This document shows, one piece after another, positions 1 to 50,147 of a DNA stretch of 50,147 nt. Every line of letters begins with the position of its first letter. Positions within the stretch are counted from its first letter, which is position 1. The notes beneath the pieces were generated by a model, which did no database searches, was not told the origin of the DNA, and was given only the letters and a program-made list of their open reading frames with translations. The DNA comes from Acidocella sp. KAb 2-4 (GTDB lineage Bacteria > Pseudomonadota > Alphaproteobacteria > Acetobacterales > Acetobacteraceae). Position numbers and translations under genes: made by a program. Location of the stretch: the NCBI RefSeq assembly GCF_020567705.1, contig NZ_JAJDJU010000020.1:1-50147 (forward strand), in the 5' to 3' direction.

Positions 1-67
1 CCCGCGCCGGGGCGCCGGAGCCGGCCGCGAGCAGGAGCAGAACGGCGAGGAGGGTGGCGAAACGCAT
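1..67 (-). CDS. N-terminal fragment of a secreted protein (partial, runs off left edge)
   Basis: Reading leftward from the ATG at 67 gives 22 codons beginning MRFATLLAVLLLLAAG, a short basic start followed by a long Leu/Ala/Val core. This is a typical Sec signal peptide. The rest of the gene lies outside the window, so the mature protein and its function cannot be stated. It diverges from the small membrane-protein gene at 146, so the gap between them should hold promoters for both. Confidence 0.5.
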   Translation of the reverse strand, partial: MRFATLLAVLLLLAAGSGAPAR

Positions 68-145
68 GCCCGGAACTGAGGTGGGATTGGCCGCGAAGTC
101 AACCAGCATGGTGGGCAAAGCTGCTCGCGCCGCTATATTGAGGGC

Positions 146-334
146 ATGAAAATGATTCTCCTGGGCCTGCTGGCGGCCGATATGCTGGCTGTGGTGGCGG
201 TGATGCTGACCGGGGCGCTCGGCATGGCGAACCCGGACCGTGACCCGCGGCGCTCCAACACGCTGATGCGGTGGCGTGTGATTTTGCAGGCCGTGGCGGT
301 GGCGCTGGTGGTGGCGCTGATGCTCGCGGGGTGA
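146..334 (+). CDS. HIG1-domain-like twin-transmembrane small protein
   Basis: This 62-residue protein has two hydrophobic helices (about residues 3-25 and 43-61) joined by a short polar loop. The loop and start of the second helix read RRSNTLMRWRVILQ, close to the R-S-N-x-L-M-R-x-R-V-x-L-Q pattern of the HIG1 (hypoxia-induced) family. In bacteria these proteins sit in the inner membrane, and some are linked to respiratory oxidases. It ends 7 bases before alkB and is probably co-transcribed with it. No oxidase gene is nearby, so its role here is open. Confidence 0.7.
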   Translation: MKMILLGLLAADMLAVVAVMLTGALGMANPDRDPRRSNTLMRWRVILQAVAVALVVALMLAG

Positions 335-341
335 GCCGCCG

Positions 342-968
342 ATGACGCCGGACCTGTTCGGCGCCGCGCCGCCGCCAGGGCTGGCGTATCTGCCTGGCTT
401 CGCCCTGGACGAGGAGGTCGGGCTGATCCGCGCCGCGCTGGCGGTGGCGGAAATCTCGCCGCTGCGCGCCGTGGCCACGCCGGGCGGGCGGAAGATGTCG
501 GTGACGATGACGAATTGCGGGGCGGCGGGCTGGGTGAGCGATGCGCGCGGCTACCGCTACGAACGGCGCGACCCGCTGACCGGCCAACCTTGGCCAAACT
601 TGCCCGAACCGTTCCTGACCCTGGCGCGCGCGGCGGCGGCGCAGGCGGGTTTCCCAGGCTTCACCCCGGATGTCTGCCTGATCAACCGCTACGCCCCTGG
701 CGCCAAGATGGCGCTGCACCAGGACCGGGACGAGGCGGATATGAGCGCGCCGATCGTCTCCGTCTCGCTCGGGCTGGCGGCGGTGTTTCTGTGGGGCGGC
801 GCGGCCAGGACCGACAAGCCGGCACGGCTCTCGTTACAGAGCGGCGATGTGGTGGTCTGGGGCGGGGCCGCGCGGCTCAACTTCCATGGCGTGGCGCCGG
901 TGCGCGCGGGCAGCCACAATCTGCTCGGCGCCGCGCGGCTCAACCTGACCTTCCGCAAGGCGCTATAA
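342..968 (+). CDS. alkB: AlkB-type 2-oxoglutarate/Fe(II) DNA-repair dioxygenase
   Basis: 208 residues, the usual length for AlkB, which removes alkyl groups from 1-methyladenine and 3-methylcytosine by oxidative demethylation. The jelly-roll iron site is complete: H-x-D appears in ALHQDRDEAD, the distal His in NFHGVAP, and the 2-oxoglutarate-binding arginines in the C-terminal RLNLTFRKAL. The substrate-loop motif INRYAPGAKM is also present. The gene follows the HIG1-like gene by 7 bases and ends at a shared terminator hairpin. Confidence 0.93.
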   Translation: MTPDLFGAAPPPGLAYLPGFALDEEVGLIRAALAVAEISPLRAVATPGGRKMSVTMTNCGAAGWVSDARGYRYERRDPLTGQPWPNLPEPFLTLARAAAAQAGFPGFTPDVCLINRYAPGAKMALHQDRDEADMSAPIVSVSLGLAAVFLWGGAARTDKPARLSLQSGDVVVWGGAARLNFHGVAPVRAGSHNLLGAARLNLTFRKAL

Positions 969-972
969 CAAA

Positions 973-1003
973 AAACCGGGGCGCGAGGGCCCCGGTTTCG
1001 TGC
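973..1003. terminator. Bidirectional intrinsic terminator between alkB and the permease
   Basis: A perfect 10-base stem (973-982 with 989-998) encloses a 6-base loop. On the minus strand it is followed by a run of six T, so it should end the polyamine operon transcript. On the plus strand the tail is only TTTCG, so it is a weaker stop for alkB. It sits exactly between the two convergent genes. Confidence 0.8.
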
Positions 1004-1021
1004 GGCGTGATGTGGCGCGGC

Positions 1022-2407
1022 TTATTCCTCGGCCACGATGTCGGCCACGCGCTTGCCGTAACCCGAGGGACGGTAGAACAGGATGCCGATCACCAAACCG
1101 CCAATGCCCACGATCTTGACCGTGAGGTTGAAGGTGGTGAGCGCATACAGCCCCAGCCCGAACAGGGAGATGGCGCTCAGCGCGGGATACACCACGTATT
1201 GCAGCGTGTTGCCCAGCGATTTGCCGATCTGGTCGCGGTACACCCAGGCGCAGACCAGCCCGGCGAGGCCGTAATAATAGCAGACCTGCACGGCGATGGC
1301 GCTCACCGAGTCGTTGAGGATGGTGGAGACTGACGGCATGAAGCTGGAGATGAAGATCAGCGCCAGGCCGACCACGATCAGCAGATACATGGTGCGCACC
1401 GGGGTCACCGTGCGCTCATGCACCTGGCCGAAGAAGGGCGGCAGCGCATGGTCGCGGCCCATGGCGAACAGGGTGCGCGAGAATTGCAGCATGGTGGTTT
1501 CCAGCGTCGCCACCGAGGACAGCACCAGCGCCAGCGTGGCCGCGTAGCCGCCCCAGACGCCCAGGCCCGCCTCCTGGGCCACGTGGAAGATCAGGTTGTC
1601 GGAATAGCCCGAGGAGTCCTTGAGCGAGAACATCATCAGCGCCGCCACGGTGAAGGCGACGAACGAGGCGATGGTGGCGAAGATGGAGAGGAAGCCGCCC
1701 TTGCCCGCCGCGTTTTGCTCATGGCCGCGCGTTTCCTCGGAGAGGTTGGAGGTCACGTCCCAGCCCCAATAGAGGAACACCACGATCAGCGCGGAGGCGG
1801 CGAAGGTCGGCGCATCGTAATTGAAGCCGAACCAGGACCAGGAGAACGGATTGGCCGCATGCCCGGCCGTGTGGACATAAGCCGCAATGGAGATGACAAA
1901 CAGAATGCCGAGCTCGATGGTGCTCATCACCACCTGGATCTGGCTCGTCAGCTCGATGCCCGAGATCAGTACAAAGGCGATGACGAGGAACCACACCGCG
2001 CCAATGCCGGTGGTGAGCCACACATTGCTCGCGAGGTTGGGATCGAACAGGTCGATGGTGGCGGTGCCGAGCGGGACCGAGCCGGTGACCATGAACACCA
2101 TGGCGGCAATCAGCAGCGCCCAGCCCGAGAAATAGCCGAAAAATTCACCAAATGTGGTTTTGGTCCACTCATAGGCCGCGCCCGCATTCACCATTTTCGC
2201 GGTCAGGCCCTTATAGGCCACGGCGATGCCGAGCATGGGCACGGCGAAGATCAGCAGGGCGTTGGGCGCGATCGTGCCCGCCGTGCCGAGCAGGCCGGCA
2301 ATGGCCACGGCGATCGAGTATGCCGGGGCCGATCCGGCCACGCCCATGATTATGGATTCAAAGAAGGAAAGAGCGCCAGCCTTGAGCTGGGTGGGTTGGG
2401 TCGTCAT
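1022..2407 (-). CDS. APC-family amino acid/polyamine permease
   Basis: 461 residues with about 12 hydrophobic helices and the N-terminal G-x-G/A-x-P region of the amino acid-polyamine-organocation family (helix 1 around SIIMGVAGSAPAYS). These are inner-membrane symporters or exchangers. The start at 2407 is chosen because AAGGGAG lies just upstream of it. The longer reading from 2476 would overlap the end of aguA. As the last gene of a polyamine-degradation operon it most likely imports agmatine, putrescine or a related amine. The substrate is inferred from context only. Confidence 0.88.
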   Translation of the reverse strand: MTTQPTQLKAGALSFFESIIMGVAGSAPAYSIAVAIAGLLGTAGTIAPNALLIFAVPMLGIAVAYKGLTAKMVNAGAAYEWTKTTFGEFFGYFSGWALLIAAMVFMVTGSVPLGTATIDLFDPNLASNVWLTTGIGAVWFLVIAFVLISGIELTSQIQVVMSTIELGILFVISIAAYVHTAGHAANPFSWSWFGFNYDAPTFAASALIVVFLYWGWDVTSNLSEETRGHEQNAAGKGGFLSIFATIASFVAFTVAALMMFSLKDSSGYSDNLIFHVAQEAGLGVWGGYAATLALVLSSVATLETTMLQFSRTLFAMGRDHALPPFFGQVHERTVTPVRTMYLLIVVGLALIFISSFMPSVSTILNDSVSAIAVQVCYYYGLAGLVCAWVYRDQIGKSLGNTLQYVVYPALSAISLFGLGLYALTTFNLTVKIVGIGGLVIGILFYRPSGYGKRVADIVAEE

Positions 2408-2417
2408 GTCTGCTCCC

Positions 2418-3509
2418 TTAAACTTTGTCGTTGATCTTGGGTTGCTGTTGGGTAATGCAATGAATATTGCCTCCACCTAGCAGAATTTCTCGCGCCGGCA
2501 CCATAACAATCTCCCGTTCCGGAAACAGCCGGGCCAACACACCATGCGCGGCCGCATCGGTCTCCACGCCGAACGCCGGTGCAATAATCGCGCCATTGGC
2601 GATGTAGAAATTCACGTAGGAGGCGGCGAGGCGCTCGCCGGCGGCGCGATTCATGCCGCTCAGGGTGGCGTCCACCCCGGCGGCTTCCTCCGCCGTGATG
2701 AACATGGGCGTGGGCATGGGCATGCGCACCACTTCCAGCGCCCGGCCTTTGGCATCACGCGCCACCTTGAGCCGCGCCTCGGCATCGCGCGAGACGGCGT
2801 GATGCGGGTCGGCCGGATCGTCGCACCAGGAAAGGAGCACCTTCCCCGGCGTCACGAAACAGGCGAGGTTGTCGACATGCCCGTCCGTCTCATCGCCCGG
2901 CACGCCGTTGCCGAGCCAGATGATCTGCGACACGCCGAGATAGTCACGCAGCATCGCCTCCATCGCCGCGCGGGTGATGCCTTCGTTGCGGTTTTCGTTC
3001 AGCACGCATTGCTCGGCCACCAGCACCGTGCCTTCGCCGTCAACGTGGATCGCGCCGCCCTCAAGCACCCGCGGCGCGCGGAACCGCCGCGCGCGCTCCA
3101 GCCCCAGGATCTTGCCGGCGATCTGATCGTCGAGATCCCACGGGAAATAGAGCCCCCCCTTGAGTCCGCCCCAGGCGTTGAAGATCCAGTCCACGCCGCC
3201 AAGCTCGCCATTTGGCCCGCGCAGGAAGCTGGGGCCGACATCGCGGCACCAGGAATCGTTGCTCGACATCTCCAGCACCCGAATCTCGGGCGGCAAGGTG
3301 GCGCGGGCATTCTCATATTGCCGGGCGCTGGCCAGCATCGTCACCGGCTCAAACCGGGCGATGGCGCTGGCCACGGCGATGAACGCCGCTTGCGCCGGTT
3401 TGGCGCCGAGGCGCCAATTATCCGGGCGCTCGGGCCAGATCATCCAGCACCCCGCATGCGGCGCCCATTCCGCCGGCATATGAAACCCCGCCGCGCGCGG
3501 CGTGGTCAT
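2418..3509 (-). CDS. aguA: Agmatine deiminase (agmatine iminohydrolase)
   Basis: 363 residues. Agmatine deiminases hydrolyse agmatine to N-carbamoylputrescine and ammonia. The Porphyromonas-type peptidyl-arginine deiminase fold is recognisable from the N-terminal [16 protein letters not shown], the substrate-binding ETDGHVDN, and the catalytic cysteine near residue 351 in [11 protein letters not shown]. The gene overlaps aguB by four bases (ATGA), so the two are translationally coupled. The product is the substrate of the neighbouring amidase. Confidence 0.95.
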
Positions 3510-4399
3510 GAGCTCACCGCCTTATGGCGCGTCTGGCCATCGAGGGTGAGCAGCGGCGCATACAGCTCCGGCCGGCGGTCGCGGAACACGCCCCAGGAGG
3601 CGCGCTGCTGGGCGATGGCGTCGAGATCGAAGCGGGCGGCCAGCACCGTCTCATCCGTGCGGTTGGCTTCCGCCACTTTCTCGCCGGTCGGCCCGGCGAT
3701 GAAGGAGGAGCCGTAGAATGTGAGCTGCGTGCCTTTTTGCCCCTTCTCGGTGCCGATGCGGTTGGAGGCGATCAGCGGCGTGAGATTCGCCGCCGCGTGG
3801 CCCTGCATCGTGCGCTGCCAATGCCCCGCGGAATCGAGGCTGGCATCCTGCGGCTCGGAGCCGATGGCGGTGGGGTAGAACAGCAGCTCCGCCCCCATCA
3901 GCGCCATGGCGCGGGCGCATTCGGGGAACCACTGGTCCCAGCAGATGCCAACGCCGATCCGGGCATGTTTGGTCTGCCACACCTTGAACCCGGTATCGCC
4001 CGGCGAGAAGTAGAACTTCTCGGAATAGCCGGGTCCGTCCGGGATATGCGCCTTGCGGTAATGGCCGAGCACCTCGCCATCGGCGTCGATAATGACGACG
4101 GTGTTGAAGCGGCTCTGCCCGGCGCGCTCATACACGGAGACGGGCAGCACAACGCCCAGCTCTTTGGCCAGCGGCGCGAGACGGCGCACCGCGGCGTTTT
4201 CCTCCAAGGGCGTCGCCAGTTGCAGGAAGTCGTAGATCTGGTCCTGACAGAAATAGGGAGTCTCAAACAACTCCTGGATCAGGACGATCTGCGCTCCCCG
4301 CGCCGCGGCGGCGCGGATCAGCGTTTCCGCCCGCGCGATGTTCTCATCCGCGTGCGGGGTGCAGGCCATCTGCGTGGCCGCGACGGTGACCTGCCTCAT
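3506..4399 (-). CDS. aguB: N-carbamoylputrescine amidase
   Basis: 297 residues of the nitrilase superfamily. It hydrolyses N-carbamoylputrescine to putrescine, CO2 and ammonia. The catalytic triad is complete: Glu43 in IQELFET, Lys116 in [12 protein letters not shown] and Cys153 in [10 protein letters not shown]. The sequence [12 protein letters not shown] is typical of AguB rather than other nitrilases. It is embedded in the operon with 4-base overlaps on both sides, between the glutamine-synthetase-like gene and aguA. Confidence 0.95.
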
Positions 4400-5763
4400 A
4401 CGTGCTTCAGATACGCGTCGTATTCGACATCGGAGATACGCTTGCGCATCTCGCTGATCTCCTGCCGCTTACAGGCAATGTAGAGCCGCTGGAACTCGGC
4501 GCCAAAGATATCCGCGATGGCGGTGGAATCAGCGAATTTCTCCACCGCGCTCGACCAGGCGATGGGCAGCGGCGGCGCGTGCGGGCTCCGGTTGAGGCCG
4601 AAGGTTTCAGGCCCGGGATCGGCCTTGGTCTCCAGCCCGAGCAGCGCCGAGCCAAGCAGCGAGGCGAAGGCGAGATAGGGGTTGCAATCCGCCCCGGCGA
4701 CACGATGCTCGACGCGCGAGGCCGAGGGGTCGGCGGTGATCACGCGCAGCGCCGCCATGCGGTTGTCATGGCCCCAATCGCCATAGGTTGGCGCATGCAC
4801 GCCAGGGGCGAAACGCCGGTAGGAATTGGCGTGCGGGGCGAGGGTGATCATCGTGTCAGGCATGGTGCGGATGATGCCGCCCACGGCGTGATAGAGGCGA
4901 TCGGAGCCGCGCTCGGGCGTGCCCTCGAAGATGTTATGCCCCTGGGCGTCGAGGATCGACATATGCACATGCATGCCCGAGCCCGCGCAATGGCCATAGG
5001 GTTTGGCCATGAAGGTAGCGGTGAGGCCGTGCTTGCGCGCGATCTCCTTGATGCTGCGCTTGAACATGGTGGCGTTGTCGGCCATGCGCAGGGCGTCGTC
5101 GCTATATTTCAGCGTCACCTCGAACTGGCCAGGGCCGTTCTCGGAGATCAGGGTCTCGATCTCGATATCCTGAAACCGGGCCGCGGCCATCATCTCGCGC
5201 AGGATCGGCTCGTATTCACGGATCTCGCTGAGGCCCACCGCATCCACCTGCCAGCCGCGCCAGCCGGATTCGTCGGCGCCGCGCGGGGCGATTTTCAGCG
5301 CCCCGGTCTGGCCCGGATTGACGAGGTAGAATTCCAGCTCCACCCCCAGCGCGGGGGTGAGGCCGGCGGCCTTGTAGCGGTCGAGCACGCGCGACAGCAC
5401 GCCGCGCGGGTCGAGGCAGAAATAACCGCCATCAGGCTCGCGCATCGTCAGCAGCGCCTGCGCGGTGTTGCCTTCGGCCCAGGGCATGCGCGTGATGGTG
5501 TGCGGCACGGCGGTGCACAGCCCGTCCGGATCGCCGGTATCCTGGGCGATCCCGCCTTCGAGCACGTCATTGCCCCAGATATCCAGAAGGAACACCGAAC
5601 GCGGAATCGACAAGCCGGGGCCGAACAGGCATTTCGACTTGCCCGGCTGCAGCCACTTGCCGCGCAGCACGCCATTCACATCGACGACAAACGCCTCGAC
5701 GAAATCGCTCTGCGCCATCAGCGCGGTTTTAGCCGCGATATCAACCTCGTGCCGGGCGCTCAT
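4396..5763 (-). CDS. Glutamine synthetase family protein, probably gamma-glutamylputrescine synthetase
   Basis: 455 residues with glutamine-synthetase landmarks: the Glu-containing ELEFYLV, GSGMHVHMSI, and the Arg-rich active-site segment NSYRRFAPG followed by GHDNRMAALRV. Members of this size next to polyamine genes (PuuA type) ligate glutamate to putrescine using ATP, which starts the gamma-glutamylated route to 4-aminobutyrate. The gene lies between a putrescine-type aminotransferase and aguB with ATGA overlaps. None of the later Puu enzymes is visible here, so another amine could be the true substrate. Confidence 0.82.
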   Translation of the reverse strand: MSARHEVDIAAKTALMAQSDFVEAFVVDVNGVLRGKWLQPGKSKCLFGPGLSIPRSVFLLDIWGNDVLEGGIAQDTGDPDGLCTAVPHTITRMPWAEGNTAQALLTMREPDGGYFCLDPRGVLSRVLDRYKAAGLTPALGVELEFYLVNPGQTGALKIAPRGADESGWRGWQVDAVGLSEIREYEPILREMMAAARFQDIEIETLISENGPGQFEVTLKYSDDALRMADNATMFKRSIKEIARKHGLTATFMAKPYGHCAGSGMHVHMSILDAQGHNIFEGTPERGSDRLYHAVGGIIRTMPDTMITLAPHANSYRRFAPGVHAPTYGDWGHDNRMAALRVITADPSASRVEHRVAGADCNPYLAFASLLGSALLGLETKADPGPETFGLNRSPHAPPLPIAWSSAVEKFADSTAIADIFGAEFQRLYIACKRQEISEMRKRISDVEYDAYLKHV

Positions 5764-7136
5764 GACGCCACCTCTGACTTCACGGCATCATAGGTCTGGC
5801 CAATGGATTTCTTGGCCAGCTCAACCATCATGTCGATCTCGTCGTCATTGATGGTGAGCGGCGGCGAGAACACCATGGTGTCGCGCACGGCGCGCATGAT
5901 CACCCCGTTGGCGAAACAGAAATCGCGGCAGATGCCGCCGACGCGGCCATTCTTCTCGAAGAATTTGCGCGTGCGCTTATCGGCGGTCAGCTCGATCGCG
6001 CCGATCAGGCCGACGCCACGGATCTCGCCGACGATCGGGTTGTCGGCCAGCGCCTCGGCCAGCTTGGCGCGCAGCGTCTCGCCCTTGGCGGCGGCCCCGG
6101 CCACCAGCTTCTCGTTCTCCAGGATTTCGATATTCTTCAGCGCCACGGCGCAGGAAACCGGATGCCCCGAATAGGTGAAGCCGTGATAATATTCCCCGGC
6201 ATCGTTGATCATCACCTCGGCCACGCGGTCATGCAGCATCACCGCCGAGAGCGGCAGATAGCCCGAGGTGATGCCCTTGGCCAGGGTCATCATATCCGGC
6301 TTGATGCCGAAATAATCGGAGCCGAACATCTTGCCGGTGCGGCCAAAGCCGCAGATCACTTCATCGGCGATCAGCAGGATGTCGTTTTCCTTGCAGATGC
6401 GGTTCACTTCCGGCCAGTAGGTCTCGGGCGGAATGATCACGCCGCCAGCACCCTGGATCGGCTCGCCGATGAAGGCGGCGACATTCTCGGCGCCCAGCTC
6501 CTTGATCTTGGCCTCCAGCTGGCGGGCGGCGTAGATGCCGAATTCCTCCGGGCTCATCTGCCCGCCCTTGCCATACCAATAAGGCGGCAGGATGTGCCGG
6601 AAATTCGGCATGTCGCCGGCCTGGCGGTGCATGTCCACCATGCCGCCGGCCGAGGCGCCGAGCGTGGTGGAGCCGTGATAGCCGTATTCGCGGCCGATGA
6701 TGATCTTCTTCTGCGGCTTGCCAAGCGTCTGCCAATAGACGCGCGCGGTGCGCAGGGCGCTGTCCACCGCTTCGGAGCCGGAGCAGGCGAAGAAGGCGTG
6801 ATTCATGCCCTCAGGCGCGATCTGAGCCAGCTTGGTGGCCAGCATCACGGCGGGCTCGTTCGTGGTTTTGAAGAAGGTGTTGTAATAAGGCAGCTTCGTC
6901 ATCTGCTTGGCGGCGGCCTCGACCAGCTCGCTCCGGCCATAGCCGGCGGCCACGCACCACAGACCGGCCATGGCGTCGAGAATCTTATTGCCCTTGGCGT
7001 CGTGCAGGAACACGCCTTCGGCCGAGGTGATGACGCGCACGCCGCGGGCATGCAGGTCTTTGTGGTCGGTGAACGGATGGAAATGATGAGCCGCGTCGAG
7101 ATCTTGCAGATTCACGGCGTCGATATTGTCGAGCAT
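5760..7136 (-). CDS. spuC: Class III PLP aminotransferase, putrescine-pyruvate type
   Basis: 458 residues from the ATG at 7136, which is preceded by GGGGAA. The track-length reading to 7331 adds a poorly conserved 65-residue leader and is not used. Class III features are present: the cofactor segment GSEAVDSALRTAR, IADEVICGFGRTGK, and the PLP lysine in LAKGITSGYLPLS. SpuC enzymes move the amino group of putrescine to pyruvate, giving 4-aminobutanal. As first gene of the operon it offers a second outlet for the putrescine made by AguA and AguB. Confidence 0.88.
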   Translation of the reverse strand: MLDNIDAVNLQDLDAAHHFHPFTDHKDLHARGVRVITSAEGVFLHDAKGNKILDAMAGLWCVAAGYGRSELVEAAAKQMTKLPYYNTFFKTTNEPAVMLATKLAQIAPEGMNHAFFACSGSEAVDSALRTARVYWQTLGKPQKKIIIGREYGYHGSTTLGASAGGMVDMHRQAGDMPNFRHILPPYWYGKGGQMSPEEFGIYAARQLEAKIKELGAENVAAFIGEPIQGAGGVIIPPETYWPEVNRICKENDILLIADEVICGFGRTGKMFGSDYFGIKPDMMTLAKGITSGYLPLSAVMLHDRVAEVMINDAGEYYHGFTYSGHPVSCAVALKNIEILENEKLVAGAAAKGETLRAKLAEALADNPIVGEIRGVGLIGAIELTADKRTRKFFEKNGRVGGICRDFCFANGVIMRAVRDTMVFSPPLTINDDEIDMMVELAKKSIGQTYDAVKSEVAS

Positions 7137-7164
7137 GATGTTTCCCCATTGGTCAGTTTGAATC

Positions 7165-7180
7165 GCCAGCACCCGCTGGC
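7165..7180 (-). promoter_or_regulatory. Inverted repeat in the leader of the polyamine operon
   Basis: GCCAGC-ACCC-GCTGGC is a perfect 6-base inverted repeat with a 4-base spacer, about 30 bases upstream of the aminotransferase start. It could be an operator or a short leader hairpin. The rest of 7137-7404 shows no credible gene. A second stem-loop at 7363-7383 (9 pairs, one mismatch, followed on the plus strand by TTTT) lies just beyond the stop of the next minus-strand gene. Confidence 0.35.
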
Positions 7181-7404
7181 TGTCCACAGCGCACGGGTTA
7201 CAACCAGAGATTTTCAGACGCGGGGCGGGCTGAATCCGATACGCGCGCACAGCCGCAGCAACTCCATCTTGCGCTGAGGTTCCGGGCATGTGGCGTAGAC
7301 GACCATGCGGATAGCTTCGCATGGCCGCCAATGGCTTTCAAGATTTATTTGTGAAAGATACTGCCGGCGCGTTACGCGTCGGCTTTTCGCATCTGCACAA
7401 TGGC

Positions 7405-8760
7405 TCAGAACACCAGCCAGATACCGGTGAACAGCACGTCATTGGCCGAGGCGGAGCGGCCATTGCCGTCGTAATTGCGCGAGAGCCCGTTGAACTGGGG
7501 ATAGAAGGTGTATTCAACAAAGACTTTCGCGTTGGCCCAGGGGAAGATGGCCGGCCCGCCGCGGTTGAACGGATAATAATCCAACTCGGTGGTGAAGCTG
7601 TCGGTGGTCGGCTTGCCGTTGGCGTTGGCGGAGCCGGCATTATAAAGGCCGGCGTCGCCGTTGCCGGAAATATTGTTAAACGCTTCAGTGGCGCCGAACA
7701 TCTGATGCCACAGATAGGAGAGGGTCACCGTCTCCACGTCCAGATGGTCGTTGAGGTTGGCGGTGTTGCCGAGCGGATAGCTCGCGCCCCAATGCTGCCA
7801 TTCATGGAACCAGGAAGCCTGCAGTGAGAGCGCCTGCTGAGCCTCAATGTGCTGGAACTGCATATCCAGCCCGGCATCGGTGAGGGTATCGGTCGGCCCG
7901 TGCTTCAACCCGCCCGGATAGGGGTGATCCCACAGCCCGGAAGCGCCGACCTCGATCGAATTCTCGCCGACGCTGTGCTGATAGGCGAGTCGCCAATACG
8001 GCGTTACCCCGGCGATGCCGTTCGCCGGCCCGGCGCCCAGCGCGAAGGCGGTGTGGTCAGGCAGGGATTTGTAAAGATCGATCTCGCCGTAGAGCAAATT
8101 CGCCGGGGTCAGATTGATGCCTGTATACCCGCCAAACCCCACCACCGACTGCGCGAGATTGCTGATCTGCAGCGAGGCCGTCGGGCTGGCGCCCAGCGCC
8201 GGGGGAATGAACGGATAGCCCCAGGCGGGCAGGGTGTTCCACAAATCCGTCATCGACGGGTTGTTGTTGAAGGTGACGCCATAGACCAGCGGCGTGCCCA
8301 ACAGCACGGCATGCTGGGCGAGGCGGATATCGGTGTTGTCCCAGTGGAATTGGTGGGCAACACCGTCAAACGTGCCCTGCACGAAGGCGCCGAGGCCGAG
8401 CGGCTTGTCCAGCACGCCACCGAAGAACAGGCTGGTCTGCTGGATCGACCAGGCATCGTTGCTCGGATAATCAGGGGCGAGGCCACCAGGCACCTTATCC
8501 TTGAGATGCGTGAAGCCGCCCTGGACCATGGCGGAGAAATTCTTGATGTTGGGGAAATTCTGATCCCCAAGCACATAGGCTTCCATTTTGAAGGTACGGC
8601 CAAACGGTGTGAGCTGCGGAAAGCCGATATGACAGGCGGAGCAAGGCAGGCCCGTCTGCGCCGCGAAGGACGGAATGGCCGCGGCCGGATGCGCCGCCAG
8701 CACGCCCGCCGAAAGGATGAACCCGCCCGCCGCGAGCCTCGACATATACATCTTCTTCAC
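7405..8760 (-). CDS. Cyc2-like monoheme cytochrome-porin fusion (outer membrane)
   Basis: 451 residues. A signal peptide (about 1-28) is followed at once by a single heme c site, Cys40-Ser-Ala-Cys43-His44, in the context PSFAAQTGLPCSACHIGFPQLTPFGRTFK. The remaining ~400 residues have alternating aromatic/polar stretches and end in phenylalanine (GIWLVF), as outer-membrane beta-barrels do. This layout and the heme-flanking residues resemble the Cyc2 family of outer-membrane cytochromes, some of which take electrons from Fe(II). The start is GTG at 8760, with AGGAGG five bases before it. No periplasmic electron carrier is next to it, so iron oxidation is only one possibility. Confidence 0.72.
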   Translation of the reverse strand: MKKMYMSRLAAGGFILSAGVLAAHPAAAIPSFAAQTGLPCSACHIGFPQLTPFGRTFKMEAYVLGDQNFPNIKNFSAMVQGGFTHLKDKVPGGLAPDYPSNDAWSIQQTSLFFGGVLDKPLGLGAFVQGTFDGVAHQFHWDNTDIRLAQHAVLLGTPLVYGVTFNNNPSMTDLWNTLPAWGYPFIPPALGASPTASLQISNLAQSVVGFGGYTGINLTPANLLYGEIDLYKSLPDHTAFALGAGPANGIAGVTPYWRLAYQHSVGENSIEVGASGLWDHPYPGGLKHGPTDTLTDAGLDMQFQHIEAQQALSLQASWFHEWQHWGASYPLGNTANLNDHLDVETVTLSYLWHQMFGATEAFNNISGNGDAGLYNAGSANANGKPTTDSFTTELDYYPFNRGGPAIFPWANAKVFVEYTFYPQFNGLSRNYDGNGRSASANDVLFTGIWLVF

Positions 8761-8914
8761 TTCGGCCTCCTGTTTGCGCCTTTTAGTGTGCCCTTGATTT
8801 GGACTTTATGTTTTCTAGCGGCGCCGCGGCCAGGGCCGAACAGCGCCCCCAGGATGGCCGCACTTTATCTTGCACTTGCAGGAAACGCCAGCCTTGGGCA
8901 CTTAATCACAAATC

Positions 8915-9934
8915 ATGTCTGATACTAATGATCTCGATCAACTTTTGAATAACAGGGGGCAAAGCACCGCATTCGGCGCCTACGTCACCGCCGCGTGTTT
9001 CGACCCCGCCACCGCCCAGCCCGCCTTTGCGCTGGGCGATGGCACGTTGCGCCTGGGGGCTGGGGGCGAATTCACCGCCGTCGCCGCGCATCAGGGGGCG
9101 GTGCTCAGCCTGTGCGCGCATCCGCTCGGCGGCTTCCTCTCTGGTGGCGATGACGGGCGGCTGATGCGCACGCAGGCCGGCGAGGCCACGCAAGTGCAAA
9201 AATTCGGCTCCAAATGGGTCGAGCATGTCGCCGCCTTCACCGGCAAGACCAGCTATCTCGCCGCGGCGGTGGGCAAGATTGTGCATCTGCTCAGCCCAGC
9301 CGGCGACAAGCTGCGCGAACTGGCGCACCCCTCCACCGTCACCGGCCTGGCCTTCGACGCCAAGGGCAAGCGCCTCGCCACCTCGCATTACAATGGCGCG
9401 TCGCTGTGGTTCACCGCCTCGGCCTCGGCGCCGAAGGTGCTGGAGTGGAAGGGCAGCCATACCGGCATCGTCATGCACCCCAATGGCGAGGCGGTGGTGA
9501 CGATGATGCAGGAAAACGCGCTGCATGGCTGGACGCTGCCCGAGGGCAAGCACATGCGCATGTCCGGCTATCCGAGCAAGACGGAGTCGCTCAGCTTCAC
9601 CAAATCCGGCCGCTGGCTGGCCACCGCCGGGGCGGAAAGCGTGGTGCTGTGGCCGTTCTTCGGCGGCGGGCCGATGGGCAAGGCGCCCAAGGAGCTGGGC
9701 ATGGGCGACGGCATCGTGAAACGCGTGGCCTGCCATCCGGAATACGAGGTGGTGGCCGCAGGGTTCGATACCGGCATGGTGCTGATGATCGACATCAACC
9801 GCGAACAGGTGCTGCCCGTGTGCGGGCCGGGGCGCGGGGCCGTCTCGGCGCTGGCTTGGAACGCCAACGGCGCGCAACTGGCGATCGGCACCGAAACCGG
9901 CTTCGCCGCGCTGGTGGATTTCGCCACCAAATAA
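8915..9934 (+). CDS. WD40-repeat-like beta-propeller protein
   Basis: 339 residues made of repeating units of about 40 residues with WD-type phrases such as SLCAHPLGGFLSGGDDGRL, GLAFDAKGKRLATSHYNG, SFTKSGRWLATAGAES and ALAWNANGAQLAIGTETG. There is no signal peptide, so it is probably cytoplasmic and works as a scaffold. It is divergent from the cytochrome-porin gene and convergent with acs. No good ribosome-binding site precedes the ATG. The partner and process are unknown. Confidence 0.75.
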   Translation: MSDTNDLDQLLNNRGQSTAFGAYVTAACFDPATAQPAFALGDGTLRLGAGGEFTAVAAHQGAVLSLCAHPLGGFLSGGDDGRLMRTQAGEATQVQKFGSKWVEHVAAFTGKTSYLAAAVGKIVHLLSPAGDKLRELAHPSTVTGLAFDAKGKRLATSHYNGASLWFTASASAPKVLEWKGSHTGIVMHPNGEAVVTMMQENALHGWTLPEGKHMRMSGYPSKTESLSFTKSGRWLATAGAESVVLWPFFGGGPMGKAPKELGMGDGIVKRVACHPEYEVVAAGFDTGMVLMIDINREQVLPVCGPGRGAVSALAWNANGAQLAIGTETGFAALVDFATK

Positions 9935-9936
9935 AA

Positions 9937-9960
9937 AGGCCGGGGGGCAGCCCCCGGCCT
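9937..9960. terminator. Intrinsic terminator of acs (10-pair hairpin)
   Basis: AGGCCGGGGG (9937-9946) pairs perfectly with 9951-9960 around a GCAG loop. On the minus strand the stem is followed by TTTTTAT, a good U-tract for stopping the acs transcript. On the plus strand there is no T-run, so it acts for the WD40 gene only as a stable hairpin. Confidence 0.85.
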
Positions 9961-9987
9961 GATAAGCCCGTGATGCGTCCGCGGGGC

Positions 9988-11922
9988 TCAGCCCGCGCGG
10001 TTGCTCACGAGGTCGGTGACCACGGCCGGGTCGGCCAGGGTTGAGGTGTCGCCCAGGCTGTCGGTCTCGTTGGCGGCGATCTTGCGCAGGATGCGGCGCA
10101 TGATCTTGCCCGAGCGGGTCTTCGGCAGGCCCGGCGCCCACTGGATCACATCCGGCGCCGCGATCGGCCCGATTTCCTTGCGCACCCAGGTCACCAGCTC
10201 CTTGCGCAGCGCCTCGGTGGGCTCCACATCGGCCACCAGGGTGACATAGGCATAGATGCCCTGGCCCTTGAGGTCGTGCGGGTAGCCGACCACGGCGGCC
10301 TCGGCCACCGCCTCATGCGCCACCAGGGCGGACTCGATCTCGGCCGTGCCCATGCGGTGGCCGGAGACGTTGATCACGTCGTCCACGCGGCCGGTGATCC
10401 AGTAATAGCCATCCTCGTCGCGGCGGGCGCCGTCACCCGTGAAATACAGCCCTTTGAAGGTGGAGAAATAGGTCTGCACGAAACGGGCGTGGTCGCCATA
10501 CACGGTGCGCATCTGGCCGGGCCAGGAATCGGCGATGCAGAGATTGCCCTCGGTGGCGCCGTGCAATTCGTTGCCCTCGCCATCCACCAGCATAGGCTTC
10601 ACGCCGGGCAGCGGCAGGGTGGCGGAGCCGGGCTTCAGGTCGGTGGCGCCGGGCAGCGGCGAGATCAGAATGCCGCCGGTCTCCGTCTGCCACCAGGTAT
10701 CCACGATCGGGCAGCGATGCTCGCCGACCACGCGGTCGTACCAATGCCAGGCCTCGGGGTTGATCGGCTCGCCGACCGAGCCGAGGACGCGCAGCGATTG
10801 GCGGGAGGTCTTCTTCACCGGAGCCTCGCCGTCGCGCATCAGGGCGCGGATGGCGGTGGGGGCGGTGTAGAAGATGTTGACCTGGTGCTTGTCGATGACC
10901 TCCCAGAAGCGCGAGGTGCTCGGATAGTTCGGCACGCCCTCGAACATCAGCGTGGTCGCGCCGTTGGCGAGCGGGCCGTAGACGATATAGGTGTGGCCCG
11001 TGACCCAGCCCACATCGGCGGTGCACCAGTAAATCTCGCCGGGGTGGTAGTCGAACACATATTGATGCGTGAAGCTCGCCCACACCATGTAGCCGCCAGT
11101 GGTGTGCAGCACGCCCTTGGGCTTGCCGGTGGAGCCGGAGGTGTAGAGGATGAACAGCGGGTCCTCGGCGTTCATCTCCGCGGCCTGATGTGTGGGCGCG
11201 GCGGCGGCGCAGATGTCCTCATACCACACATCGCGCCCGGCCTGCATCGCCACCTCGCCGCCGGTGATCTTGGCGACGATCACGGTCTTCACGCTCGGAC
11301 AGGTCTTCAGCGCCTCGTCGGCATTCGTCTTCAGCGCCACCTTGCGCCCGCCGCGGCGGCCCTCATCGGCGGTGATCAGCGCCACCGAGTTGCAGTCCTG
11401 GATGCGGTTGGCGAGGCTGTCGGGCGAGAAGCCGCCAAACACCACGGAGTGAACCGCGCCGACGCGCGCGCAGGCGAGCAGCGCCACCGCGGCCTCCACC
11501 ACCATCGGCAGATAGATCGTCACCACATCGCCCTTCTTCACGCCCTGGGCGGTGAGCGCGTTGGCCAGGCGGCAGACCTTTTCGTGCAATTCGCGATAGG
11601 TGACCTTGGCCGACATGTTCGGGTCGTCGCCTTCCCAGATGATCGCCACCTGATCGCCGCGCTCGGCGAGGTGGCGGTCGAGACAGTTGGCGGCGGCGTT
11701 CAGCGTGCCATCCTCAAACCATTTGATCGAGACATCGCCGTGGAAGGAGGTGTTTTTGATCTTGGTCGGCGCCTTCATCCAGGCGATGCGCTTGGCCTGC
11801 TCGGCCCAGAAGGCATCGGGCTCGGCCTTGGCGCGGGCTTCCATCAGCTCGTATTGGTCGCGCGTGATCAGCGCGCTCGCGGCGATCTCCGGCTTCACTG
11901 GCACGATATCGGCGTCCGACAT
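9988..11922 (-). CDS. acs: Acetyl-CoA synthetase
   Basis: 644 residues, full length for AcsA. It activates acetate with ATP and CoA to acetyl-CoA in the cytoplasm. The adenylate-forming motifs are complete: [21 protein letters not shown], the hinge region [16 protein letters not shown], and the C-terminal SGKIMRR, whose lysine is the usual acetylation control site. GGAGGG lies just upstream of the ATG. It is a single-gene unit ending at the hairpin at 9937-9960. Confidence 0.97.
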
Positions 11923-12195
11923 TCTTCCCTCCGTTTTGATTCTGGTCTTACCGCACTATGGCAAAGCCTGGGCGAAATCGAAAGAGTGGTCCAATCCGGG
12001 ACAACAAGCGGGGGCGTAATGTTGCAGCGCGATGTCAGCTTCGGCGGCGCCCGGCAAAAGCGCGGAATTCCTCAACCAATCGTTGACAATGCCGCATGTT
12101 TCTGCGTCAATTTTCACCCGCAATCGACTGCGGCTTGACTTGAATACGCGCTCCCCCGGACCGGATGCAGGCAAGACGAGCAGGGCCCGGTTGTC
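11923..12195. other. Intergenic region between acs and the cold-shock gene
   Basis: Divergent promoter region without a credible gene. A TTGACA hexamer at 12083-12088 points toward the cold-shock gene, but no convincing -10 box sits 16-18 bases after it. The long readings through this stretch are antisense or extended-frame artefacts. Confidence 0.4.
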
Positions 12196-12230
12196 CTCCG
12201 CGGCAGCATGGCTGCGGAGCAAATTTTTTT
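12196..12230 (+). promoter_or_regulatory. Hairpin plus U-tract in the leader of the cold-shock gene
   Basis: CTCCG-cgg-CAGC (12196-12207) pairs with GCTGCGGAG (12211-12219) around an ATG loop and leaves a 3-base bulge. It is followed by CAAATTTTTTT. The T-run runs directly into GAGGAG, the presumed ribosome-binding site. The layout looks like an intrinsic terminator or attenuator placed just ahead of translation start. It could also be a temperature-responsive leader element. Confidence 0.45.
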
Positions 12231-12248
12231 GAGGAGCGACGAGACGTA

Positions 12249-12452
12249 ATGGCGACCGGTACCGTTAAGTGGTTCAACACCACCAAAGGCTATGGCTTCA
12301 TCGTGCCGCAGGATGGCGGCAAGGACGTGTTTGTGCATATCACCGCGGTGCAATCCGCCGGCATGCGCGGGCTCAACGAGGGGCAGAAAATCTCCTACGA
12401 AATCGCCATGGAGCGCGGCAAGGCAGCCGCGATCAATCTCAAACCGGTCTGA
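12249..12452 (+). CDS. cspA: Cold-shock domain protein (CspA family)
   Basis: 67 residues beginning MATGTVKWFNTTKGYGF. A single OB-fold carries both RNA-binding motifs, KGYGFIVP (RNP1) and VFVHITAV (RNP2). Such proteins bind single-stranded RNA and DNA and melt secondary structure. The ATG at 12249 is the family start; the upstream in-frame extension is rejected. GAGGAG lies 12 bases before the ATG, a rather long spacing. The gene has its own terminator. Confidence 0.95.
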   Translation: MATGTVKWFNTTKGYGFIVPQDGGKDVFVHITAVQSAGMRGLNEGQKISYEIAMERGKAAAINLKPV

Positions 12453-12478
12453 CCGGCGCAGCCACAAAACGGCTTTTG

Positions 12479-12510
12479 AGCACCGGGGCTGGCACAACCT
12501 CGGTGCTTTT
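12479..12510 (+). terminator. Intrinsic terminator after the cold-shock gene
   Basis: A 10-pair stem (12479-12488 with 12498-12507, one G-U pair) with a 9-base loop is followed by TTT and G. It lies 27 bases after the stop codon and should separate this short transcript from the ligase gene. Confidence 0.75.
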
Positions 12511-12629
12511 GCGCGTCTCTTAGCCTGCGCGCGGCTCTTGCAAAGCCAAAACCTCCACGGCATTATACTTACCTATAGGGGAGCTTAATCCCCGCCGACG
12601 GCAACGACAAAAACGAGACCGAGGGAACG

Positions 12630-14288
12630 ATGCAGAACCTCAATGCGCCGGACATGGCGCAAGGCTTCACCCCCATGCCCGCGGGCACGCTGCTGGATGT
12701 GGCGGTGCGGCGCTTTGGGCAACACCACGCCATCGATTTTCTCGGCCGCCGCTACCGCTATGACGAGATCGGCGCGCTCGCCAACCGCGCCGCCGCCGGC
12801 CTGCAGGCGCTGGGCGTCGGCAAGGGCGTGAATGTCGGGCTGTGCCTGCCCAACACGCCCTATTCCGTGATCATGTATTTCGCCATCCTCAAGGCGGGCG
12901 GCACGGTGGTGAACATCAACCCGCTCTACACCGCGCATGAAATGGAGACGATTCTGCGTGATTGCGGCGTGGGGATGCTGGTGACGCTCGACGCCTCGCC
13001 GATTTACGAGAAAATTGCCGGGCTTGTCGGCGGCGGGCTGCTCAAGCGCGTCGTCATCTGCCGGCTGGCGCGGGCGCTGCCCTGGGCCAAGGGGCTTGCG
13101 CTGCGGCTGCTGCGCGGCAAGGAGCTGGCGAAGATCCCGGCCGGCGCGCCTTATGTGGAGTTCACCACGCTGCTTGGCGCCGCCGCCACGCCCACCCCGG
13201 TGCAGATCGACCCGGCGCGGGATATCGCGGTGCTGCAATTCACCGGCGGCACCACGGGCACGCCGAAGGCGGCGATGCTCACCCACGCCAATGTGACCGT
13301 GAATGTGCAGCAGGTGCAGGCGGCGATGCCGCAGATCGTGCCAGGGGCCGAGCGGGTGCTGGGCGTGCTACCGTTCTTTCATGTATTCGCGATGACGGCG
13401 GTGATGAATCTCGGCCTCTCGATCGGCGCCGAACTGCTGCTGCTGCCGCGTCCCGAGGCGAAGCCCCTGATGCAGCTGATCTACCGGCGGCGGCCCACCA
13501 TTCTGCCGGGCGTGCCAACGCTGTTCACCGCCATCGGCAACGCCGCCGAACAGGCCGGGCGCACCGATCTCAGCTTCGTCAAATTCTGCGTCTCAGGTGG
13601 CGCGCCGCTCTCGGTTGAGGTGATGGAGCGCTTCGAGCGCCTCTCCCAGAGCCGGATCCTGGAAGGATACGGGCTGAGCGAGACGTCGCCAGTGCTCACG
13701 CTCTCGCGCGAGGCGCTGGTCAAGCCTGGCAGCGTCGGCCCCGCCGTGCCGGGCACGGTGCTGGAGATCCGCGATCCGGCGCATCCGGAGAAGATCCTGC
13801 CGCAAGGCGAGCGCGGCGAGATCTGTGCCCGCGGGCCGCAGGTGATGCGCGGCTATTACAACAAACCCGAAGAAACCGCCTATGTGTTCACCGATGGCAC
13901 GTTCCGCACCGGGGACATCGGCTATCTCGACGAAGATGGTTATCTGTTCATCGTCGATCGCATAAAGGACGTGATCTTGTGCGGCGGCTTCAACGTGTAT
14001 CCGCGCGTGATCGAGGAGGCCGCCTATCAGCACCAAGCCGTACAGGACGCCGTGGCCATCGGCATTCCCGACGCTTATCGCGGCCAGAGCCCCAAGCTCT
14101 ATGTCACGCTGCGCCCCGGCATGAGCGCCACGGCGGAGGAGATTCGCGATTTTCTGCGCGACAAGCTGAACCCGATCGAGATGCCGAAAAAGGTCGAGAT
14201 CCGCGACAACCTGCCCAAGACCATGGTTGGCAAGCTGTCGAAAAAGGAGCTTGTGGCCGAGGAGGCGGCAAAGGCCAAGCCCGCTTGA
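12630..14288 (+). CDS. Long-chain fatty acid-CoA ligase-like AMP-binding enzyme
   Basis: 552 residues of the adenylate-forming superfamily. The P-loop is FTGGTTGTPKAAML, the A5 motif EGYGLSETSP, the hinge aspartate region FRTGDIGYLDEDGY and DRIKDVILCGGFNVYPRVIE, and the C-terminal lysine region KTMVGKLSKKEL. FadD-type enzymes make acyl-CoA from a carboxylic acid, ATP and CoA. Chain length and specificity cannot be read off. GAGGGA precedes the ATG, and a TATACT hexamer at 12564-12569 may be part of the promoter. It is not directly linked to the catabolic cluster. Confidence 0.88.
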   Translation: MQNLNAPDMAQGFTPMPAGTLLDVAVRRFGQHHAIDFLGRRYRYDEIGALANRAAAGLQALGVGKGVNVGLCLPNTPYSVIMYFAILKAGGTVVNINPLYTAHEMETILRDCGVGMLVTLDASPIYEKIAGLVGGGLLKRVVICRLARALPWAKGLALRLLRGKELAKIPAGAPYVEFTTLLGAAATPTPVQIDPARDIAVLQFTGGTTGTPKAAMLTHANVTVNVQQVQAAMPQIVPGAERVLGVLPFFHVFAMTAVMNLGLSIGAELLLLPRPEAKPLMQLIYRRRPTILPGVPTLFTAIGNAAEQAGRTDLSFVKFCVSGGAPLSVEVMERFERLSQSRILEGYGLSETSPVLTLSREALVKPGSVGPAVPGTVLEIRDPAHPEKILPQGERGEICARGPQVMRGYYNKPEETAYVFTDGTFRTGDIGYLDEDGYLFIVDRIKDVILCGGFNVYPRVIEEAAYQHQAVQDAVAIGIPDAYRGQSPKLYVTLRPGMSATAEEIRDFLRDKLNPIEMPKKVEIRDNLPKTMVGKLSKKELVAEEAAKAKPA

Positions 14289-14365
14289 TCCTGGTCAAAT
14301 CGCCGCGCCCGGCGCAAGGTTATAAGCGCTGACCAAGAGCGCTGACGCGCCACGCCGGGAGAAAC

Positions 14366-16810
14366 ATGTTGAGCGACACCAGCCCCGTCACCCCCTTGCC
14401 GCCGGACAAGCTGCGCCGGAGCGCCGATCTCGCCGGGCTCGCCTTCGGTTCCACCGCTGAGCTGACGCCGCTTGACGGCTTCACCGGGCAGGAGCGCGCG
14501 CTCGGCGCGGTGCGGCTTGGCGGCGCCATCGCCAAGCCAGGCTTCAACCTGGTTGCCATCGGGCATCCTGGCCAGGGCATGCAGCAGGCGGTGGAGACCA
14601 TGCTGCGCGACGCCGCCGCCAAGCGCCCGGCCCCGCCCGATTGGGTGTATGTGAACAATTTCGCCGCGCCGCATAAGCCGGTGGCGATCCGCCTGCCCGC
14701 CGGACAGGCCGTGAAACTGCGCAGCGCGTTGAAGGAGCTGATCGACGACCTGAAGGCGACGCTGCCCGCCACCTTCGAGAGCGAAGATTACCAGAAACGC
14801 CGCGGCGCCATGGATGAGGCGTTTCAACGCAAACAGGCCGACGCCTTCAAGGAACTGAACGGGAAGGCGGCGGCCAAGGGGCTGGTGCTGCTGCGCACGC
14901 CGCTGGGCTTCGCCTTCGCCCCGGCGAAGAACGGGCAGGTTGTCTCGCCCGATGAATTCCATACCTGGGCCGAGGCCGACCGCAAGCAGGTCGAGGACTC
15001 CATCCACGAGCTGGAAAAGGACCTTGAGCACATCGTGCAGCAAATGCCCGCCTGGGAGAAGGTGCGGCGCGACGAGGTGCGCAAACTCAACCGCGACACC
15101 GCGAACTTCGCCGTCGGCCGGCTGATCGACGAGACCAAGGCGAAATTCGCCGAATTGCCGCCGGTGCAGGAGCATCTGGAGGCGGTGCGGCGCGATCTGG
15201 TCGAGAATGTCGGCATGTTCGTGGCCAAGAGCGAGGGCGAGGACGGCCCCGCCCCCAACGCCGCGCCGGGCGGGCTGTTTGAGCGTTATGAGGTGAACGT
15301 GTTCGTGACCAACGATCCGGCGCAGGCGGGCGTGCCGATCGTGCAGGAATTACACCCGACGCTCGGCAACCTCACCGGGCGCATCGAATATCTGCCGACC
15401 CAAGGCGCGCTCGTCACCAATTTCCGCCTGCTCAAGCCGGGCGCGCTGCACCGCGCCAATGGCGGCTATCTGCTCATCGACATGCGCGGCTTGCTCACCG
15501 AGCCGTTCAGCTGGCCGGCGCTCAAGCGCATGCTCAAGCGCGGCGAAATCGTGATCGAGGATGTCAGCCATTTCCTCGGCTTCGCCAGCACGGTAACGCT
15601 GGACCCGGACCCGATTCCGCTCGACCTCAAGATCGTGCTGTTCGGCGAGCGCATGCTGTATTACCTGCTCGCCGCCTACGACCCCGAATTCGCCGAGCAT
15701 TTCAAGATCCTGGCGGATTTCGAGGATGATTTCGAGCGCTCAGCCGAGAACGAGGCGGCCTATGCCAAGCTGATCGCCGCCATCGCGGCGCAGGATAAGC
15801 TGCGCCCCCTGCAGCGCGGGGCGGTTGGCGTGGTGATCGAGCAGGCCGCGCGGCTGGCCGATGATTCCGGTAAGCTCACGCTCGTCACCGAGCAGATCCG
15901 CAACCTGATCGTCGAGGCCGATTATTGGGCCGCCGAGGCCGGGCGCGCGCAGATCGAGGCGCAGGACGTGGCGCACGCCTGGGAGCAGCAGGTTTGGCGC
16001 GCCTCGCGCATCCGCGACCGTGACCAGGAGATGATCCTGGACAAAATCGCGCTGATCGAGACCAGCGGCGCGCAGACCGGGCAGATCAACGGGCTGAGCG
16101 TGATGGAACTCGGCGGCTCCCGCTTCGGGCGGCCGACGCGCATCACCTGCCGCGTGCGCCCCGGCGCGGGCGCGGTGGTGGATATCGAGCGCGAGGTGAA
16201 GCTGGGCGGGCCGATCCACTCCAAGGGCGTGCTCATCCTCTCCGGCTTCCTGGCCGGGCGCTTCGCGCTGGACGCGCCGATGTCGCTCTTCGCCAGCCTG
16301 GTGTTCGAGCAATCCTATGGCGGGGTGGAGGGGGATAGCGCCTCCTCGGCCGAGCTGTATTGCCTGCTCTCGGCCTTGGCCGAGGCCCCGCTGCGCCAGG
16401 ATATCGCGGTCACCGGCTCGATCAACCAGCATGGCGAGATCCAGGCGATCGGCGGGGTGAACGAGAAGATCGAGGGGTTCTTCGACATCTGCCGCAAGCG
16501 CGGCCTCACCGGCACCCAGGGCGTGGCGATCCCGGTCGCCAATGTCCGCCACCTGATGCTGCGGCCCGATGTGGTGGAGGCCTGCAAGGCCGGGCAATTC
16601 GCGATCTACCCGATCACCACGGCGGATGAAGGCATCGCCCTGCTCACCGGGCTGCACGCCGGGGCGCGCGGCGACGATGGCGCCTATCCGGCCGATAGCG
16701 TGAACGGGCGGGTGGAGGCGCGGCTGAAGGCATTCGCCAAGATCCGCCAGCATTTCGGCGAGCCCGAAGCGAAAGCGGGCGGCGCCAAGCCGGAGGCCAA
16801 CGCGCCATGA
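14366..16810 (+). CDS. Lon-like protease with degenerate ATP-binding loop (AAA_32/LonB type)
   Basis: 814 residues. The C-terminal Lon S16 protease domain has the Ser-Lys dyad: Ser in EGDSASSAEL and Lys in GGVNEKIEGF. The N-terminal region contains GHPGQGMQQ where a Walker A loop (GxxGxGKS/T) is expected, so the key Lys and Ser/Thr are absent, and the Walker B-like YLLIDMRG lacks the usual Glu. This suits the Lon-related AAA_32 group, in which ATPase motifs are often altered. It probably degrades specific proteins in the cytoplasm. It overlaps the next gene by four bases. Confidence 0.85.
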   Translation: MLSDTSPVTPLPPDKLRRSADLAGLAFGSTAELTPLDGFTGQERALGAVRLGGAIAKPGFNLVAIGHPGQGMQQAVETMLRDAAAKRPAPPDWVYVNNFAAPHKPVAIRLPAGQAVKLRSALKELIDDLKATLPATFESEDYQKRRGAMDEAFQRKQADAFKELNGKAAAKGLVLLRTPLGFAFAPAKNGQVVSPDEFHTWAEADRKQVEDSIHELEKDLEHIVQQMPAWEKVRRDEVRKLNRDTANFAVGRLIDETKAKFAELPPVQEHLEAVRRDLVENVGMFVAKSEGEDGPAPNAAPGGLFERYEVNVFVTNDPAQAGVPIVQELHPTLGNLTGRIEYLPTQGALVTNFRLLKPGALHRANGGYLLIDMRGLLTEPFSWPALKRMLKRGEIVIEDVSHFLGFASTVTLDPDPIPLDLKIVLFGERMLYYLLAAYDPEFAEHFKILADFEDDFERSAENEAAYAKLIAAIAAQDKLRPLQRGAVGVVIEQAARLADDSGKLTLVTEQIRNLIVEADYWAAEAGRAQIEAQDVAHAWEQQVWRASRIRDRDQEMILDKIALIETSGAQTGQINGLSVMELGGSRFGRPTRITCRVRPGAGAVVDIEREVKLGGPIHSKGVLILSGFLAGRFALDAPMSLFASLVFEQSYGGVEGDSASSAELYCLLSALAEAPLRQDIAVTGSINQHGEIQAIGGVNEKIEGFFDICRKRGLTGTQGVAIPVANVRHLMLRPDVVEACKAGQFAIYPITTADEGIALLTGLHAGARGDDGAYPADSVNGRVEARLKAFAKIRQHFGEPEAKAGGAKPEANAP

Positions 16811-17505
16811 CACGCTGGCACTATAAGCGGGTGGTCATCGACCTGCACCGCAGCGCCACCGACCAGGCGGCCATCGCCCTGGCCGGGGAACTGGCTGCGG
16901 CGATGGGGCTGGAGCTGCTCGGGCGCTTCATCGCCGACCCGGGCCTCGCCAATCTGGCGGGCCTGCCCTTCGCGCGTGAATTCCGCCCGCTGGAGCGCGA
17001 ATGGCGCAAGCTCGACCCCGAACGCACGACGGCGGAACTCGACATCGCCGCCGCCGCCGCGCGCCGGCTGTTTCAGCGCGCCGCCGGCGGGGCGGCGGGG
17101 CGCTTCGAGCTGGTGCGGGACGAGGCGGCAGACGGCTTCCACCCGGCCGAGGACATCGCGGTACTGCGCTATGCCGAATGTCTCGGCGAATCCTGCGCCC
17201 TGATGCTGGACGAAGCGCTGCGCCACGCCGCGGCGGTGTTGATCGTGCCCGGCGAGCCGAAGCCGCGGCGCGGGCCAGTGATCGCCCTGGCGGCATCGGC
17301 CGAAGATCCGGCCCTGGATGTCGCCGCGGCATTGGCCGAGGCGGCGGGGGACCGGGCCATGCGGTTTGATCTGCACGGCCATGCCGGGCCACTGCCGGAG
17401 GGGCGGCTGCTCGTGGTCAGCCGCCACGCCCTGGCCGATGACACGCTGCTGGCACTGGCGACCCGGCGGCGCGTGCCGGTACTGGTGCTGCAGCGCCAGG
17501 GCTAA
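16807..17505 (+). CDS. Hypothetical protein, possibly universal-stress-protein fold
   Basis: 232 residues, coupled to the Lon-like gene by an ATGA overlap. The N-terminus (YKRVVIDLHRSATDQAAIALAGELAAAMGLELLGRFI) resembles the first strand and helix of UspA proteins. Two later hydrophobic strands (AAVLIVPG and RRVPVLVLQ) could close two such half-domains. No G-x2-G-x9-G-S/T nucleotide motif is evident. A regulator or adaptor of the protease is conceivable from position only. Confidence 0.55.
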   Translation: MTRWHYKRVVIDLHRSATDQAAIALAGELAAAMGLELLGRFIADPGLANLAGLPFAREFRPLEREWRKLDPERTTAELDIAAAAARRLFQRAAGGAAGRFELVRDEAADGFHPAEDIAVLRYAECLGESCALMLDEALRHAAAVLIVPGEPKPRRGPVIALAASAEDPALDVAAALAEAAGDRAMRFDLHGHAGPLPEGRLLVVSRHALADDTLLALATRRRVPVLVLQRQG

Positions 17506-17513
17506 CGCAGGCC

Positions 17514-17831
17514 TCAGCCCTCGGGAGCGATGCTCACCCGCAACCCGCTCATCTCATCCGTCAGCCGGATCTGACAGGAGAGGCGCGACTGCGCCGTGCG
17601 GTGCTCCGAACTGTCCAGCAAATCGTCCTCGTCCGGGCCGGGCGGGGGCAACTTCGTGGCGAAAGCGGGGTCGATATAGACATGGCAGGTGGCGCAGGAA
17701 CAGCTACCGCCGCAGATCGCCTGCAACTCGTCTTCGCCGCCAGAGCGCAGGGCTTCCATCAGCGACACGCCCGCATGGGCGTTGATCGCCGTGGTCGTCC
17801 CCGCGCGAGTGGTGACCGTGATTTCGAGCAC
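17514..17831 (-). CDS. [2Fe-2S] ferredoxin (adrenodoxin/putidaredoxin type)
   Basis: 105 residues from a GTG start at 17831 with AAGGAG nine bases upstream. The longer reading runs through the transporter gene in another frame and is wrong. The cluster ligands are Cys40, Cys46 and Cys49 (C-x5-C-x2-C in [13 protein letters not shown]) plus Cys86 in RLSCQI, the ISC/adrenodoxin spacing. Such ferredoxins pass electrons to oxygenases. As last gene of the catabolic strand it is the only visible electron donor for the Rieske oxygenase at 27-28.4 kb. No ferredoxin reductase gene is in the window. Confidence 0.9.
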
Positions 17832-17868
17832 TTGGATAGTCTCCTTCAATAAATGCACCACTGATAAG

Positions 17869-20346
17869 TTAAGCCAGCTCTTCGCGGCGCTGCGCCGCCG
17901 GGTCCGTCTGCGCCGCTGGCGCGGTGGCGCTGGGCCGGGCGGCAACCGCCGCCGCAGGCTGGAAACTGCCCCGTGGCAGCAGGAAATACGCCAGGGACGG
18001 CAGGAGGATGAGAGCGCCGAGCATGTTGAGCACGAACATGAAGGCAAGCAACAGGCCCATATCCGCCTGGAATTTGATGGGGGCGAGGACCCAGGTGACG
18101 ACACCGACGGCCAGGGTGAAGCCGGTGAGCAGCACCACCTTGCCGGTAAACAGCAAGGTGCGGTGATAGGCATCAGACAGCGAGGCCCCCGCGCGCAGCT
18201 GCTTGAGCGTGATGCTGAGCACGTAGAGCGCGTAATCGACGCCGATGCCGACGCCAAGCGCGATCACCGGCAGCGTCGCCACCTTGATGCCGATGCCGAG
18301 CATGACCATCAGCGCCTGTGCCAGAATGGAGGTGAGCACCAGCGGCAGCACCGCGCACAGCACCGCGCGCCAGGAGCGGAAGGCGATATAGCAGAAGATG
18401 ATCACCGTGGCGTAGACCAGATACAGCATCTGGTTATTTGCCTGCTCGATGACGATGTTGGTCGCCGCCTCGATGCCCGCATTGCCGCCGGCGAGCGAGA
18501 TCTTGAAGGTCGGCGCCTGGTTGCGCGGGTCCGCCGCGAAGTTCTGCACCGCGTTGACCACCGCCTTCAGCGTCGCCGCCTTGTGGTCGGTGAGCGAGAC
18601 GTAAACGGGGTCGAAGGTGCAGGAGAAATTCTCCAGCGAGGTCGGCACATAAGGGGCGAGATCGTCAATCGCTTGCTGGTTGCGGATGATCGCATACCAT
18701 TTCGGCGCGTTCTCGGTCATCAGCATCGTCGCCATCTGGCTGAATGACGCGATCGACGAGGTGGATTGCACCTGCGGCATCTGGTTCAGCCGCCATTCCA
18801 GATCATCCAGCACCGAGATCGTCTTGAAGGTGTTGCACTGATAGGGCTGGGTATCGACCAGCACGACCATGGTGTCGCTGCCATTGGTGTAGTGGTGGAC
18901 GATATAGGCATTGTCCTGGTTATACTGCGAGCTCTGGCGTAGCTCCGGGGCGCCCTGGGTGAGATCGCCCACCTGCACGCGGCTGCCGACCACCCAGCCT
19001 GCGCCGCCCAGCCCGACCGCGACCATGATGGCCAGGGCGGCGTAACGGCGTTGGGTGAACAGGTCGAGAAAATCCCATAGCGGATGCGGAACGCGCCCGC
19101 CCGCCTCGTCAACCTCATAGCGCAGGCTGCGCAGCGCCGCCTTGCGGCTGACGCCGGTATAGCTGAGCAGCATCGGCAGCATGATCAGGTTGGTGAAGAT
19201 CAGGATGGCGACGCCGATGCTGGCGATCAGGGCGAGTTCACGGATGGCGTCGATGCGGATCGTCATCAGCACCGCGAAGCTGGCGGCATCACAGGTGAGG
19301 GCCGCCAGACCGGCGAGGAACAGGCGGCGGAAGGTATAGCGCGCGGCCACCAGCGGATGCATGCCCCGGCCGATATCCTGCATCACGCCGTTCATCTTCT
19401 GCGCGCCATGGCTCATGCCGATGGCGAAGATCAGGAACGGCACCAGCACCGAATACGGGTTGAGGTCGAAGCCGAGCAGCGGCAGCATGCCCATCTGCCA
19501 GGTGACGGCGACGATCGAGGCGATCACCACCAGCGCCGTGCTGCGCACGCAGCGCGTGTACCAGAACAGGATGCCAGTCGCGATCAGCACGGCGGCGCCG
19601 AAGAAGATCAGCACGTCGCCGATGGCGTTGATCATGTCGCCGACCACCATCGCGAAACCGACGATGTGCAGCGTCACCCCCTGCTGGGCATAACGCGCGC
19701 GGATATCATTGAGCCTGCGGGCGAGCGCGCCGTAATCGAGCGGCGTGCCGGCGGCGTCCTGCGTGCTCATCAGCGGCACGTAGATCATGCTTGATTTGTA
19801 ATCGCTACCGACGAGCTCGCCGACCTTCCCGGTTTTGGCGATGTTCTGGCGCACGATGTCGAGCTGTGCGGGGCTGCCGTCATAGGTGGAGTCGATGACC
19901 GGCCCGCCCTCCAGCCCGTCCGGCGTCACCGCGAGCCAGCGGGTCGAGGGCGTCCAGAGCGAGGTCATGTAAGAGCGGTCGACACCCGGCAGCAGGAAAA
20001 TTTCGTCATTCAGCTTTTGCAGCACCGCCAGATAATGCGCGTTGATGATGCTGCCCTGGTTGGCCTCCACCACGATGCGGATGGCATTGCCCTGGCTTTG
20101 CAGATCCTCATAATGGTTGAGGAAGTTGACGATGAAGGGCTGGTGCGTCGGGATCATCTTCTCAAAGCTGGCATTGAGGCGCGTATGCGTCGCCTGCCAG
20201 CTGAAGAAGATGGTCGCGATCAGGCAAAGCGTCAGCACGACCAGACGGTTGTTGAACAGCAGGCGCTCAACCACCGTGCCTGATTGCCGGTCGAAATCGG
20301 CCAGATCGGCAATCACCGGCGCCTGATCGTCAATATTCATAGCCAC
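17869..20346 (-). CDS. RND-superfamily MMPL-type transporter
   Basis: 825 residues. There are two similar halves, each with one N-terminal helix, a large periplasmic domain and a block of about five helices (first block around residues 225-385, second around 650-790). That is the 12-helix plan of the MMPL/COG1033 exporters, which move lipids and other hydrophobic molecules using the proton gradient. The GTG at 20346 is chosen because GGAG lies eight bases upstream. It sits between a YCF48-type protein and the ferredoxin at the end of the catabolic cluster, so transport of the hydrophobic substrate is inferred. Direction is unknown. Confidence 0.87.
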
Positions 20347-20361
20347 GCTTGAGTCTCCATC

Positions 20362-21462
20362 TCAGTTCTGGCTGAACGTCGCCGCGGGTACGCGGATGAC
20401 GCCACGATTGCCCACCACGATGACATCGCCATCGGTCGCCTGCGCCGCGCCGAACAACTCCATCGGCAGGGCCAGGGATAAACGCTTGAAACTATGGGCA
20501 TGGTCGGTGGACAGAAACAGGCCGCCATCCTCGCCCGTGACCAGGATCGCGCCCGACGCCAATATTGTCGCCGCGGTGAGGTTGCCGCTCGCGCCCAGGG
20601 CTACCGGCTGCCAGGTGCTGCCGCCATCGTCGCTGCGATAAGCCTGACCGGCGACGCCAAAGGCGAACACGCCGCCATCGCCGGTCGCCACGGCGCCGAG
20701 CAACGTGGCCGCGTTCGGCTTGGTTGCGGCGGCAAAATCATCACCCGTATCGCTAGACCGGAACACCAGCCCGCCCTCGCCAACAATGTAAAGATTTTGT
20801 CCGACGGGCGTGATGTCATAGAGGTTATGGCTGAACGGGTCATCGACATGCAGACTCCAATCAGCCCATGTCTTGCCACCATCCGTGGTCTTCATTGTCA
20901 TCCGGTAGGCGCCGCAGATGATCGCCTCGTTGGGATCGGGCGCCCATATCGATAAAAATGGCTTGTCGGGGCCTGCCTGCATGAAGATATTTGCGCGCAT
21001 GAGCGCGTGCTGCGCCGGGGGCGATTGATCGCCCTGCGCGACCGCCGCTTTCGCCGCCGCCATGGTCAACTTGTTCGCCTCAATCCCATCCAGCTGCAAT
21101 TGCCATGTCGCGCCCGCGTCGTCCGTATGCAGGATCACGCCATAATGCCCGACCGCCCACCCCTCGGTGGCATTGGCGAAGGCTACGGCGGTGAGCGTCA
21201 CCGTCACCGGCACGCTCGCCTGCTTCCAGCTGACGCCATTATCATCCGAGTAGGTGATGACACCATGTTCACCCACCGCGACGAGCCGGTTGCCAACCCG
21301 CGTGATCGCAATCAGCACAACCTTATCCGGCGCCTTCACCACAATCGACGCCTCATCCAACGCGCGAATCCTCGTATCCGCAAAGGCGGGCGTGAGCATC
21401 GTGGCGCACAGGCAAGATGCGGCCAGTATTCTGATCCTCGTTTTCCAGGCCGCAAACGCCAT
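20362..21462 (-). CDS. YCF48/BNR-type secreted beta-propeller
   Basis: 366 residues starting at the ATG at 21462 (a TTG at 21468 is an alternative). A signal peptide ends near TPAFA. The rest carries repeated Asp-boxes of the S/T-x-D-x-G-x-T/S-W type: SDDNGVSW, TDDAGATW, TTDGGKTW and SDDGGSTW, giving a six- or seven-bladed propeller. In plants and cyanobacteria YCF48 helps assemble photosystem II. In non-photosynthetic bacteria relatives occur next to RND transporters and DUF1329/DUF1302 genes, as here, so a periplasmic role in that envelope system is likely. Confidence 0.82.
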   Translation of the reverse strand: MAFAAWKTRIRILAASCLCATMLTPAFADTRIRALDEASIVVKAPDKVVLIAITRVGNRLVAVGEHGVITYSDDNGVSWKQASVPVTVTLTAVAFANATEGWAVGHYGVILHTDDAGATWQLQLDGIEANKLTMAAAKAAVAQGDQSPPAQHALMRANIFMQAGPDKPFLSIWAPDPNEAIICGAYRMTMKTTDGGKTWADWSLHVDDPFSHNLYDITPVGQNLYIVGEGGLVFRSSDTGDDFAAATKPNAATLLGAVATGDGGVFAFGVAGQAYRSDDGGSTWQPVALGASGNLTAATILASGAILVTGEDGGLFLSTDHAHSFKRLSLALPMELFGAAQATDGDVIVVGNRGVIRVPAATFSQN

Positions 21463-21543
21463 GCTCAAGATATCCTCAATTTCAGGCTTCCTCGTTTTGC
21501 AACTGAACGAGGCGCAAGGCCCCGTTCAGCGCGCTGCCGGCCG

Positions 21544-22941
21544 TCAGAACTGTGCCTGCGCGGCCAGTGATTCGGCGTTGAACTTGTTAGGAGAAGGCAA
21601 GTTCGTGTAGTCCGGCGGCGTATTATACGGCGCATCCCCCCATGGCCCGCCTGACGTCACATATTCATTCTTCAGCAGATCGTACACAACGTCATTGCTG
21701 AACACCGTGCCGGGCAGATCAGGACGGTCCAGCGTAAAAAGTTGTTCGGTCTTCCACAGCTGTCCATGCGAGTCGTATTCATCGGCGAGGGTGGCGTCCC
21801 ACGTATCCTCGTCCACATAAAACACGCGCTTGGCAATCACGTTACGCTCACCCGGATGCAGCGTCGCCTCGACAACCCAAACGCGATGCAGTTCCCAACG
21901 AACCAGGTTTGGATTGAGGAAATGCGGCCCATGGGCCTGCGTCGTCGTCGCCAGAAACAGCTTGTTGTTGTTATAGGGGATATACATCTCCTTCTTACCG
22001 ATGAGCTTCCAGTCATATTTATCCAACGCACCGTTGAAGACATAGAACTCATCGTAATTGTCGATGTCATCTGTTTGCGTCGCCGGCGTGTCGTAGAACA
22101 ACTCCGGCGCCTTGCGCACACGCCCCTGGCCGGTCAGCAACTGCCATGCCTGGGTCGGGGTCTTCAGCGGATCAGATGACAGCCACTGGATGATTTTTTC
22201 GCCGTTGATGCTGGGCGGCGATGTGAATTCATAAAGATCGCGCTCGATGAGCCCCGCGCCAGATGGATCTTTCGCCTCGTAATAGGGCTCGTCATGCGTG
22301 TAATGCGAGCCGGCTGAGAGCGTCATCGTGCCATTGCTCACGACGATCACACCGATATTCTCCACCACCGACACGCCTTGCCACCGCGCCTCGTGATTCC
22401 ACATGATCTCGGCACCTGCCTGGCTCGGGTCAGCATCAGGAATCGGAAATGGAACACCGCCATAAGCGCCCGAGAAGCCCATGCGCGCGCCTGCCGGATC
22501 CGGCTGGGCGTTGAGCGCGTTGCGATAAATATTGTCATACACCCATTGCGGCGCGGCGGCGGTGCGGTGGGTGGGATACACGGTGATGCTGTAGCCATAT
22601 TGCTTCATCATCTGCATCACGCCAGGGGTTAGCCGGTCTTTATACTGATCCATATTGCTGGCATTGATGGTGACAATTGGTTTGTCACTCGCGAACAGAT
22701 CCGGCATCGGCTGATCCGGCGTCCACCCAGCCGGCGGCGTGGTCAAGCCACCCGTCCAGGCGGGGATCAGGCCATCCGCACTCCCCGCACGCTCGGCGCC
22801 CATCGGCGTCAGCGTTGTCTTCAGCAACGCGGCCTGATCGGCCGTCACCGCCGCTAGCGCGGCATGCGCACCGAAGGCGAAAATGCAGCCCACCAGCGTC
22901 GACCGGAATTTTTTCAGATTACGTTTCATCTTATGTTTCAT
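21544..22941 (-). CDS. DUF1329 periplasmic or outer-membrane-associated protein
   Basis: 465 residues with a signal peptide ending near AALAA, followed by the DUF1329 opening in which a gene product recognises LTPMGAERAGSADGLIPAWTGGL. Other family phrases are YGVPFPIP-like AYGGVPFPIPD and YVDEDTWDATLADEYDSHGQLWK. The fold resembles lipoprotein-binding proteins of the LolA/LolB class in published structure predictions of the family, but no activity is established. Eleven bases separate it from the DUF1302 gene, so the two are one unit. The start could also be the ATG four codons later. Confidence 0.87.
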   Translation of the reverse strand: MKHKMKRNLKKFRSTLVGCIFAFGAHAALAAVTADQAALLKTTLTPMGAERAGSADGLIPAWTGGLTTPPAGWTPDQPMPDLFASDKPIVTINASNMDQYKDRLTPGVMQMMKQYGYSITVYPTHRTAAAPQWVYDNIYRNALNAQPDPAGARMGFSGAYGGVPFPIPDADPSQAGAEIMWNHEARWQGVSVVENIGVIVVSNGTMTLSAGSHYTHDEPYYEAKDPSGAGLIERDLYEFTSPPSINGEKIIQWLSSDPLKTPTQAWQLLTGQGRVRKAPELFYDTPATQTDDIDNYDEFYVFNGALDKYDWKLIGKKEMYIPYNNNKLFLATTTQAHGPHFLNPNLVRWELHRVWVVEATLHPGERNVIAKRVFYVDEDTWDATLADEYDSHGQLWKTEQLFTLDRPDLPGTVFSNDVVYDLLKNEYVTSGGPWGDAPYNTPPDYTNLPSPNKFNAESLAAQAQF

Positions 22942-22952
22942 GCCTTTCCGAT

Positions 22953-24641
22953 TTAGAAAGTATGCTGGATGTTGAACGAGAGATAGCCACGATCGGCTAG
23001 CGGATTGAGGATCGGATCGGGCCGCCCGAGATAGGTGTTGTAGGTCAGGCCCGCGATCCAGGTCGTGCGATACGTCGCCGTCACCCCGAAGCTAACGGAC
23101 CCGGTGCCGTGATTCATGTTCAGATCGACCTGCGAACGGCCGAAGAGATTGTAGGTCAGGCCGATCGGGAATTGCAGCTCAAGATTCGGCAGCACATCGT
23201 AATAGGCCGGCGTCGCCACAATCTCGAACGCGCCAGCGGACGGGCTCCGGCCCGGCTCCAAATCGTTCCTCCCCGAGTCAACCGAGACGACATGGTTCAT
23301 CGCGAATTCACCGATGATCGTCATCCCGCCAGGATCGAGCGGCAGTGGCGGCGTGATGTAAATGCCCGAAACCTGCGCAGCGACCGTGCTGCCCACCGGA
23401 TACAACGCACCAGCATTGCCGCTGCCAGGATAGGCCGTATTGGCGACACCCGGCGGCGGAAACGGATTCTGCACCAGCGGCATGTTCTTGCGGCCAGAGA
23501 TTTCCCCGGCGACGTTGACAGGACCAACCGTTGTCGAGAGCGATGCACCAAACATTTGAATATCGCGCGGATAAACCAGCCAGTATTTGCCGATATTGCC
23601 CACACCGTTTGAAGTGACGTCGGTATAGACTTCCGGTGATTTTGAGTCGAACCGCAACGCATACAACCCAAGATCGTAATTACCGAGCGAGGCCATGGCC
23701 GCAGCGCCAAACTGACCATTCGCGTTCGAGGGCGTCAGGTCCCGGGTGCGCGTGACGTACACGCCCGGGAAGAATGGATTGGGCGCGGCGAAAAACAGGC
23801 GCTGACCGCCCTTATCGAAGAAGTCGATATTGCTGAAATACGCACCACTGCCCTGGAAGAAATCCTGCCGCCACTCGAACTGGTAATAGGCCTGAAAGGT
23901 CAGAATCTGGTTCGGCTGATAGGTGACAACAGCCTGGCCAACCGGCATGAAAATCTGCTGGGCCTGGGCATTGGGCACACTTTCGGCGGTGAGAATATTG
24001 ATCGGCGCCTGCCCGGCAGCGATGCCATTATTGGCGAAGAACAGGCTCTGCCCCCAGATCAGCGTCTGTCGGCCGACCTTTACCGTGAGCTCTTGCCCGT
24101 TATTGGCGCCAAAATTAAACGACCCATAGGCGAACGCATCGAGAAGCTGAGCATTTTCTCCATTCACGTTGCGCGTTGCACTGGTGAAATCGTTGTTCTT
24201 CGCAATCGATAGCGCGTTGTTCGTATAAGGCGAGCCGTTCTGATTCGTGCCGAGATAAGGCGTATTCAGATAAACCTGTCCGCTCACATGCATGCCATAA
24301 TTCCCATCCTTGACATCGAGGACGGGCAACACGCTGAGCTCATTGGCGACAATGCCATGCTGAAAATTCTGGTCGCCATCATTGTAATTCAACGCCCGCG
24401 GCGAGTCCAGCAGAATCTTCGACGGATCATTAACACGATAAAACGCCGAGTACTCAACGGTCGTATCAAGATTGATCTCCAGATTGCCTGCGGAATAAAG
24501 ATTCAACGCATGCGCGCTGTGCCATTGCGCCATGGCAAGGGCGCTCGATGTGGCCGCAAGCACCGCCATGAAGCGCGTCTTCGTGGCATGTTTGCCACGG
24601 CCACCAAGAGGTAATGTTTGTTTTTTGGCGTTCCTGGTCAT
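22953..24641 (-). CDS. DUF1302 outer-membrane beta-barrel protein
   Basis: 562 residues. A long signal region ends near SAHA, followed by LNLYSAGNLEINLDTTVEYSA, the DUF1302 opening, and alternating hydrophobic strands to a terminal phenylalanine (LSFNIQHTF), the outer-membrane barrel signature. Phrases such as VKVGRQTLIWGQSLFF are typical of the family. DUF1302 genes are commonly found with DUF1329 in gene clusters for degrading steroids and other hydrophobic compounds, and a channel for such substrates is the working idea. It is the first gene of the envelope module, with GGGAG before its ATG. Confidence 0.87.
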   Translation of the reverse strand: MTRNAKKQTLPLGGRGKHATKTRFMAVLAATSSALAMAQWHSAHALNLYSAGNLEINLDTTVEYSAFYRVNDPSKILLDSPRALNYNDGDQNFQHGIVANELSVLPVLDVKDGNYGMHVSGQVYLNTPYLGTNQNGSPYTNNALSIAKNNDFTSATRNVNGENAQLLDAFAYGSFNFGANNGQELTVKVGRQTLIWGQSLFFANNGIAAGQAPINILTAESVPNAQAQQIFMPVGQAVVTYQPNQILTFQAYYQFEWRQDFFQGSGAYFSNIDFFDKGGQRLFFAAPNPFFPGVYVTRTRDLTPSNANGQFGAAAMASLGNYDLGLYALRFDSKSPEVYTDVTSNGVGNIGKYWLVYPRDIQMFGASLSTTVGPVNVAGEISGRKNMPLVQNPFPPPGVANTAYPGSGNAGALYPVGSTVAAQVSGIYITPPLPLDPGGMTIIGEFAMNHVVSVDSGRNDLEPGRSPSAGAFEIVATPAYYDVLPNLELQFPIGLTYNLFGRSQVDLNMNHGTGSVSFGVTATYRTTWIAGLTYNTYLGRPDPILNPLADRGYLSFNIQHTF

Positions 24642-24835
24642 TGGAGGCTCCCTTCCCCGTCAACTTGTCCGGTCTGCTTTTTTTGCTCAGCATCCGCGGG
24701 GCCGGATGTCCCGCGTATTTGGCCTGCGTTTTTTTGTGTATTCAGATCCCACACCACTCCCCAAGACGCGAGCGTTGAGGGCGCAACCTTCCACCAGCCT
24801 TTCGGACAGCGGAATGCCGCGCCATCACCGGCGCC
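24642..24835 (-). other. Gap between the catabolic enzyme genes and the envelope module
   Basis: The 194-base gap is one of the largest inside the minus-strand cluster. It has T-rich tracts on the plus strand (A-rich on the coding strand) and a small hairpin with CATCCG/CGGATG arms, but no T-tailed terminator for the minus strand. A separate promoter for the envelope genes may sit here; no strong -35/-10 pair was found. Confidence 0.35.
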
Positions 24836-25762
24836 TCAGACCGGCGCCGGGGTCCACAGCCCTGTATCCGGCGTATTGAACTGCGCCGGAATCATGCCGT
24901 CAGTGATCAACCCGCCTGTGCCCCATTGGTCTTGCATCTCTGGCTTGGTTTCCCAGCGGCGGACTTTCCAGTTCGCCTCGTCGACCCCCTCCATCTCGGC
25001 AGTAAATTCGCAGACGTTGCCCGCAGGGTCCTTGAAATAGCTGAACGTGTTGTCGCCCGCGCCATGGCGGCCTGGCCCCCAGACGATCTTCTGTCCCGCG
25101 CGCACCAAGCGCCCCGTCGCGCGCATCTGTGAATCGATACCGCCCATGTCATAAGCAACATGGTTGAGGGCGACGTGCGGCCCCTTGGCGATGGCCAGAA
25201 TATGATGCTTCGCCCCGTTGCAACGCAGGAAGCACATGAAATCTTCCAGCCAATCGGTCAGCTTCAGGCCGAGATGGGTTTCATAGAAGCTCTTGGTCGC
25301 CTCCAGCGTCAGCGTGTTGAACACGACATGGCCGAGATTGACCGGCACGCCGCGCTGCGTGGCGCCAGAAATCTTGCGCGGCGCCACATCGGCGGAAACT
25401 TCGATCAGGCGCCCTTCGCAGTCGAAAAACCGCAGACCATAACCACCGCCCGGCGTGCCGAGATCAGCCGGCGCGCGATCGATCCGCACACCCGCCGCAG
25501 ACAAGCGCTGGCCAAGCGCATCCACCTCAGCACGCGACGCCGCAGCGAGCCCGACCACATCGAGCCGCTTCGCCTCCGCCTTGCGCAAACGCAGGATATA
25601 TTGCGCGGGATCAACCGGCGAACCAAGATAGGCGACGCCATCGCCGGCCGAGACCTGCTCAAGCCCCCAAAGCGTCGTATAAAATTCCAGGCTTTCATCG
25701 AAATTCGGCATTGCAAGAGCAATATAGCGAAGCCCGGTGATTGGGCTTTGTGCTGTAGTCAT
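24836..25762 (-). CDS. Extradiol ring-cleavage dioxygenase (type I, VOC fold), copy 1
   Basis: 308 residues from the ATG at 25762, which has GAGGAG upstream; the 43-residue extension is rejected. Two VOC domains are present. The second keeps the iron ligands His145 (LGHVVF), His201 (LNHVAYD) and Glu252 (NVCEF), and the motif WGPGRHGAGDNTFSYFKDP typical of 2,3-dihydroxybiphenyl-type dioxygenases. These enzymes open catechol rings next to the two hydroxyls (meta cleavage) with O2. It would act after the Rieske dioxygenase and the dihydrodiol dehydrogenase encoded upstream. Confidence 0.88.
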   Translation of the reverse strand: MTTAQSPITGLRYIALAMPNFDESLEFYTTLWGLEQVSAGDGVAYLGSPVDPAQYILRLRKAEAKRLDVVGLAAASRAEVDALGQRLSAAGVRIDRAPADLGTPGGGYGLRFFDCEGRLIEVSADVAPRKISGATQRGVPVNLGHVVFNTLTLEATKSFYETHLGLKLTDWLEDFMCFLRCNGAKHHILAIAKGPHVALNHVAYDMGGIDSQMRATGRLVRAGQKIVWGPGRHGAGDNTFSYFKDPAGNVCEFTAEMEGVDEANWKVRRWETKPEMQDQWGTGGLITDGMIPAQFNTPDTGLWTPAPV

Positions 25763-25780
25763 CAGGACACTCCTCAAATC

Positions 25781-25834
25781 GCCGGTATTCCGGCACCGTG
25801 TATTGCCGAAAATACTGCGGGCACATCCCCCGCA
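25781..25834 (-). promoter_or_regulatory. Two small hairpins in the leader of extradiol dioxygenase 1
   Basis: GCCGG-TATT-CCGGC (25781-25794) and TGCGGG/CCCGCA (25816-25834) lie in the 150-base gap before this gene. The farther one is followed on the minus strand by GTATTTTC, a weak T-rich tail. They may lower read-through or stabilise the downstream mRNA. No gene is seen in the gap. Confidence 0.3.
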
Positions 25835-25912
25835 ATTCAAACATTTTTTGGTGATGGATAAGATCGATCTGAATGATGGAGCCAAAGGCATGGCCTCCGG
25901 CCGAATGATCGA

Positions 25913-26449
25913 TTAGAAGGTGATGCTGACGGCCTCGCCCGCCTTCAGCCGGGCCAGACGTGCGGCGAGTTCGCCCGTAAGATAATAGAGTTCGGTGTAG
26001 CAGCCAATCTGCTTGCGCGTATCCCAATAGGACCAGCGGCAATCGCCATGCGGTCCCTTGAAGAATCCGCCCATCGCTTTCACCAATCCCGCAGCGAGGT
26101 AATCAGACTGCGCACGGTTGTATTCCGCCTCGTCTTCAAAACGGAAACCGACATGGTGCGGTCCCACGCCATGCTGGTCGAGCCATTCCTTGTAGATGCT
26201 GTCGCCGCCGTCATGGCGGGCCAGCTCGATCAGCGTATCACCGGCGAATCCGTAGGCGCAGCTGAACTGGAAGTTGCCCGGCTTGCCCCAATATTCCTTC
26301 TCTGTCTGGGATTTGGCGAGGTCGATCGCCTTATCCCACGCCTCGATCCCGTTAGTCCTGCGCCAAAATTCCATCGCCTCATCTAGGTCACGCACGACGA
26401 AGCTGATCTGGTCGAAGCGCCGTCCGATATATTTTGGAATCTCACTCAT
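25913..26449 (-). CDS. VOC-superfamily (glyoxalase/epimerase-like) protein
   Basis: 178 residues from the ATG at 26449, with AAAGG upstream. The single-chain VOC fold keeps a plausible metal set: Gln in RRFDQISFVV, Glu in TLIELARH, His in GPHHVGFRF and Glu in CYTELYYL. That Q/E/H/E pattern is closer to glyoxalase I and methylmalonyl-CoA epimerase than to extradiol dioxygenases. It lies between the Rieske beta subunit and the extradiol enzyme, so isomerisation or cleavage of a pathway intermediate is likely. The reaction is unknown. Confidence 0.75.
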   Translation of the reverse strand: MSEIPKYIGRRFDQISFVVRDLDEAMEFWRRTNGIEAWDKAIDLAKSQTEKEYWGKPGNFQFSCAYGFAGDTLIELARHDGGDSIYKEWLDQHGVGPHHVGFRFEDEAEYNRAQSDYLAAGLVKAMGGFFKGPHGDCRWSYWDTRKQIGCYTELYYLTGELAARLARLKAGEAVSITF

Positions 26450-26477
26450 GTTCTGCCTTTCGATGTCCGGCTTCAGG

Positions 26478-26990
26478 TTAAAGGAAGACGCCGAGATTGG
26501 GCGTGTGCAGCACCGTCTCGGCAATCAATGCACGGCGCCTGAGCAGTTTAGAGCCAGCCTCCGTCAAGCGAAGCTGATCAAGACGGCGAACCGGGATCAC
26601 GTCTCCGGGCATATCCGTACCGCGCTGGCGATAAAGCAGCATCGCGCTTTCCACCTCAATGATATCAGGTTGCCCTGACTGATTAACAATTAGGCTGCCG
26701 ATCACGCGCAGCGTGCGCGACGGCGGACTCTCCGACCAGCAATAGCCAGAGTTGAAGCGGTCGACGCGGATCTTGATCAGCGCCTTGTTGTCGAGAATCC
26801 GAAATGCCCCCTCGGGTACCTCATCAGCAAAGGCAAGACGCACCTCGCGGTTTGGCACTTCGTAGATGATCTCGTCATCCAGCAACTCGAACCATTCCTC
26901 AAAACGCCGCTCATCGAGCAGCTTCGCTTCGCGTGAGAGAAAGTTCTGCGCGGTGAAGAAAAGTGTGGCCTGATCTAGCATGTTCGTCAT
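26478..26990 (-). CDS. Rieske aromatic-ring dioxygenase, beta subunit
   Basis: 170 residues from the ATG at 26990, which best suits the GAGGGGGAG ribosome-binding site. An ATG two codons earlier is possible. The SnoaL/NTF2-like fold is recognisable from FLSREAKLLDERRFEEWFELLDDEIIYEVP and the C-terminal LRVIGSLIV and YRQRGTD segments of the ring-hydroxylating beta family. The subunit is structural in the alpha3-beta3 enzyme. It follows the alpha gene after 13 bases, as in bph and related operons. Confidence 0.9.
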   Translation of the reverse strand: MTNMLDQATLFFTAQNFLSREAKLLDERRFEEWFELLDDEIIYEVPNREVRLAFADEVPEGAFRILDNKALIKIRVDRFNSGYCWSESPPSRTLRVIGSLIVNQSGQPDIIEVESAMLLYRQRGTDMPGDVIPVRRLDQLRLTEAGSKLLRRRALIAETVLHTPNLGVFL

Positions 26991-27003
26991 ATCCATCTCC
27001 CCC

Positions 27004-28359
27004 TCATGTGCTTTCACGCATGTCTTTGAGCCAACGGCGCCAGAAGGCTTCCTGCATGTACTCGCCATAAATGCTGTTGAAGAACTTCCCCGGCCCTTTC
27101 CAGTTCGGGTCCGGCTCCACCCGCACCTGCTGATAATTCAGCTGCAATTTTTCCTTACGGCTCCAAGGGCTTGACCCGACCTTGGCGATCCCTTCCCACA
27201 CGGCCGTATCATCCTGCTCAAAAATACCGCCCGAGCCAAAACCAAACTGACCCGCGATGTAGGAGCGTTTGGTATATTCCTCCGGCATGAATTTGTAATC
27301 GACGATCCAGTTCCACAGCTCCATCACGCCCGGCGCCACCGGCTGCCACAGACGGATGCTGGTGAAAGCCAGCGGGAACTCACCCGGCTGGGCTGGCTGC
27401 GGGAAACGCAGATAGCTCATATTCGGGAAGATCGTGCTGATTGTGGGCGGCACGTTGGTGATCATGTCGATTTGCGTCTCGTCAAGATGCGACAAATCAA
27501 ACTGCGCACGGATCTCGGGGGGATAGCCCCATAATTCGAATGGCGGCCCAAACCAAGAGCGCAACGCATGGCCAATGAAGCCGTGTCCGTTTTCAAACAT
27601 ATAGCCGCGCGCATTCGGGCCGGTTTCGCGGACGTCGCCCGGTATGAATTTCGACGCCGTCGCCGAATAATGCGCGGTGCCGACATGGTACGCATCACCG
27701 CAGAAATTCTCCGCGCCACTCTTCCAGTCCGCACGAACGATGAAGCGCTCCGGCGCCGCCAAAACCCGCACACCATCCGGATGCAAGCCGAAGATCGCAT
27801 CGAACATCCAGGCCGCGCCGCCAAGATATTCGCGCAGGCCGGGTCCTTCATCCGACAGGCATGTGAAGATCAACCCGTGGATGGTGTCCACGCGCGGCGC
27901 CTTCAGCAGCCCCCATTTCTTGGCATCGAGCCTGCCGCCATAGGCTTGCCGCATGTCCGGTGCACCAACAAAATCGCCATTATTCTTGTATATCCAGCCA
28001 TGGTAGGGGCAGCGGAAATGCGTGGCATTGCCCTTGTCCTCGTGGCAAACCTCGGTGCCGCGGTGGCGACAATGATTGAGGAGCACATTGATTTCACCCT
28101 TCGACCCGCGGGTGACAATGACTTGATCCAGCCCGACCTTGCGCAGCATGAAATCGCCGGAATTCGGGATCTCGCTCTCATGCCCCACAAACACCCAGGT
28201 GCGGGTGAAGATGCGCTCCATCTCGGCGCGGAACACCTTTTCGTCGTTGAAAACGTCAACCGGTAGCAATCCCTGATTGAGTCCCTCCTCAACGCGATCA
28301 TAGAGAGCGTTCAGGTATTTTTTTTCGTCGCCGGGGACGACGGAATTGTATTTATACAT
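27004..28359 (-). CDS. Rieske aromatic-ring dioxygenase, alpha subunit
   Basis: 451 residues. The Rieske [2Fe-2S] ligands are Cys97-x-His99 and Cys117-x2-His120 (NHCRHRG and CPYHGW). The mononuclear iron ligands are His225 and His230 after bridging Asp222 (GDAYHVGTAH), with the third ligand expected in EQDD at 381-384. It adds both atoms of O2 to an aromatic ring to form a cis-dihydrodiol. The sequence belongs to the broad biphenyl/PAH/phthalate-type alpha group. Substrate is not predictable. AAGGGGG precedes the ATG. Confidence 0.94.
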   Translation of the reverse strand: MYKYNSVVPGDEKKYLNALYDRVEEGLNQGLLPVDVFNDEKVFRAEMERIFTRTWVFVGHESEIPNSGDFMLRKVGLDQVIVTRGSKGEINVLLNHCRHRGTEVCHEDKGNATHFRCPYHGWIYKNNGDFVGAPDMRQAYGGRLDAKKWGLLKAPRVDTIHGLIFTCLSDEGPGLREYLGGAAWMFDAIFGLHPDGVRVLAAPERFIVRADWKSGAENFCGDAYHVGTAHYSATASKFIPGDVRETGPNARGYMFENGHGFIGHALRSWFGPPFELWGYPPEIRAQFDLSHLDETQIDMITNVPPTISTIFPNMSYLRFPQPAQPGEFPLAFTSIRLWQPVAPGVMELWNWIVDYKFMPEEYTKRSYIAGQFGFGSGGIFEQDDTAVWEGIAKVGSSPWSRKEKLQLNYQQVRVEPDPNWKGPGKFFNSIYGEYMQEAFWRRWLKDMREST

Positions 28360-28360
28360 T

Positions 28361-29185
28361 TCAACCCCCTTTATTCGGCAGTTCCGCGCTTAGCAGGGCG
28401 CGGTTCAACAAGCCTTGATCCACCACAATGGTCTGCCCCGTCACCAGTTTATTCTGGCGCGAGGCCAGAAACGCATAGAGAAACCCATGGTCCTCCGGCG
28501 TTGGCAGTTCCTGCAACAGACTAATCGAGCGGAATTTCGCCAGGAACGCATCCTTGGGAATATCCGATTGCTTCTGCGCCTGCATCCCCAGCGCCGCGGG
28601 GCCGCGCAGCTGGCTGTTGGCGATGCCCGCCGGCGCGATGCCATTGACGCGAATTGCTGGCGCGAACTCAAACGCCAGCTGATGGACGATGCTGCGAATG
28701 GCCCCCTTGGTCGCGCTGTACATCACACCGCCGCCATCGGCGGCATAGGCGGCGGTGGAACTGGTGAGCACAATGGCGCCCTCAGCGGCGAGCAGCATGT
28801 CGTAAAACACACGTGCGGCGAGGACATGCCCTTTGACGTTCACATGGAACAGCTCGTCGAACAGCCCGTCGATCCGCTCCAGCGGCACATCGGCAAGACG
28901 GATATTGCCATCGAAAATACCCTGCACGCCAATCAGCGCATCGAGCCGCCCGAAGCGCGCCGCCACTGCCGCGCGGCAACGTTCCAGCTCCTCCACCCGG
29001 GTGCAACTCCCCTCGACCAGCAACACCTGATCGCCAAATTCCGCGCGCAAGGCGGCGAGCTTCTCACCCGAAATGTCCATCACTGCGAGCTGCGCGCCTT
29101 CGGCCAGACAGTGCCGCGCCACACCAAGACCAAGCCCGGAACCGCCCCCCGTGATGAGGACGCTGTGATTTTCCAATAGCCGCAT
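28361..29185 (-). CDS. Short-chain dehydrogenase, cis-dihydrodiol dehydrogenase type
   Basis: 274 residues with the NAD loop TGGGSGLG (12-19), the catalytic Asn in HVNVKG, Ser142/143 and Tyr156-x3-Lys160. The C-terminal region with SQLRGPAALGM matches the substrate-loop pattern of BphB-type dihydrodiol dehydrogenases, which re-aromatise the dihydrodiol to a catechol. The usual NAG motif after strand 4 reads VQG instead. It lies directly upstream of the Rieske alpha gene (1 base gap), as expected for the next enzyme in the pathway. Confidence 0.88.
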   Translation of the reverse strand: MRLLENHSVLITGGGSGLGLGVARHCLAEGAQLAVMDISGEKLAALRAEFGDQVLLVEGSCTRVEELERCRAAVAARFGRLDALIGVQGIFDGNIRLADVPLERIDGLFDELFHVNVKGHVLAARVFYDMLLAAEGAIVLTSSTAAYAADGGGVMYSATKGAIRSIVHQLAFEFAPAIRVNGIAPAGIANSQLRGPAALGMQAQKQSDIPKDAFLAKFRSISLLQELPTPEDHGFLYAFLASRQNKLVTGQTIVVDQGLLNRALLSAELPNKGG

Positions 29186-29187
29186 GG

Positions 29188-30318
29188 CTAGATATCCTCC
29201 GTCAAGGCGCGGAAGGACTCGACCATCAGCGCCGCATGCTCGGCCTTGCTGCCGCCCTGCACCTCTATCTCACCCAGCCGGCCGGAATTATGCACGACCA
29301 TGCGGCAACGCTCCCAACGCCGCTGCTCGAAAGCCTTGAGCGCCGCGGCGAGATCCGCACCGCGCGCCAGCTCCTCAGCCAACACAATGGCATCCTCCAC
29401 GCCGATGCCCGCGCCAGCGGCGAGATGCGGCGTGGTCGCATGCACGGCGTCGCCAATCAGCACGACGCGGCCCGCATGCCAGGGCAGGGGCATCAGCATC
29501 CCTTCCAGCGGCCGGAACAGAATCTGCGAGGCTTCCGAGAGTTGCGCGCGAAACGCCTGCACTTCGGGCGCCGGGAATGGTTCCAGCAACCCCTTCAATA
29601 GCGGTACGAAATGCTCCTCGGGAATCCGCTCATTCACCGGACGGTTCTCGTTAACGAACAAATACATCTCGGTGCGCGACACCGGATTCACGCCAACCTT
29701 TGTTTCCGGCCCGACCCACAGGATCGTCTTGTCGATGCCCGCCAGCCGCGGCAACACCGCGCGCCACACGCCCTGGCCGCTATAGCGCGGCTGGGGGCCG
29801 CCAGGAAACACCGCCTCCCGCAGCTTGGAGCGCAGCCCATCTGCGCCGATCACCAGATCATAGCGCCTTGTTTCGCCATCGGTGAAGGCAACATCGACAT
29901 GATCAGCCGTTGGCGCAATCTCCGTGAACGTGCAACCAAGGCGCACGGATGTACCCGCCTCCAGCGCAGCGTCGCCGAGAATCTTCGCCAACACCGGGCG
30001 CATCACGGCGCCATTGCCCGGAACGTCCGCCCCCGCCACCCGCGGCGTCGGGATCTCGGCAATCATCTGGCCGGATGACGTGCGGATCTCGGTGCCATCA
30101 CTGGCATGGCCTTCTTCCAGAAAGCGCGGCAGGATGCCGAGCGTGCGGAAGGCGCGCAATGACGGCCCACCAATGCTGATGCCCGCGCCATAGGTCGTCC
30201 ACCCGGGCGTGATCTCCACCAAATCAACCTGCACGCCCTGGCGGCGCAGCATGATCGCCGCTGACAAGCCCGAGAACCCGCCGCCGACGATCAAAACCTT
30301 GGACAATAAACCGGCCAT
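29188..30318 (-). CDS. FAD-dependent aromatic monooxygenase, copy 1
   Basis: 376 residues. The FAD dinucleotide loop GGGFSGLSAA opens the protein, the DG motif is VIGADGLRSKLR and the second FAD motif is LIGDAVHATTPHLAAGAGIGVEDA. These are the three marks of the salicylate/hydroxybenzoate-type flavin hydroxylases, which use NAD(P)H and O2 to hydroxylate an activated ring. It ends three bases before the dehydrogenase gene. It is clearly a paralogue of the enzyme at 33.9-35.0 kb. GGGGGGA precedes the ATG. Confidence 0.88.
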   Translation of the reverse strand: MAGLLSKVLIVGGGFSGLSAAIMLRRQGVQVDLVEITPGWTTYGAGISIGGPSLRAFRTLGILPRFLEEGHASDGTEIRTSSGQMIAEIPTPRVAGADVPGNGAVMRPVLAKILGDAALEAGTSVRLGCTFTEIAPTADHVDVAFTDGETRRYDLVIGADGLRSKLREAVFPGGPQPRYSGQGVWRAVLPRLAGIDKTILWVGPETKVGVNPVSRTEMYLFVNENRPVNERIPEEHFVPLLKGLLEPFPAPEVQAFRAQLSEASQILFRPLEGMLMPLPWHAGRVVLIGDAVHATTPHLAAGAGIGVEDAIVLAEELARGADLAAALKAFEQRRWERCRMVVHNSGRLGEIEVQGGSKAEHAALMVESFRALTEDI

Positions 30319-30359
30319 ATTATTTCCCCCCCACGCGCGCCGACGATGCTAGGCGCCGC

Positions 30360-31826
30360 TCATAGCGGCGCGATCCCGTCCCAGCACATGTATTTAACCT
30401 CAAGGAACTCATCGATGCCGATATGCGAACCCTCGCGGCCAAGACCGCTCTGCTTCACACCGCCAAACGGCGCCACCTCGTTGGAAATCAGCCCCGTATT
30501 GATGCCGACCATGCCCGATTCCAGCCCCTCCGCGGCGTTCCAGATGCGCGCGGCGTCGCGGCTGAACAGATAGGCGGCCAGACCAAATTCGGTCGCGTTC
30601 GCCAATTCCAGCGCCTCGGCATCGGTCTTGAAGCGGAACAGCGGCGCCACCGGACCGAACGTCTCCTCATGCGCCAAAAGTGCATCGCCCGGCACATCCG
30701 CCAGCACGGTCGGTTCAAAGAAGCAGCCGCCCAGATCGTGCCGCTTGCCGCCTACCAGCACCTTCGCGCCCTTCGCTACGGCGTCGGCGATGTGGCTCTC
30801 GACCTTTTCGATCGCGCCCATATCGATCAGCGGCCCCTGTTGCACGCCCTCGCTCAGCCCGTTGCCAACCTTGAGTTGCCCCACGCGCGCCGCCAGCTTG
30901 TCGGCAAACGCGTCGAACACGCCATCCTGCACCAGCACGCGGTTGGCGCTGATGCAGGCCTGCCCGGTATTGCGGTATTTGGAGGCGACCACGCCCTCGA
31001 CCGCCGCGTCCAGATCGGCGTCGTCGAAGATGATGAACGGCGCATTGCCGCCCAATTCCATAGAACATTTCTTGATCGTCGCGGCGGATTGCGCGAGCAG
31101 CACGCGCCCCACCTCGGTCGAGCCGGTGAAGGTCACCTTGCGCACCAATTGATGCGCGGTCAGGCGACCGCCAATGGCGCGGGTGTCGTTGCCCGTGATC
31201 ACGCTGAACACCCCCGCCGGCACGCCCGCGCGCTCGGCCAGTTCCGCCAGCGCCAGCGCGGTCATCGGCGTCTGGCTGGCGGGCTTCACCACCATCGCGC
31301 ACCCGGCCGCAAGCGCGGGCCCGGCCTTGCGGGTGATCATCGCCGCGGGAAAATTCCAGGGCGTGATCGCCGCACACACGCCAATCGGCTGCTTGAGTAC
31401 GACAATGCGCTGGCGCGGGCTCTTGGCTGGCAGCACCTCGCCATTCACGCGCTTCGCTTCCTCGCTGAACCATTCCAGGAAGGAGGCGGCATAATCCACC
31501 TCGCCCCGCGCCTCGGTCAGCGGCTTGCCTTCCTCCAGCGTGATGATCTTCGCCAGATCCTCACGATGTTCCAGCGTCAACTCATACCACCGGCGGATCA
31601 CCTTGGCCCGGTGCTGGGCCGTGGTCTTCCGCCAGTCGAGAAACGCCCGGTGCGCGGCCTCGATGGCGCGATCAGTCTCCGTCTCTTTGCAGCGCGGCAG
31701 ATCAATCAGCGCCTCACCCGTGGCCGGATTGCGCAAAGTATAGATGCCATGCGGCGTTTCGGCGACCCACTGGCCATCAATATATGCGCCACAGCGCCAG
31801 AGGGATTTATCGGTCAGAATTTCCAT
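30360..31826 (-). CDS. NAD(P)-dependent aldehyde dehydrogenase, succinate-semialdehyde type
   Basis: 488 residues of the ALDH superfamily. The NAD site GSTEVGRVL, the catalytic Glu in MELGGNAPFIIF and catalytic Cys in NTGQACISANR are intact. Overall it matches GabD-like succinate semialdehyde dehydrogenases, which send 4-carbon semialdehydes into the citric acid cycle as succinate. In this cluster it may oxidise the aldehyde released by the DapA-family lyase. GAGGA lies nine bases before the ATG. Confidence 0.88.
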   Translation of the reverse strand: MEILTDKSLWRCGAYIDGQWVAETPHGIYTLRNPATGEALIDLPRCKETETDRAIEAAHRAFLDWRKTTAQHRAKVIRRWYELTLEHREDLAKIITLEEGKPLTEARGEVDYAASFLEWFSEEAKRVNGEVLPAKSPRQRIVVLKQPIGVCAAITPWNFPAAMITRKAGPALAAGCAMVVKPASQTPMTALALAELAERAGVPAGVFSVITGNDTRAIGGRLTAHQLVRKVTFTGSTEVGRVLLAQSAATIKKCSMELGGNAPFIIFDDADLDAAVEGVVASKYRNTGQACISANRVLVQDGVFDAFADKLAARVGQLKVGNGLSEGVQQGPLIDMGAIEKVESHIADAVAKGAKVLVGGKRHDLGGCFFEPTVLADVPGDALLAHEETFGPVAPLFRFKTDAEALELANATEFGLAAYLFSRDAARIWNAAEGLESGMVGINTGLISNEVAPFGGVKQSGLGREGSHIGIDEFLEVKYMCWDGIAPL

Positions 31827-31836
31827 TTTGCAATCC

Positions 31837-32856
31837 TCAGCAGGGGAAGCGGCCGATCATGAACTGGCTGTCCGGATCATCCGTGACGAAGCAGCCCGAC
31901 GCGGCGAGCCCCGCGCGCAGCGACTTCATGAACCGGTCAGGGATGCGCGGTGTCGGGCTGCGCAGCGGGCCGCCATTGAAGCCCGCAAGCCAGTCCTGAT
32001 ACTTCCAGTTGGTGCGGTTGATGAAATTGGTGCCCGGAATATACGCCTGAGTCGCCGCGCTGGAGGCCTGACGCGCCGGATGCACGCGCCAATATTCCTT
32101 CATCGCCTCTTCCCACTTGCCGGTGCGGGCGAGATCAAAAGCCTTGGGGAAGTAGTCACCCATCCATTGCGTATAGCTGGTGCCGGAGAACTGAAACTGC
32201 ATCATGCTCATCAGCGGAATGCAATCACCCTCGATCGGGCAGCTGATGATCGTGCGGTCGCGGAAATGATGATACATCTCGCACAGTCCGGCGACGAGCG
32301 GAAAGCCCTGCTCGGATTTCACCGCCACCACATTCGGGCAATCATTGAGCAATCGCCCGATCAATTCCACCGACATGCCGGCCGGGTGGATGCGCTCAAA
32401 CCCCCAGAGCGGAATCGGGAACAGCATCACCGCCAAATTCGTGGCGTCACAAAACGCCTTGGTATAGTCGTAGATTTCCTTTTCCGTCGTCGGCCAGAAC
32501 TGCGACGGATAAGACAGCAGCACAATGTCAGCTCCCGCCTTCTCCGCCAGCTTCGCCGCCTGGATATTTTCCTCCAGCGTGCTGAAACCGGCATGGAAAA
32601 ACAGCCCGAGTTTGCTCCCGGCAGTGTCGCGCGCCAGGGCTGTGAACTCCGCATTCTCCTCCGGCGAGATCACAACATCGGTGCATAGCAGCGTATAGGT
32701 GAAGCCCAGTTCGATCAGGCGCTGGATGTCGTGGCGGATCCCCTTTTCATTCAGCCGTTTGAGATCGGCGCTGAAACTGGGGATCGTGACGCCCGAACAC
32801 CCGATGAGGTGCTCGCGGGCCCAGGCGCGGGCATCGGAACGGAAATAAGCAGGCAT
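31837..32856 (-). CDS. DapA-family class I lyase/aldolase
   Basis: 339 residues from the ATG at 32856. The GTG at 32865 falls inside the AGGAG ribosome-binding site and is rejected. The (beta/alpha)8 fold of the dihydrodipicolinate synthase family is recognisable, with the Schiff-base lysine in NVVAVKSEQG. The DHDPS YYNxP motif is replaced by LLSYPSQFWPT, so it is not a lysine-biosynthesis enzyme. Relatives in aromatic pathways are hydratase-aldolases that split an unsaturated 2-oxo acid into pyruvate and an aldehyde. That role is inferred from the neighbours. Confidence 0.82.
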   Translation of the reverse strand: MPAYFRSDARAWAREHLIGCSGVTIPSFSADLKRLNEKGIRHDIQRLIELGFTYTLLCTDVVISPEENAEFTALARDTAGSKLGLFFHAGFSTLEENIQAAKLAEKAGADIVLLSYPSQFWPTTEKEIYDYTKAFCDATNLAVMLFPIPLWGFERIHPAGMSVELIGRLLNDCPNVVAVKSEQGFPLVAGLCEMYHHFRDRTIISCPIEGDCIPLMSMMQFQFSGTSYTQWMGDYFPKAFDLARTGKWEEAMKEYWRVHPARQASSAATQAYIPGTNFINRTNWKYQDWLAGFNGGPLRSPTPRIPDRFMKSLRAGLAASGCFVTDDPDSQFMIGRFPC

Positions 32857-32867
32857 GGCGGCCACTC

Positions 32868-33881
32868 CTATTTAATGATTGTATGAACGCTTTCGTTCAG
32901 TTCGACGAAGCTCTGCGCCTGTTCGGCGCGGTTAAGTATCATTTCGGCAATCACGATATCCTGGAGCGCAGAGCCGACGGATTTATACACCACGATTGCC
33001 TCGCCAGGCGCTGGCCGCGCCGCCTTGCCCGAGGCGATATCGGAAAGCGGCACCATCTTGGCCGCGACATCGCAACCCGCCTTATGCGCGGCCATCGCAT
33101 CACCTGTCTCGTGCGCCACCTCCTCCGGCATATCCGCCACGATCAATGCCGCCCGCGCGAGTGTTTCCACATCCACCTCGCGCTGTTCCGGCAGCGTCGA
33201 ACCCACCGACACCACCACAGCGCCCGGCGCCAACCACTTGCCTTGCAGCACCGGCGACTCATCATAACTGCGCGCCGCTGCCAGCACGACATCCGCCCCG
33301 GTCACCGCCGCCTCGGCCGACGCCACCGCGCTGACGGCGAGCTTGTGCGTATCGCGAAAGCCCTGCGCGAATTTCTCCCGGTTCGCCGTGGTGGGGCTGA
33401 ACACAAGCGCCTCGGCGACATCGCGCGTCGCCAGCAGCGCCTCGAACAGGCCACGCGCCTCAAACCCGGAGCCCAGAACGGCAACTTTAAGCGCCTTGGC
33501 GGGCGCCAGAAGATCCACCGCCACCGCCGCCGTGCCCGCCGTGCGCAGGCCGGTGATGCGGTTGCCATCCACCAGCGCGGCCAGATCCATCGTCGTCTGA
33601 TCAAACAGCGAGATCAGATAGCTGGCCCGCTTCTCCTTCGGTGACGCCGCAATGAGCTTGCAGCCCATATACGCGCCCGATGGCGAAATGGCGCTCAGCG
33701 CCCGCAGCCAGAAGCCCGCACCACGGGCCATCGTGCGCGGCGGCACCATGTCAGGCTTGATCTCGCCCGCATAGGCCGCGCGCAGCGCTGCGACGGTTGA
33801 CGCCCAATCCGCCAGCGCCTCGACATCGGCATCGCCGATAAACTTGGTCTTGACCTTGGCGACGTTACCGGAGGTACTCAT
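32868..33881 (-). CDS. Ornithine cyclodeaminase / mu-crystallin family protein
   Basis: 337 residues with the Rossmann loop VAVLGSGFEARG, the family segment NRITGLRTAGTAAVAVDLLA, and a C-terminal GSALQD region. Members are NAD(P)-dependent cyclodeaminases, ketimine reductases or amino acid dehydrogenases. Its presence among aromatic-degradation genes hints that one intermediate carries nitrogen or an imine, but the family is too varied to say. Eleven bases separate it from the DapA-family gene. Confidence 0.82.
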   Translation of the reverse strand: MSTSGNVAKVKTKFIGDADVEALADWASTVAALRAAYAGEIKPDMVPPRTMARGAGFWLRALSAISPSGAYMGCKLIAASPKEKRASYLISLFDQTTMDLAALVDGNRITGLRTAGTAAVAVDLLAPAKALKVAVLGSGFEARGLFEALLATRDVAEALVFSPTTANREKFAQGFRDTHKLAVSAVASAEAAVTGADVVLAAARSYDESPVLQGKWLAPGAVVVSVGSTLPEQREVDVETLARAALIVADMPEEVAHETGDAMAAHKAGCDVAAKMVPLSDIASGKAARPAPGEAIVVYKSVGSALQDIVIAEMILNRAEQAQSFVELNESVHTIIK

Positions 33882-33905
33882 AAAATCGTCATCCTTTCCA
33901 ATCGC

Positions 33906-35024
33906 TCAGATCGGCTCAGCCAGCTTGGCCAGAGCCTTTTCAACGATCGCGGTCTGCTGATCCACCGGTGCGCGCGCCTGCTCCAAACGCCCGATCTCAA
34001 TCGAACTTGATACCACCAGCCGGCACCGCGCCTCGCGCCGCAGGGTGAACGCCTCCAGCGTCGCTGCCATTGGCCGCTCCACCTGCAGCTCCTCCGCGAT
34101 CACCAGCGCATCCTCCACCGCAATTCCCGCACCGGAGGCAAGCTGCGGCGTGGTCGGGTGCGCGGCGTCGCCAATCAGCATCACGCGGCCAACATGCCAG
34201 GGTGCGGGCAGGACAAACGCCTCCAGCGGACGGAACACGATTTGCGACTGATCGTTGATATTGCCGCGCAGCTCCGCCAGAATACCGCCGTAACCCTCCA
34301 GAAGATTGGCAAGCCCATCCTTCAGCTCTTCATCCTTGCGGAAGATCTGGGGCGTGCGCTCCAACAGGAACAGATACATCTCATCATCCGAAACCGGCGT
34401 AACGCCGACCTTGACCGGCCCGCCCAGGAAGTAATGGCGGCAATGGATCTGCGGCGGCCTCTTCGCCACCATGCGCCAAGCGCTCTGGCCGGTATATTCC
34501 GGCTTGGGCGCATTCGGGAAAATCAGCGAGCGCATGCGCGAAAACACGCCATCCGCGCCGATCACAAGATCATAATGTCCATACGTACCATCGCTAAAGC
34601 TGATGTCCACACCGGAATCATCCTGGATCAACGCATCAACCGTGACACCGAGCCGCACCTTAACACCCGCTTCCAGCACATGGCGTGACAGGATTTTGTG
34701 CAACGCTGGACGCATGATACCGCCGCTGCCGCAAACACCAGCCTCAGCCGGAATCGGCGTGGGCAGATCGCGGATCAGGTTACCTTGCGTGTCGCAAACG
34801 CGAATTCCCTCTCCCACATAGGCTACTTCCGAAATTTCGTCGTAAACACCGATGGCCTTAAAGGCGCGCAAGGTTGGGCCGGTGATCGTGATCCCCGCGC
34901 CATACACACGCCATTGCGGATCAATGTCGATCAACTCAACATCTGCGCCGATCTTACGCAACGCGATGGCCGCCGACATGCCGCCAACCCCACCACCGAC
35001 GACCAGGATATTATGTTTCTTCAT
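33906..35024 (-). CDS. FAD-dependent aromatic monooxygenase, copy 2
   Basis: 372 residues from the ATG at 35024, with GGTGGAA upstream; an ATG four codons earlier is possible. FAD loop GGGVGGMSAA, DG motif VIGADGVFSRMR and LIGDAAHPTTPQLASGAGIAVEDA are complete. Long blocks match copy 1 at 29.2-30.3 kb (for example IMRPALHKIL and IVFRPLEAF against VMRPVLAKIL and ILFRPLEGM), so the two arose by duplication or are distant paralogues brought together. It likely hydroxylates a phenolic intermediate. Confidence 0.88.
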   Translation of the reverse strand: MKKHNILVVGGGVGGMSAAIALRKIGADVELIDIDPQWRVYGAGITITGPTLRAFKAIGVYDEISEVAYVGEGIRVCDTQGNLIRDLPTPIPAEAGVCGSGGIMRPALHKILSRHVLEAGVKVRLGVTVDALIQDDSGVDISFSDGTYGHYDLVIGADGVFSRMRSLIFPNAPKPEYTGQSAWRMVAKRPPQIHCRHYFLGGPVKVGVTPVSDDEMYLFLLERTPQIFRKDEELKDGLANLLEGYGGILAELRGNINDQSQIVFRPLEAFVLPAPWHVGRVMLIGDAAHPTTPQLASGAGIAVEDALVIAEELQVERPMAATLEAFTLRREARCRLVVSSSIEIGRLEQARAPVDQQTAIVEKALAKLAEPI

Positions 35025-35046
35025 CGTTTCCACCATTCGGGTTATC

Positions 35047-35871
35047 TTATTCCGCCACCAGGAAGTTACCGACGAGCCGCCCAAATTCCGCGGCATGCTC
35101 AATCTGCGTCCAGTGCCCGCAGCGGCCAAAAATATGCAGCTGGCTGTTCTCGATCCAGTTCAGCATCGTCATCGACGTTGACGGCGGAATCACCTTGTCA
35201 TCACGTCCATGCACGAGCAGCGTCTTGTGTTTGATGCCACGAATATCGGGCTCGCTGTGAGACATCGCGTCCACCCAGCGCTGGCGCGGAGCCGGGAACA
35301 TGCGGGCATATGCCTCCTGCACGCCCGGCCGCATACTGGCCTCATAGCGCATGTGCACCAGATCATCGCCAACCAAAGCCTGGTTGTAGGCAAAAATCCT
35401 CATAATCGACTGCATGTTTTCAAACGACGGCGTATAGCCCCACACCGCGTCCAACCCCGCCGTCAACTCAAATGGCACGCCAACACTGCCCATCAACACC
35501 AGCCGGTGCACGCGCTCGGGCCGTGCAATCGCCAGCGCCAGCGCCATCGATCCGCCAAAACTATTGCCGATTACATGCGCTTTCTCGACACCCGCCGCAT
35601 CCAAGAAGGCGATGATCTGATCGAGCCAAGCCTGCCGCGTAAATACGAAATCATCCGGCGTCGTGGTATATCCAAATCCCGCAAGATCCGGCGCCAGGCA
35701 ACGAAATTGCGTTGAGAGCGCCTGCAACGGCAAGCGCCAGTTCGCCCAGGCACTCACGCCCGGCCCCGATCCATGCAGCAACAATACTGGCGCGCCGTTA
35801 CCCAGGTCGTGATAATTCGTCTCGGTCGCGCCCGTCGCGATCATCCGGCCGATTTCAGGATTATTCGTCAT
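35047..35871 (-). CDS. Meta-cleavage product hydrolase (alpha/beta hydrolase, BphD type)
   Basis: 274 residues from the ATG at 35871. The oxyanion segment LLLHGSGPGVSAWANWR and nucleophile elbow GNSFGGS (Ser104) are hallmarks of C-C hydrolases that split 2-hydroxy-6-oxo-dienoates made by extradiol dioxygenases. Asp225 (HGRDDKVIP) and His253 (CGHWTQIEH) complete the triad. It should act directly on the product of one of the two extradiol enzymes. Its gene begins five bases after the lipocalin-like gene. Confidence 0.9.
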   Translation of the reverse strand: MTNNPEIGRMIATGATETNYHDLGNGAPVLLLHGSGPGVSAWANWRLPLQALSTQFRCLAPDLAGFGYTTTPDDFVFTRQAWLDQIIAFLDAAGVEKAHVIGNSFGGSMALALAIARPERVHRLVLMGSVGVPFELTAGLDAVWGYTPSFENMQSIMRIFAYNQALVGDDLVHMRYEASMRPGVQEAYARMFPAPRQRWVDAMSHSEPDIRGIKHKTLLVHGRDDKVIPPSTSMTMLNWIENSQLHIFGRCGHWTQIEHAAEFGRLVGNFLVAE

Positions 35872-35876
35872 TGCCG

Positions 35877-36320
35877 TTACTTCTCCCCGTTGGCGCGACG
35901 CCATGCCAATTGCGCTATCCGGGCCTCTGGCGTGCGATCTTCCAACCGCGCCTCGATGAACAATGCATCGCGCCCCTCAAGCCGTATACGCCGGCGCTGC
36001 TCACCGCCTTTCCAATTGGGAAACAGGCTGGTTTGTACCTCATGTACCACGGCATCACCCTCCACCCGGTAACGCCCCGCATAAGCCAGCATCGAGCTGT
36101 AAGCCGCGGCCTTCTCCGCCTCGCTGGCATTCCATTGGCCGCCCGTTTCAAAATTCTTCCGGTCCGCATTAGCGATCATGCAAATCATGTCGCCCTCTGG
36201 TGTGTAACGGATGAAGCCCTCGAGCCGCTCGCCCAGCGGGGCCTGCCGGCGGCCGTCGTCATAAAGTTGGAGCCAGGAGATAATGTCCCACCGGCCAATG
36301 AGGTCAGACGGATTGATCAT
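35877..36320 (-). CDS. Lipocalin-like domain protein
   Basis: 147 residues that match the lipocalin-like family 5 pattern: LIGRWDIISW at the start, GFIRYTPEGDMICMIAN, YAGRYRVEGDAVVHEVQTSLFPNW and QRRRIRLEG. No signal peptide is present, so it is probably cytoplasmic. Such proteins could bind a hydrophobic ligand or act as small isomerases. It overlaps the preceding hydrolase gene by four bases, so it is made together with the two hydrolases. Confidence 0.8.
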   Translation of the reverse strand: MINPSDLIGRWDIISWLQLYDDGRRQAPLGERLEGFIRYTPEGDMICMIANADRKNFETGGQWNASEAEKAAAYSSMLAYAGRYRVEGDAVVHEVQTSLFPNWKGGEQRRRIRLEGRDALFIEARLEDRTPEARIAQLAWRRANGEK

Positions 36321-37228
36321 GCTGCCATAGGTCCGTTCACATGCGTGCCACCTGAGCGTAGAAATGCCGTGACCACGCGGTTATGTTCCTCGGCGCTTTC
36401 AAATTGCGCCCAATGCCCGGTATCCGCGGCGCAATGAAATTGGCCGTTCTGCACCTGTCGCGCGATATGCTCGCCCAATGCTGGCGGCGTCCGGTTTTGC
36501 CCCCCCCAATATACCAGCGTCGGCGCCGCGATCTGGCGCGCCATCGCATCGGTGACGACATCCTTCCACACCAGCCCACCGCCAAGATATTCGGCAATAA
36601 ATCGCGCCTGCACTTCGGCCAGGGCCGGGCGTTGATACAGGGCCTGGCGGATTCGCACCGCCTCATCGGTGAGGCGCGACGGCTTCGCCAGAATCCGCAC
36701 CATCCGCGTACGGACGTTTTCAAAACTGGGATTTTGCAGGACCTCCAAGGAGGTCTTCAAATTTGCCGACCAATCCGGCTCGATATACCCGGGGATAGCA
36801 CCAGCATCAGGCGCGTAGCCCATGGTCGTGGTCAAGACAAGCTGCGTCACCCGCGCCGGATGCCGCAACGCAAATTGCATCGCGACCCACCCCCCCAGTG
36901 ACTGCCCTTCGATCGCCGCGCGCTCAATGCCCAACGTATCCATCACATCCACCACCTGATCGGTCAGCAGCGGCATGATGTCGATATCAAACCCCTCCGT
37001 CTGGGAAAGGCCATGCCACAAAAAATCAAAGGCGATGACCCGGAAATTTTCCGCCAGCGGCATGATGTTGCGCGCGTAATTCTCGAGATGCCCGCCCGTG
37101 CCGTGCAGCAGCAGCAGCACCGGCCCCTGCCCCGCCTCGACAATGCGCGTGCGATACCGCGTGCCGACAAACCGTGTTTCCGCGCCGAGCAGATCCACCC
37201 AAAGCGATGTGACGCCTTTCGCCGTCAT
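36317..37228 (-). CDS. Alpha/beta hydrolase, second meta-cleavage hydrolase candidate
   Basis: 303 residues from the ATG at 37228, which overlaps the end of the extradiol gene (ATGA). The oxyanion region LLLLHGTGGHLENYARN, Ser110 (GQSLGGW) and His272 (TGHWAQFE) are in place. At the acid position the family has G-x-x-Asp, but here it reads WGGQNRTPP, so Asn245 replaces Asp. The codons for WGG lie in a run of eight G. The coupling to extradiol enzyme 2 suggests it cleaves that enzyme's product, if still active. Confidence 0.82.
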   Translation of the reverse strand: MTAKGVTSLWVDLLGAETRFVGTRYRTRIVEAGQGPVLLLLHGTGGHLENYARNIMPLAENFRVIAFDFLWHGLSQTEGFDIDIMPLLTDQVVDVMDTLGIERAAIEGQSLGGWVAMQFALRHPARVTQLVLTTTMGYAPDAGAIPGYIEPDWSANLKTSLEVLQNPSFENVRTRMVRILAKPSRLTDEAVRIRQALYQRPALAEVQARFIAEYLGGGLVWKDVVTDAMARQIAAPTLVYWGGQNRTPPALGEHIARQVQNGQFHCAADTGHWAQFESAEEHNRVVTAFLRSGGTHVNGPMAA

Positions 37229-38187
37229 GGTCTCGCCGCGCTCAGCGAAATCGGACCACGCAGCGTGCCATCGGATTTTTCCAAGCCGAAGGTCCATTCT
37301 GAAAAGATGTGGGAAATGGCGGCGAAATCCTGCGGCTGCCAGGCTTCCGTTACCATATCCTCATCGGCGGCATATTCCCACGAGCCGCCAAATGGGGAGA
37401 CGAAGTACCAGAAATTGGCCGACGAAATGATGTGGCGTCCCGGCCCCGCGAAGGTCGTCCAGCCTTTGGCGTCAAGATATTGCCCGCCAGCGATCACCTC
37501 ATGAATATCGCGCACCTTGAACGCAAGATGATTGAAGCGGATACCGGGATCACGGCCATTCATCAGGAAGATGTCGTGATGATTTCCCTTCTCCCTGCAG
37601 CGCATGAACACGCCGCGCTCCGCATAGCGGTCCGAGACTTTGAACCCCAGCCGTTCGGTATAAAACTTAGAGGATTTGCCAGCATCGTTGACCGCGATGG
37701 CGATGTGGCTGATCTCATGTGGGCGCGCACACTCATAGCGCGCGGCGCGTTGGTCGATCCGCGCGGGGTACCCTGGCGCGTTATAGCGGGAAACATCGTA
37801 GGCCACCGCTTGGCGTTGCTTGACACGGAAGGCAAGCCCGATGCCCAGATCGTCCACCGAACGCAGCACGCCATCGGCACCGATTTCTGCCTTGCGATCC
37901 CGCCCAAGCTCGGCAGCAAGCGCCTGTAGATTTGCCGCCTCGCCAACCCCCCACATGATTTCACAAATGCCGCTAGGCGCACCCACCGGCCAGCGATCAG
38001 CGCGCGACGGATCCGCCGCGACGATTTCGATCTCGGAGCCATCGGCACTGCGAAATATTGCGGCGCCATCAGTTATGTCTGCCGCGTGCAGCCCCCAATC
38101 CGCGGCAAAACGGCGAGCATCGTCGAATTTCTCGACGGCGAATTTAACCCGCTCAATGCCAGTAATGCCAAAATGTTGATAAGACAT
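37225..38187 (-). CDS. Extradiol ring-cleavage dioxygenase (type I, VOC fold), copy 2
   Basis: 320 residues from the ATG at 38187, with AAAAGGAA upstream. There are two VOC domains. The iron ligands of the second are conserved: His161 (ISHIAIAV), His220 (FNHLAFKV) and Glu271 (GGSWEYAAD), with the loop AGPGRHIISSANFWYFVSP. The pair of copies in this cluster are only distantly alike, so they probably open different catechols. It is the first enzyme gene after the regulator and overlaps the hydrolase gene that follows. Confidence 0.85.
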   Translation of the reverse strand: MSYQHFGITGIERVKFAVEKFDDARRFAADWGLHAADITDGAAIFRSADGSEIEIVAADPSRADRWPVGAPSGICEIMWGVGEAANLQALAAELGRDRKAEIGADGVLRSVDDLGIGLAFRVKQRQAVAYDVSRYNAPGYPARIDQRAARYECARPHEISHIAIAVNDAGKSSKFYTERLGFKVSDRYAERGVFMRCREKGNHHDIFLMNGRDPGIRFNHLAFKVRDIHEVIAGGQYLDAKGWTTFAGPGRHIISSANFWYFVSPFGGSWEYAADEDMVTEAWQPQDFAAISHIFSEWTFGLEKSDGTLRGPISLSAARP

Positions 38188-38249
38188 TATTATTCCTTTT
38201 CCGTTTCCAATGGCGCAGCCTTCCGCCACGCCCTGCCGCTCAACAGAAA

Positions 38250-38912
38250 TCAGGCCTCGCTTTCGGTCAGCTTCCGCCAATGCGCGACGAGTCTTTGCGC
38301 GCCACTGCCGCGTAAATTGATATGCTCCTCGAGCGCCGCGCGCGCCGCTTTCGGGTCGCCATCGGCAATCGCCGCCACCACCCGCTCCAGCTCCGGCACG
38401 ATATGCTCTACGCTCTCATGCGAGCGCATGCTCAACTGCCGCACCGCCGCGATCCGCCGTTTGCATTCACGCACCTGGCGCGCCAGCATGGCGTTCTTCG
38501 CACCTTCAAGGATCGCCTCGTGCAATTGCTCGTCTAGGACGATGTAGCGTTCGCGTGCATCCTTGCTCACATTGCGCCGCATCTCGGCGACGATATCCTG
38601 CAACGCCGCGCGCTGAAACGGCGTCATCCGTTCGGCCGCCAGCGCACAGGCAAACCCGAGCGCATTAGCGAGCACCTCGTAAGCCTCGAAAATGGTATCC
38701 AGCGACACGCCGACCACGATCGCGCCGGTGCCTCGTTTCAATTCGACCAAGCCTGCAGCTGAAAGATTGAGCAGCGCCTCGCGCACTGGCGTGCGCGACA
38801 CACCAAATTTCGTCGCCAGTTCCGGCTCGTTGATCAGCTCGCCCGCGGCAAATTCGCCGCACAGAATGGCCCGCTCCAGCGCGTCCGCGATTTCAATTGG
38901 TTTCCTCGCCAT
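38250..38912 (-). CDS. GntR-family (FadR/FCD) transcriptional regulator
   Basis: 220 residues. The winged helix at the N-terminus has the GntR pattern EPELATKFGVSRTPVREALLNLSAAGLV. The C-terminal part is a helical FCD ligand domain with metal-binding type residues (DEQLHEAI and SHESVEHIVPELERV). FCD regulators respond to carboxylic acids. It opens the minus-strand catabolic cluster, 62 bases ahead of extradiol enzyme 2, and is divergent from the hydrolase gene at 39033. A large dyad in the gap is its likely operator. Confidence 0.93.
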   Translation of the reverse strand: MARKPIEIADALERAILCGEFAAGELINEPELATKFGVSRTPVREALLNLSAAGLVELKRGTGAIVVGVSLDTIFEAYEVLANALGFACALAAERMTPFQRAALQDIVAEMRRNVSKDARERYIVLDEQLHEAILEGAKNAMLARQVRECKRRIAAVRQLSMRSHESVEHIVPELERVVAAIADGDPKAARAALEEHINLRGSGAQRLVAHWRKLTESEA

Positions 38913-38940
38913 GCGCCAAGACTTACTTGCCCCGATTTTT

Positions 38941-38984
38941 AATTACAAGTAGTATTTCATAATTATGAGATTAAAAATGTAATT
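38941..38984. promoter_or_regulatory. Concentric dyad, probable GntR operator
   Basis: A perfect 12-base palindrome TCATAATTATGA (38957-38968) lies at the exact centre of an outer inverted repeat AATTACA (38941-38947) / TGTAATT (38978-38984). Both share the midpoint 38962.5. The block is strongly AT-rich in a GC-rich genome and sits between the GntR gene and the divergent hydrolase gene, the normal place for an autoregulatory operator. The palindrome may bind the dimer; the outer arms could belong to a second dimer or overlap promoters. Confidence 0.65.
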
Positions 38985-39032
38985 TTGTGCGGGTGCGAAT
39001 GCGGCCCGCGCCATCAAATTTCGAGGAAACAC

Positions 39033-39809
39033 ATGAGCTCCCTGCCTCTTTTTCACTACGAGACACGCGGCCCCGAAGGCACCCCCTGGGTCACCTTTGT
39101 CCCCGGCATCGGCAACGACATCGGGTTCTGGTCCCGCCATGCCCATGCCTTGGCCGCGCGCTTCCGCGTGCTGAGCTTCGCCCCCTGGGGTCACGGCGAT
39201 AGCCCGGCGCCGCCCGCCAACTGCCGCTTTGAAGACGTCGTGGCCGGGCTGACGCAACTCTGGAACCATCTCGGCATCACCCGCAGCGCGCTGGTCGGGC
39301 TTGGCTTCGGCGGCTCGGTGGCGCTTGCCACGGCCATCAGCCACCCCGCCCGGGTTACGCGCGTCGCCGCCTGCTGCTGCCGCCCGCGCCAACCCGACGA
39401 CCGCCGCGCCTTCTGGCGCGAACGGCAAGCCAAGGCGGCCGCAATCGGCATGGACAAGCTTGCCGACATCACCGTCGACCGCTGGCTGAGCGAAGACTTC
39501 CGGCAGCGCCATCCCGAGGCCGACGCCACCCTGCGCGCCATGTTCAAGCGGACCACCGTGGCCGGGTATCAGGCCTATGTCGGCGCCTTCATCGAGATGG
39601 ATTTCACAGCGCGCCTGCCCGCGCTCAGCGTGCCCACGCTGCTGATCGCCGCCGAGCATGACCATGGCGGCGGCCCCGTCCCGGCGATGCGCGAAATGGC
39701 CGCCGCGATCCCGGGCGCCGAGTTCGAAATCGTCGCCGGGGCCGGGCATATCGTGAATTTCGAAGCCCCCGGCGCCGTCCAAACCCTGCTCGACGGCTTT
39801 CTGCGCTAA
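39033..39809 (+). CDS. Alpha/beta hydrolase fold protein lacking the nucleophile serine
   Basis: 258 residues from the ATG at 39033, preceded by AGGA. The fold is clear: FVPGIGNDIGFWSRH near the N-terminus, an acid in AAEHDHGG and His in GAGHIVNFE. The nucleophile elbow reads VGLGFGGSV, so Gly91 stands where Ser is expected (G-x-S-x-G). The enol-lactonase/hydrolase relatives read GLSMGG there. It may be inactive as a hydrolase, use other chemistry, or act as a binding protein. It is divergent from the GntR gene and so possibly under the same control. Confidence 0.85.
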   Translation: MSSLPLFHYETRGPEGTPWVTFVPGIGNDIGFWSRHAHALAARFRVLSFAPWGHGDSPAPPANCRFEDVVAGLTQLWNHLGITRSALVGLGFGGSVALATAISHPARVTRVAACCCRPRQPDDRRAFWRERQAKAAAIGMDKLADITVDRWLSEDFRQRHPEADATLRAMFKRTTVAGYQAYVGAFIEMDFTARLPALSVPTLLIAAEHDHGGGPVPAMREMAAAIPGAEFEIVAGAGHIVNFEAPGAVQTLLDGFLR

Positions 39810-39840
39810 GCCGCCCGCCCCGGCGGCGCTGTCAATTTCG

Positions 39841-39866
39841 TTGATGCTAGGCTAAACTGGCATCAA
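39841..39866 (+). promoter_or_regulatory. Inverted repeat upstream of the LysR gene
   Basis: TTGATGC (39841-39847) and GCATCAA (39860-39866) form a perfect 7-base inverted repeat with a 12-base spacer, ending 22 bases before the LysR start. It contains T-N11-A-type spacing typical of LysR boxes and could be an autoregulatory site. It has no T-tail, so a terminator for the preceding hydrolase gene is less likely. Confidence 0.4.
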
Positions 39867-39888
39867 TGAGATCGATGGACGCCGCGCC

Positions 39889-40815
39889 GTGGACCTTCGC
39901 CGTATAGACCTGAACCTGTTGGTCGCGTTCGACGTGCTGCTCGAGGAGCGCAGCGTCACCCGCGCGGCCGAGCGGCTTTTCGTGGGCCAATCAGCCATGA
40001 GCGCCACGCTGGCGCGGCTGCGGAACCTGTTCAACGATCCCATCCTGATCCGCCAGGGGCGGCATCTGGTCCCAACCCCGGTGGCCGAAAGCCTGGTTGG
40101 GCCGATCCGCGAGGCGCTCGCCCTGGTGAGCGCCACGCTCACCCGCCGCAGCGGCTTCGACCCGGCCACCGACCACCGGACCTTCTCGATCTTCGCCAGC
40201 GACTATCTGACCTTCGTGTTTCTGCGGCCCCTGCTGGGCGCGCTCTCGCGCGAGGCCCCCAACGTCAAGCTGCAGATCCGCCCGATCAGCGGCGATTTTA
40301 TCGACCATCTGCGCCAGAACCAGGTGGATCTGCTGATCACCGCGCGCGAGGCCTTCCCCCGCCACATCGATTTCCCGAATCAAGAGCTGTTTTCCGATCG
40401 CTATGTCTGCGCGGCGGACGCCCATCATCCCGAGATCGGCGAGCGCCTCACGCTCGACCAATTCGAATCCCTGCCCTATCTGGCCACGCAGCCGGGGCTG
40501 TTCCCCTCGGTGGCAGAAATGGAACTCGACCGGCTGGGCATCGTGCGGAACACCGAGGCCACCACCGGCTTCATGCTCGGGTTTTTCCTGCTCCCCGGCA
40601 CCCGGCTGGTCAGCCTGGTGCCCGAGCGGCTGGGCCTCGGCTTCACCCAGCATTTCAATGTCCGCCTGCTGGAGCCGCCCTTCCCGCCGATCACGATCAC
40701 CGAAATCATGATCTGGCCCCAGCGCAATACCGAAGACCCATCGCACCGCTGGCTGCGCGAGCGGCTGCTCGCGCTCGCCGCCAAGCTGTTCGGCGGCGCA
40801 CCGCCCACTCAGTAG
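39889..40815 (+). CDS. LysR-family transcriptional regulator
   Basis: 308 residues beginning MDLRRIDLNLLVAFDVLLEERSVTRAAERL, the LysR helix-turn-helix, followed by a two-lobe effector domain (FSIFASDYLTFVFLRPLL onward). The start is GTG at 39889; nearby ATGs are in another frame. The effector half resembles the NodD/NahR-like group that senses aromatic compounds. It overlaps the end of the convergent ThDP-enzyme gene by seven bases. Its target may be itself, that enzyme, or the catabolic cluster. Confidence 0.92.
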   Translation: MDLRRIDLNLLVAFDVLLEERSVTRAAERLFVGQSAMSATLARLRNLFNDPILIRQGRHLVPTPVAESLVGPIREALALVSATLTRRSGFDPATDHRTFSIFASDYLTFVFLRPLLGALSREAPNVKLQIRPISGDFIDHLRQNQVDLLITAREAFPRHIDFPNQELFSDRYVCAADAHHPEIGERLTLDQFESLPYLATQPGLFPSVAEMELDRLGIVRNTEATTGFMLGFFLLPGTRLVSLVPERLGLGFTQHFNVRLLEPPFPPITITEIMIWPQRNTEDPSHRWLRERLLALAAKLFGGAPPTQ

Positions 40816-42356
40816 AGCTTCACCTCGATCAGCCGTGGCCCCGGCTCGCGCGCCGAGGCCACCATCGCGGCATGAAAATCCTCCGCGCGATCCACGCGCA
40901 CCCCTGGCACGCCCATGCTCCGCGCCATCGCCACCCAGTCGATGGTGGGACGGTCGATATCGATCATCGCCATGGCCTGCGCCCCTGGCGTGCCTGCGCC
41001 GATATTCGCGTATTCCGCCTTCAGGATCGCATATTGGTTGTTGGCGAAGATGATGGTGGTGACATTCAGCCCCTCGCGCGCCTGGGTCCAGAGCGACTGG
41101 ATGGTGTACATCGCGCTGCCATCGCCCACGATGCAGAACACCCGCCGCGCCGGGCAGGCCAGCGCCGCGCCCGTGGCCACCGGCGTGGCGTAGCCGATGG
41201 AGCCGCCCATATTATTGATCAGATCATGCGGCCGCGCCCCCATGGTGTGGCCCATCGTCTCGCGCCCGGTGGTGAGGGATTCATCGACCAGGATACACTC
41301 CTCCGGCATCGCCGCCGCCAGGGCATGGGCGATGCTCACCGGGTTCAGCGCCCCGCTCGGCGCGGGGGTCTCCACCCGCTCCTGCCGCTGCGGCGGGGTG
41401 GCGCGCAGGCCCAGCGCCTCGGCCAGCATCTCCAGCCCCAGCGCGCTGTCCTCCTCGGCCTCCACCAGCGGATGCACCAGCGTGCCCTCCGGCTTCAACA
41501 GGCTCGGCTTGCCGGGATAGCTGAAAAACGCCACCGGCTCGCGCGTCTCCAGCGTGACCAGATGGCGGACATCCTTGAGAAACGCCGTCGCCTGCGCCAC
41601 CGCATAGGGGATGCGCTCCAGCGGCGTGCGCCCGGCGCCGCGCTCGATGCGCGCGGTGAAGAATTGCGAGGCCAGGCGGCAGCCGGTTCCGGCGGCGATG
41701 CGCCCGGCCAGCTCCAGCGCCCGCCCGCGCGTCGCCTTATTGCCCAGCACCAGCATCACGCTCTCGCCGCCGCGCAGCACCTTCGCCACCGCCTCCACCC
41801 GCGCCGGATCGGGCGCCTGGGGCGCGGGCAACGCCCGTTGCGGCACGGCGGTCTCGCCCACCTCGCGCCAGGAGGAATCGCCCGGCAGGATCAGCGTGGC
41901 GATCCGCCCTGGATGCGCATTCGCCTGCGCCACCGCGGCGGCGGCGTCCCAGGCGATGTTCTCGGCCGAGTCCACCCGCCGCACCCAATGGCTGAGCGGG
42001 CGCGCCAGCCCCTCGATATCCGAGGTCAGCGGCGGGTCGTATTTCAGATGCGCCAGCGCGTGCTCGCCGACGACATTCACCATGCCCGAACTAGCCCGCC
42101 GCGCGTTATGGATATTGGCAAGGCCGTTGGCGAGCCCCGGCCCCAGATGCAGAAGCGTGGCGGCGGGCTTGTCGTGCATCCGGTACCAGCCATCGGCGGC
42201 GCCGGTGGCTACACCCTCGAACAAGCAGAGCACGCTGCGCAGGCGCCCGCCATCGAGCGCCGCCAGAAAATGCATCTCCGAGGTGCCCGGATTGGCGAAG
42301 CAGATCTCAACCTCATGGTCCGCCAGGGTGGCGACCAGCGTTTGCGCCCCGTTCAT
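40809..42356 (-). CDS. Thiamine-diphosphate-dependent enzyme, acetolactate-synthase-like
   Basis: 515 residues. The catalytic Glu lies in LCLFEGVATGAADGWYRM, and the ThDP/Mg motif is GDGSAMYTIQSLWTQAREG ending in FANNQYAIL (GDG...NN). The N-terminal MNGAQTLVATLADHEVEICFANPGTSEMHF is typical of a group annotated as acetolactate synthase large subunit or IlvX that stands apart from biosynthetic IlvB. It lacks a neighbouring small subunit. A 2-oxoacid decarboxylase or carboligase role is likely; the substrate is unknown. Confidence 0.82.
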   Translation of the reverse strand: MNGAQTLVATLADHEVEICFANPGTSEMHFLAALDGGRLRSVLCLFEGVATGAADGWYRMHDKPAATLLHLGPGLANGLANIHNARRASSGMVNVVGEHALAHLKYDPPLTSDIEGLARPLSHWVRRVDSAENIAWDAAAAVAQANAHPGRIATLILPGDSSWREVGETAVPQRALPAPQAPDPARVEAVAKVLRGGESVMLVLGNKATRGRALELAGRIAAGTGCRLASQFFTARIERGAGRTPLERIPYAVAQATAFLKDVRHLVTLETREPVAFFSYPGKPSLLKPEGTLVHPLVEAEEDSALGLEMLAEALGLRATPPQRQERVETPAPSGALNPVSIAHALAAAMPEECILVDESLTTGRETMGHTMGARPHDLINNMGGSIGYATPVATGAALACPARRVFCIVGDGSAMYTIQSLWTQAREGLNVTTIIFANNQYAILKAEYANIGAGTPGAQAMAMIDIDRPTIDWVAMARSMGVPGVRVDRAEDFHAAMVASAREPGPRLIEVKLY

Positions 42357-42705
42357 CGTTTCCTCCTGCGCACCGGATATGCGAGGATGCTACGCGCCCC
42401 GCGCCAGCCCCGGCAAGCCCCATGCCCAGCCCGCGCGACGCGCGCTTTATAACGACACATTGCCGCCAAGACATGAGTGGCTCACGGTTTGGTGGATACA
42501 AGGACAAGATCGTGACCGAGCTTGCCATGCATTTCCCGGTGCTGGGGCTGGTGGCGGTGCTGAATGCGTAGCTCGGGTTTAACATGGCCCGCCGCACCGG
42601 CCGTATTGGGGCGCGTATCAGCGCACAAAGCGCCAGCCCGCGCTCCGGAGGCAAGATATACCCATTGAAATCGCGTTGAGAATTTTGCGTTGTCCAGGAA
42701 TAACC
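42357..42705. other. Intergenic region beside tRNA-Met, with a possible short ORF
   Basis: No recognisable gene. A plus-strand reading of 32 codons, 42473-42571 (MSGSRFGGYKDKIVTELAMH then a hydrophobic end), looks protein-like but matches no family I can name and could be the remnant of a longer gene. A small stem CCAGG/CCTGG overlaps the end of the tRNA at 42694-42708. No direct repeat of the tRNA end was seen elsewhere in the window. Confidence 0.35.
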
Positions 42706-42780
42706 TGGTAGCGGCGGAAGGATTTGAACCTCCGACCAAGGGATTATGATTCCCCTGCTCTACCACTGAGCTACGCCGCC
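42706..42780 (-). tRNA. tRNA-Met (CAU), elongator type
   Basis: Read on the minus strand the 75 bases fold into a full cloverleaf. The acceptor stem GGCGGCG pairs with CGCCGCT with a G1-U72 wobble, the D arm is GCTC...GAGC, and the anticodon stem GGGGA/TCCCT encloses ATCATAA with anticodon CAU. The T arm is GGAGG-TTCAAAT-CCTTC, and CCA is encoded. The initiator's C1-A72 mismatch and three G-C anticodon pairs are absent, so it is not tRNA-fMet. A tRNA-Ile with modified CAU cannot be fully excluded. Confidence 0.92.
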
Positions 42781-42830
42781 AGCGCTGGCCAGCCCGGTAC
42801 CGCGAAGGCGCGCGGAAGTCAATGCGATGA

Positions 42831-42862
42831 AAAAGGCCCCGGCATGGCATCCGGGGCCTTTT
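42831..42862. terminator. Bidirectional intrinsic terminator downstream of the second APC permease
   Basis: A 12-base perfect stem (42831-42842 with 42851-42862) encloses CATGGCAT. Both strands carry T-runs, TTTTTT on the plus strand and TTTTT on the minus. It lies seven bases from the stop codon of the permease gene and should end that transcript. Confidence 0.9.
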
Positions 42863-42869
42863 TTGCGGC

Positions 42870-44276
42870 TCAGCCCTCCATGTCGGTGGCGATGCTGCGC
42901 AGCACCTGCGGGGATTTGACCTTGAGCACCAGGAACCAGACCAGCCCCACCGCGAGATAGGCCGCGAAGACCGGCGGCAGCACGTTGAACGGCGCGGCCG
43001 GATAGGGGAAGACGCTGGAATAGATGACAAAGCCCATCATCAGCGTGCCGATCAGCCCGTAGAGCGCATGCGTGGGCTTAAGCGCCCCGGCGCGGTAGAG
43101 GTCGAGCGGCGCGGCCAGGCAGACGCCAAAATACACCACCACGAAGCCATAAGTGGCGATGGTGCCGGCAAGGCCGAAGCCGTTGAGGAAGCCCTCGGGC
43201 AGCAGCGCCAGCATGGCCAGCCCCGCGATCACGCCCGAGGCGTAAACCGCCATATGCGGGGTTTTGTGCCGCTTATGCACCAGCCCCATCGAGCCGTGCA
43301 GAAATTGGTAGCGCCCCATGGAGAACAACATGCGCGAGCTGGCGTTGAGGCAGGCCAGCGCGCAGGCGAAGGCGCTGATGATGGCGGCGAAATACACCAC
43401 CCCCGCGGCCCAGGGCAGCCCAGCCTTGTTGGTCATGTCGGCAAAGGGCGAGGCGGAGCCGCCAATGGCGGCGGCGTTGTCGTCCATCCCCATCACCATC
43501 AGATAAGACATGATGGTGAAGAAAATGCCGACAATGGCGGCCGAGCCCACCACCGCATACGGGATGTTCTTCTGCGGATTGGCGGATTCCTTGGCCAGCG
43601 TGGCCGAACTCTCGAACCCGACCCAGCTGAACACCGCGAAGGCCATGGCCGAGGCGACGCCGCCGAAGGAGATCTTGCTGAAATTGAGCTGCACCGGGTC
43701 GATCACCGTGCCATGCTTGCCGACCACCAGCGCGGTGATGAGCACGATGATGCCGATGGACACGGCCTCCAGCACCAGCCCCATGCGCGAGGAGAACTGG
43801 ATGTCACGGTAACCGGCGAGCACCACCAGCGCCAGCAGCGCAAAGGCCAGGAACACTTGCGCCGCATAAGGCAGGGTGACGCCGAACACGCCGAGCACGT
43901 TGTTGATGAACAGCGGCTCGCTGATCAGCACCGCCACGGCGGTGGCGATATAGGCGAGCACCATCGCCCAGCCCGCCAGCGCCCCCGCGACCGGGCCGAA
44001 ATTGCGGCCGATATAGACGAAATAAGACCCTGCCTCCGGGTGGCGCTTGGCCAGGCTGGAAATGGAGGCGCCGACAAACACGCAGCCAATGGTGGCGAGC
44101 AGATAGGAGACCCAGGAGCTGATGCCGGCCAGCCCGGCGACGACGGTGATATTAAGCGCCGGGGTCATGGTCGGCGCGATATTGGCGATCGACTGGCCGA
44201 GCGTCTCCAGCCGGCTGAGCGCGCCGCGTTTTAATTGTGGCGCGGTATGCGCGGCGACATCGGTGGTGGCTACCAT
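42870..44276 (-). CDS. APC-family amino acid permease, second copy
   Basis: 468 residues from the ATG at 44276, with GGAG ten bases upstream. The 676-residue reading adds a non-conserved basic leader and is rejected. The family opening SRLETLGQSIANIAPTMTPALNIT, FAVFSWVGFESSATLAKES and about 12 helices mark an APC superfamily transporter of the amino acid/ethanolamine-type group. It is not close to the permease at 1-2.4 kb. It stands alone, so its substrate cannot be inferred. Confidence 0.88.
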   Translation of the reverse strand: MVATTDVAAHTAPQLKRGALSRLETLGQSIANIAPTMTPALNITVVAGLAGISSWVSYLLATIGCVFVGASISSLAKRHPEAGSYFVYIGRNFGPVAGALAGWAMVLAYIATAVAVLISEPLFINNVLGVFGVTLPYAAQVFLAFALLALVVLAGYRDIQFSSRMGLVLEAVSIGIIVLITALVVGKHGTVIDPVQLNFSKISFGGVASAMAFAVFSWVGFESSATLAKESANPQKNIPYAVVGSAAIVGIFFTIMSYLMVMGMDDNAAAIGGSASPFADMTNKAGLPWAAGVVYFAAIISAFACALACLNASSRMLFSMGRYQFLHGSMGLVHKRHKTPHMAVYASGVIAGLAMLALLPEGFLNGFGLAGTIATYGFVVVYFGVCLAAPLDLYRAGALKPTHALYGLIGTLMMGFVIYSSVFPYPAAPFNVLPPVFAAYLAVGLVWFLVLKVKSPQVLRSIATDMEG

Positions 44277-44484
44277 AATTGTCTGTCTCCATGCGTTGGG
44301 CCGCAAACGGCGCGGCCGGTGCCGCAAATGAAGCAAGCCGCGTGCCTGGATTGCCGCTTGCACGGGCAGCGGCGTCTTGCGTGCTTGGCGCGGCGGGGAA
44401 ATAAGCACGGCGGGGCCGGCCCAGGCCGGGTTTTGGGCGCGGATTGGCGATAATTTACGCTGGCTGTTCAGCGGGGAGGCAAAT

Positions 44485-45102
44485 TTGACTGAGAGTAAAG
44501 AAAGTTTCTCGGCGCCGGGCCGGCTGATCCTGGCCAGCACCTCCGCCGCGCGGCAGGCCATGCTGCGCCGGGCGGGGCTGGCCTTCGCCGCGATCCCCTC
44601 CGGCGTGGACGAGGCGGCGCTGAAACGCGGTTTCACCGGCCCGCCCGAGGCGCTGGCGCAAACCCTGGCGGCGGCCAAGGCGCAGGCGGTGGCGGCGGCG
44701 CAGCCCGGCGCGCTGGTGCTGGGGGCCGACCAGCTCCTAGTGTGCGAGGGCGCGGTGTTCGACAAACCGGCCGACCTGGCCGAGGCCGCGCTGCATCTGC
44801 GCCGCCTCTCGGGGCGGGCGCACCAGCTCATCACATCCGCCTGCGTGGCGCGCGACGGCGAGGTTTTGTGGACGCATACCGAGCGGGCGACGCTCACCAT
44901 GCGCGAATTGAGCGAGGCGTTTATCGCCCGCTATCTGGCCGCCGAGGGCGAGACGGTGCTGGGCTGTGTCGGCGCCTACCGGCTGGAGGGGCTGGGCGCG
45001 CAGCTCTTCACCCGCGTCGAGGGCGATTATTTCACCATTCTCGGGCTCAGCCTGCTGCCTTTGCTCGGGTTTTTGCGCGGCGCGGGCGTGCTGGCGGGGT
45101 AG
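44485..45102 (+). CDS. maf: Maf-like nucleotide pyrophosphatase
   Basis: 205 residues. The family opening RLILASTSAARQAMLRRAGLAF, the acid-rich PSGVDEAALK and the VLGADQLL motif mark Maf/HAM1-like pyrophosphatases that hydrolyse non-canonical or modified nucleoside triphosphates. The chosen start is TTG at 44485 because GGGGAGG lies five bases before it; an ATG at 44377 would add an unlikely leader. Its end overlaps the convergent XRE regulator gene by 56 bases. Confidence 0.85.
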   Translation: MTESKESFSAPGRLILASTSAARQAMLRRAGLAFAAIPSGVDEAALKRGFTGPPEALAQTLAAAKAQAVAAAQPGALVLGADQLLVCEGAVFDKPADLAEAALHLRRLSGRAHQLITSACVARDGEVLWTHTERATLTMRELSEAFIARYLAAEGETVLGCVGAYRLEGLGAQLFTRVEGDYFTILGLSLLPLLGFLRGAGVLAG

Positions 45103-45460
45103 CGGGGCGGGTCTGGTCGAGCAGCGCCTGGATCTGGCGCACGGTCGGCTCGTCGAGATGGCGCAGCTCGCGCGCCAGCCGGTTGGCCAGCGCCGTTTGC
45201 GCCGCCGAGAGCCCGCCCGCATGCAGCTTCAGCCGGGGGCGGGAGAGCTTGGCCAGCGCCACCAGCTCGTCGGCGTCATCCCAGATCAGGTCGAAATATT
45301 GGCAGATCTGGTGGATCAGTCCGGCCGAGGGGGCGCCGCGCCGGCCATGCTCCAGCGCCGAGAGGTAAGGCGGCGAGATTTCCAGCGCCGCCGCCATCTC
45401 GCGCTGGGTGACGCCGCGGGCCTGGCGCAGGGCGCGCAGTTTCTCGCCAAACGGGGTCAT
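45047..45460 (-). CDS. XRE-family helix-turn-helix regulator
   Basis: 137 residues from the ATG at 45460. The N-terminal HTH reads FGEKLRALRQARGVTQREMA with ISPPYLSALEHGRRGAPS as recognition helix. The C-terminal ~70 residues are helical and end in a basic tail. It overlaps the Smr gene by four bases (ATGA) and the convergent Maf-like gene by 56 bases, so transcription through either gene may affect the other. Confidence 0.9.
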   Translation of the reverse strand: MTPFGEKLRALRQARGVTQREMAAALEISPPYLSALEHGRRGAPSAGLIHQICQYFDLIWDDADELVALAKLSRPRLKLHAGGLSAAQTALANRLARELRHLDEPTVRQIQALLDQTRPATPPARPRRAKTRAKAAG

Positions 45461-45972
45461 GCCCGCACCCGGCGCAGCAGGATGCGCACCGAGCCGGTAT
45501 TGGCCGCGTGCGGATGCGTAAGCGCCAGGATGCGCGGGCGCAGGCCCGGCGCGTTGAGCCAGTGCGGCAGCTCGCGTGCCAAAATCTCGCCCTTGCCGGT
45601 GATGATCTCGACACAGCGCAGCTGCGCCGCGTGCGCGCGCTCCAGGAAATGCAGCACCTCGTGATGCGCGCGCGCGGCGGTGTGGCCGTGCAGGTCCAGC
45701 CGCGCCTCGGCCCGGATGCGCCCGGTGCGGAACTGCTTCCAGGTGGATTTGTCGAGCCCGCCAGGGGCGGCGTTGAGGCCCAGATGCGGCGGCGGCTGCG
45801 CCAGCCGGGGCAGCGGCGGCGCTGCCGGGGCCGGGCTGGGCGGCGGGTCGGCTGGCGGCTCGGGCGCCAGCGGCAGACGGGTGCGCCCGGGCATCAGCCG
45901 GGTGAGCGTGCGCCCATACGCGGCCCACAGGCGCAGATCCTCCTCCGAGAGTCCCTTGCGGCCAGCCATCAA
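45457..45972 (-). CDS. Smr-domain protein
   Basis: 171 residues. A Pro/Ala-rich linker (about 30-65) precedes the Smr domain with LDLHGHTAARAHHEVLHFL, the nuclease-linked HGxT motif, then VEIITGKG and NTGSVRILLRR. Smr domains are found in MutS2 and in stand-alone proteins with nicking or RNA-cleaving activity, for example at collided ribosomes. It is coupled by ATGA overlaps to the DUF1192 gene before it and the XRE gene after it. Confidence 0.9.
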   Translation of the reverse strand: MMAGRKGLSEEDLRLWAAYGRTLTRLMPGRTRLPLAPEPPADPPPSPAPAAPPLPRLAQPPPHLGLNAAPGGLDKSTWKQFRTGRIRAEARLDLHGHTAARAHHEVLHFLERAHAAQLRCVEIITGKGEILARELPHWLNAPGLRPRILALTHPHAANTGSVRILLRRVRA

Positions 45973-46166
45973 TCCCGCGGCTTGAAGAAGGCGGCGGCCG
46001 CGGCGGCGTGCGCCTGTTTGGCGGCGATGGCCGCGCGCACGCGGCTGATTTCGGCCTCCAGCTCTGCGATATAGGCGGTCAGCTCCTCCACCCCCAGCGG
46101 GTCGAGCGCCGGCGGAGAGAGCAGCTTTTTCGGCGGTTTAGGCAGGTCTTCTTCAGGAAATGTCAT
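45969..46166 (-). CDS. DUF1192 small coiled-coil protein
   Basis: 65 residues from the ATG at 46166. The segment DPLGVEELTAYIAELEAEISRVRAAIAAKQ fits the DUF1192 pattern, common in alphaproteobacteria, followed by an Ala-rich helix. It probably forms a coiled coil. No function is established. It is the first gene of the DUF1192-Smr-XRE operon. Confidence 0.8.
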   Translation of the reverse strand: MTFPEEDLPKPPKKLLSPPALDPLGVEELTAYIAELEAEISRVRAAIAAKQAHAAAAAAFFKPRD

Positions 46167-46187
46167 AGTTCGATCTTGACCGAAGGG

Positions 46188-46219
46188 TAGCGCGGGTTCC
46201 ATACCCCGCGCTAGTTTTT
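46188..46219 (+). terminator. Terminator-like hairpin between divergent DUF1192 and trcR
   Basis: TAGCGCGGG (46188-46196) pairs perfectly with CCCGCGCTA (46205-46213) around an 8-base loop and is followed by GTTTTT on the plus strand. It lies between two divergent genes, where no plus-strand gene needs an end. It may stop antisense transcription of the operon to its left, attenuate trcR, or end a small RNA. Confidence 0.55.
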
Positions 46220-46296
46220 AACTTGCGTGGCCCTCGCGCGAAACTATCTGCGTTCCAGGCCAATGCGCCTGCGACGGTAATAAGGTAACACGACCC

Positions 46297-46878
46297 ATGC
46301 CCCTGCCCCTGATGCCCAAAGCTACCGCAGTCTGGTTGATTGACAAGACCGCGCTGACCTTCGAGCAGATCGCCGATTTCTGCGGGATGCACCCGCTGGA
46401 GGTCCAGGCCATCGCCGATGGCGAGGTGGCCCAGGGCATCAATGGCTACGACCCGGTGGCGAACAAGCAGGTGACGGCGGCGGATATCGCGCGCTGCGAG
46501 GCCAACCCGGCGCTGCGGCTGAAGCTGCTGGCGACGGCGGAAATGCAGCAGAAGAAGCCCAAGGGCGGGCGCTATACCCCGGTGGCCAAGCGCAACGACC
46601 GGCCGGACGCCATCGCCTTCCTGCTGCGCAACTTCCCCCAGCTTACCGACGCGCAGATCATCAAGCTGCTCGGCACCACCAAGGACACCATCCAGAAAAT
46701 CCGCGACCGCTCGCACTGGAACGCCGCCAACATCAAGCCGCGCGACCCGGTGATCCTGGGCCTGTGCAAGCAGTCCGACCTGAACGACGCGGTAGCCGCC
46801 GCCAATGAGCGTCTGGCCCGCGAGGGGCAGACCGTGCCGGAGCCGGCGGTTTCCTCCGAGGACGCCGAGCTGTCCTGA
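46297..46878 (+). CDS. trcR: Cell-cycle transcriptional regulator TrcR (DUF1013)
   Basis: 193 residues typical of DUF1013: MPLPLMPKATAVWLIDKTAL at the start, FEQIADFCGMHPLEVQAIADGEV, and RPDAIAFLLRNFPQLTDAQI with a helix-turn-helix-like region around IKLLGTTKDTIQKIRDRSHW. The family is nearly confined to alphaproteobacteria and is linked to cell-cycle transcription. It is a single gene with a strong terminator directly after it. Confidence 0.92.
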   Translation: MPLPLMPKATAVWLIDKTALTFEQIADFCGMHPLEVQAIADGEVAQGINGYDPVANKQVTAADIARCEANPALRLKLLATAEMQQKKPKGGRYTPVAKRNDRPDAIAFLLRNFPQLTDAQIIKLLGTTKDTIQKIRDRSHWNAANIKPRDPVILGLCKQSDLNDAVAAANERLAREGQTVPEPAVSSEDAELS

Positions 46879-46900
46879 GGTGAACTGTCCTTAAATAAGC

Positions 46901-46925
46901 AAGGGGGCCATCCGGCCCCCTTTTT
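46901..46925 (+). terminator. Intrinsic terminator of trcR
   Basis: GGGGGCC (46903-46909) and GGCCCCC (46914-46920) enclose ATCC and are followed by TTTTT. The two A before the stem can pair with the first T. It is the textbook terminator form, 25 bases after the stop codon. Confidence 0.93.
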
Positions 46926-46938
46926 CGTGTCCGGCGTC

Positions 46939-47106
46939 TCAGCCGGTCTTCAACCGCTCCATCTCTTCTTTCAATCGCAGCTTCTCCATTTTCATGCGGG
47001 AGAGCGCGGCGCTGTCCGGACTGGGGCGGCGGTCTTCCGCCATGATCTTGGTCTCCAGGTCGGCGTGCCGCCCCTTCAGGGAATCGAGACGCGATTGCAG
47101 GTTCAT
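46939..47106 (-). CDS. YdcH/DUF465-like small protein
   Basis: 55 residues from the ATG at 47106, preceded by AAGGAGG. The sequence MNLQSRLDSLKGRHADLETK, a short loop with RRPSPDS, then RMKMEKLRLKEEMERLK is the two-helix hairpin of the DUF465 family, with the K-x-x-K-L-x-L-K-E pattern. It is small and probably cytoplasmic. It is divergent from a second family member 178 bases away. No function is known. Confidence 0.85.
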   Translation of the reverse strand: MNLQSRLDSLKGRHADLETKIMAEDRRPSPDSAALSRMKMEKLRLKEEMERLKTG

Positions 47107-47284
47107 AGTGCCTCCTTGGCGATGAACGTCGGTATCCGGGCTGCCCCCGTCTGGGCAGCCGCCCGGACTTTGCAGGCTAGCCCCGCCGCCACGGAATTGT
47201 CACGTGAAAAATCGTCACGAATTCCGGGCGCGGCGCGCGAAAATTACGGTTTCAGTGCGGCGCAAATGCTATTATTGCTCGGCC

Positions 47285-47488
47285 ATGCTGACTGACAAAG
47301 ACAACCTGCTGCGCCGCCTGCACGCGCTGCGCAGCGAACACCGGGATCTCGACACCGTGATCGCCCGCATCACCGATCTGGGGCCGCTCGACCAGCTCCA
47401 GGTGCAGCGGCTGAAGAAGCGTAAGCTCGGGCTGAAGGATGAGATCTCGCGGCTGGAGAGCCGCCTGATTCCGGACTGGACGGCGTGA
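47285..47488 (+). CDS. YdcH/DUF465 small protein
   Basis: 67 residues starting [19 protein letters not shown], then a loop, then [22 protein letters not shown], the DUF465 helical hairpin. The upstream reading to 47204 is not family-like and is rejected. No strong ribosome-binding site is seen before the ATG. Its stop overlaps the GTG start of purE, so it is first in a ydcH-purE-purK operon. Confidence 0.88.
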
Positions 47489-47967
47489 GCGCGCCGCAGG
47501 TCGGGATCATCATGGGCAGCCGTTCGGACTGGCCCGTGATGCAGCATGCCGCCGAGATGCTGGAGCGTCTGGGGGTGCCGTATGAGGCCAAGGTGGTGTC
47601 AGCCCACCGCACGCCGAAGCGGCTCTATGACTATGCCGGCGGCGCCGAGGCGCGGGGGCTGAAGATCATCATCGCCGGGGCGGGCGGCGCGGCGCATCTG
47701 CCGGGCATGGCCGCGGCGATGACCAGCCTGCCGGTGCTGGGCGTGCCGGTGGCCGCCACCGTGATGCAGGGGCAGGACGCGCTGCTCTCCATCGTGCAGA
47801 TGCCCGGCGGCGTGCCAGTGGGCACGCTCGCCATCGGCAAGCCCGGCGCGATCAATGCCGGGCTGCTGGCGGCGAGCATCCTCGCCCTGGCCGACCCCGC
47901 GCTGCGCGCCCGCGTGGCCGCGCTGCGCGCCGAGCAGACCGAGAGCGTGCCGGAGACCGTGGAATGA
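47485..47967 (+). CDS. purE: N5-carboxyaminoimidazole ribonucleotide mutase
   Basis: 160 residues from a GTG start that overlaps the preceding stop (GTGA). PurE motifs are complete: [30 protein letters not shown] and the [13 protein letters not shown] region. It moves the carboxylate from N5-CAIR to C4 in purine synthesis. It works with PurK, encoded next with an ATGA overlap. Confidence 0.97.
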
Positions 47968-49088
47968 GCGCGCTGGCGCCGGGGGCGGTGATCGGCATTA
48001 TCGGCGGCGGGCAGCTCGGGCGCATGTCGGCCATGGCGGCGGCGCGGCTGGGCTACCGCGTGCATGTGTTCTCCCCCGAGGCGGACGGCCCCGCCGCGCA
48101 GGTGAGCGCGGCCAGCACGGTGGCGGATTATGCCGACCTCACGGCGCTGCGCCGTTTCGCCGGCGCGGTGGATGTCATCACCTTCGAGTTCGAGAACCTG
48201 CCCGCCGACTCCCTGGCCCTGCTGGAGAGCCTGAAGCCGGTGCGGCCGGGAGCGCGCATCCTCGCCATCTCGCAGGACCGGCTGCTGGAAAAAGCCTTCC
48301 TCAACGAGGCGGGCATCCCCACCGCCCCTTATGCGCCGGTGCATGACGAGGCCGGGCTGGACGCGGCGGCGGCGCAACTCGGCCTGCCCGCGGTGCTGAA
48401 AACCACGCGGCTCGGCTATGACGGCAAGGGTCAGGCGCTGCTGCGCGCGGCGGAGGATCTGGCCCCGGCCTTCGCGCGCTTGGCCCCGAAGCCACTGGTG
48501 CTGGAGGGGTTCGTCACTTTCGCGGCGGAAGTCTCGGTGATGGTGGCGCGTGGCGTGGATGGCACGGTGGTGAGCTATGACGCGGTGGAGAATCGCCACA
48601 AGCACCATATCCTCGACCTTACCTTGGCCCCGGCCCCGCTGCCCGCCTATTTGCTCGCCGAGGCGCAGGACATCGCCCGGCGCGTGGCCGAGGCGCTGGA
48701 ACTGGTCGGCCTGCTGGGCGTCGAGATGTTCGTGACCGCCGATGGCCGGCTGCTGGTGAACGAGATCGCCCCGCGCCCGCATAATTCCGGGCATTGGACG
48801 ATGGATGCCTGCCCCTGCGGCCAGTTCGAGATGCATATCCGCGCCGTGGCCGGGCTGCCCCTGCCGCCGGCGACCCGGCATTCCGACGCGGTGATGAAGA
48901 ACCTGATCGGGCCGGAGGACATGGCGCTATGGCCGCGCATCCTGGCCACGCCGGGGCTGATCCCGCATCATTACGGCAAGGCCGAGGCCCGGCCGGGGCG
49001 CAAGATGGGGCATTTCAACCGGCTCTTCCCCAAGGGCGGCCTGCCCGGCGCGTTTGGCATCGAGGATGCGCTGAGGCTGGAAGACTAA
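47964..49088 (+). CDS. purK: 5-(carboxyamino)imidazole ribonucleotide synthase
   Basis: 374 residues of the ATP-grasp superfamily. The N-terminal loop [17 protein letters not shown], the lysine region [14 protein letters not shown] and the metal site [19 protein letters not shown] are all PurK signatures. It converts AIR, bicarbonate and ATP to N5-CAIR, the substrate of PurE. It is translationally coupled to purE. Confidence 0.97.
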
Positions 49089-49092
49089 AAGT

Positions 49093-49123
49093 TTGCCGCC
49101 GTTTTTTGCAAAGGCGGCGGCAA
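49093..49123. terminator. Hairpin between purK and the convergent glycosyltransferase
   Basis: TTGCCGCCG (49093-49101) pairs perfectly with 49115-49123. The T-run lies in the loop rather than after the stem, so as an intrinsic terminator it is imperfect; on the minus strand AAACTTTT follows. Its position between two convergent gene ends supports a terminator role. Confidence 0.5.
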
Positions 49124-49129
49124 CAATGT

Positions 49130-50147
49130 TTAAGCCTGTCCGCCCACGGGCACCAGATTTTCCAGAAACCGCTCGGCGCAGGCGCGCCAGGAATAGGTCT
49201 CGGCGAAGGGGCGGCAATGGGTGCGGTCGATCTCAAGCGCCTTGAGACAGGCGGCGCGCAGATCTTCGTCGAGCGCGCCCACCGGCTGTTCCGCCTCGGC
49301 CAGAATATCCTTCGGCCCCGTCACCGGATAGGCCGCCACCGGCAGGCCGGAGGCCAGGGCCTCCAGCACCACCAGGCCGAAGGTGTCGGTGCGCGAGGGG
49401 AACACGAACACATCCGCCCCGGCATAGGCCCGCGCCAGCTCCGCCCCGTGCCGCGCGCCGACGAAATGCGCGTTGGGGAATTCGGCTTCGAGTTCGCGCC
49501 GCTGCGGGCCGTCGCCCACCACTAGCTTGGAGCCGGGCAGGTCGAGCGCCAGGAAGGCGCGCAGGTTTTTCTCCACCGCCACCCGGCCGACATAGAGGAA
49601 GATCGGGCGCGGCAGGTTCCACTCCTCCTTCGGCACCGGGCTGAAGGCGGTGAGATCGACCCCGCGCGACCACGGGCGCAGATGCGTGAAGCCGCGCGCC
49701 GCCAGCTCCTCGCGCAGCGACTGGGTGGCGACCATCACCGCCGCCCCGGCGCCGTGGAAGCGCCGCAGCCAAGCATAGGTGATGCATTCGGGGATGCCGG
49801 TACGCGCCTTCAGATATTCGGCGAAGCGGGTGTGGAAGGCGGTGGTGAAGGCGATCTTGCGGCGCTTGGCATAGGCGCGGGCGGCGAGACCGAGCGGCCC
49901 CTCGGTGGCGATGTGCAGCGCCTCGGGCCGGAATTCATCGATGATCTGCGCCAGTGTCTTGCCCGGCCGCACCGCCAGACGGATTTCCGGGTAGCTTGGC
50001 ATGGGCACGGTGCAAAAGCGGTCCGGCCCCACCACCTCGACCACCTTGCCCAGGGCGCGCAGCTCCTCGGCCACCGTGCGCAGCGTGCGCACCACGCCGT
50101 TCACCTGCGGGGTCCAGGCGTCGGAGATGATGAGAATGCGCGTGGGC
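49130..50147 (-). CDS. GT4-family glycosyltransferase (partial at N-terminus)
   Basis: The frame stays open to the window edge and reads RILIISDAWTPQVNGVVRTL there, the normal start region of this family, so only the first few codons are missing. The C-terminal half has the GT4 donor-binding features VGDGPQRRELE and FPSRTDTFGLVVLEALASG (E-x7-E). Close relatives are GDP-mannose-dependent alpha-mannosyltransferases acting on lipids at the membrane. The GTG at 50104 lies in the middle of the conserved start and is not the true start. Confidence 0.9.
   Translation of the reverse strand, partial: PTRILIISDAWTPQVNGVVRTLRTVAEELRALGKVVEVVGPDRFCTVPMPSYPEIRLAVRPGKTLAQIIDEFRPEALHIATEGPLGLAARAYAKRRKIAFTTAFHTRFAEYLKARTGIPECITYAWLRRFHGAGAAVMVATQSLREELAARGFTHLRPWSRGVDLTAFSPVPKEEWNLPRPIFLYVGRVAVEKNLRAFLALDLPGSKLVVGDGPQRRELEAEFPNAHFVGARHGAELARAYAGADVFVFPSRTDTFGLVVLEALASGLPVAAYPVTGPKDILAEAEQPVGALDEDLRAACLKALEIDRTHCRPFAETYSWRACAERFLENLVPVGGQA

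What the first reader, a model, noticed from the sequence alone, without database searches (positions are those of the whole stretch)
17514..24641. Four-part envelope module (DUF1302, DUF1329, YCF48-type propeller, RND/MMPL pump) welded to an aromatic-degradation operon
Seen: an outer-membrane barrel, a secreted DUF1329 protein, a secreted Asp-box propeller and a 12-helix RND pump lie in one direction with small gaps, followed by the oxygenase's ferredoxin. Known: DUF1302 and DUF1329 recur near degradation genes for hydrophobic compounds, yet none has an established biochemical role. Inference: together they form a trans-envelope conduit that moves a hydrophobic substrate or toxic intermediate. 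The co-occurrence of all four as one unit is the most likely undescribed system here.
Basis: partly seen in the sequence, partly recalled or inferred. Interest (0 to 1): 0.72.

Follow-up and report, generated by a model that had tools for sequence, protein, structure and literature searches.

The report
AmeABCD-type hydrophobe transporter in degradation operon
The four neighbouring genes really are one conserved unit, but the unit is already in print as a four-part transporter for oily compounds, so this is a new example of an obscure known system; the data collected here suggest how its parts are linked and that one pump may serve several outer-membrane parts.

Summary
On the minus strand, 24641 to 17514, lie DUF1302 (A), DUF1329 (B), a YCF48-type propeller (C), an MMPL/RND protein (D) and a ferredoxin, behind a ring-hydroxylating-dioxygenase operon. 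The four form a real unit: this genome holds four complete cassettes, and in 200 genomes of the phylum C and D lie within 5 kb in 40 of 42 cases (0.33 expected).

It is not undescribed. Families and order equal AmeABCD of Castellaniella defragrans (2018), whose deletion was tested; Delftia Cs1-4 has A, B and C at consecutive loci.

What the calls add: DUF1329 has a LolA fold. Co-evolution over 73 cassettes orders the parts A-B-D-C, against gene adjacency and in line with a published co-fold. Seven distant genomes carry B beside an RND gene, six of them with A, and no propeller was found there. The pump lineage has Ser-His in TM4 and Asp-Tyr in TM10, the reverse of this genome's HpnN. Some genomes hold many A-B pairs for one C-D pair, suggesting a shared motor.

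Direction and substrate are unproven; outward is the published reading, inward is not excluded. AmeD itself could not be fetched.

The parts
22953..24641 (-). DUF1302 protein (AmeA type), predicted outer-membrane barrel, 562 aa, C-terminal Phe
   Evidence: PF06980 E 6.5e-100; F562 at least 90% conserved in 52 rows; barrel not modelled here
21544..22941 (-). DUF1329 protein (AmeB type), secreted LolA-fold protein, 465 aa
   Evidence: PF07044 E 2.8e-111; model pLDDT 91.1; best PDB matches LolA3 9tp6 (TMt 0.82) and DUF1329 4z48; LolA_like in 43 of 53 rows at E up to 0.01
20362..21468 (-). YCF48-type secreted beta-propeller (AmeC type), 368 aa
   Evidence: PF14870 E 1.7e-21; solved Ycf48-like 5ojp E 2.3e-14
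17869..20346 (-). MMPL/RND pump (AmeD type), 825 aa
   Evidence: PF03176 4e-15; TIGR00921 HAE3 6.3e-36, below its cut-off; HpnN 5khn E 1.1e-7
19408..19413 (-). codons of the TM4 pair Ser312-His313 of the pump
   Evidence: 116 of 117 rows, the other row masked there; invariant in 29 rows
18232..18237 (-). codons of the TM10 pair Asp704-Tyr705 of the pump
   Evidence: 117 of 117 rows, but DY was part of a scan pattern for 80 of them; invariant in the 29 rows found without a pattern
17514..17831 (-). 2Fe-2S ferredoxin, probable electron carrier of the dioxygenase
   Evidence: PF00111 7.6e-9; only ferredoxin among the 20 proteins scanned
24836..25891 (-). extradiol dioxygenase, gene directly upstream of the cassette
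   Evidence: PF00903 6.6e-21, TIGR03211 3.2e-28 below cut-off
26478..28359 (-). ring-hydroxylating dioxygenase beta (26478-27068) and alpha (27004-28359) subunits, HcaF/HcaE-like
   Evidence: PF00866 3.1e-26, PF00355 1e-17; NF042946 2.6e-66 below cut-off
28361..38912 (-). rest of the catabolic gene row: dihydrodiol-dehydrogenase-like SDR, two FAD monooxygenases, aldehyde dehydrogenase, DHDPS-family, OCD-family, two alpha/beta hydrolases, second extradiol-like protein, GntR regulator

Best explanation
The four genes encode a tetrapartite transporter of the AmeABCD kind. The RND pump (D) sits in the inner membrane, held by the propeller (C); the LolA-fold protein DUF1329 (B) docks on the pump and hands the hydrophobic cargo to the DUF1302 outer-membrane protein (A). 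The physical order is A-B-D-C, with A-B-D as the core and C as an addition. The cargo is the hydrophobic substrate, or a lipophilic intermediate, of the oxygenase operon in which it lies. Shown here: the families, the conserved unit, the LolA fold, the co-evolution order, the conserved TM4/TM10 residues. Inferred: docking, cargo, direction. Outward movement is my first choice (about 0.55) because the published assays and the known HAE3/MmpL pumps point that way; inward movement about 0.35. The confidence below is for the transporter, whichever way it works.
For: Same four families and order as AmeABCD, whose deletion lowers growth on unfunctionalised monoterpenes and slightly raises Nile Red accumulation. 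Four complete cassettes in this genome. All four strong in 22 of 200 genomes. B at E up to 1e-10 in 30 genomes: 23 have a strong D, and in the other 7 an MMPL gene lies beside B. 70 of 80 related loci carry A-B-C-D in a row. The DUF1329 model is a LolA fold. Partial correlations of distance over 73 cassettes: A-B 0.40, B-D 0.50, C-D 0.41 against A-C 0.16, A-D 0.22, B-C 0.18; chain on top in 920 of 1000 bootstraps and 66 of 100 equal-length draws, kept on thinning to 20 cassettes. B and D are not neighbours while B and C are, so linkage does not explain it. A published co-fold of four P. putida proteins gives the same contacts, two weak and one strong.
Against: No transport was measured. AmeD itself could not be fetched, so kinship is by family and order. 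D scores below the curated HAE3 cut-off (123.7 against 351.9 bits). The published Nile Red difference was small, was seen only with CCCP, and real-time efflux was alike in mutant and wild type. Partial correlations measure shared rates as well as contact, and with equal lengths the gap narrows (C-D 0.34 against 0.22-0.24). Five of 80 related loci with upstream sequence lack A, B or both. Strong A stands without strong B, C or D in 4 genomes; in the two of these that I checked, no MMPL match lies on A's contig.
Confidence: 0.75

Rival explanations
1. Same machine, but an importer: A takes the hydrophobic growth substrate from outside, B ferries it, and D moves it into the inner membrane, as NPC2 hands sterol to NPC1. 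(This overlaps with the best explanation, which leaves direction open.)
For: Growth on the hydrophobic compound is lost while growth on acetate or perillyl alcohol is kept, and acetate rescues growth with limonene; P. putida DUF1302/DUF1329 proteins are needed to use Tween 20; a YCF48 mutant is impaired on phenanthrene but not pyruvate; the D profile matches NPC1-related chains weakly, E 6e-6. The NPC2-to-NPC1 precedent is recalled.
Against: The ameABCD mutant also grew less with acetate above 5 mM limonene and accumulated more Nile Red under CCCP; characterised bacterial HAE3/MmpL pumps move lipids outward (for HpnN, otherwise recalled).
Confidence: 0.35
2. The proteins shape the outer membrane (vesicles or nanopods) and do not carry cargo themselves.
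For: The Delftia phnL (YCF48) mutant made far fewer vesicles and nanopods; DUF1302 and DUF1329 are listed among nanopod proteins.
Against: It does not explain why an RND pump and a LolA-fold protein accompany the unit; the vesicle loss may be secondary.
Confidence: 0.08
3. The four genes are only neighbours, carried together on mobile catabolic islands.
For: The operon has lower G+C than most of its flanks; cassettes occur on plasmids.
Against: Co-occurrence and spacing far beyond chance, four copies in one genome, kept together in reshuffled order at 23-25% identity of D on two plasmids.
Confidence: 0.03

Closest known systems
AmeABCD of Castellaniella defragrans 65Phen (PMC6394551; text parts 1-3 of 5 read)
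   Same: DUF1302, DUF1329/LolA superfamily, COG4447 (photosystem II assembly-factor group), HAE3-type RND; same order; inside a catabolic island
   Different: Monoterpene island, not a ring-hydroxylating-dioxygenase operon; sequences not compared here
phn cluster of Delftia acidovorans Cs1-4 (passages of PMC3110197, PMC3958437, PMC4572682)
   Same: DUF1302 (DelCs14_1756), DUF1329 (_1757) and phnL/YCF48 (Delcs14_1758) have consecutive numbers; phnL lies in the phenanthrene gene cluster
   Different: No RND gene was named in the passages seen; interpreted as vesicle/nanopod formation. PMC13101534 cites a DUF1329 gene DelCs14_1722 for this strain's mutant, a number not found in PMC3958437, which names phnL
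P. putida PP_0765/PP_0766 with PP_2018/PP_2019 (PMC10866462, section 12 read)
   Same: DUF1302, DUF1329, a periplasmic protein and a 'multidrug efflux transporter'; co-fold contacts A-B and B-D weak, D-C strong
   Different: Encoded at two places; needed for Tween 20; the families of PP_2018 and PP_2019 are not named there
'Nanopod' cluster of benzene degrader ORM2a (PMC13101534, one section and passages)
   Same: Porin-like protein, DUF1329, YCF48, MMPL; proposed benzene transport, direction open
   Different: A universal-stress and a hypothetical gene inside; anaerobic; DUF1302 is not named
DUF1302-DUF1329 pair of Zoogloea oleivorans Buc (PMC7012976, one passage)
   Same: Pair beside a ring-hydroxylating dioxygenase alpha subunit, a ferredoxin and catechol 2,3-dioxygenase
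   Different: No propeller or RND gene in the figure legend seen
HpnN hopanoid transporter (5khn, 6wu0)
   Same: Nearest solved HAE3-type pump by single-sequence search
   Different: In this genome's HpnN the acid is in TM4 instead of TM10; per PMC6394551 HpnN works without partners

Membership tests
AmeABCD-type tetrapartite transporter | DUF1302, DUF1329, COG4447/YCF48 and RND genes together in the order A-B-C-D | tested here: met
AmeABCD-type tetrapartite transporter | AmeB-like protein belongs to the LolA superfamily | tested here: met
AmeABCD-type tetrapartite transporter | Pump falls in the AmeD branch of a tree with AmeD itself | not tested
AmeABCD-type tetrapartite transporter | Loss lowers growth on or tolerance to apolar compounds | not testable with these tools
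   needs a mutant
HAE3 RND transporters (TIGR00921) | Score above the curated cut-off 351.9 bits | tested here: not met
   123.7 bits, E 6.3e-36: related, but outside the strict model; filed as AmeD-like MMPL/RND
HAE1 tripartite efflux pump | Membrane-fusion protein and TolC-type outer-membrane factor | tested here: not met
   neither family among the Pfam matches of the four cassette proteins
Ycf48 photosystem II assembly factor (PRK13684) | Score above the equivalog cut-off 326 bits | tested here: not met
   80.4 bits: same propeller family, other function
HpnN hopanoid transporter (TIGR03480) | Score above the cut-off 751.85 bits | tested here: not met
   48.8 bits; the genome has its own HpnN at 882.8 bits

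The most novel reading that the evidence does not exclude
The system is hub and spoke. Interchangeable DUF1302-DUF1329 pairs, each for one kind of hydrophobic compound, plug through the LolA-fold DUF1329 into a shared propeller-RND motor whose relay acid sits in TM10 instead of TM4; the propeller is a later addition to an older A-B-D core; and the machine imports growth substrates in the manner of NPC2 and NPC1.
Probability: 0.25. Interest if true: 0.75.

Novelty: new member of a known kind. Interest (0 to 1): 0.4.

Why it matters
DUF1302 and DUF1329 carry names that say nothing about function. Tying them to one machine with a stated order of contacts, a LolA-fold carrier and two marked pump residues makes an open question testable: how Gram-negative degraders move water-insoluble compounds across the envelope, and in which direction. 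If the pump is shared between many outer-membrane pairs, single-cassette knock-outs can be masked or pleiotropic, which would matter for strain design in bioremediation.

Tried and rejected
Rejected: chance adjacency; a photosystem role for the propeller (cut-off not met); HAE1-type efflux (no fusion protein or TolC-type factor); Tat export of DUF1329 as a general trait (a loose motif rings in 2 of 69 B, 6 of 69 C and 4 of 69 A proteins, and some open frames begin too early). No promoter-like site lies in the 194-bp gap before DUF1302; over 17-31 kb the scan found 5 such sites against 4.4 in shuffles, and 18 terminator-like sites against 11.7 (sd 3.2), one of them in that gap but facing the other strand. 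Rfam gave only the tRNA.

Led nowhere: direct comparison with AmeD; a model of the DUF1302 barrel (not completed); the second structural aligner (not installed); the phn-island paper PMC3318190 (not held). Searches of solved structures gave nothing useful for DUF1302 and nothing for DUF1329 with a single sequence.

Rows dropped before the counts: 30 of 96 DUF1302 rows (weaker than 4.8e-25), 7 of 98 DUF1329 rows and 3 of 46 RND rows (weaker than 1e-50), 19 of 61 propeller rows (second piece of a split match). The 7 dropped DUF1329 rows are in 7 genomes taken up again; the weak DUF1302 rows outside those were not followed. Of the 79 flanking frames five were left out (L053 upstream, L063 both, L070 downstream, L127 upstream) and one added (L053:13357-14130), giving 75.
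Full report
What is there. Reading the minus strand from 24641 to 17514, the window encodes DUF1302 (562 aa), DUF1329 (465 aa), a YCF48-type propeller (368 aa), an MMPL/RND pump (825 aa) and a 2Fe-2S ferredoxin (105 aa). Gaps are 11, 75, 15 and 37 bp. Upstream lies a catabolic gene row ending in ring-hydroxylating dioxygenase alpha and beta subunits, a VOC protein and an extradiol dioxygenase, 194 bp before DUF1302. The ferredoxin after the pump is the only ferredoxin among the 20 proteins scanned, so the cassette sits between the oxygenase and its likely electron carrier. I call the four proteins A, B, C and D.

Is it a unit? The window's own genome (3.1 Mb, 71 contigs) has four matches to A and four to B at E up to 0.001, and four to C and four to D at the stricter limits used there, arranged as four complete A-B-C-D cassettes. 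A second one (contig 45) also follows an extradiol dioxygenase in a ring-hydroxylating-dioxygenase operon; the other two lie near SDR-type and other oxidoreductase genes. In 200 genomes drawn from the phylum, the window's own included, strong matches occur in 27 (A), 23 (B), 22 (C) and 23 (D) genomes, all four in 22; strong A stands alone in 4. The one D genome without a strong C shows a weak C beside D. C and D lie within 5 kb in 40 of 42 cases (0.33 expected) and A and B in 60 of 66 (1.0 of 61 expected). These genomes are related to one another, so the counts are not independent events.

Weaker matches. At the looser limits A occurs in 56, B in 30, C in 22 and D in 26 of the 200; the three extra D genomes (G157, G161, G165) have none of the others at those limits. 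I took up the 7 genomes with weak B. In all 7 an MMPL gene of 763-780 aa lies next to B, and in 6 of them A lies on its far side, so the order is B-D-A; in G172 no A was found. No propeller match occurs in 6 of the 7; the matches in the seventh (G084) are on another contig, in an open frame of 1858 aa. So a three-part B-D-A system without the propeller exists far from the window's lineage. Propellers too distant for that Pfam model would be missed. In two of the four genomes with strong A alone (G069, G185, both in 360-410 contigs), no MMPL match lies on A's contig; the other two were not checked.

In named genomes, the best 80 relatives of D (of 577 confirmed) show A-B-C-D in one direction in 69 by script and in one more after tblastn (L089). 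Of the other ten, five lie near a contig end (L077, L091, L102, L120, L129, with 0.1 to 1.2 kb held before the first match), so absence cannot be judged, though the 1.2 kb of L129 shows no B; five are variants: C-D alone (L074, L083, and L114 with 3.8 kb of upstream sequence), A-C-D (L100), B with C-D (L119). On plasmids, 7 of 8 regions read carry all four as annotated genes, for example Massilia sp. WG5, between VOC-family/aldehyde dehydrogenase genes and a DHDPS-family gene. In Aromatoleum EbN1 the order is C-D-A-B, in Methylibium PM1 D-B-C-A, with D only 23-25% identical to the window: content survives reshuffling. Comamonas 7D-2 shows only D, near transposase genes. Of 75 flanking frames scanned, the commonest families were SDR (7), MFS (6), LysR (6), AMP-binding (5) and acyl-CoA dehydrogenase (4), so the wider context is lipid and CoA-linked catabolism as much as aromatics (frames were picked by length, so some are wrong, and there was no control set).

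What is in print. Two searches led to AmeABCD of Castellaniella defragrans (PMC6394551; parts 1 to 3 of 5 read): A is DUF1302, B is DUF1329 of the LolA superfamily, C is COG4447, D is a HAE3-type RND pump, in that order. The deletion mutant grew poorly on unfunctionalised monoterpenes, normally on acetate or perillyl alcohol, was rescued by acetate up to 5 mM limonene but not above, and took up slightly more Nile Red under CCCP; efflux in real time was alike. The authors call it an exporter and describe a conserved lineage of such cassettes. In Delftia Cs1-4, DUF1302, DUF1329 and phnL (YCF48) have consecutive locus numbers 1756-1758 (passages); phnL lies in the phenanthrene gene cluster and its mutant was impaired on phenanthrene and in nanopod formation. 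PMC13101534 attributes that work to a DUF1329 gene numbered 1722, a number absent from PMC3958437. Section 12 of PMC10866462 links PP_0765 (DUF1302) and PP_0766 (DUF1329) with PP_2018 and PP_2019 for growth on Tween 20 and proposes a transport system from AlphaFold contacts. PMC13101534 proposes a related cluster for benzene transport. Zoogloea oleivorans has an A-B pair in an aromatic cluster. Other searches. The claim that the system is undescribed is therefore wrong.

How the parts may fit. B: an AlphaFold model of the window protein from a 53-row alignment (pLDDT 91.1) matches LolA3 (9tp6, TM 0.82 by target length, 0.44 by query length), a solved DUF1329 (4z48) and further LolA-family chains; 43 of 53 rows match Pfam LolA_like at E up to 0.01. 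So B has a LolA-type core and is roughly 200 residues longer than the solved chains, signal included. C matches solved Ycf48-like proteins. D matches HpnN, MmpL, Patched and NPC1-related chains but stays below the HAE3 cut-off. A was not modelled.

Co-evolution. Pairwise distances over 73 complete cassettes (69 named loci and the four of this genome) correlate for every pair of proteins, as expected of linked genes (r 0.81-0.91). Partial correlations single out A-B (0.40), B-D (0.50) and C-D (0.41); A-C, A-D and B-C stay at 0.16-0.22. This chain is the top triple in 920 of 1000 bootstraps over cassettes. With 220 columns drawn per protein it is the top triple in 66 of 100 draws and the gap narrows (0.34-0.42 against 0.22-0.24). 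It holds after thinning to 20 divergent cassettes and with ranks. Gene adjacency would favour B-C over B-D; the opposite is seen. The order A-B-D-C agrees with the published contacts for the P. putida proteins, an independent method, and the propeller-free B-D-A loci fit a core of A, B and D with C at the edge. It is not proof of contact.

The pump's relay. Ser312-His313 and Gln316 in TM4 and Asp704-Tyr705 and Tyr708 in TM10 are invariant in 29 pumps found without a pattern; over 117 pumps Ser-His is present in all 116 unmasked rows (Ser was part of one of the two scan patterns, His and Gln of neither, Asp-Tyr of the other). Aligning the two halves of the pump puts Ser-His opposite Asp-Tyr, and MmpL5's Asp-Tyr aligns with the TM10 pair. 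The one HpnN compared, from the same genome, has Asp-Phe in TM4 and Ser-Phe in TM10: the acid is on the other side. That these residues carry protons is inferred from MmpL3, recalled.

A shared motor? In genome G054 at least 6 A and 9 B stand against one C and one D; G082 has 1 A, 6 B, 1 C, 1 D; G070 and G138 1, 3, 1, 1 (at the strong limits; more distant C or D copies would be missed). No genome has strong B without strong D. Together with the separate loci of the P. putida proteins this suggests that several A-B pairs share one C-D motor. The window's genome, with 4 of each, does not need that reading.

Direction. Outward is favoured by the Nile Red and high-limonene results and by known relatives. 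Inward is favoured by loss of growth on poorly soluble substrates with rescue by acetate, and by the need for A and B to use Tween 20. I hold outward at about 0.55 and inward at about 0.35; the rest is vesicle or indirect roles. The substrate of this operon is unknown; the dioxygenase is nearest to, but below the cut-off of, 3-phenylpropionate dioxygenase.

Verdict. A real, correctly read unit; a new member of a known but little-studied kind. The added value lies in the chain A-B-D-C, the propeller-free relatives, the LolA-fold evidence, the TM4/TM10 swap and the copy-number hint of a shared motor.

Noticed in passing
window 20001-40000: G+C is 57-65% over the catabolic gene row against 62-71% in the flanks, with negative GC skew from 24 to 42 kb: possibly an acquired island.
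   Followed up: no
L009 1702-8448 (own genome contig 45): A second ring-hydroxylating-dioxygenase operon of the same genome also ends in an extradiol dioxygenase directly before an A-B-C-D cassette.
   Followed up: partly
   Followed up: partly
window 28361-38280: The gene row holds two similar PRK06847-type FAD monooxygenases, an OCD-family and a DHDPS-family protein and two alpha/beta hydrolases; the pathway and substrate are unclear.
   Followed up: no
genome G032 contig 10, 601885-602802: A propeller match lies in an open frame of 1088 aa, perhaps a fusion.
   Followed up: no
window pump residues Cys504 and Cys576: Two cysteines of the second large loop conserved in 110 and 109 of 117 pumps, a possible disulphide.
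   Followed up: no
L049 8980-11355 (Comamonas 7D-2 plasmid pBHB): A pump gene without annotated partners, near transposase genes (the plasmid gene table is incomplete).
   Followed up: no
L053 7348-8739; L011 10011-11393; L010 8359-9810: Some DUF1329 proteins begin with a twin-arginine-like signal (read from the sequence); a loose count found the motif rare among the 69 named cassettes.
   Followed up: partly
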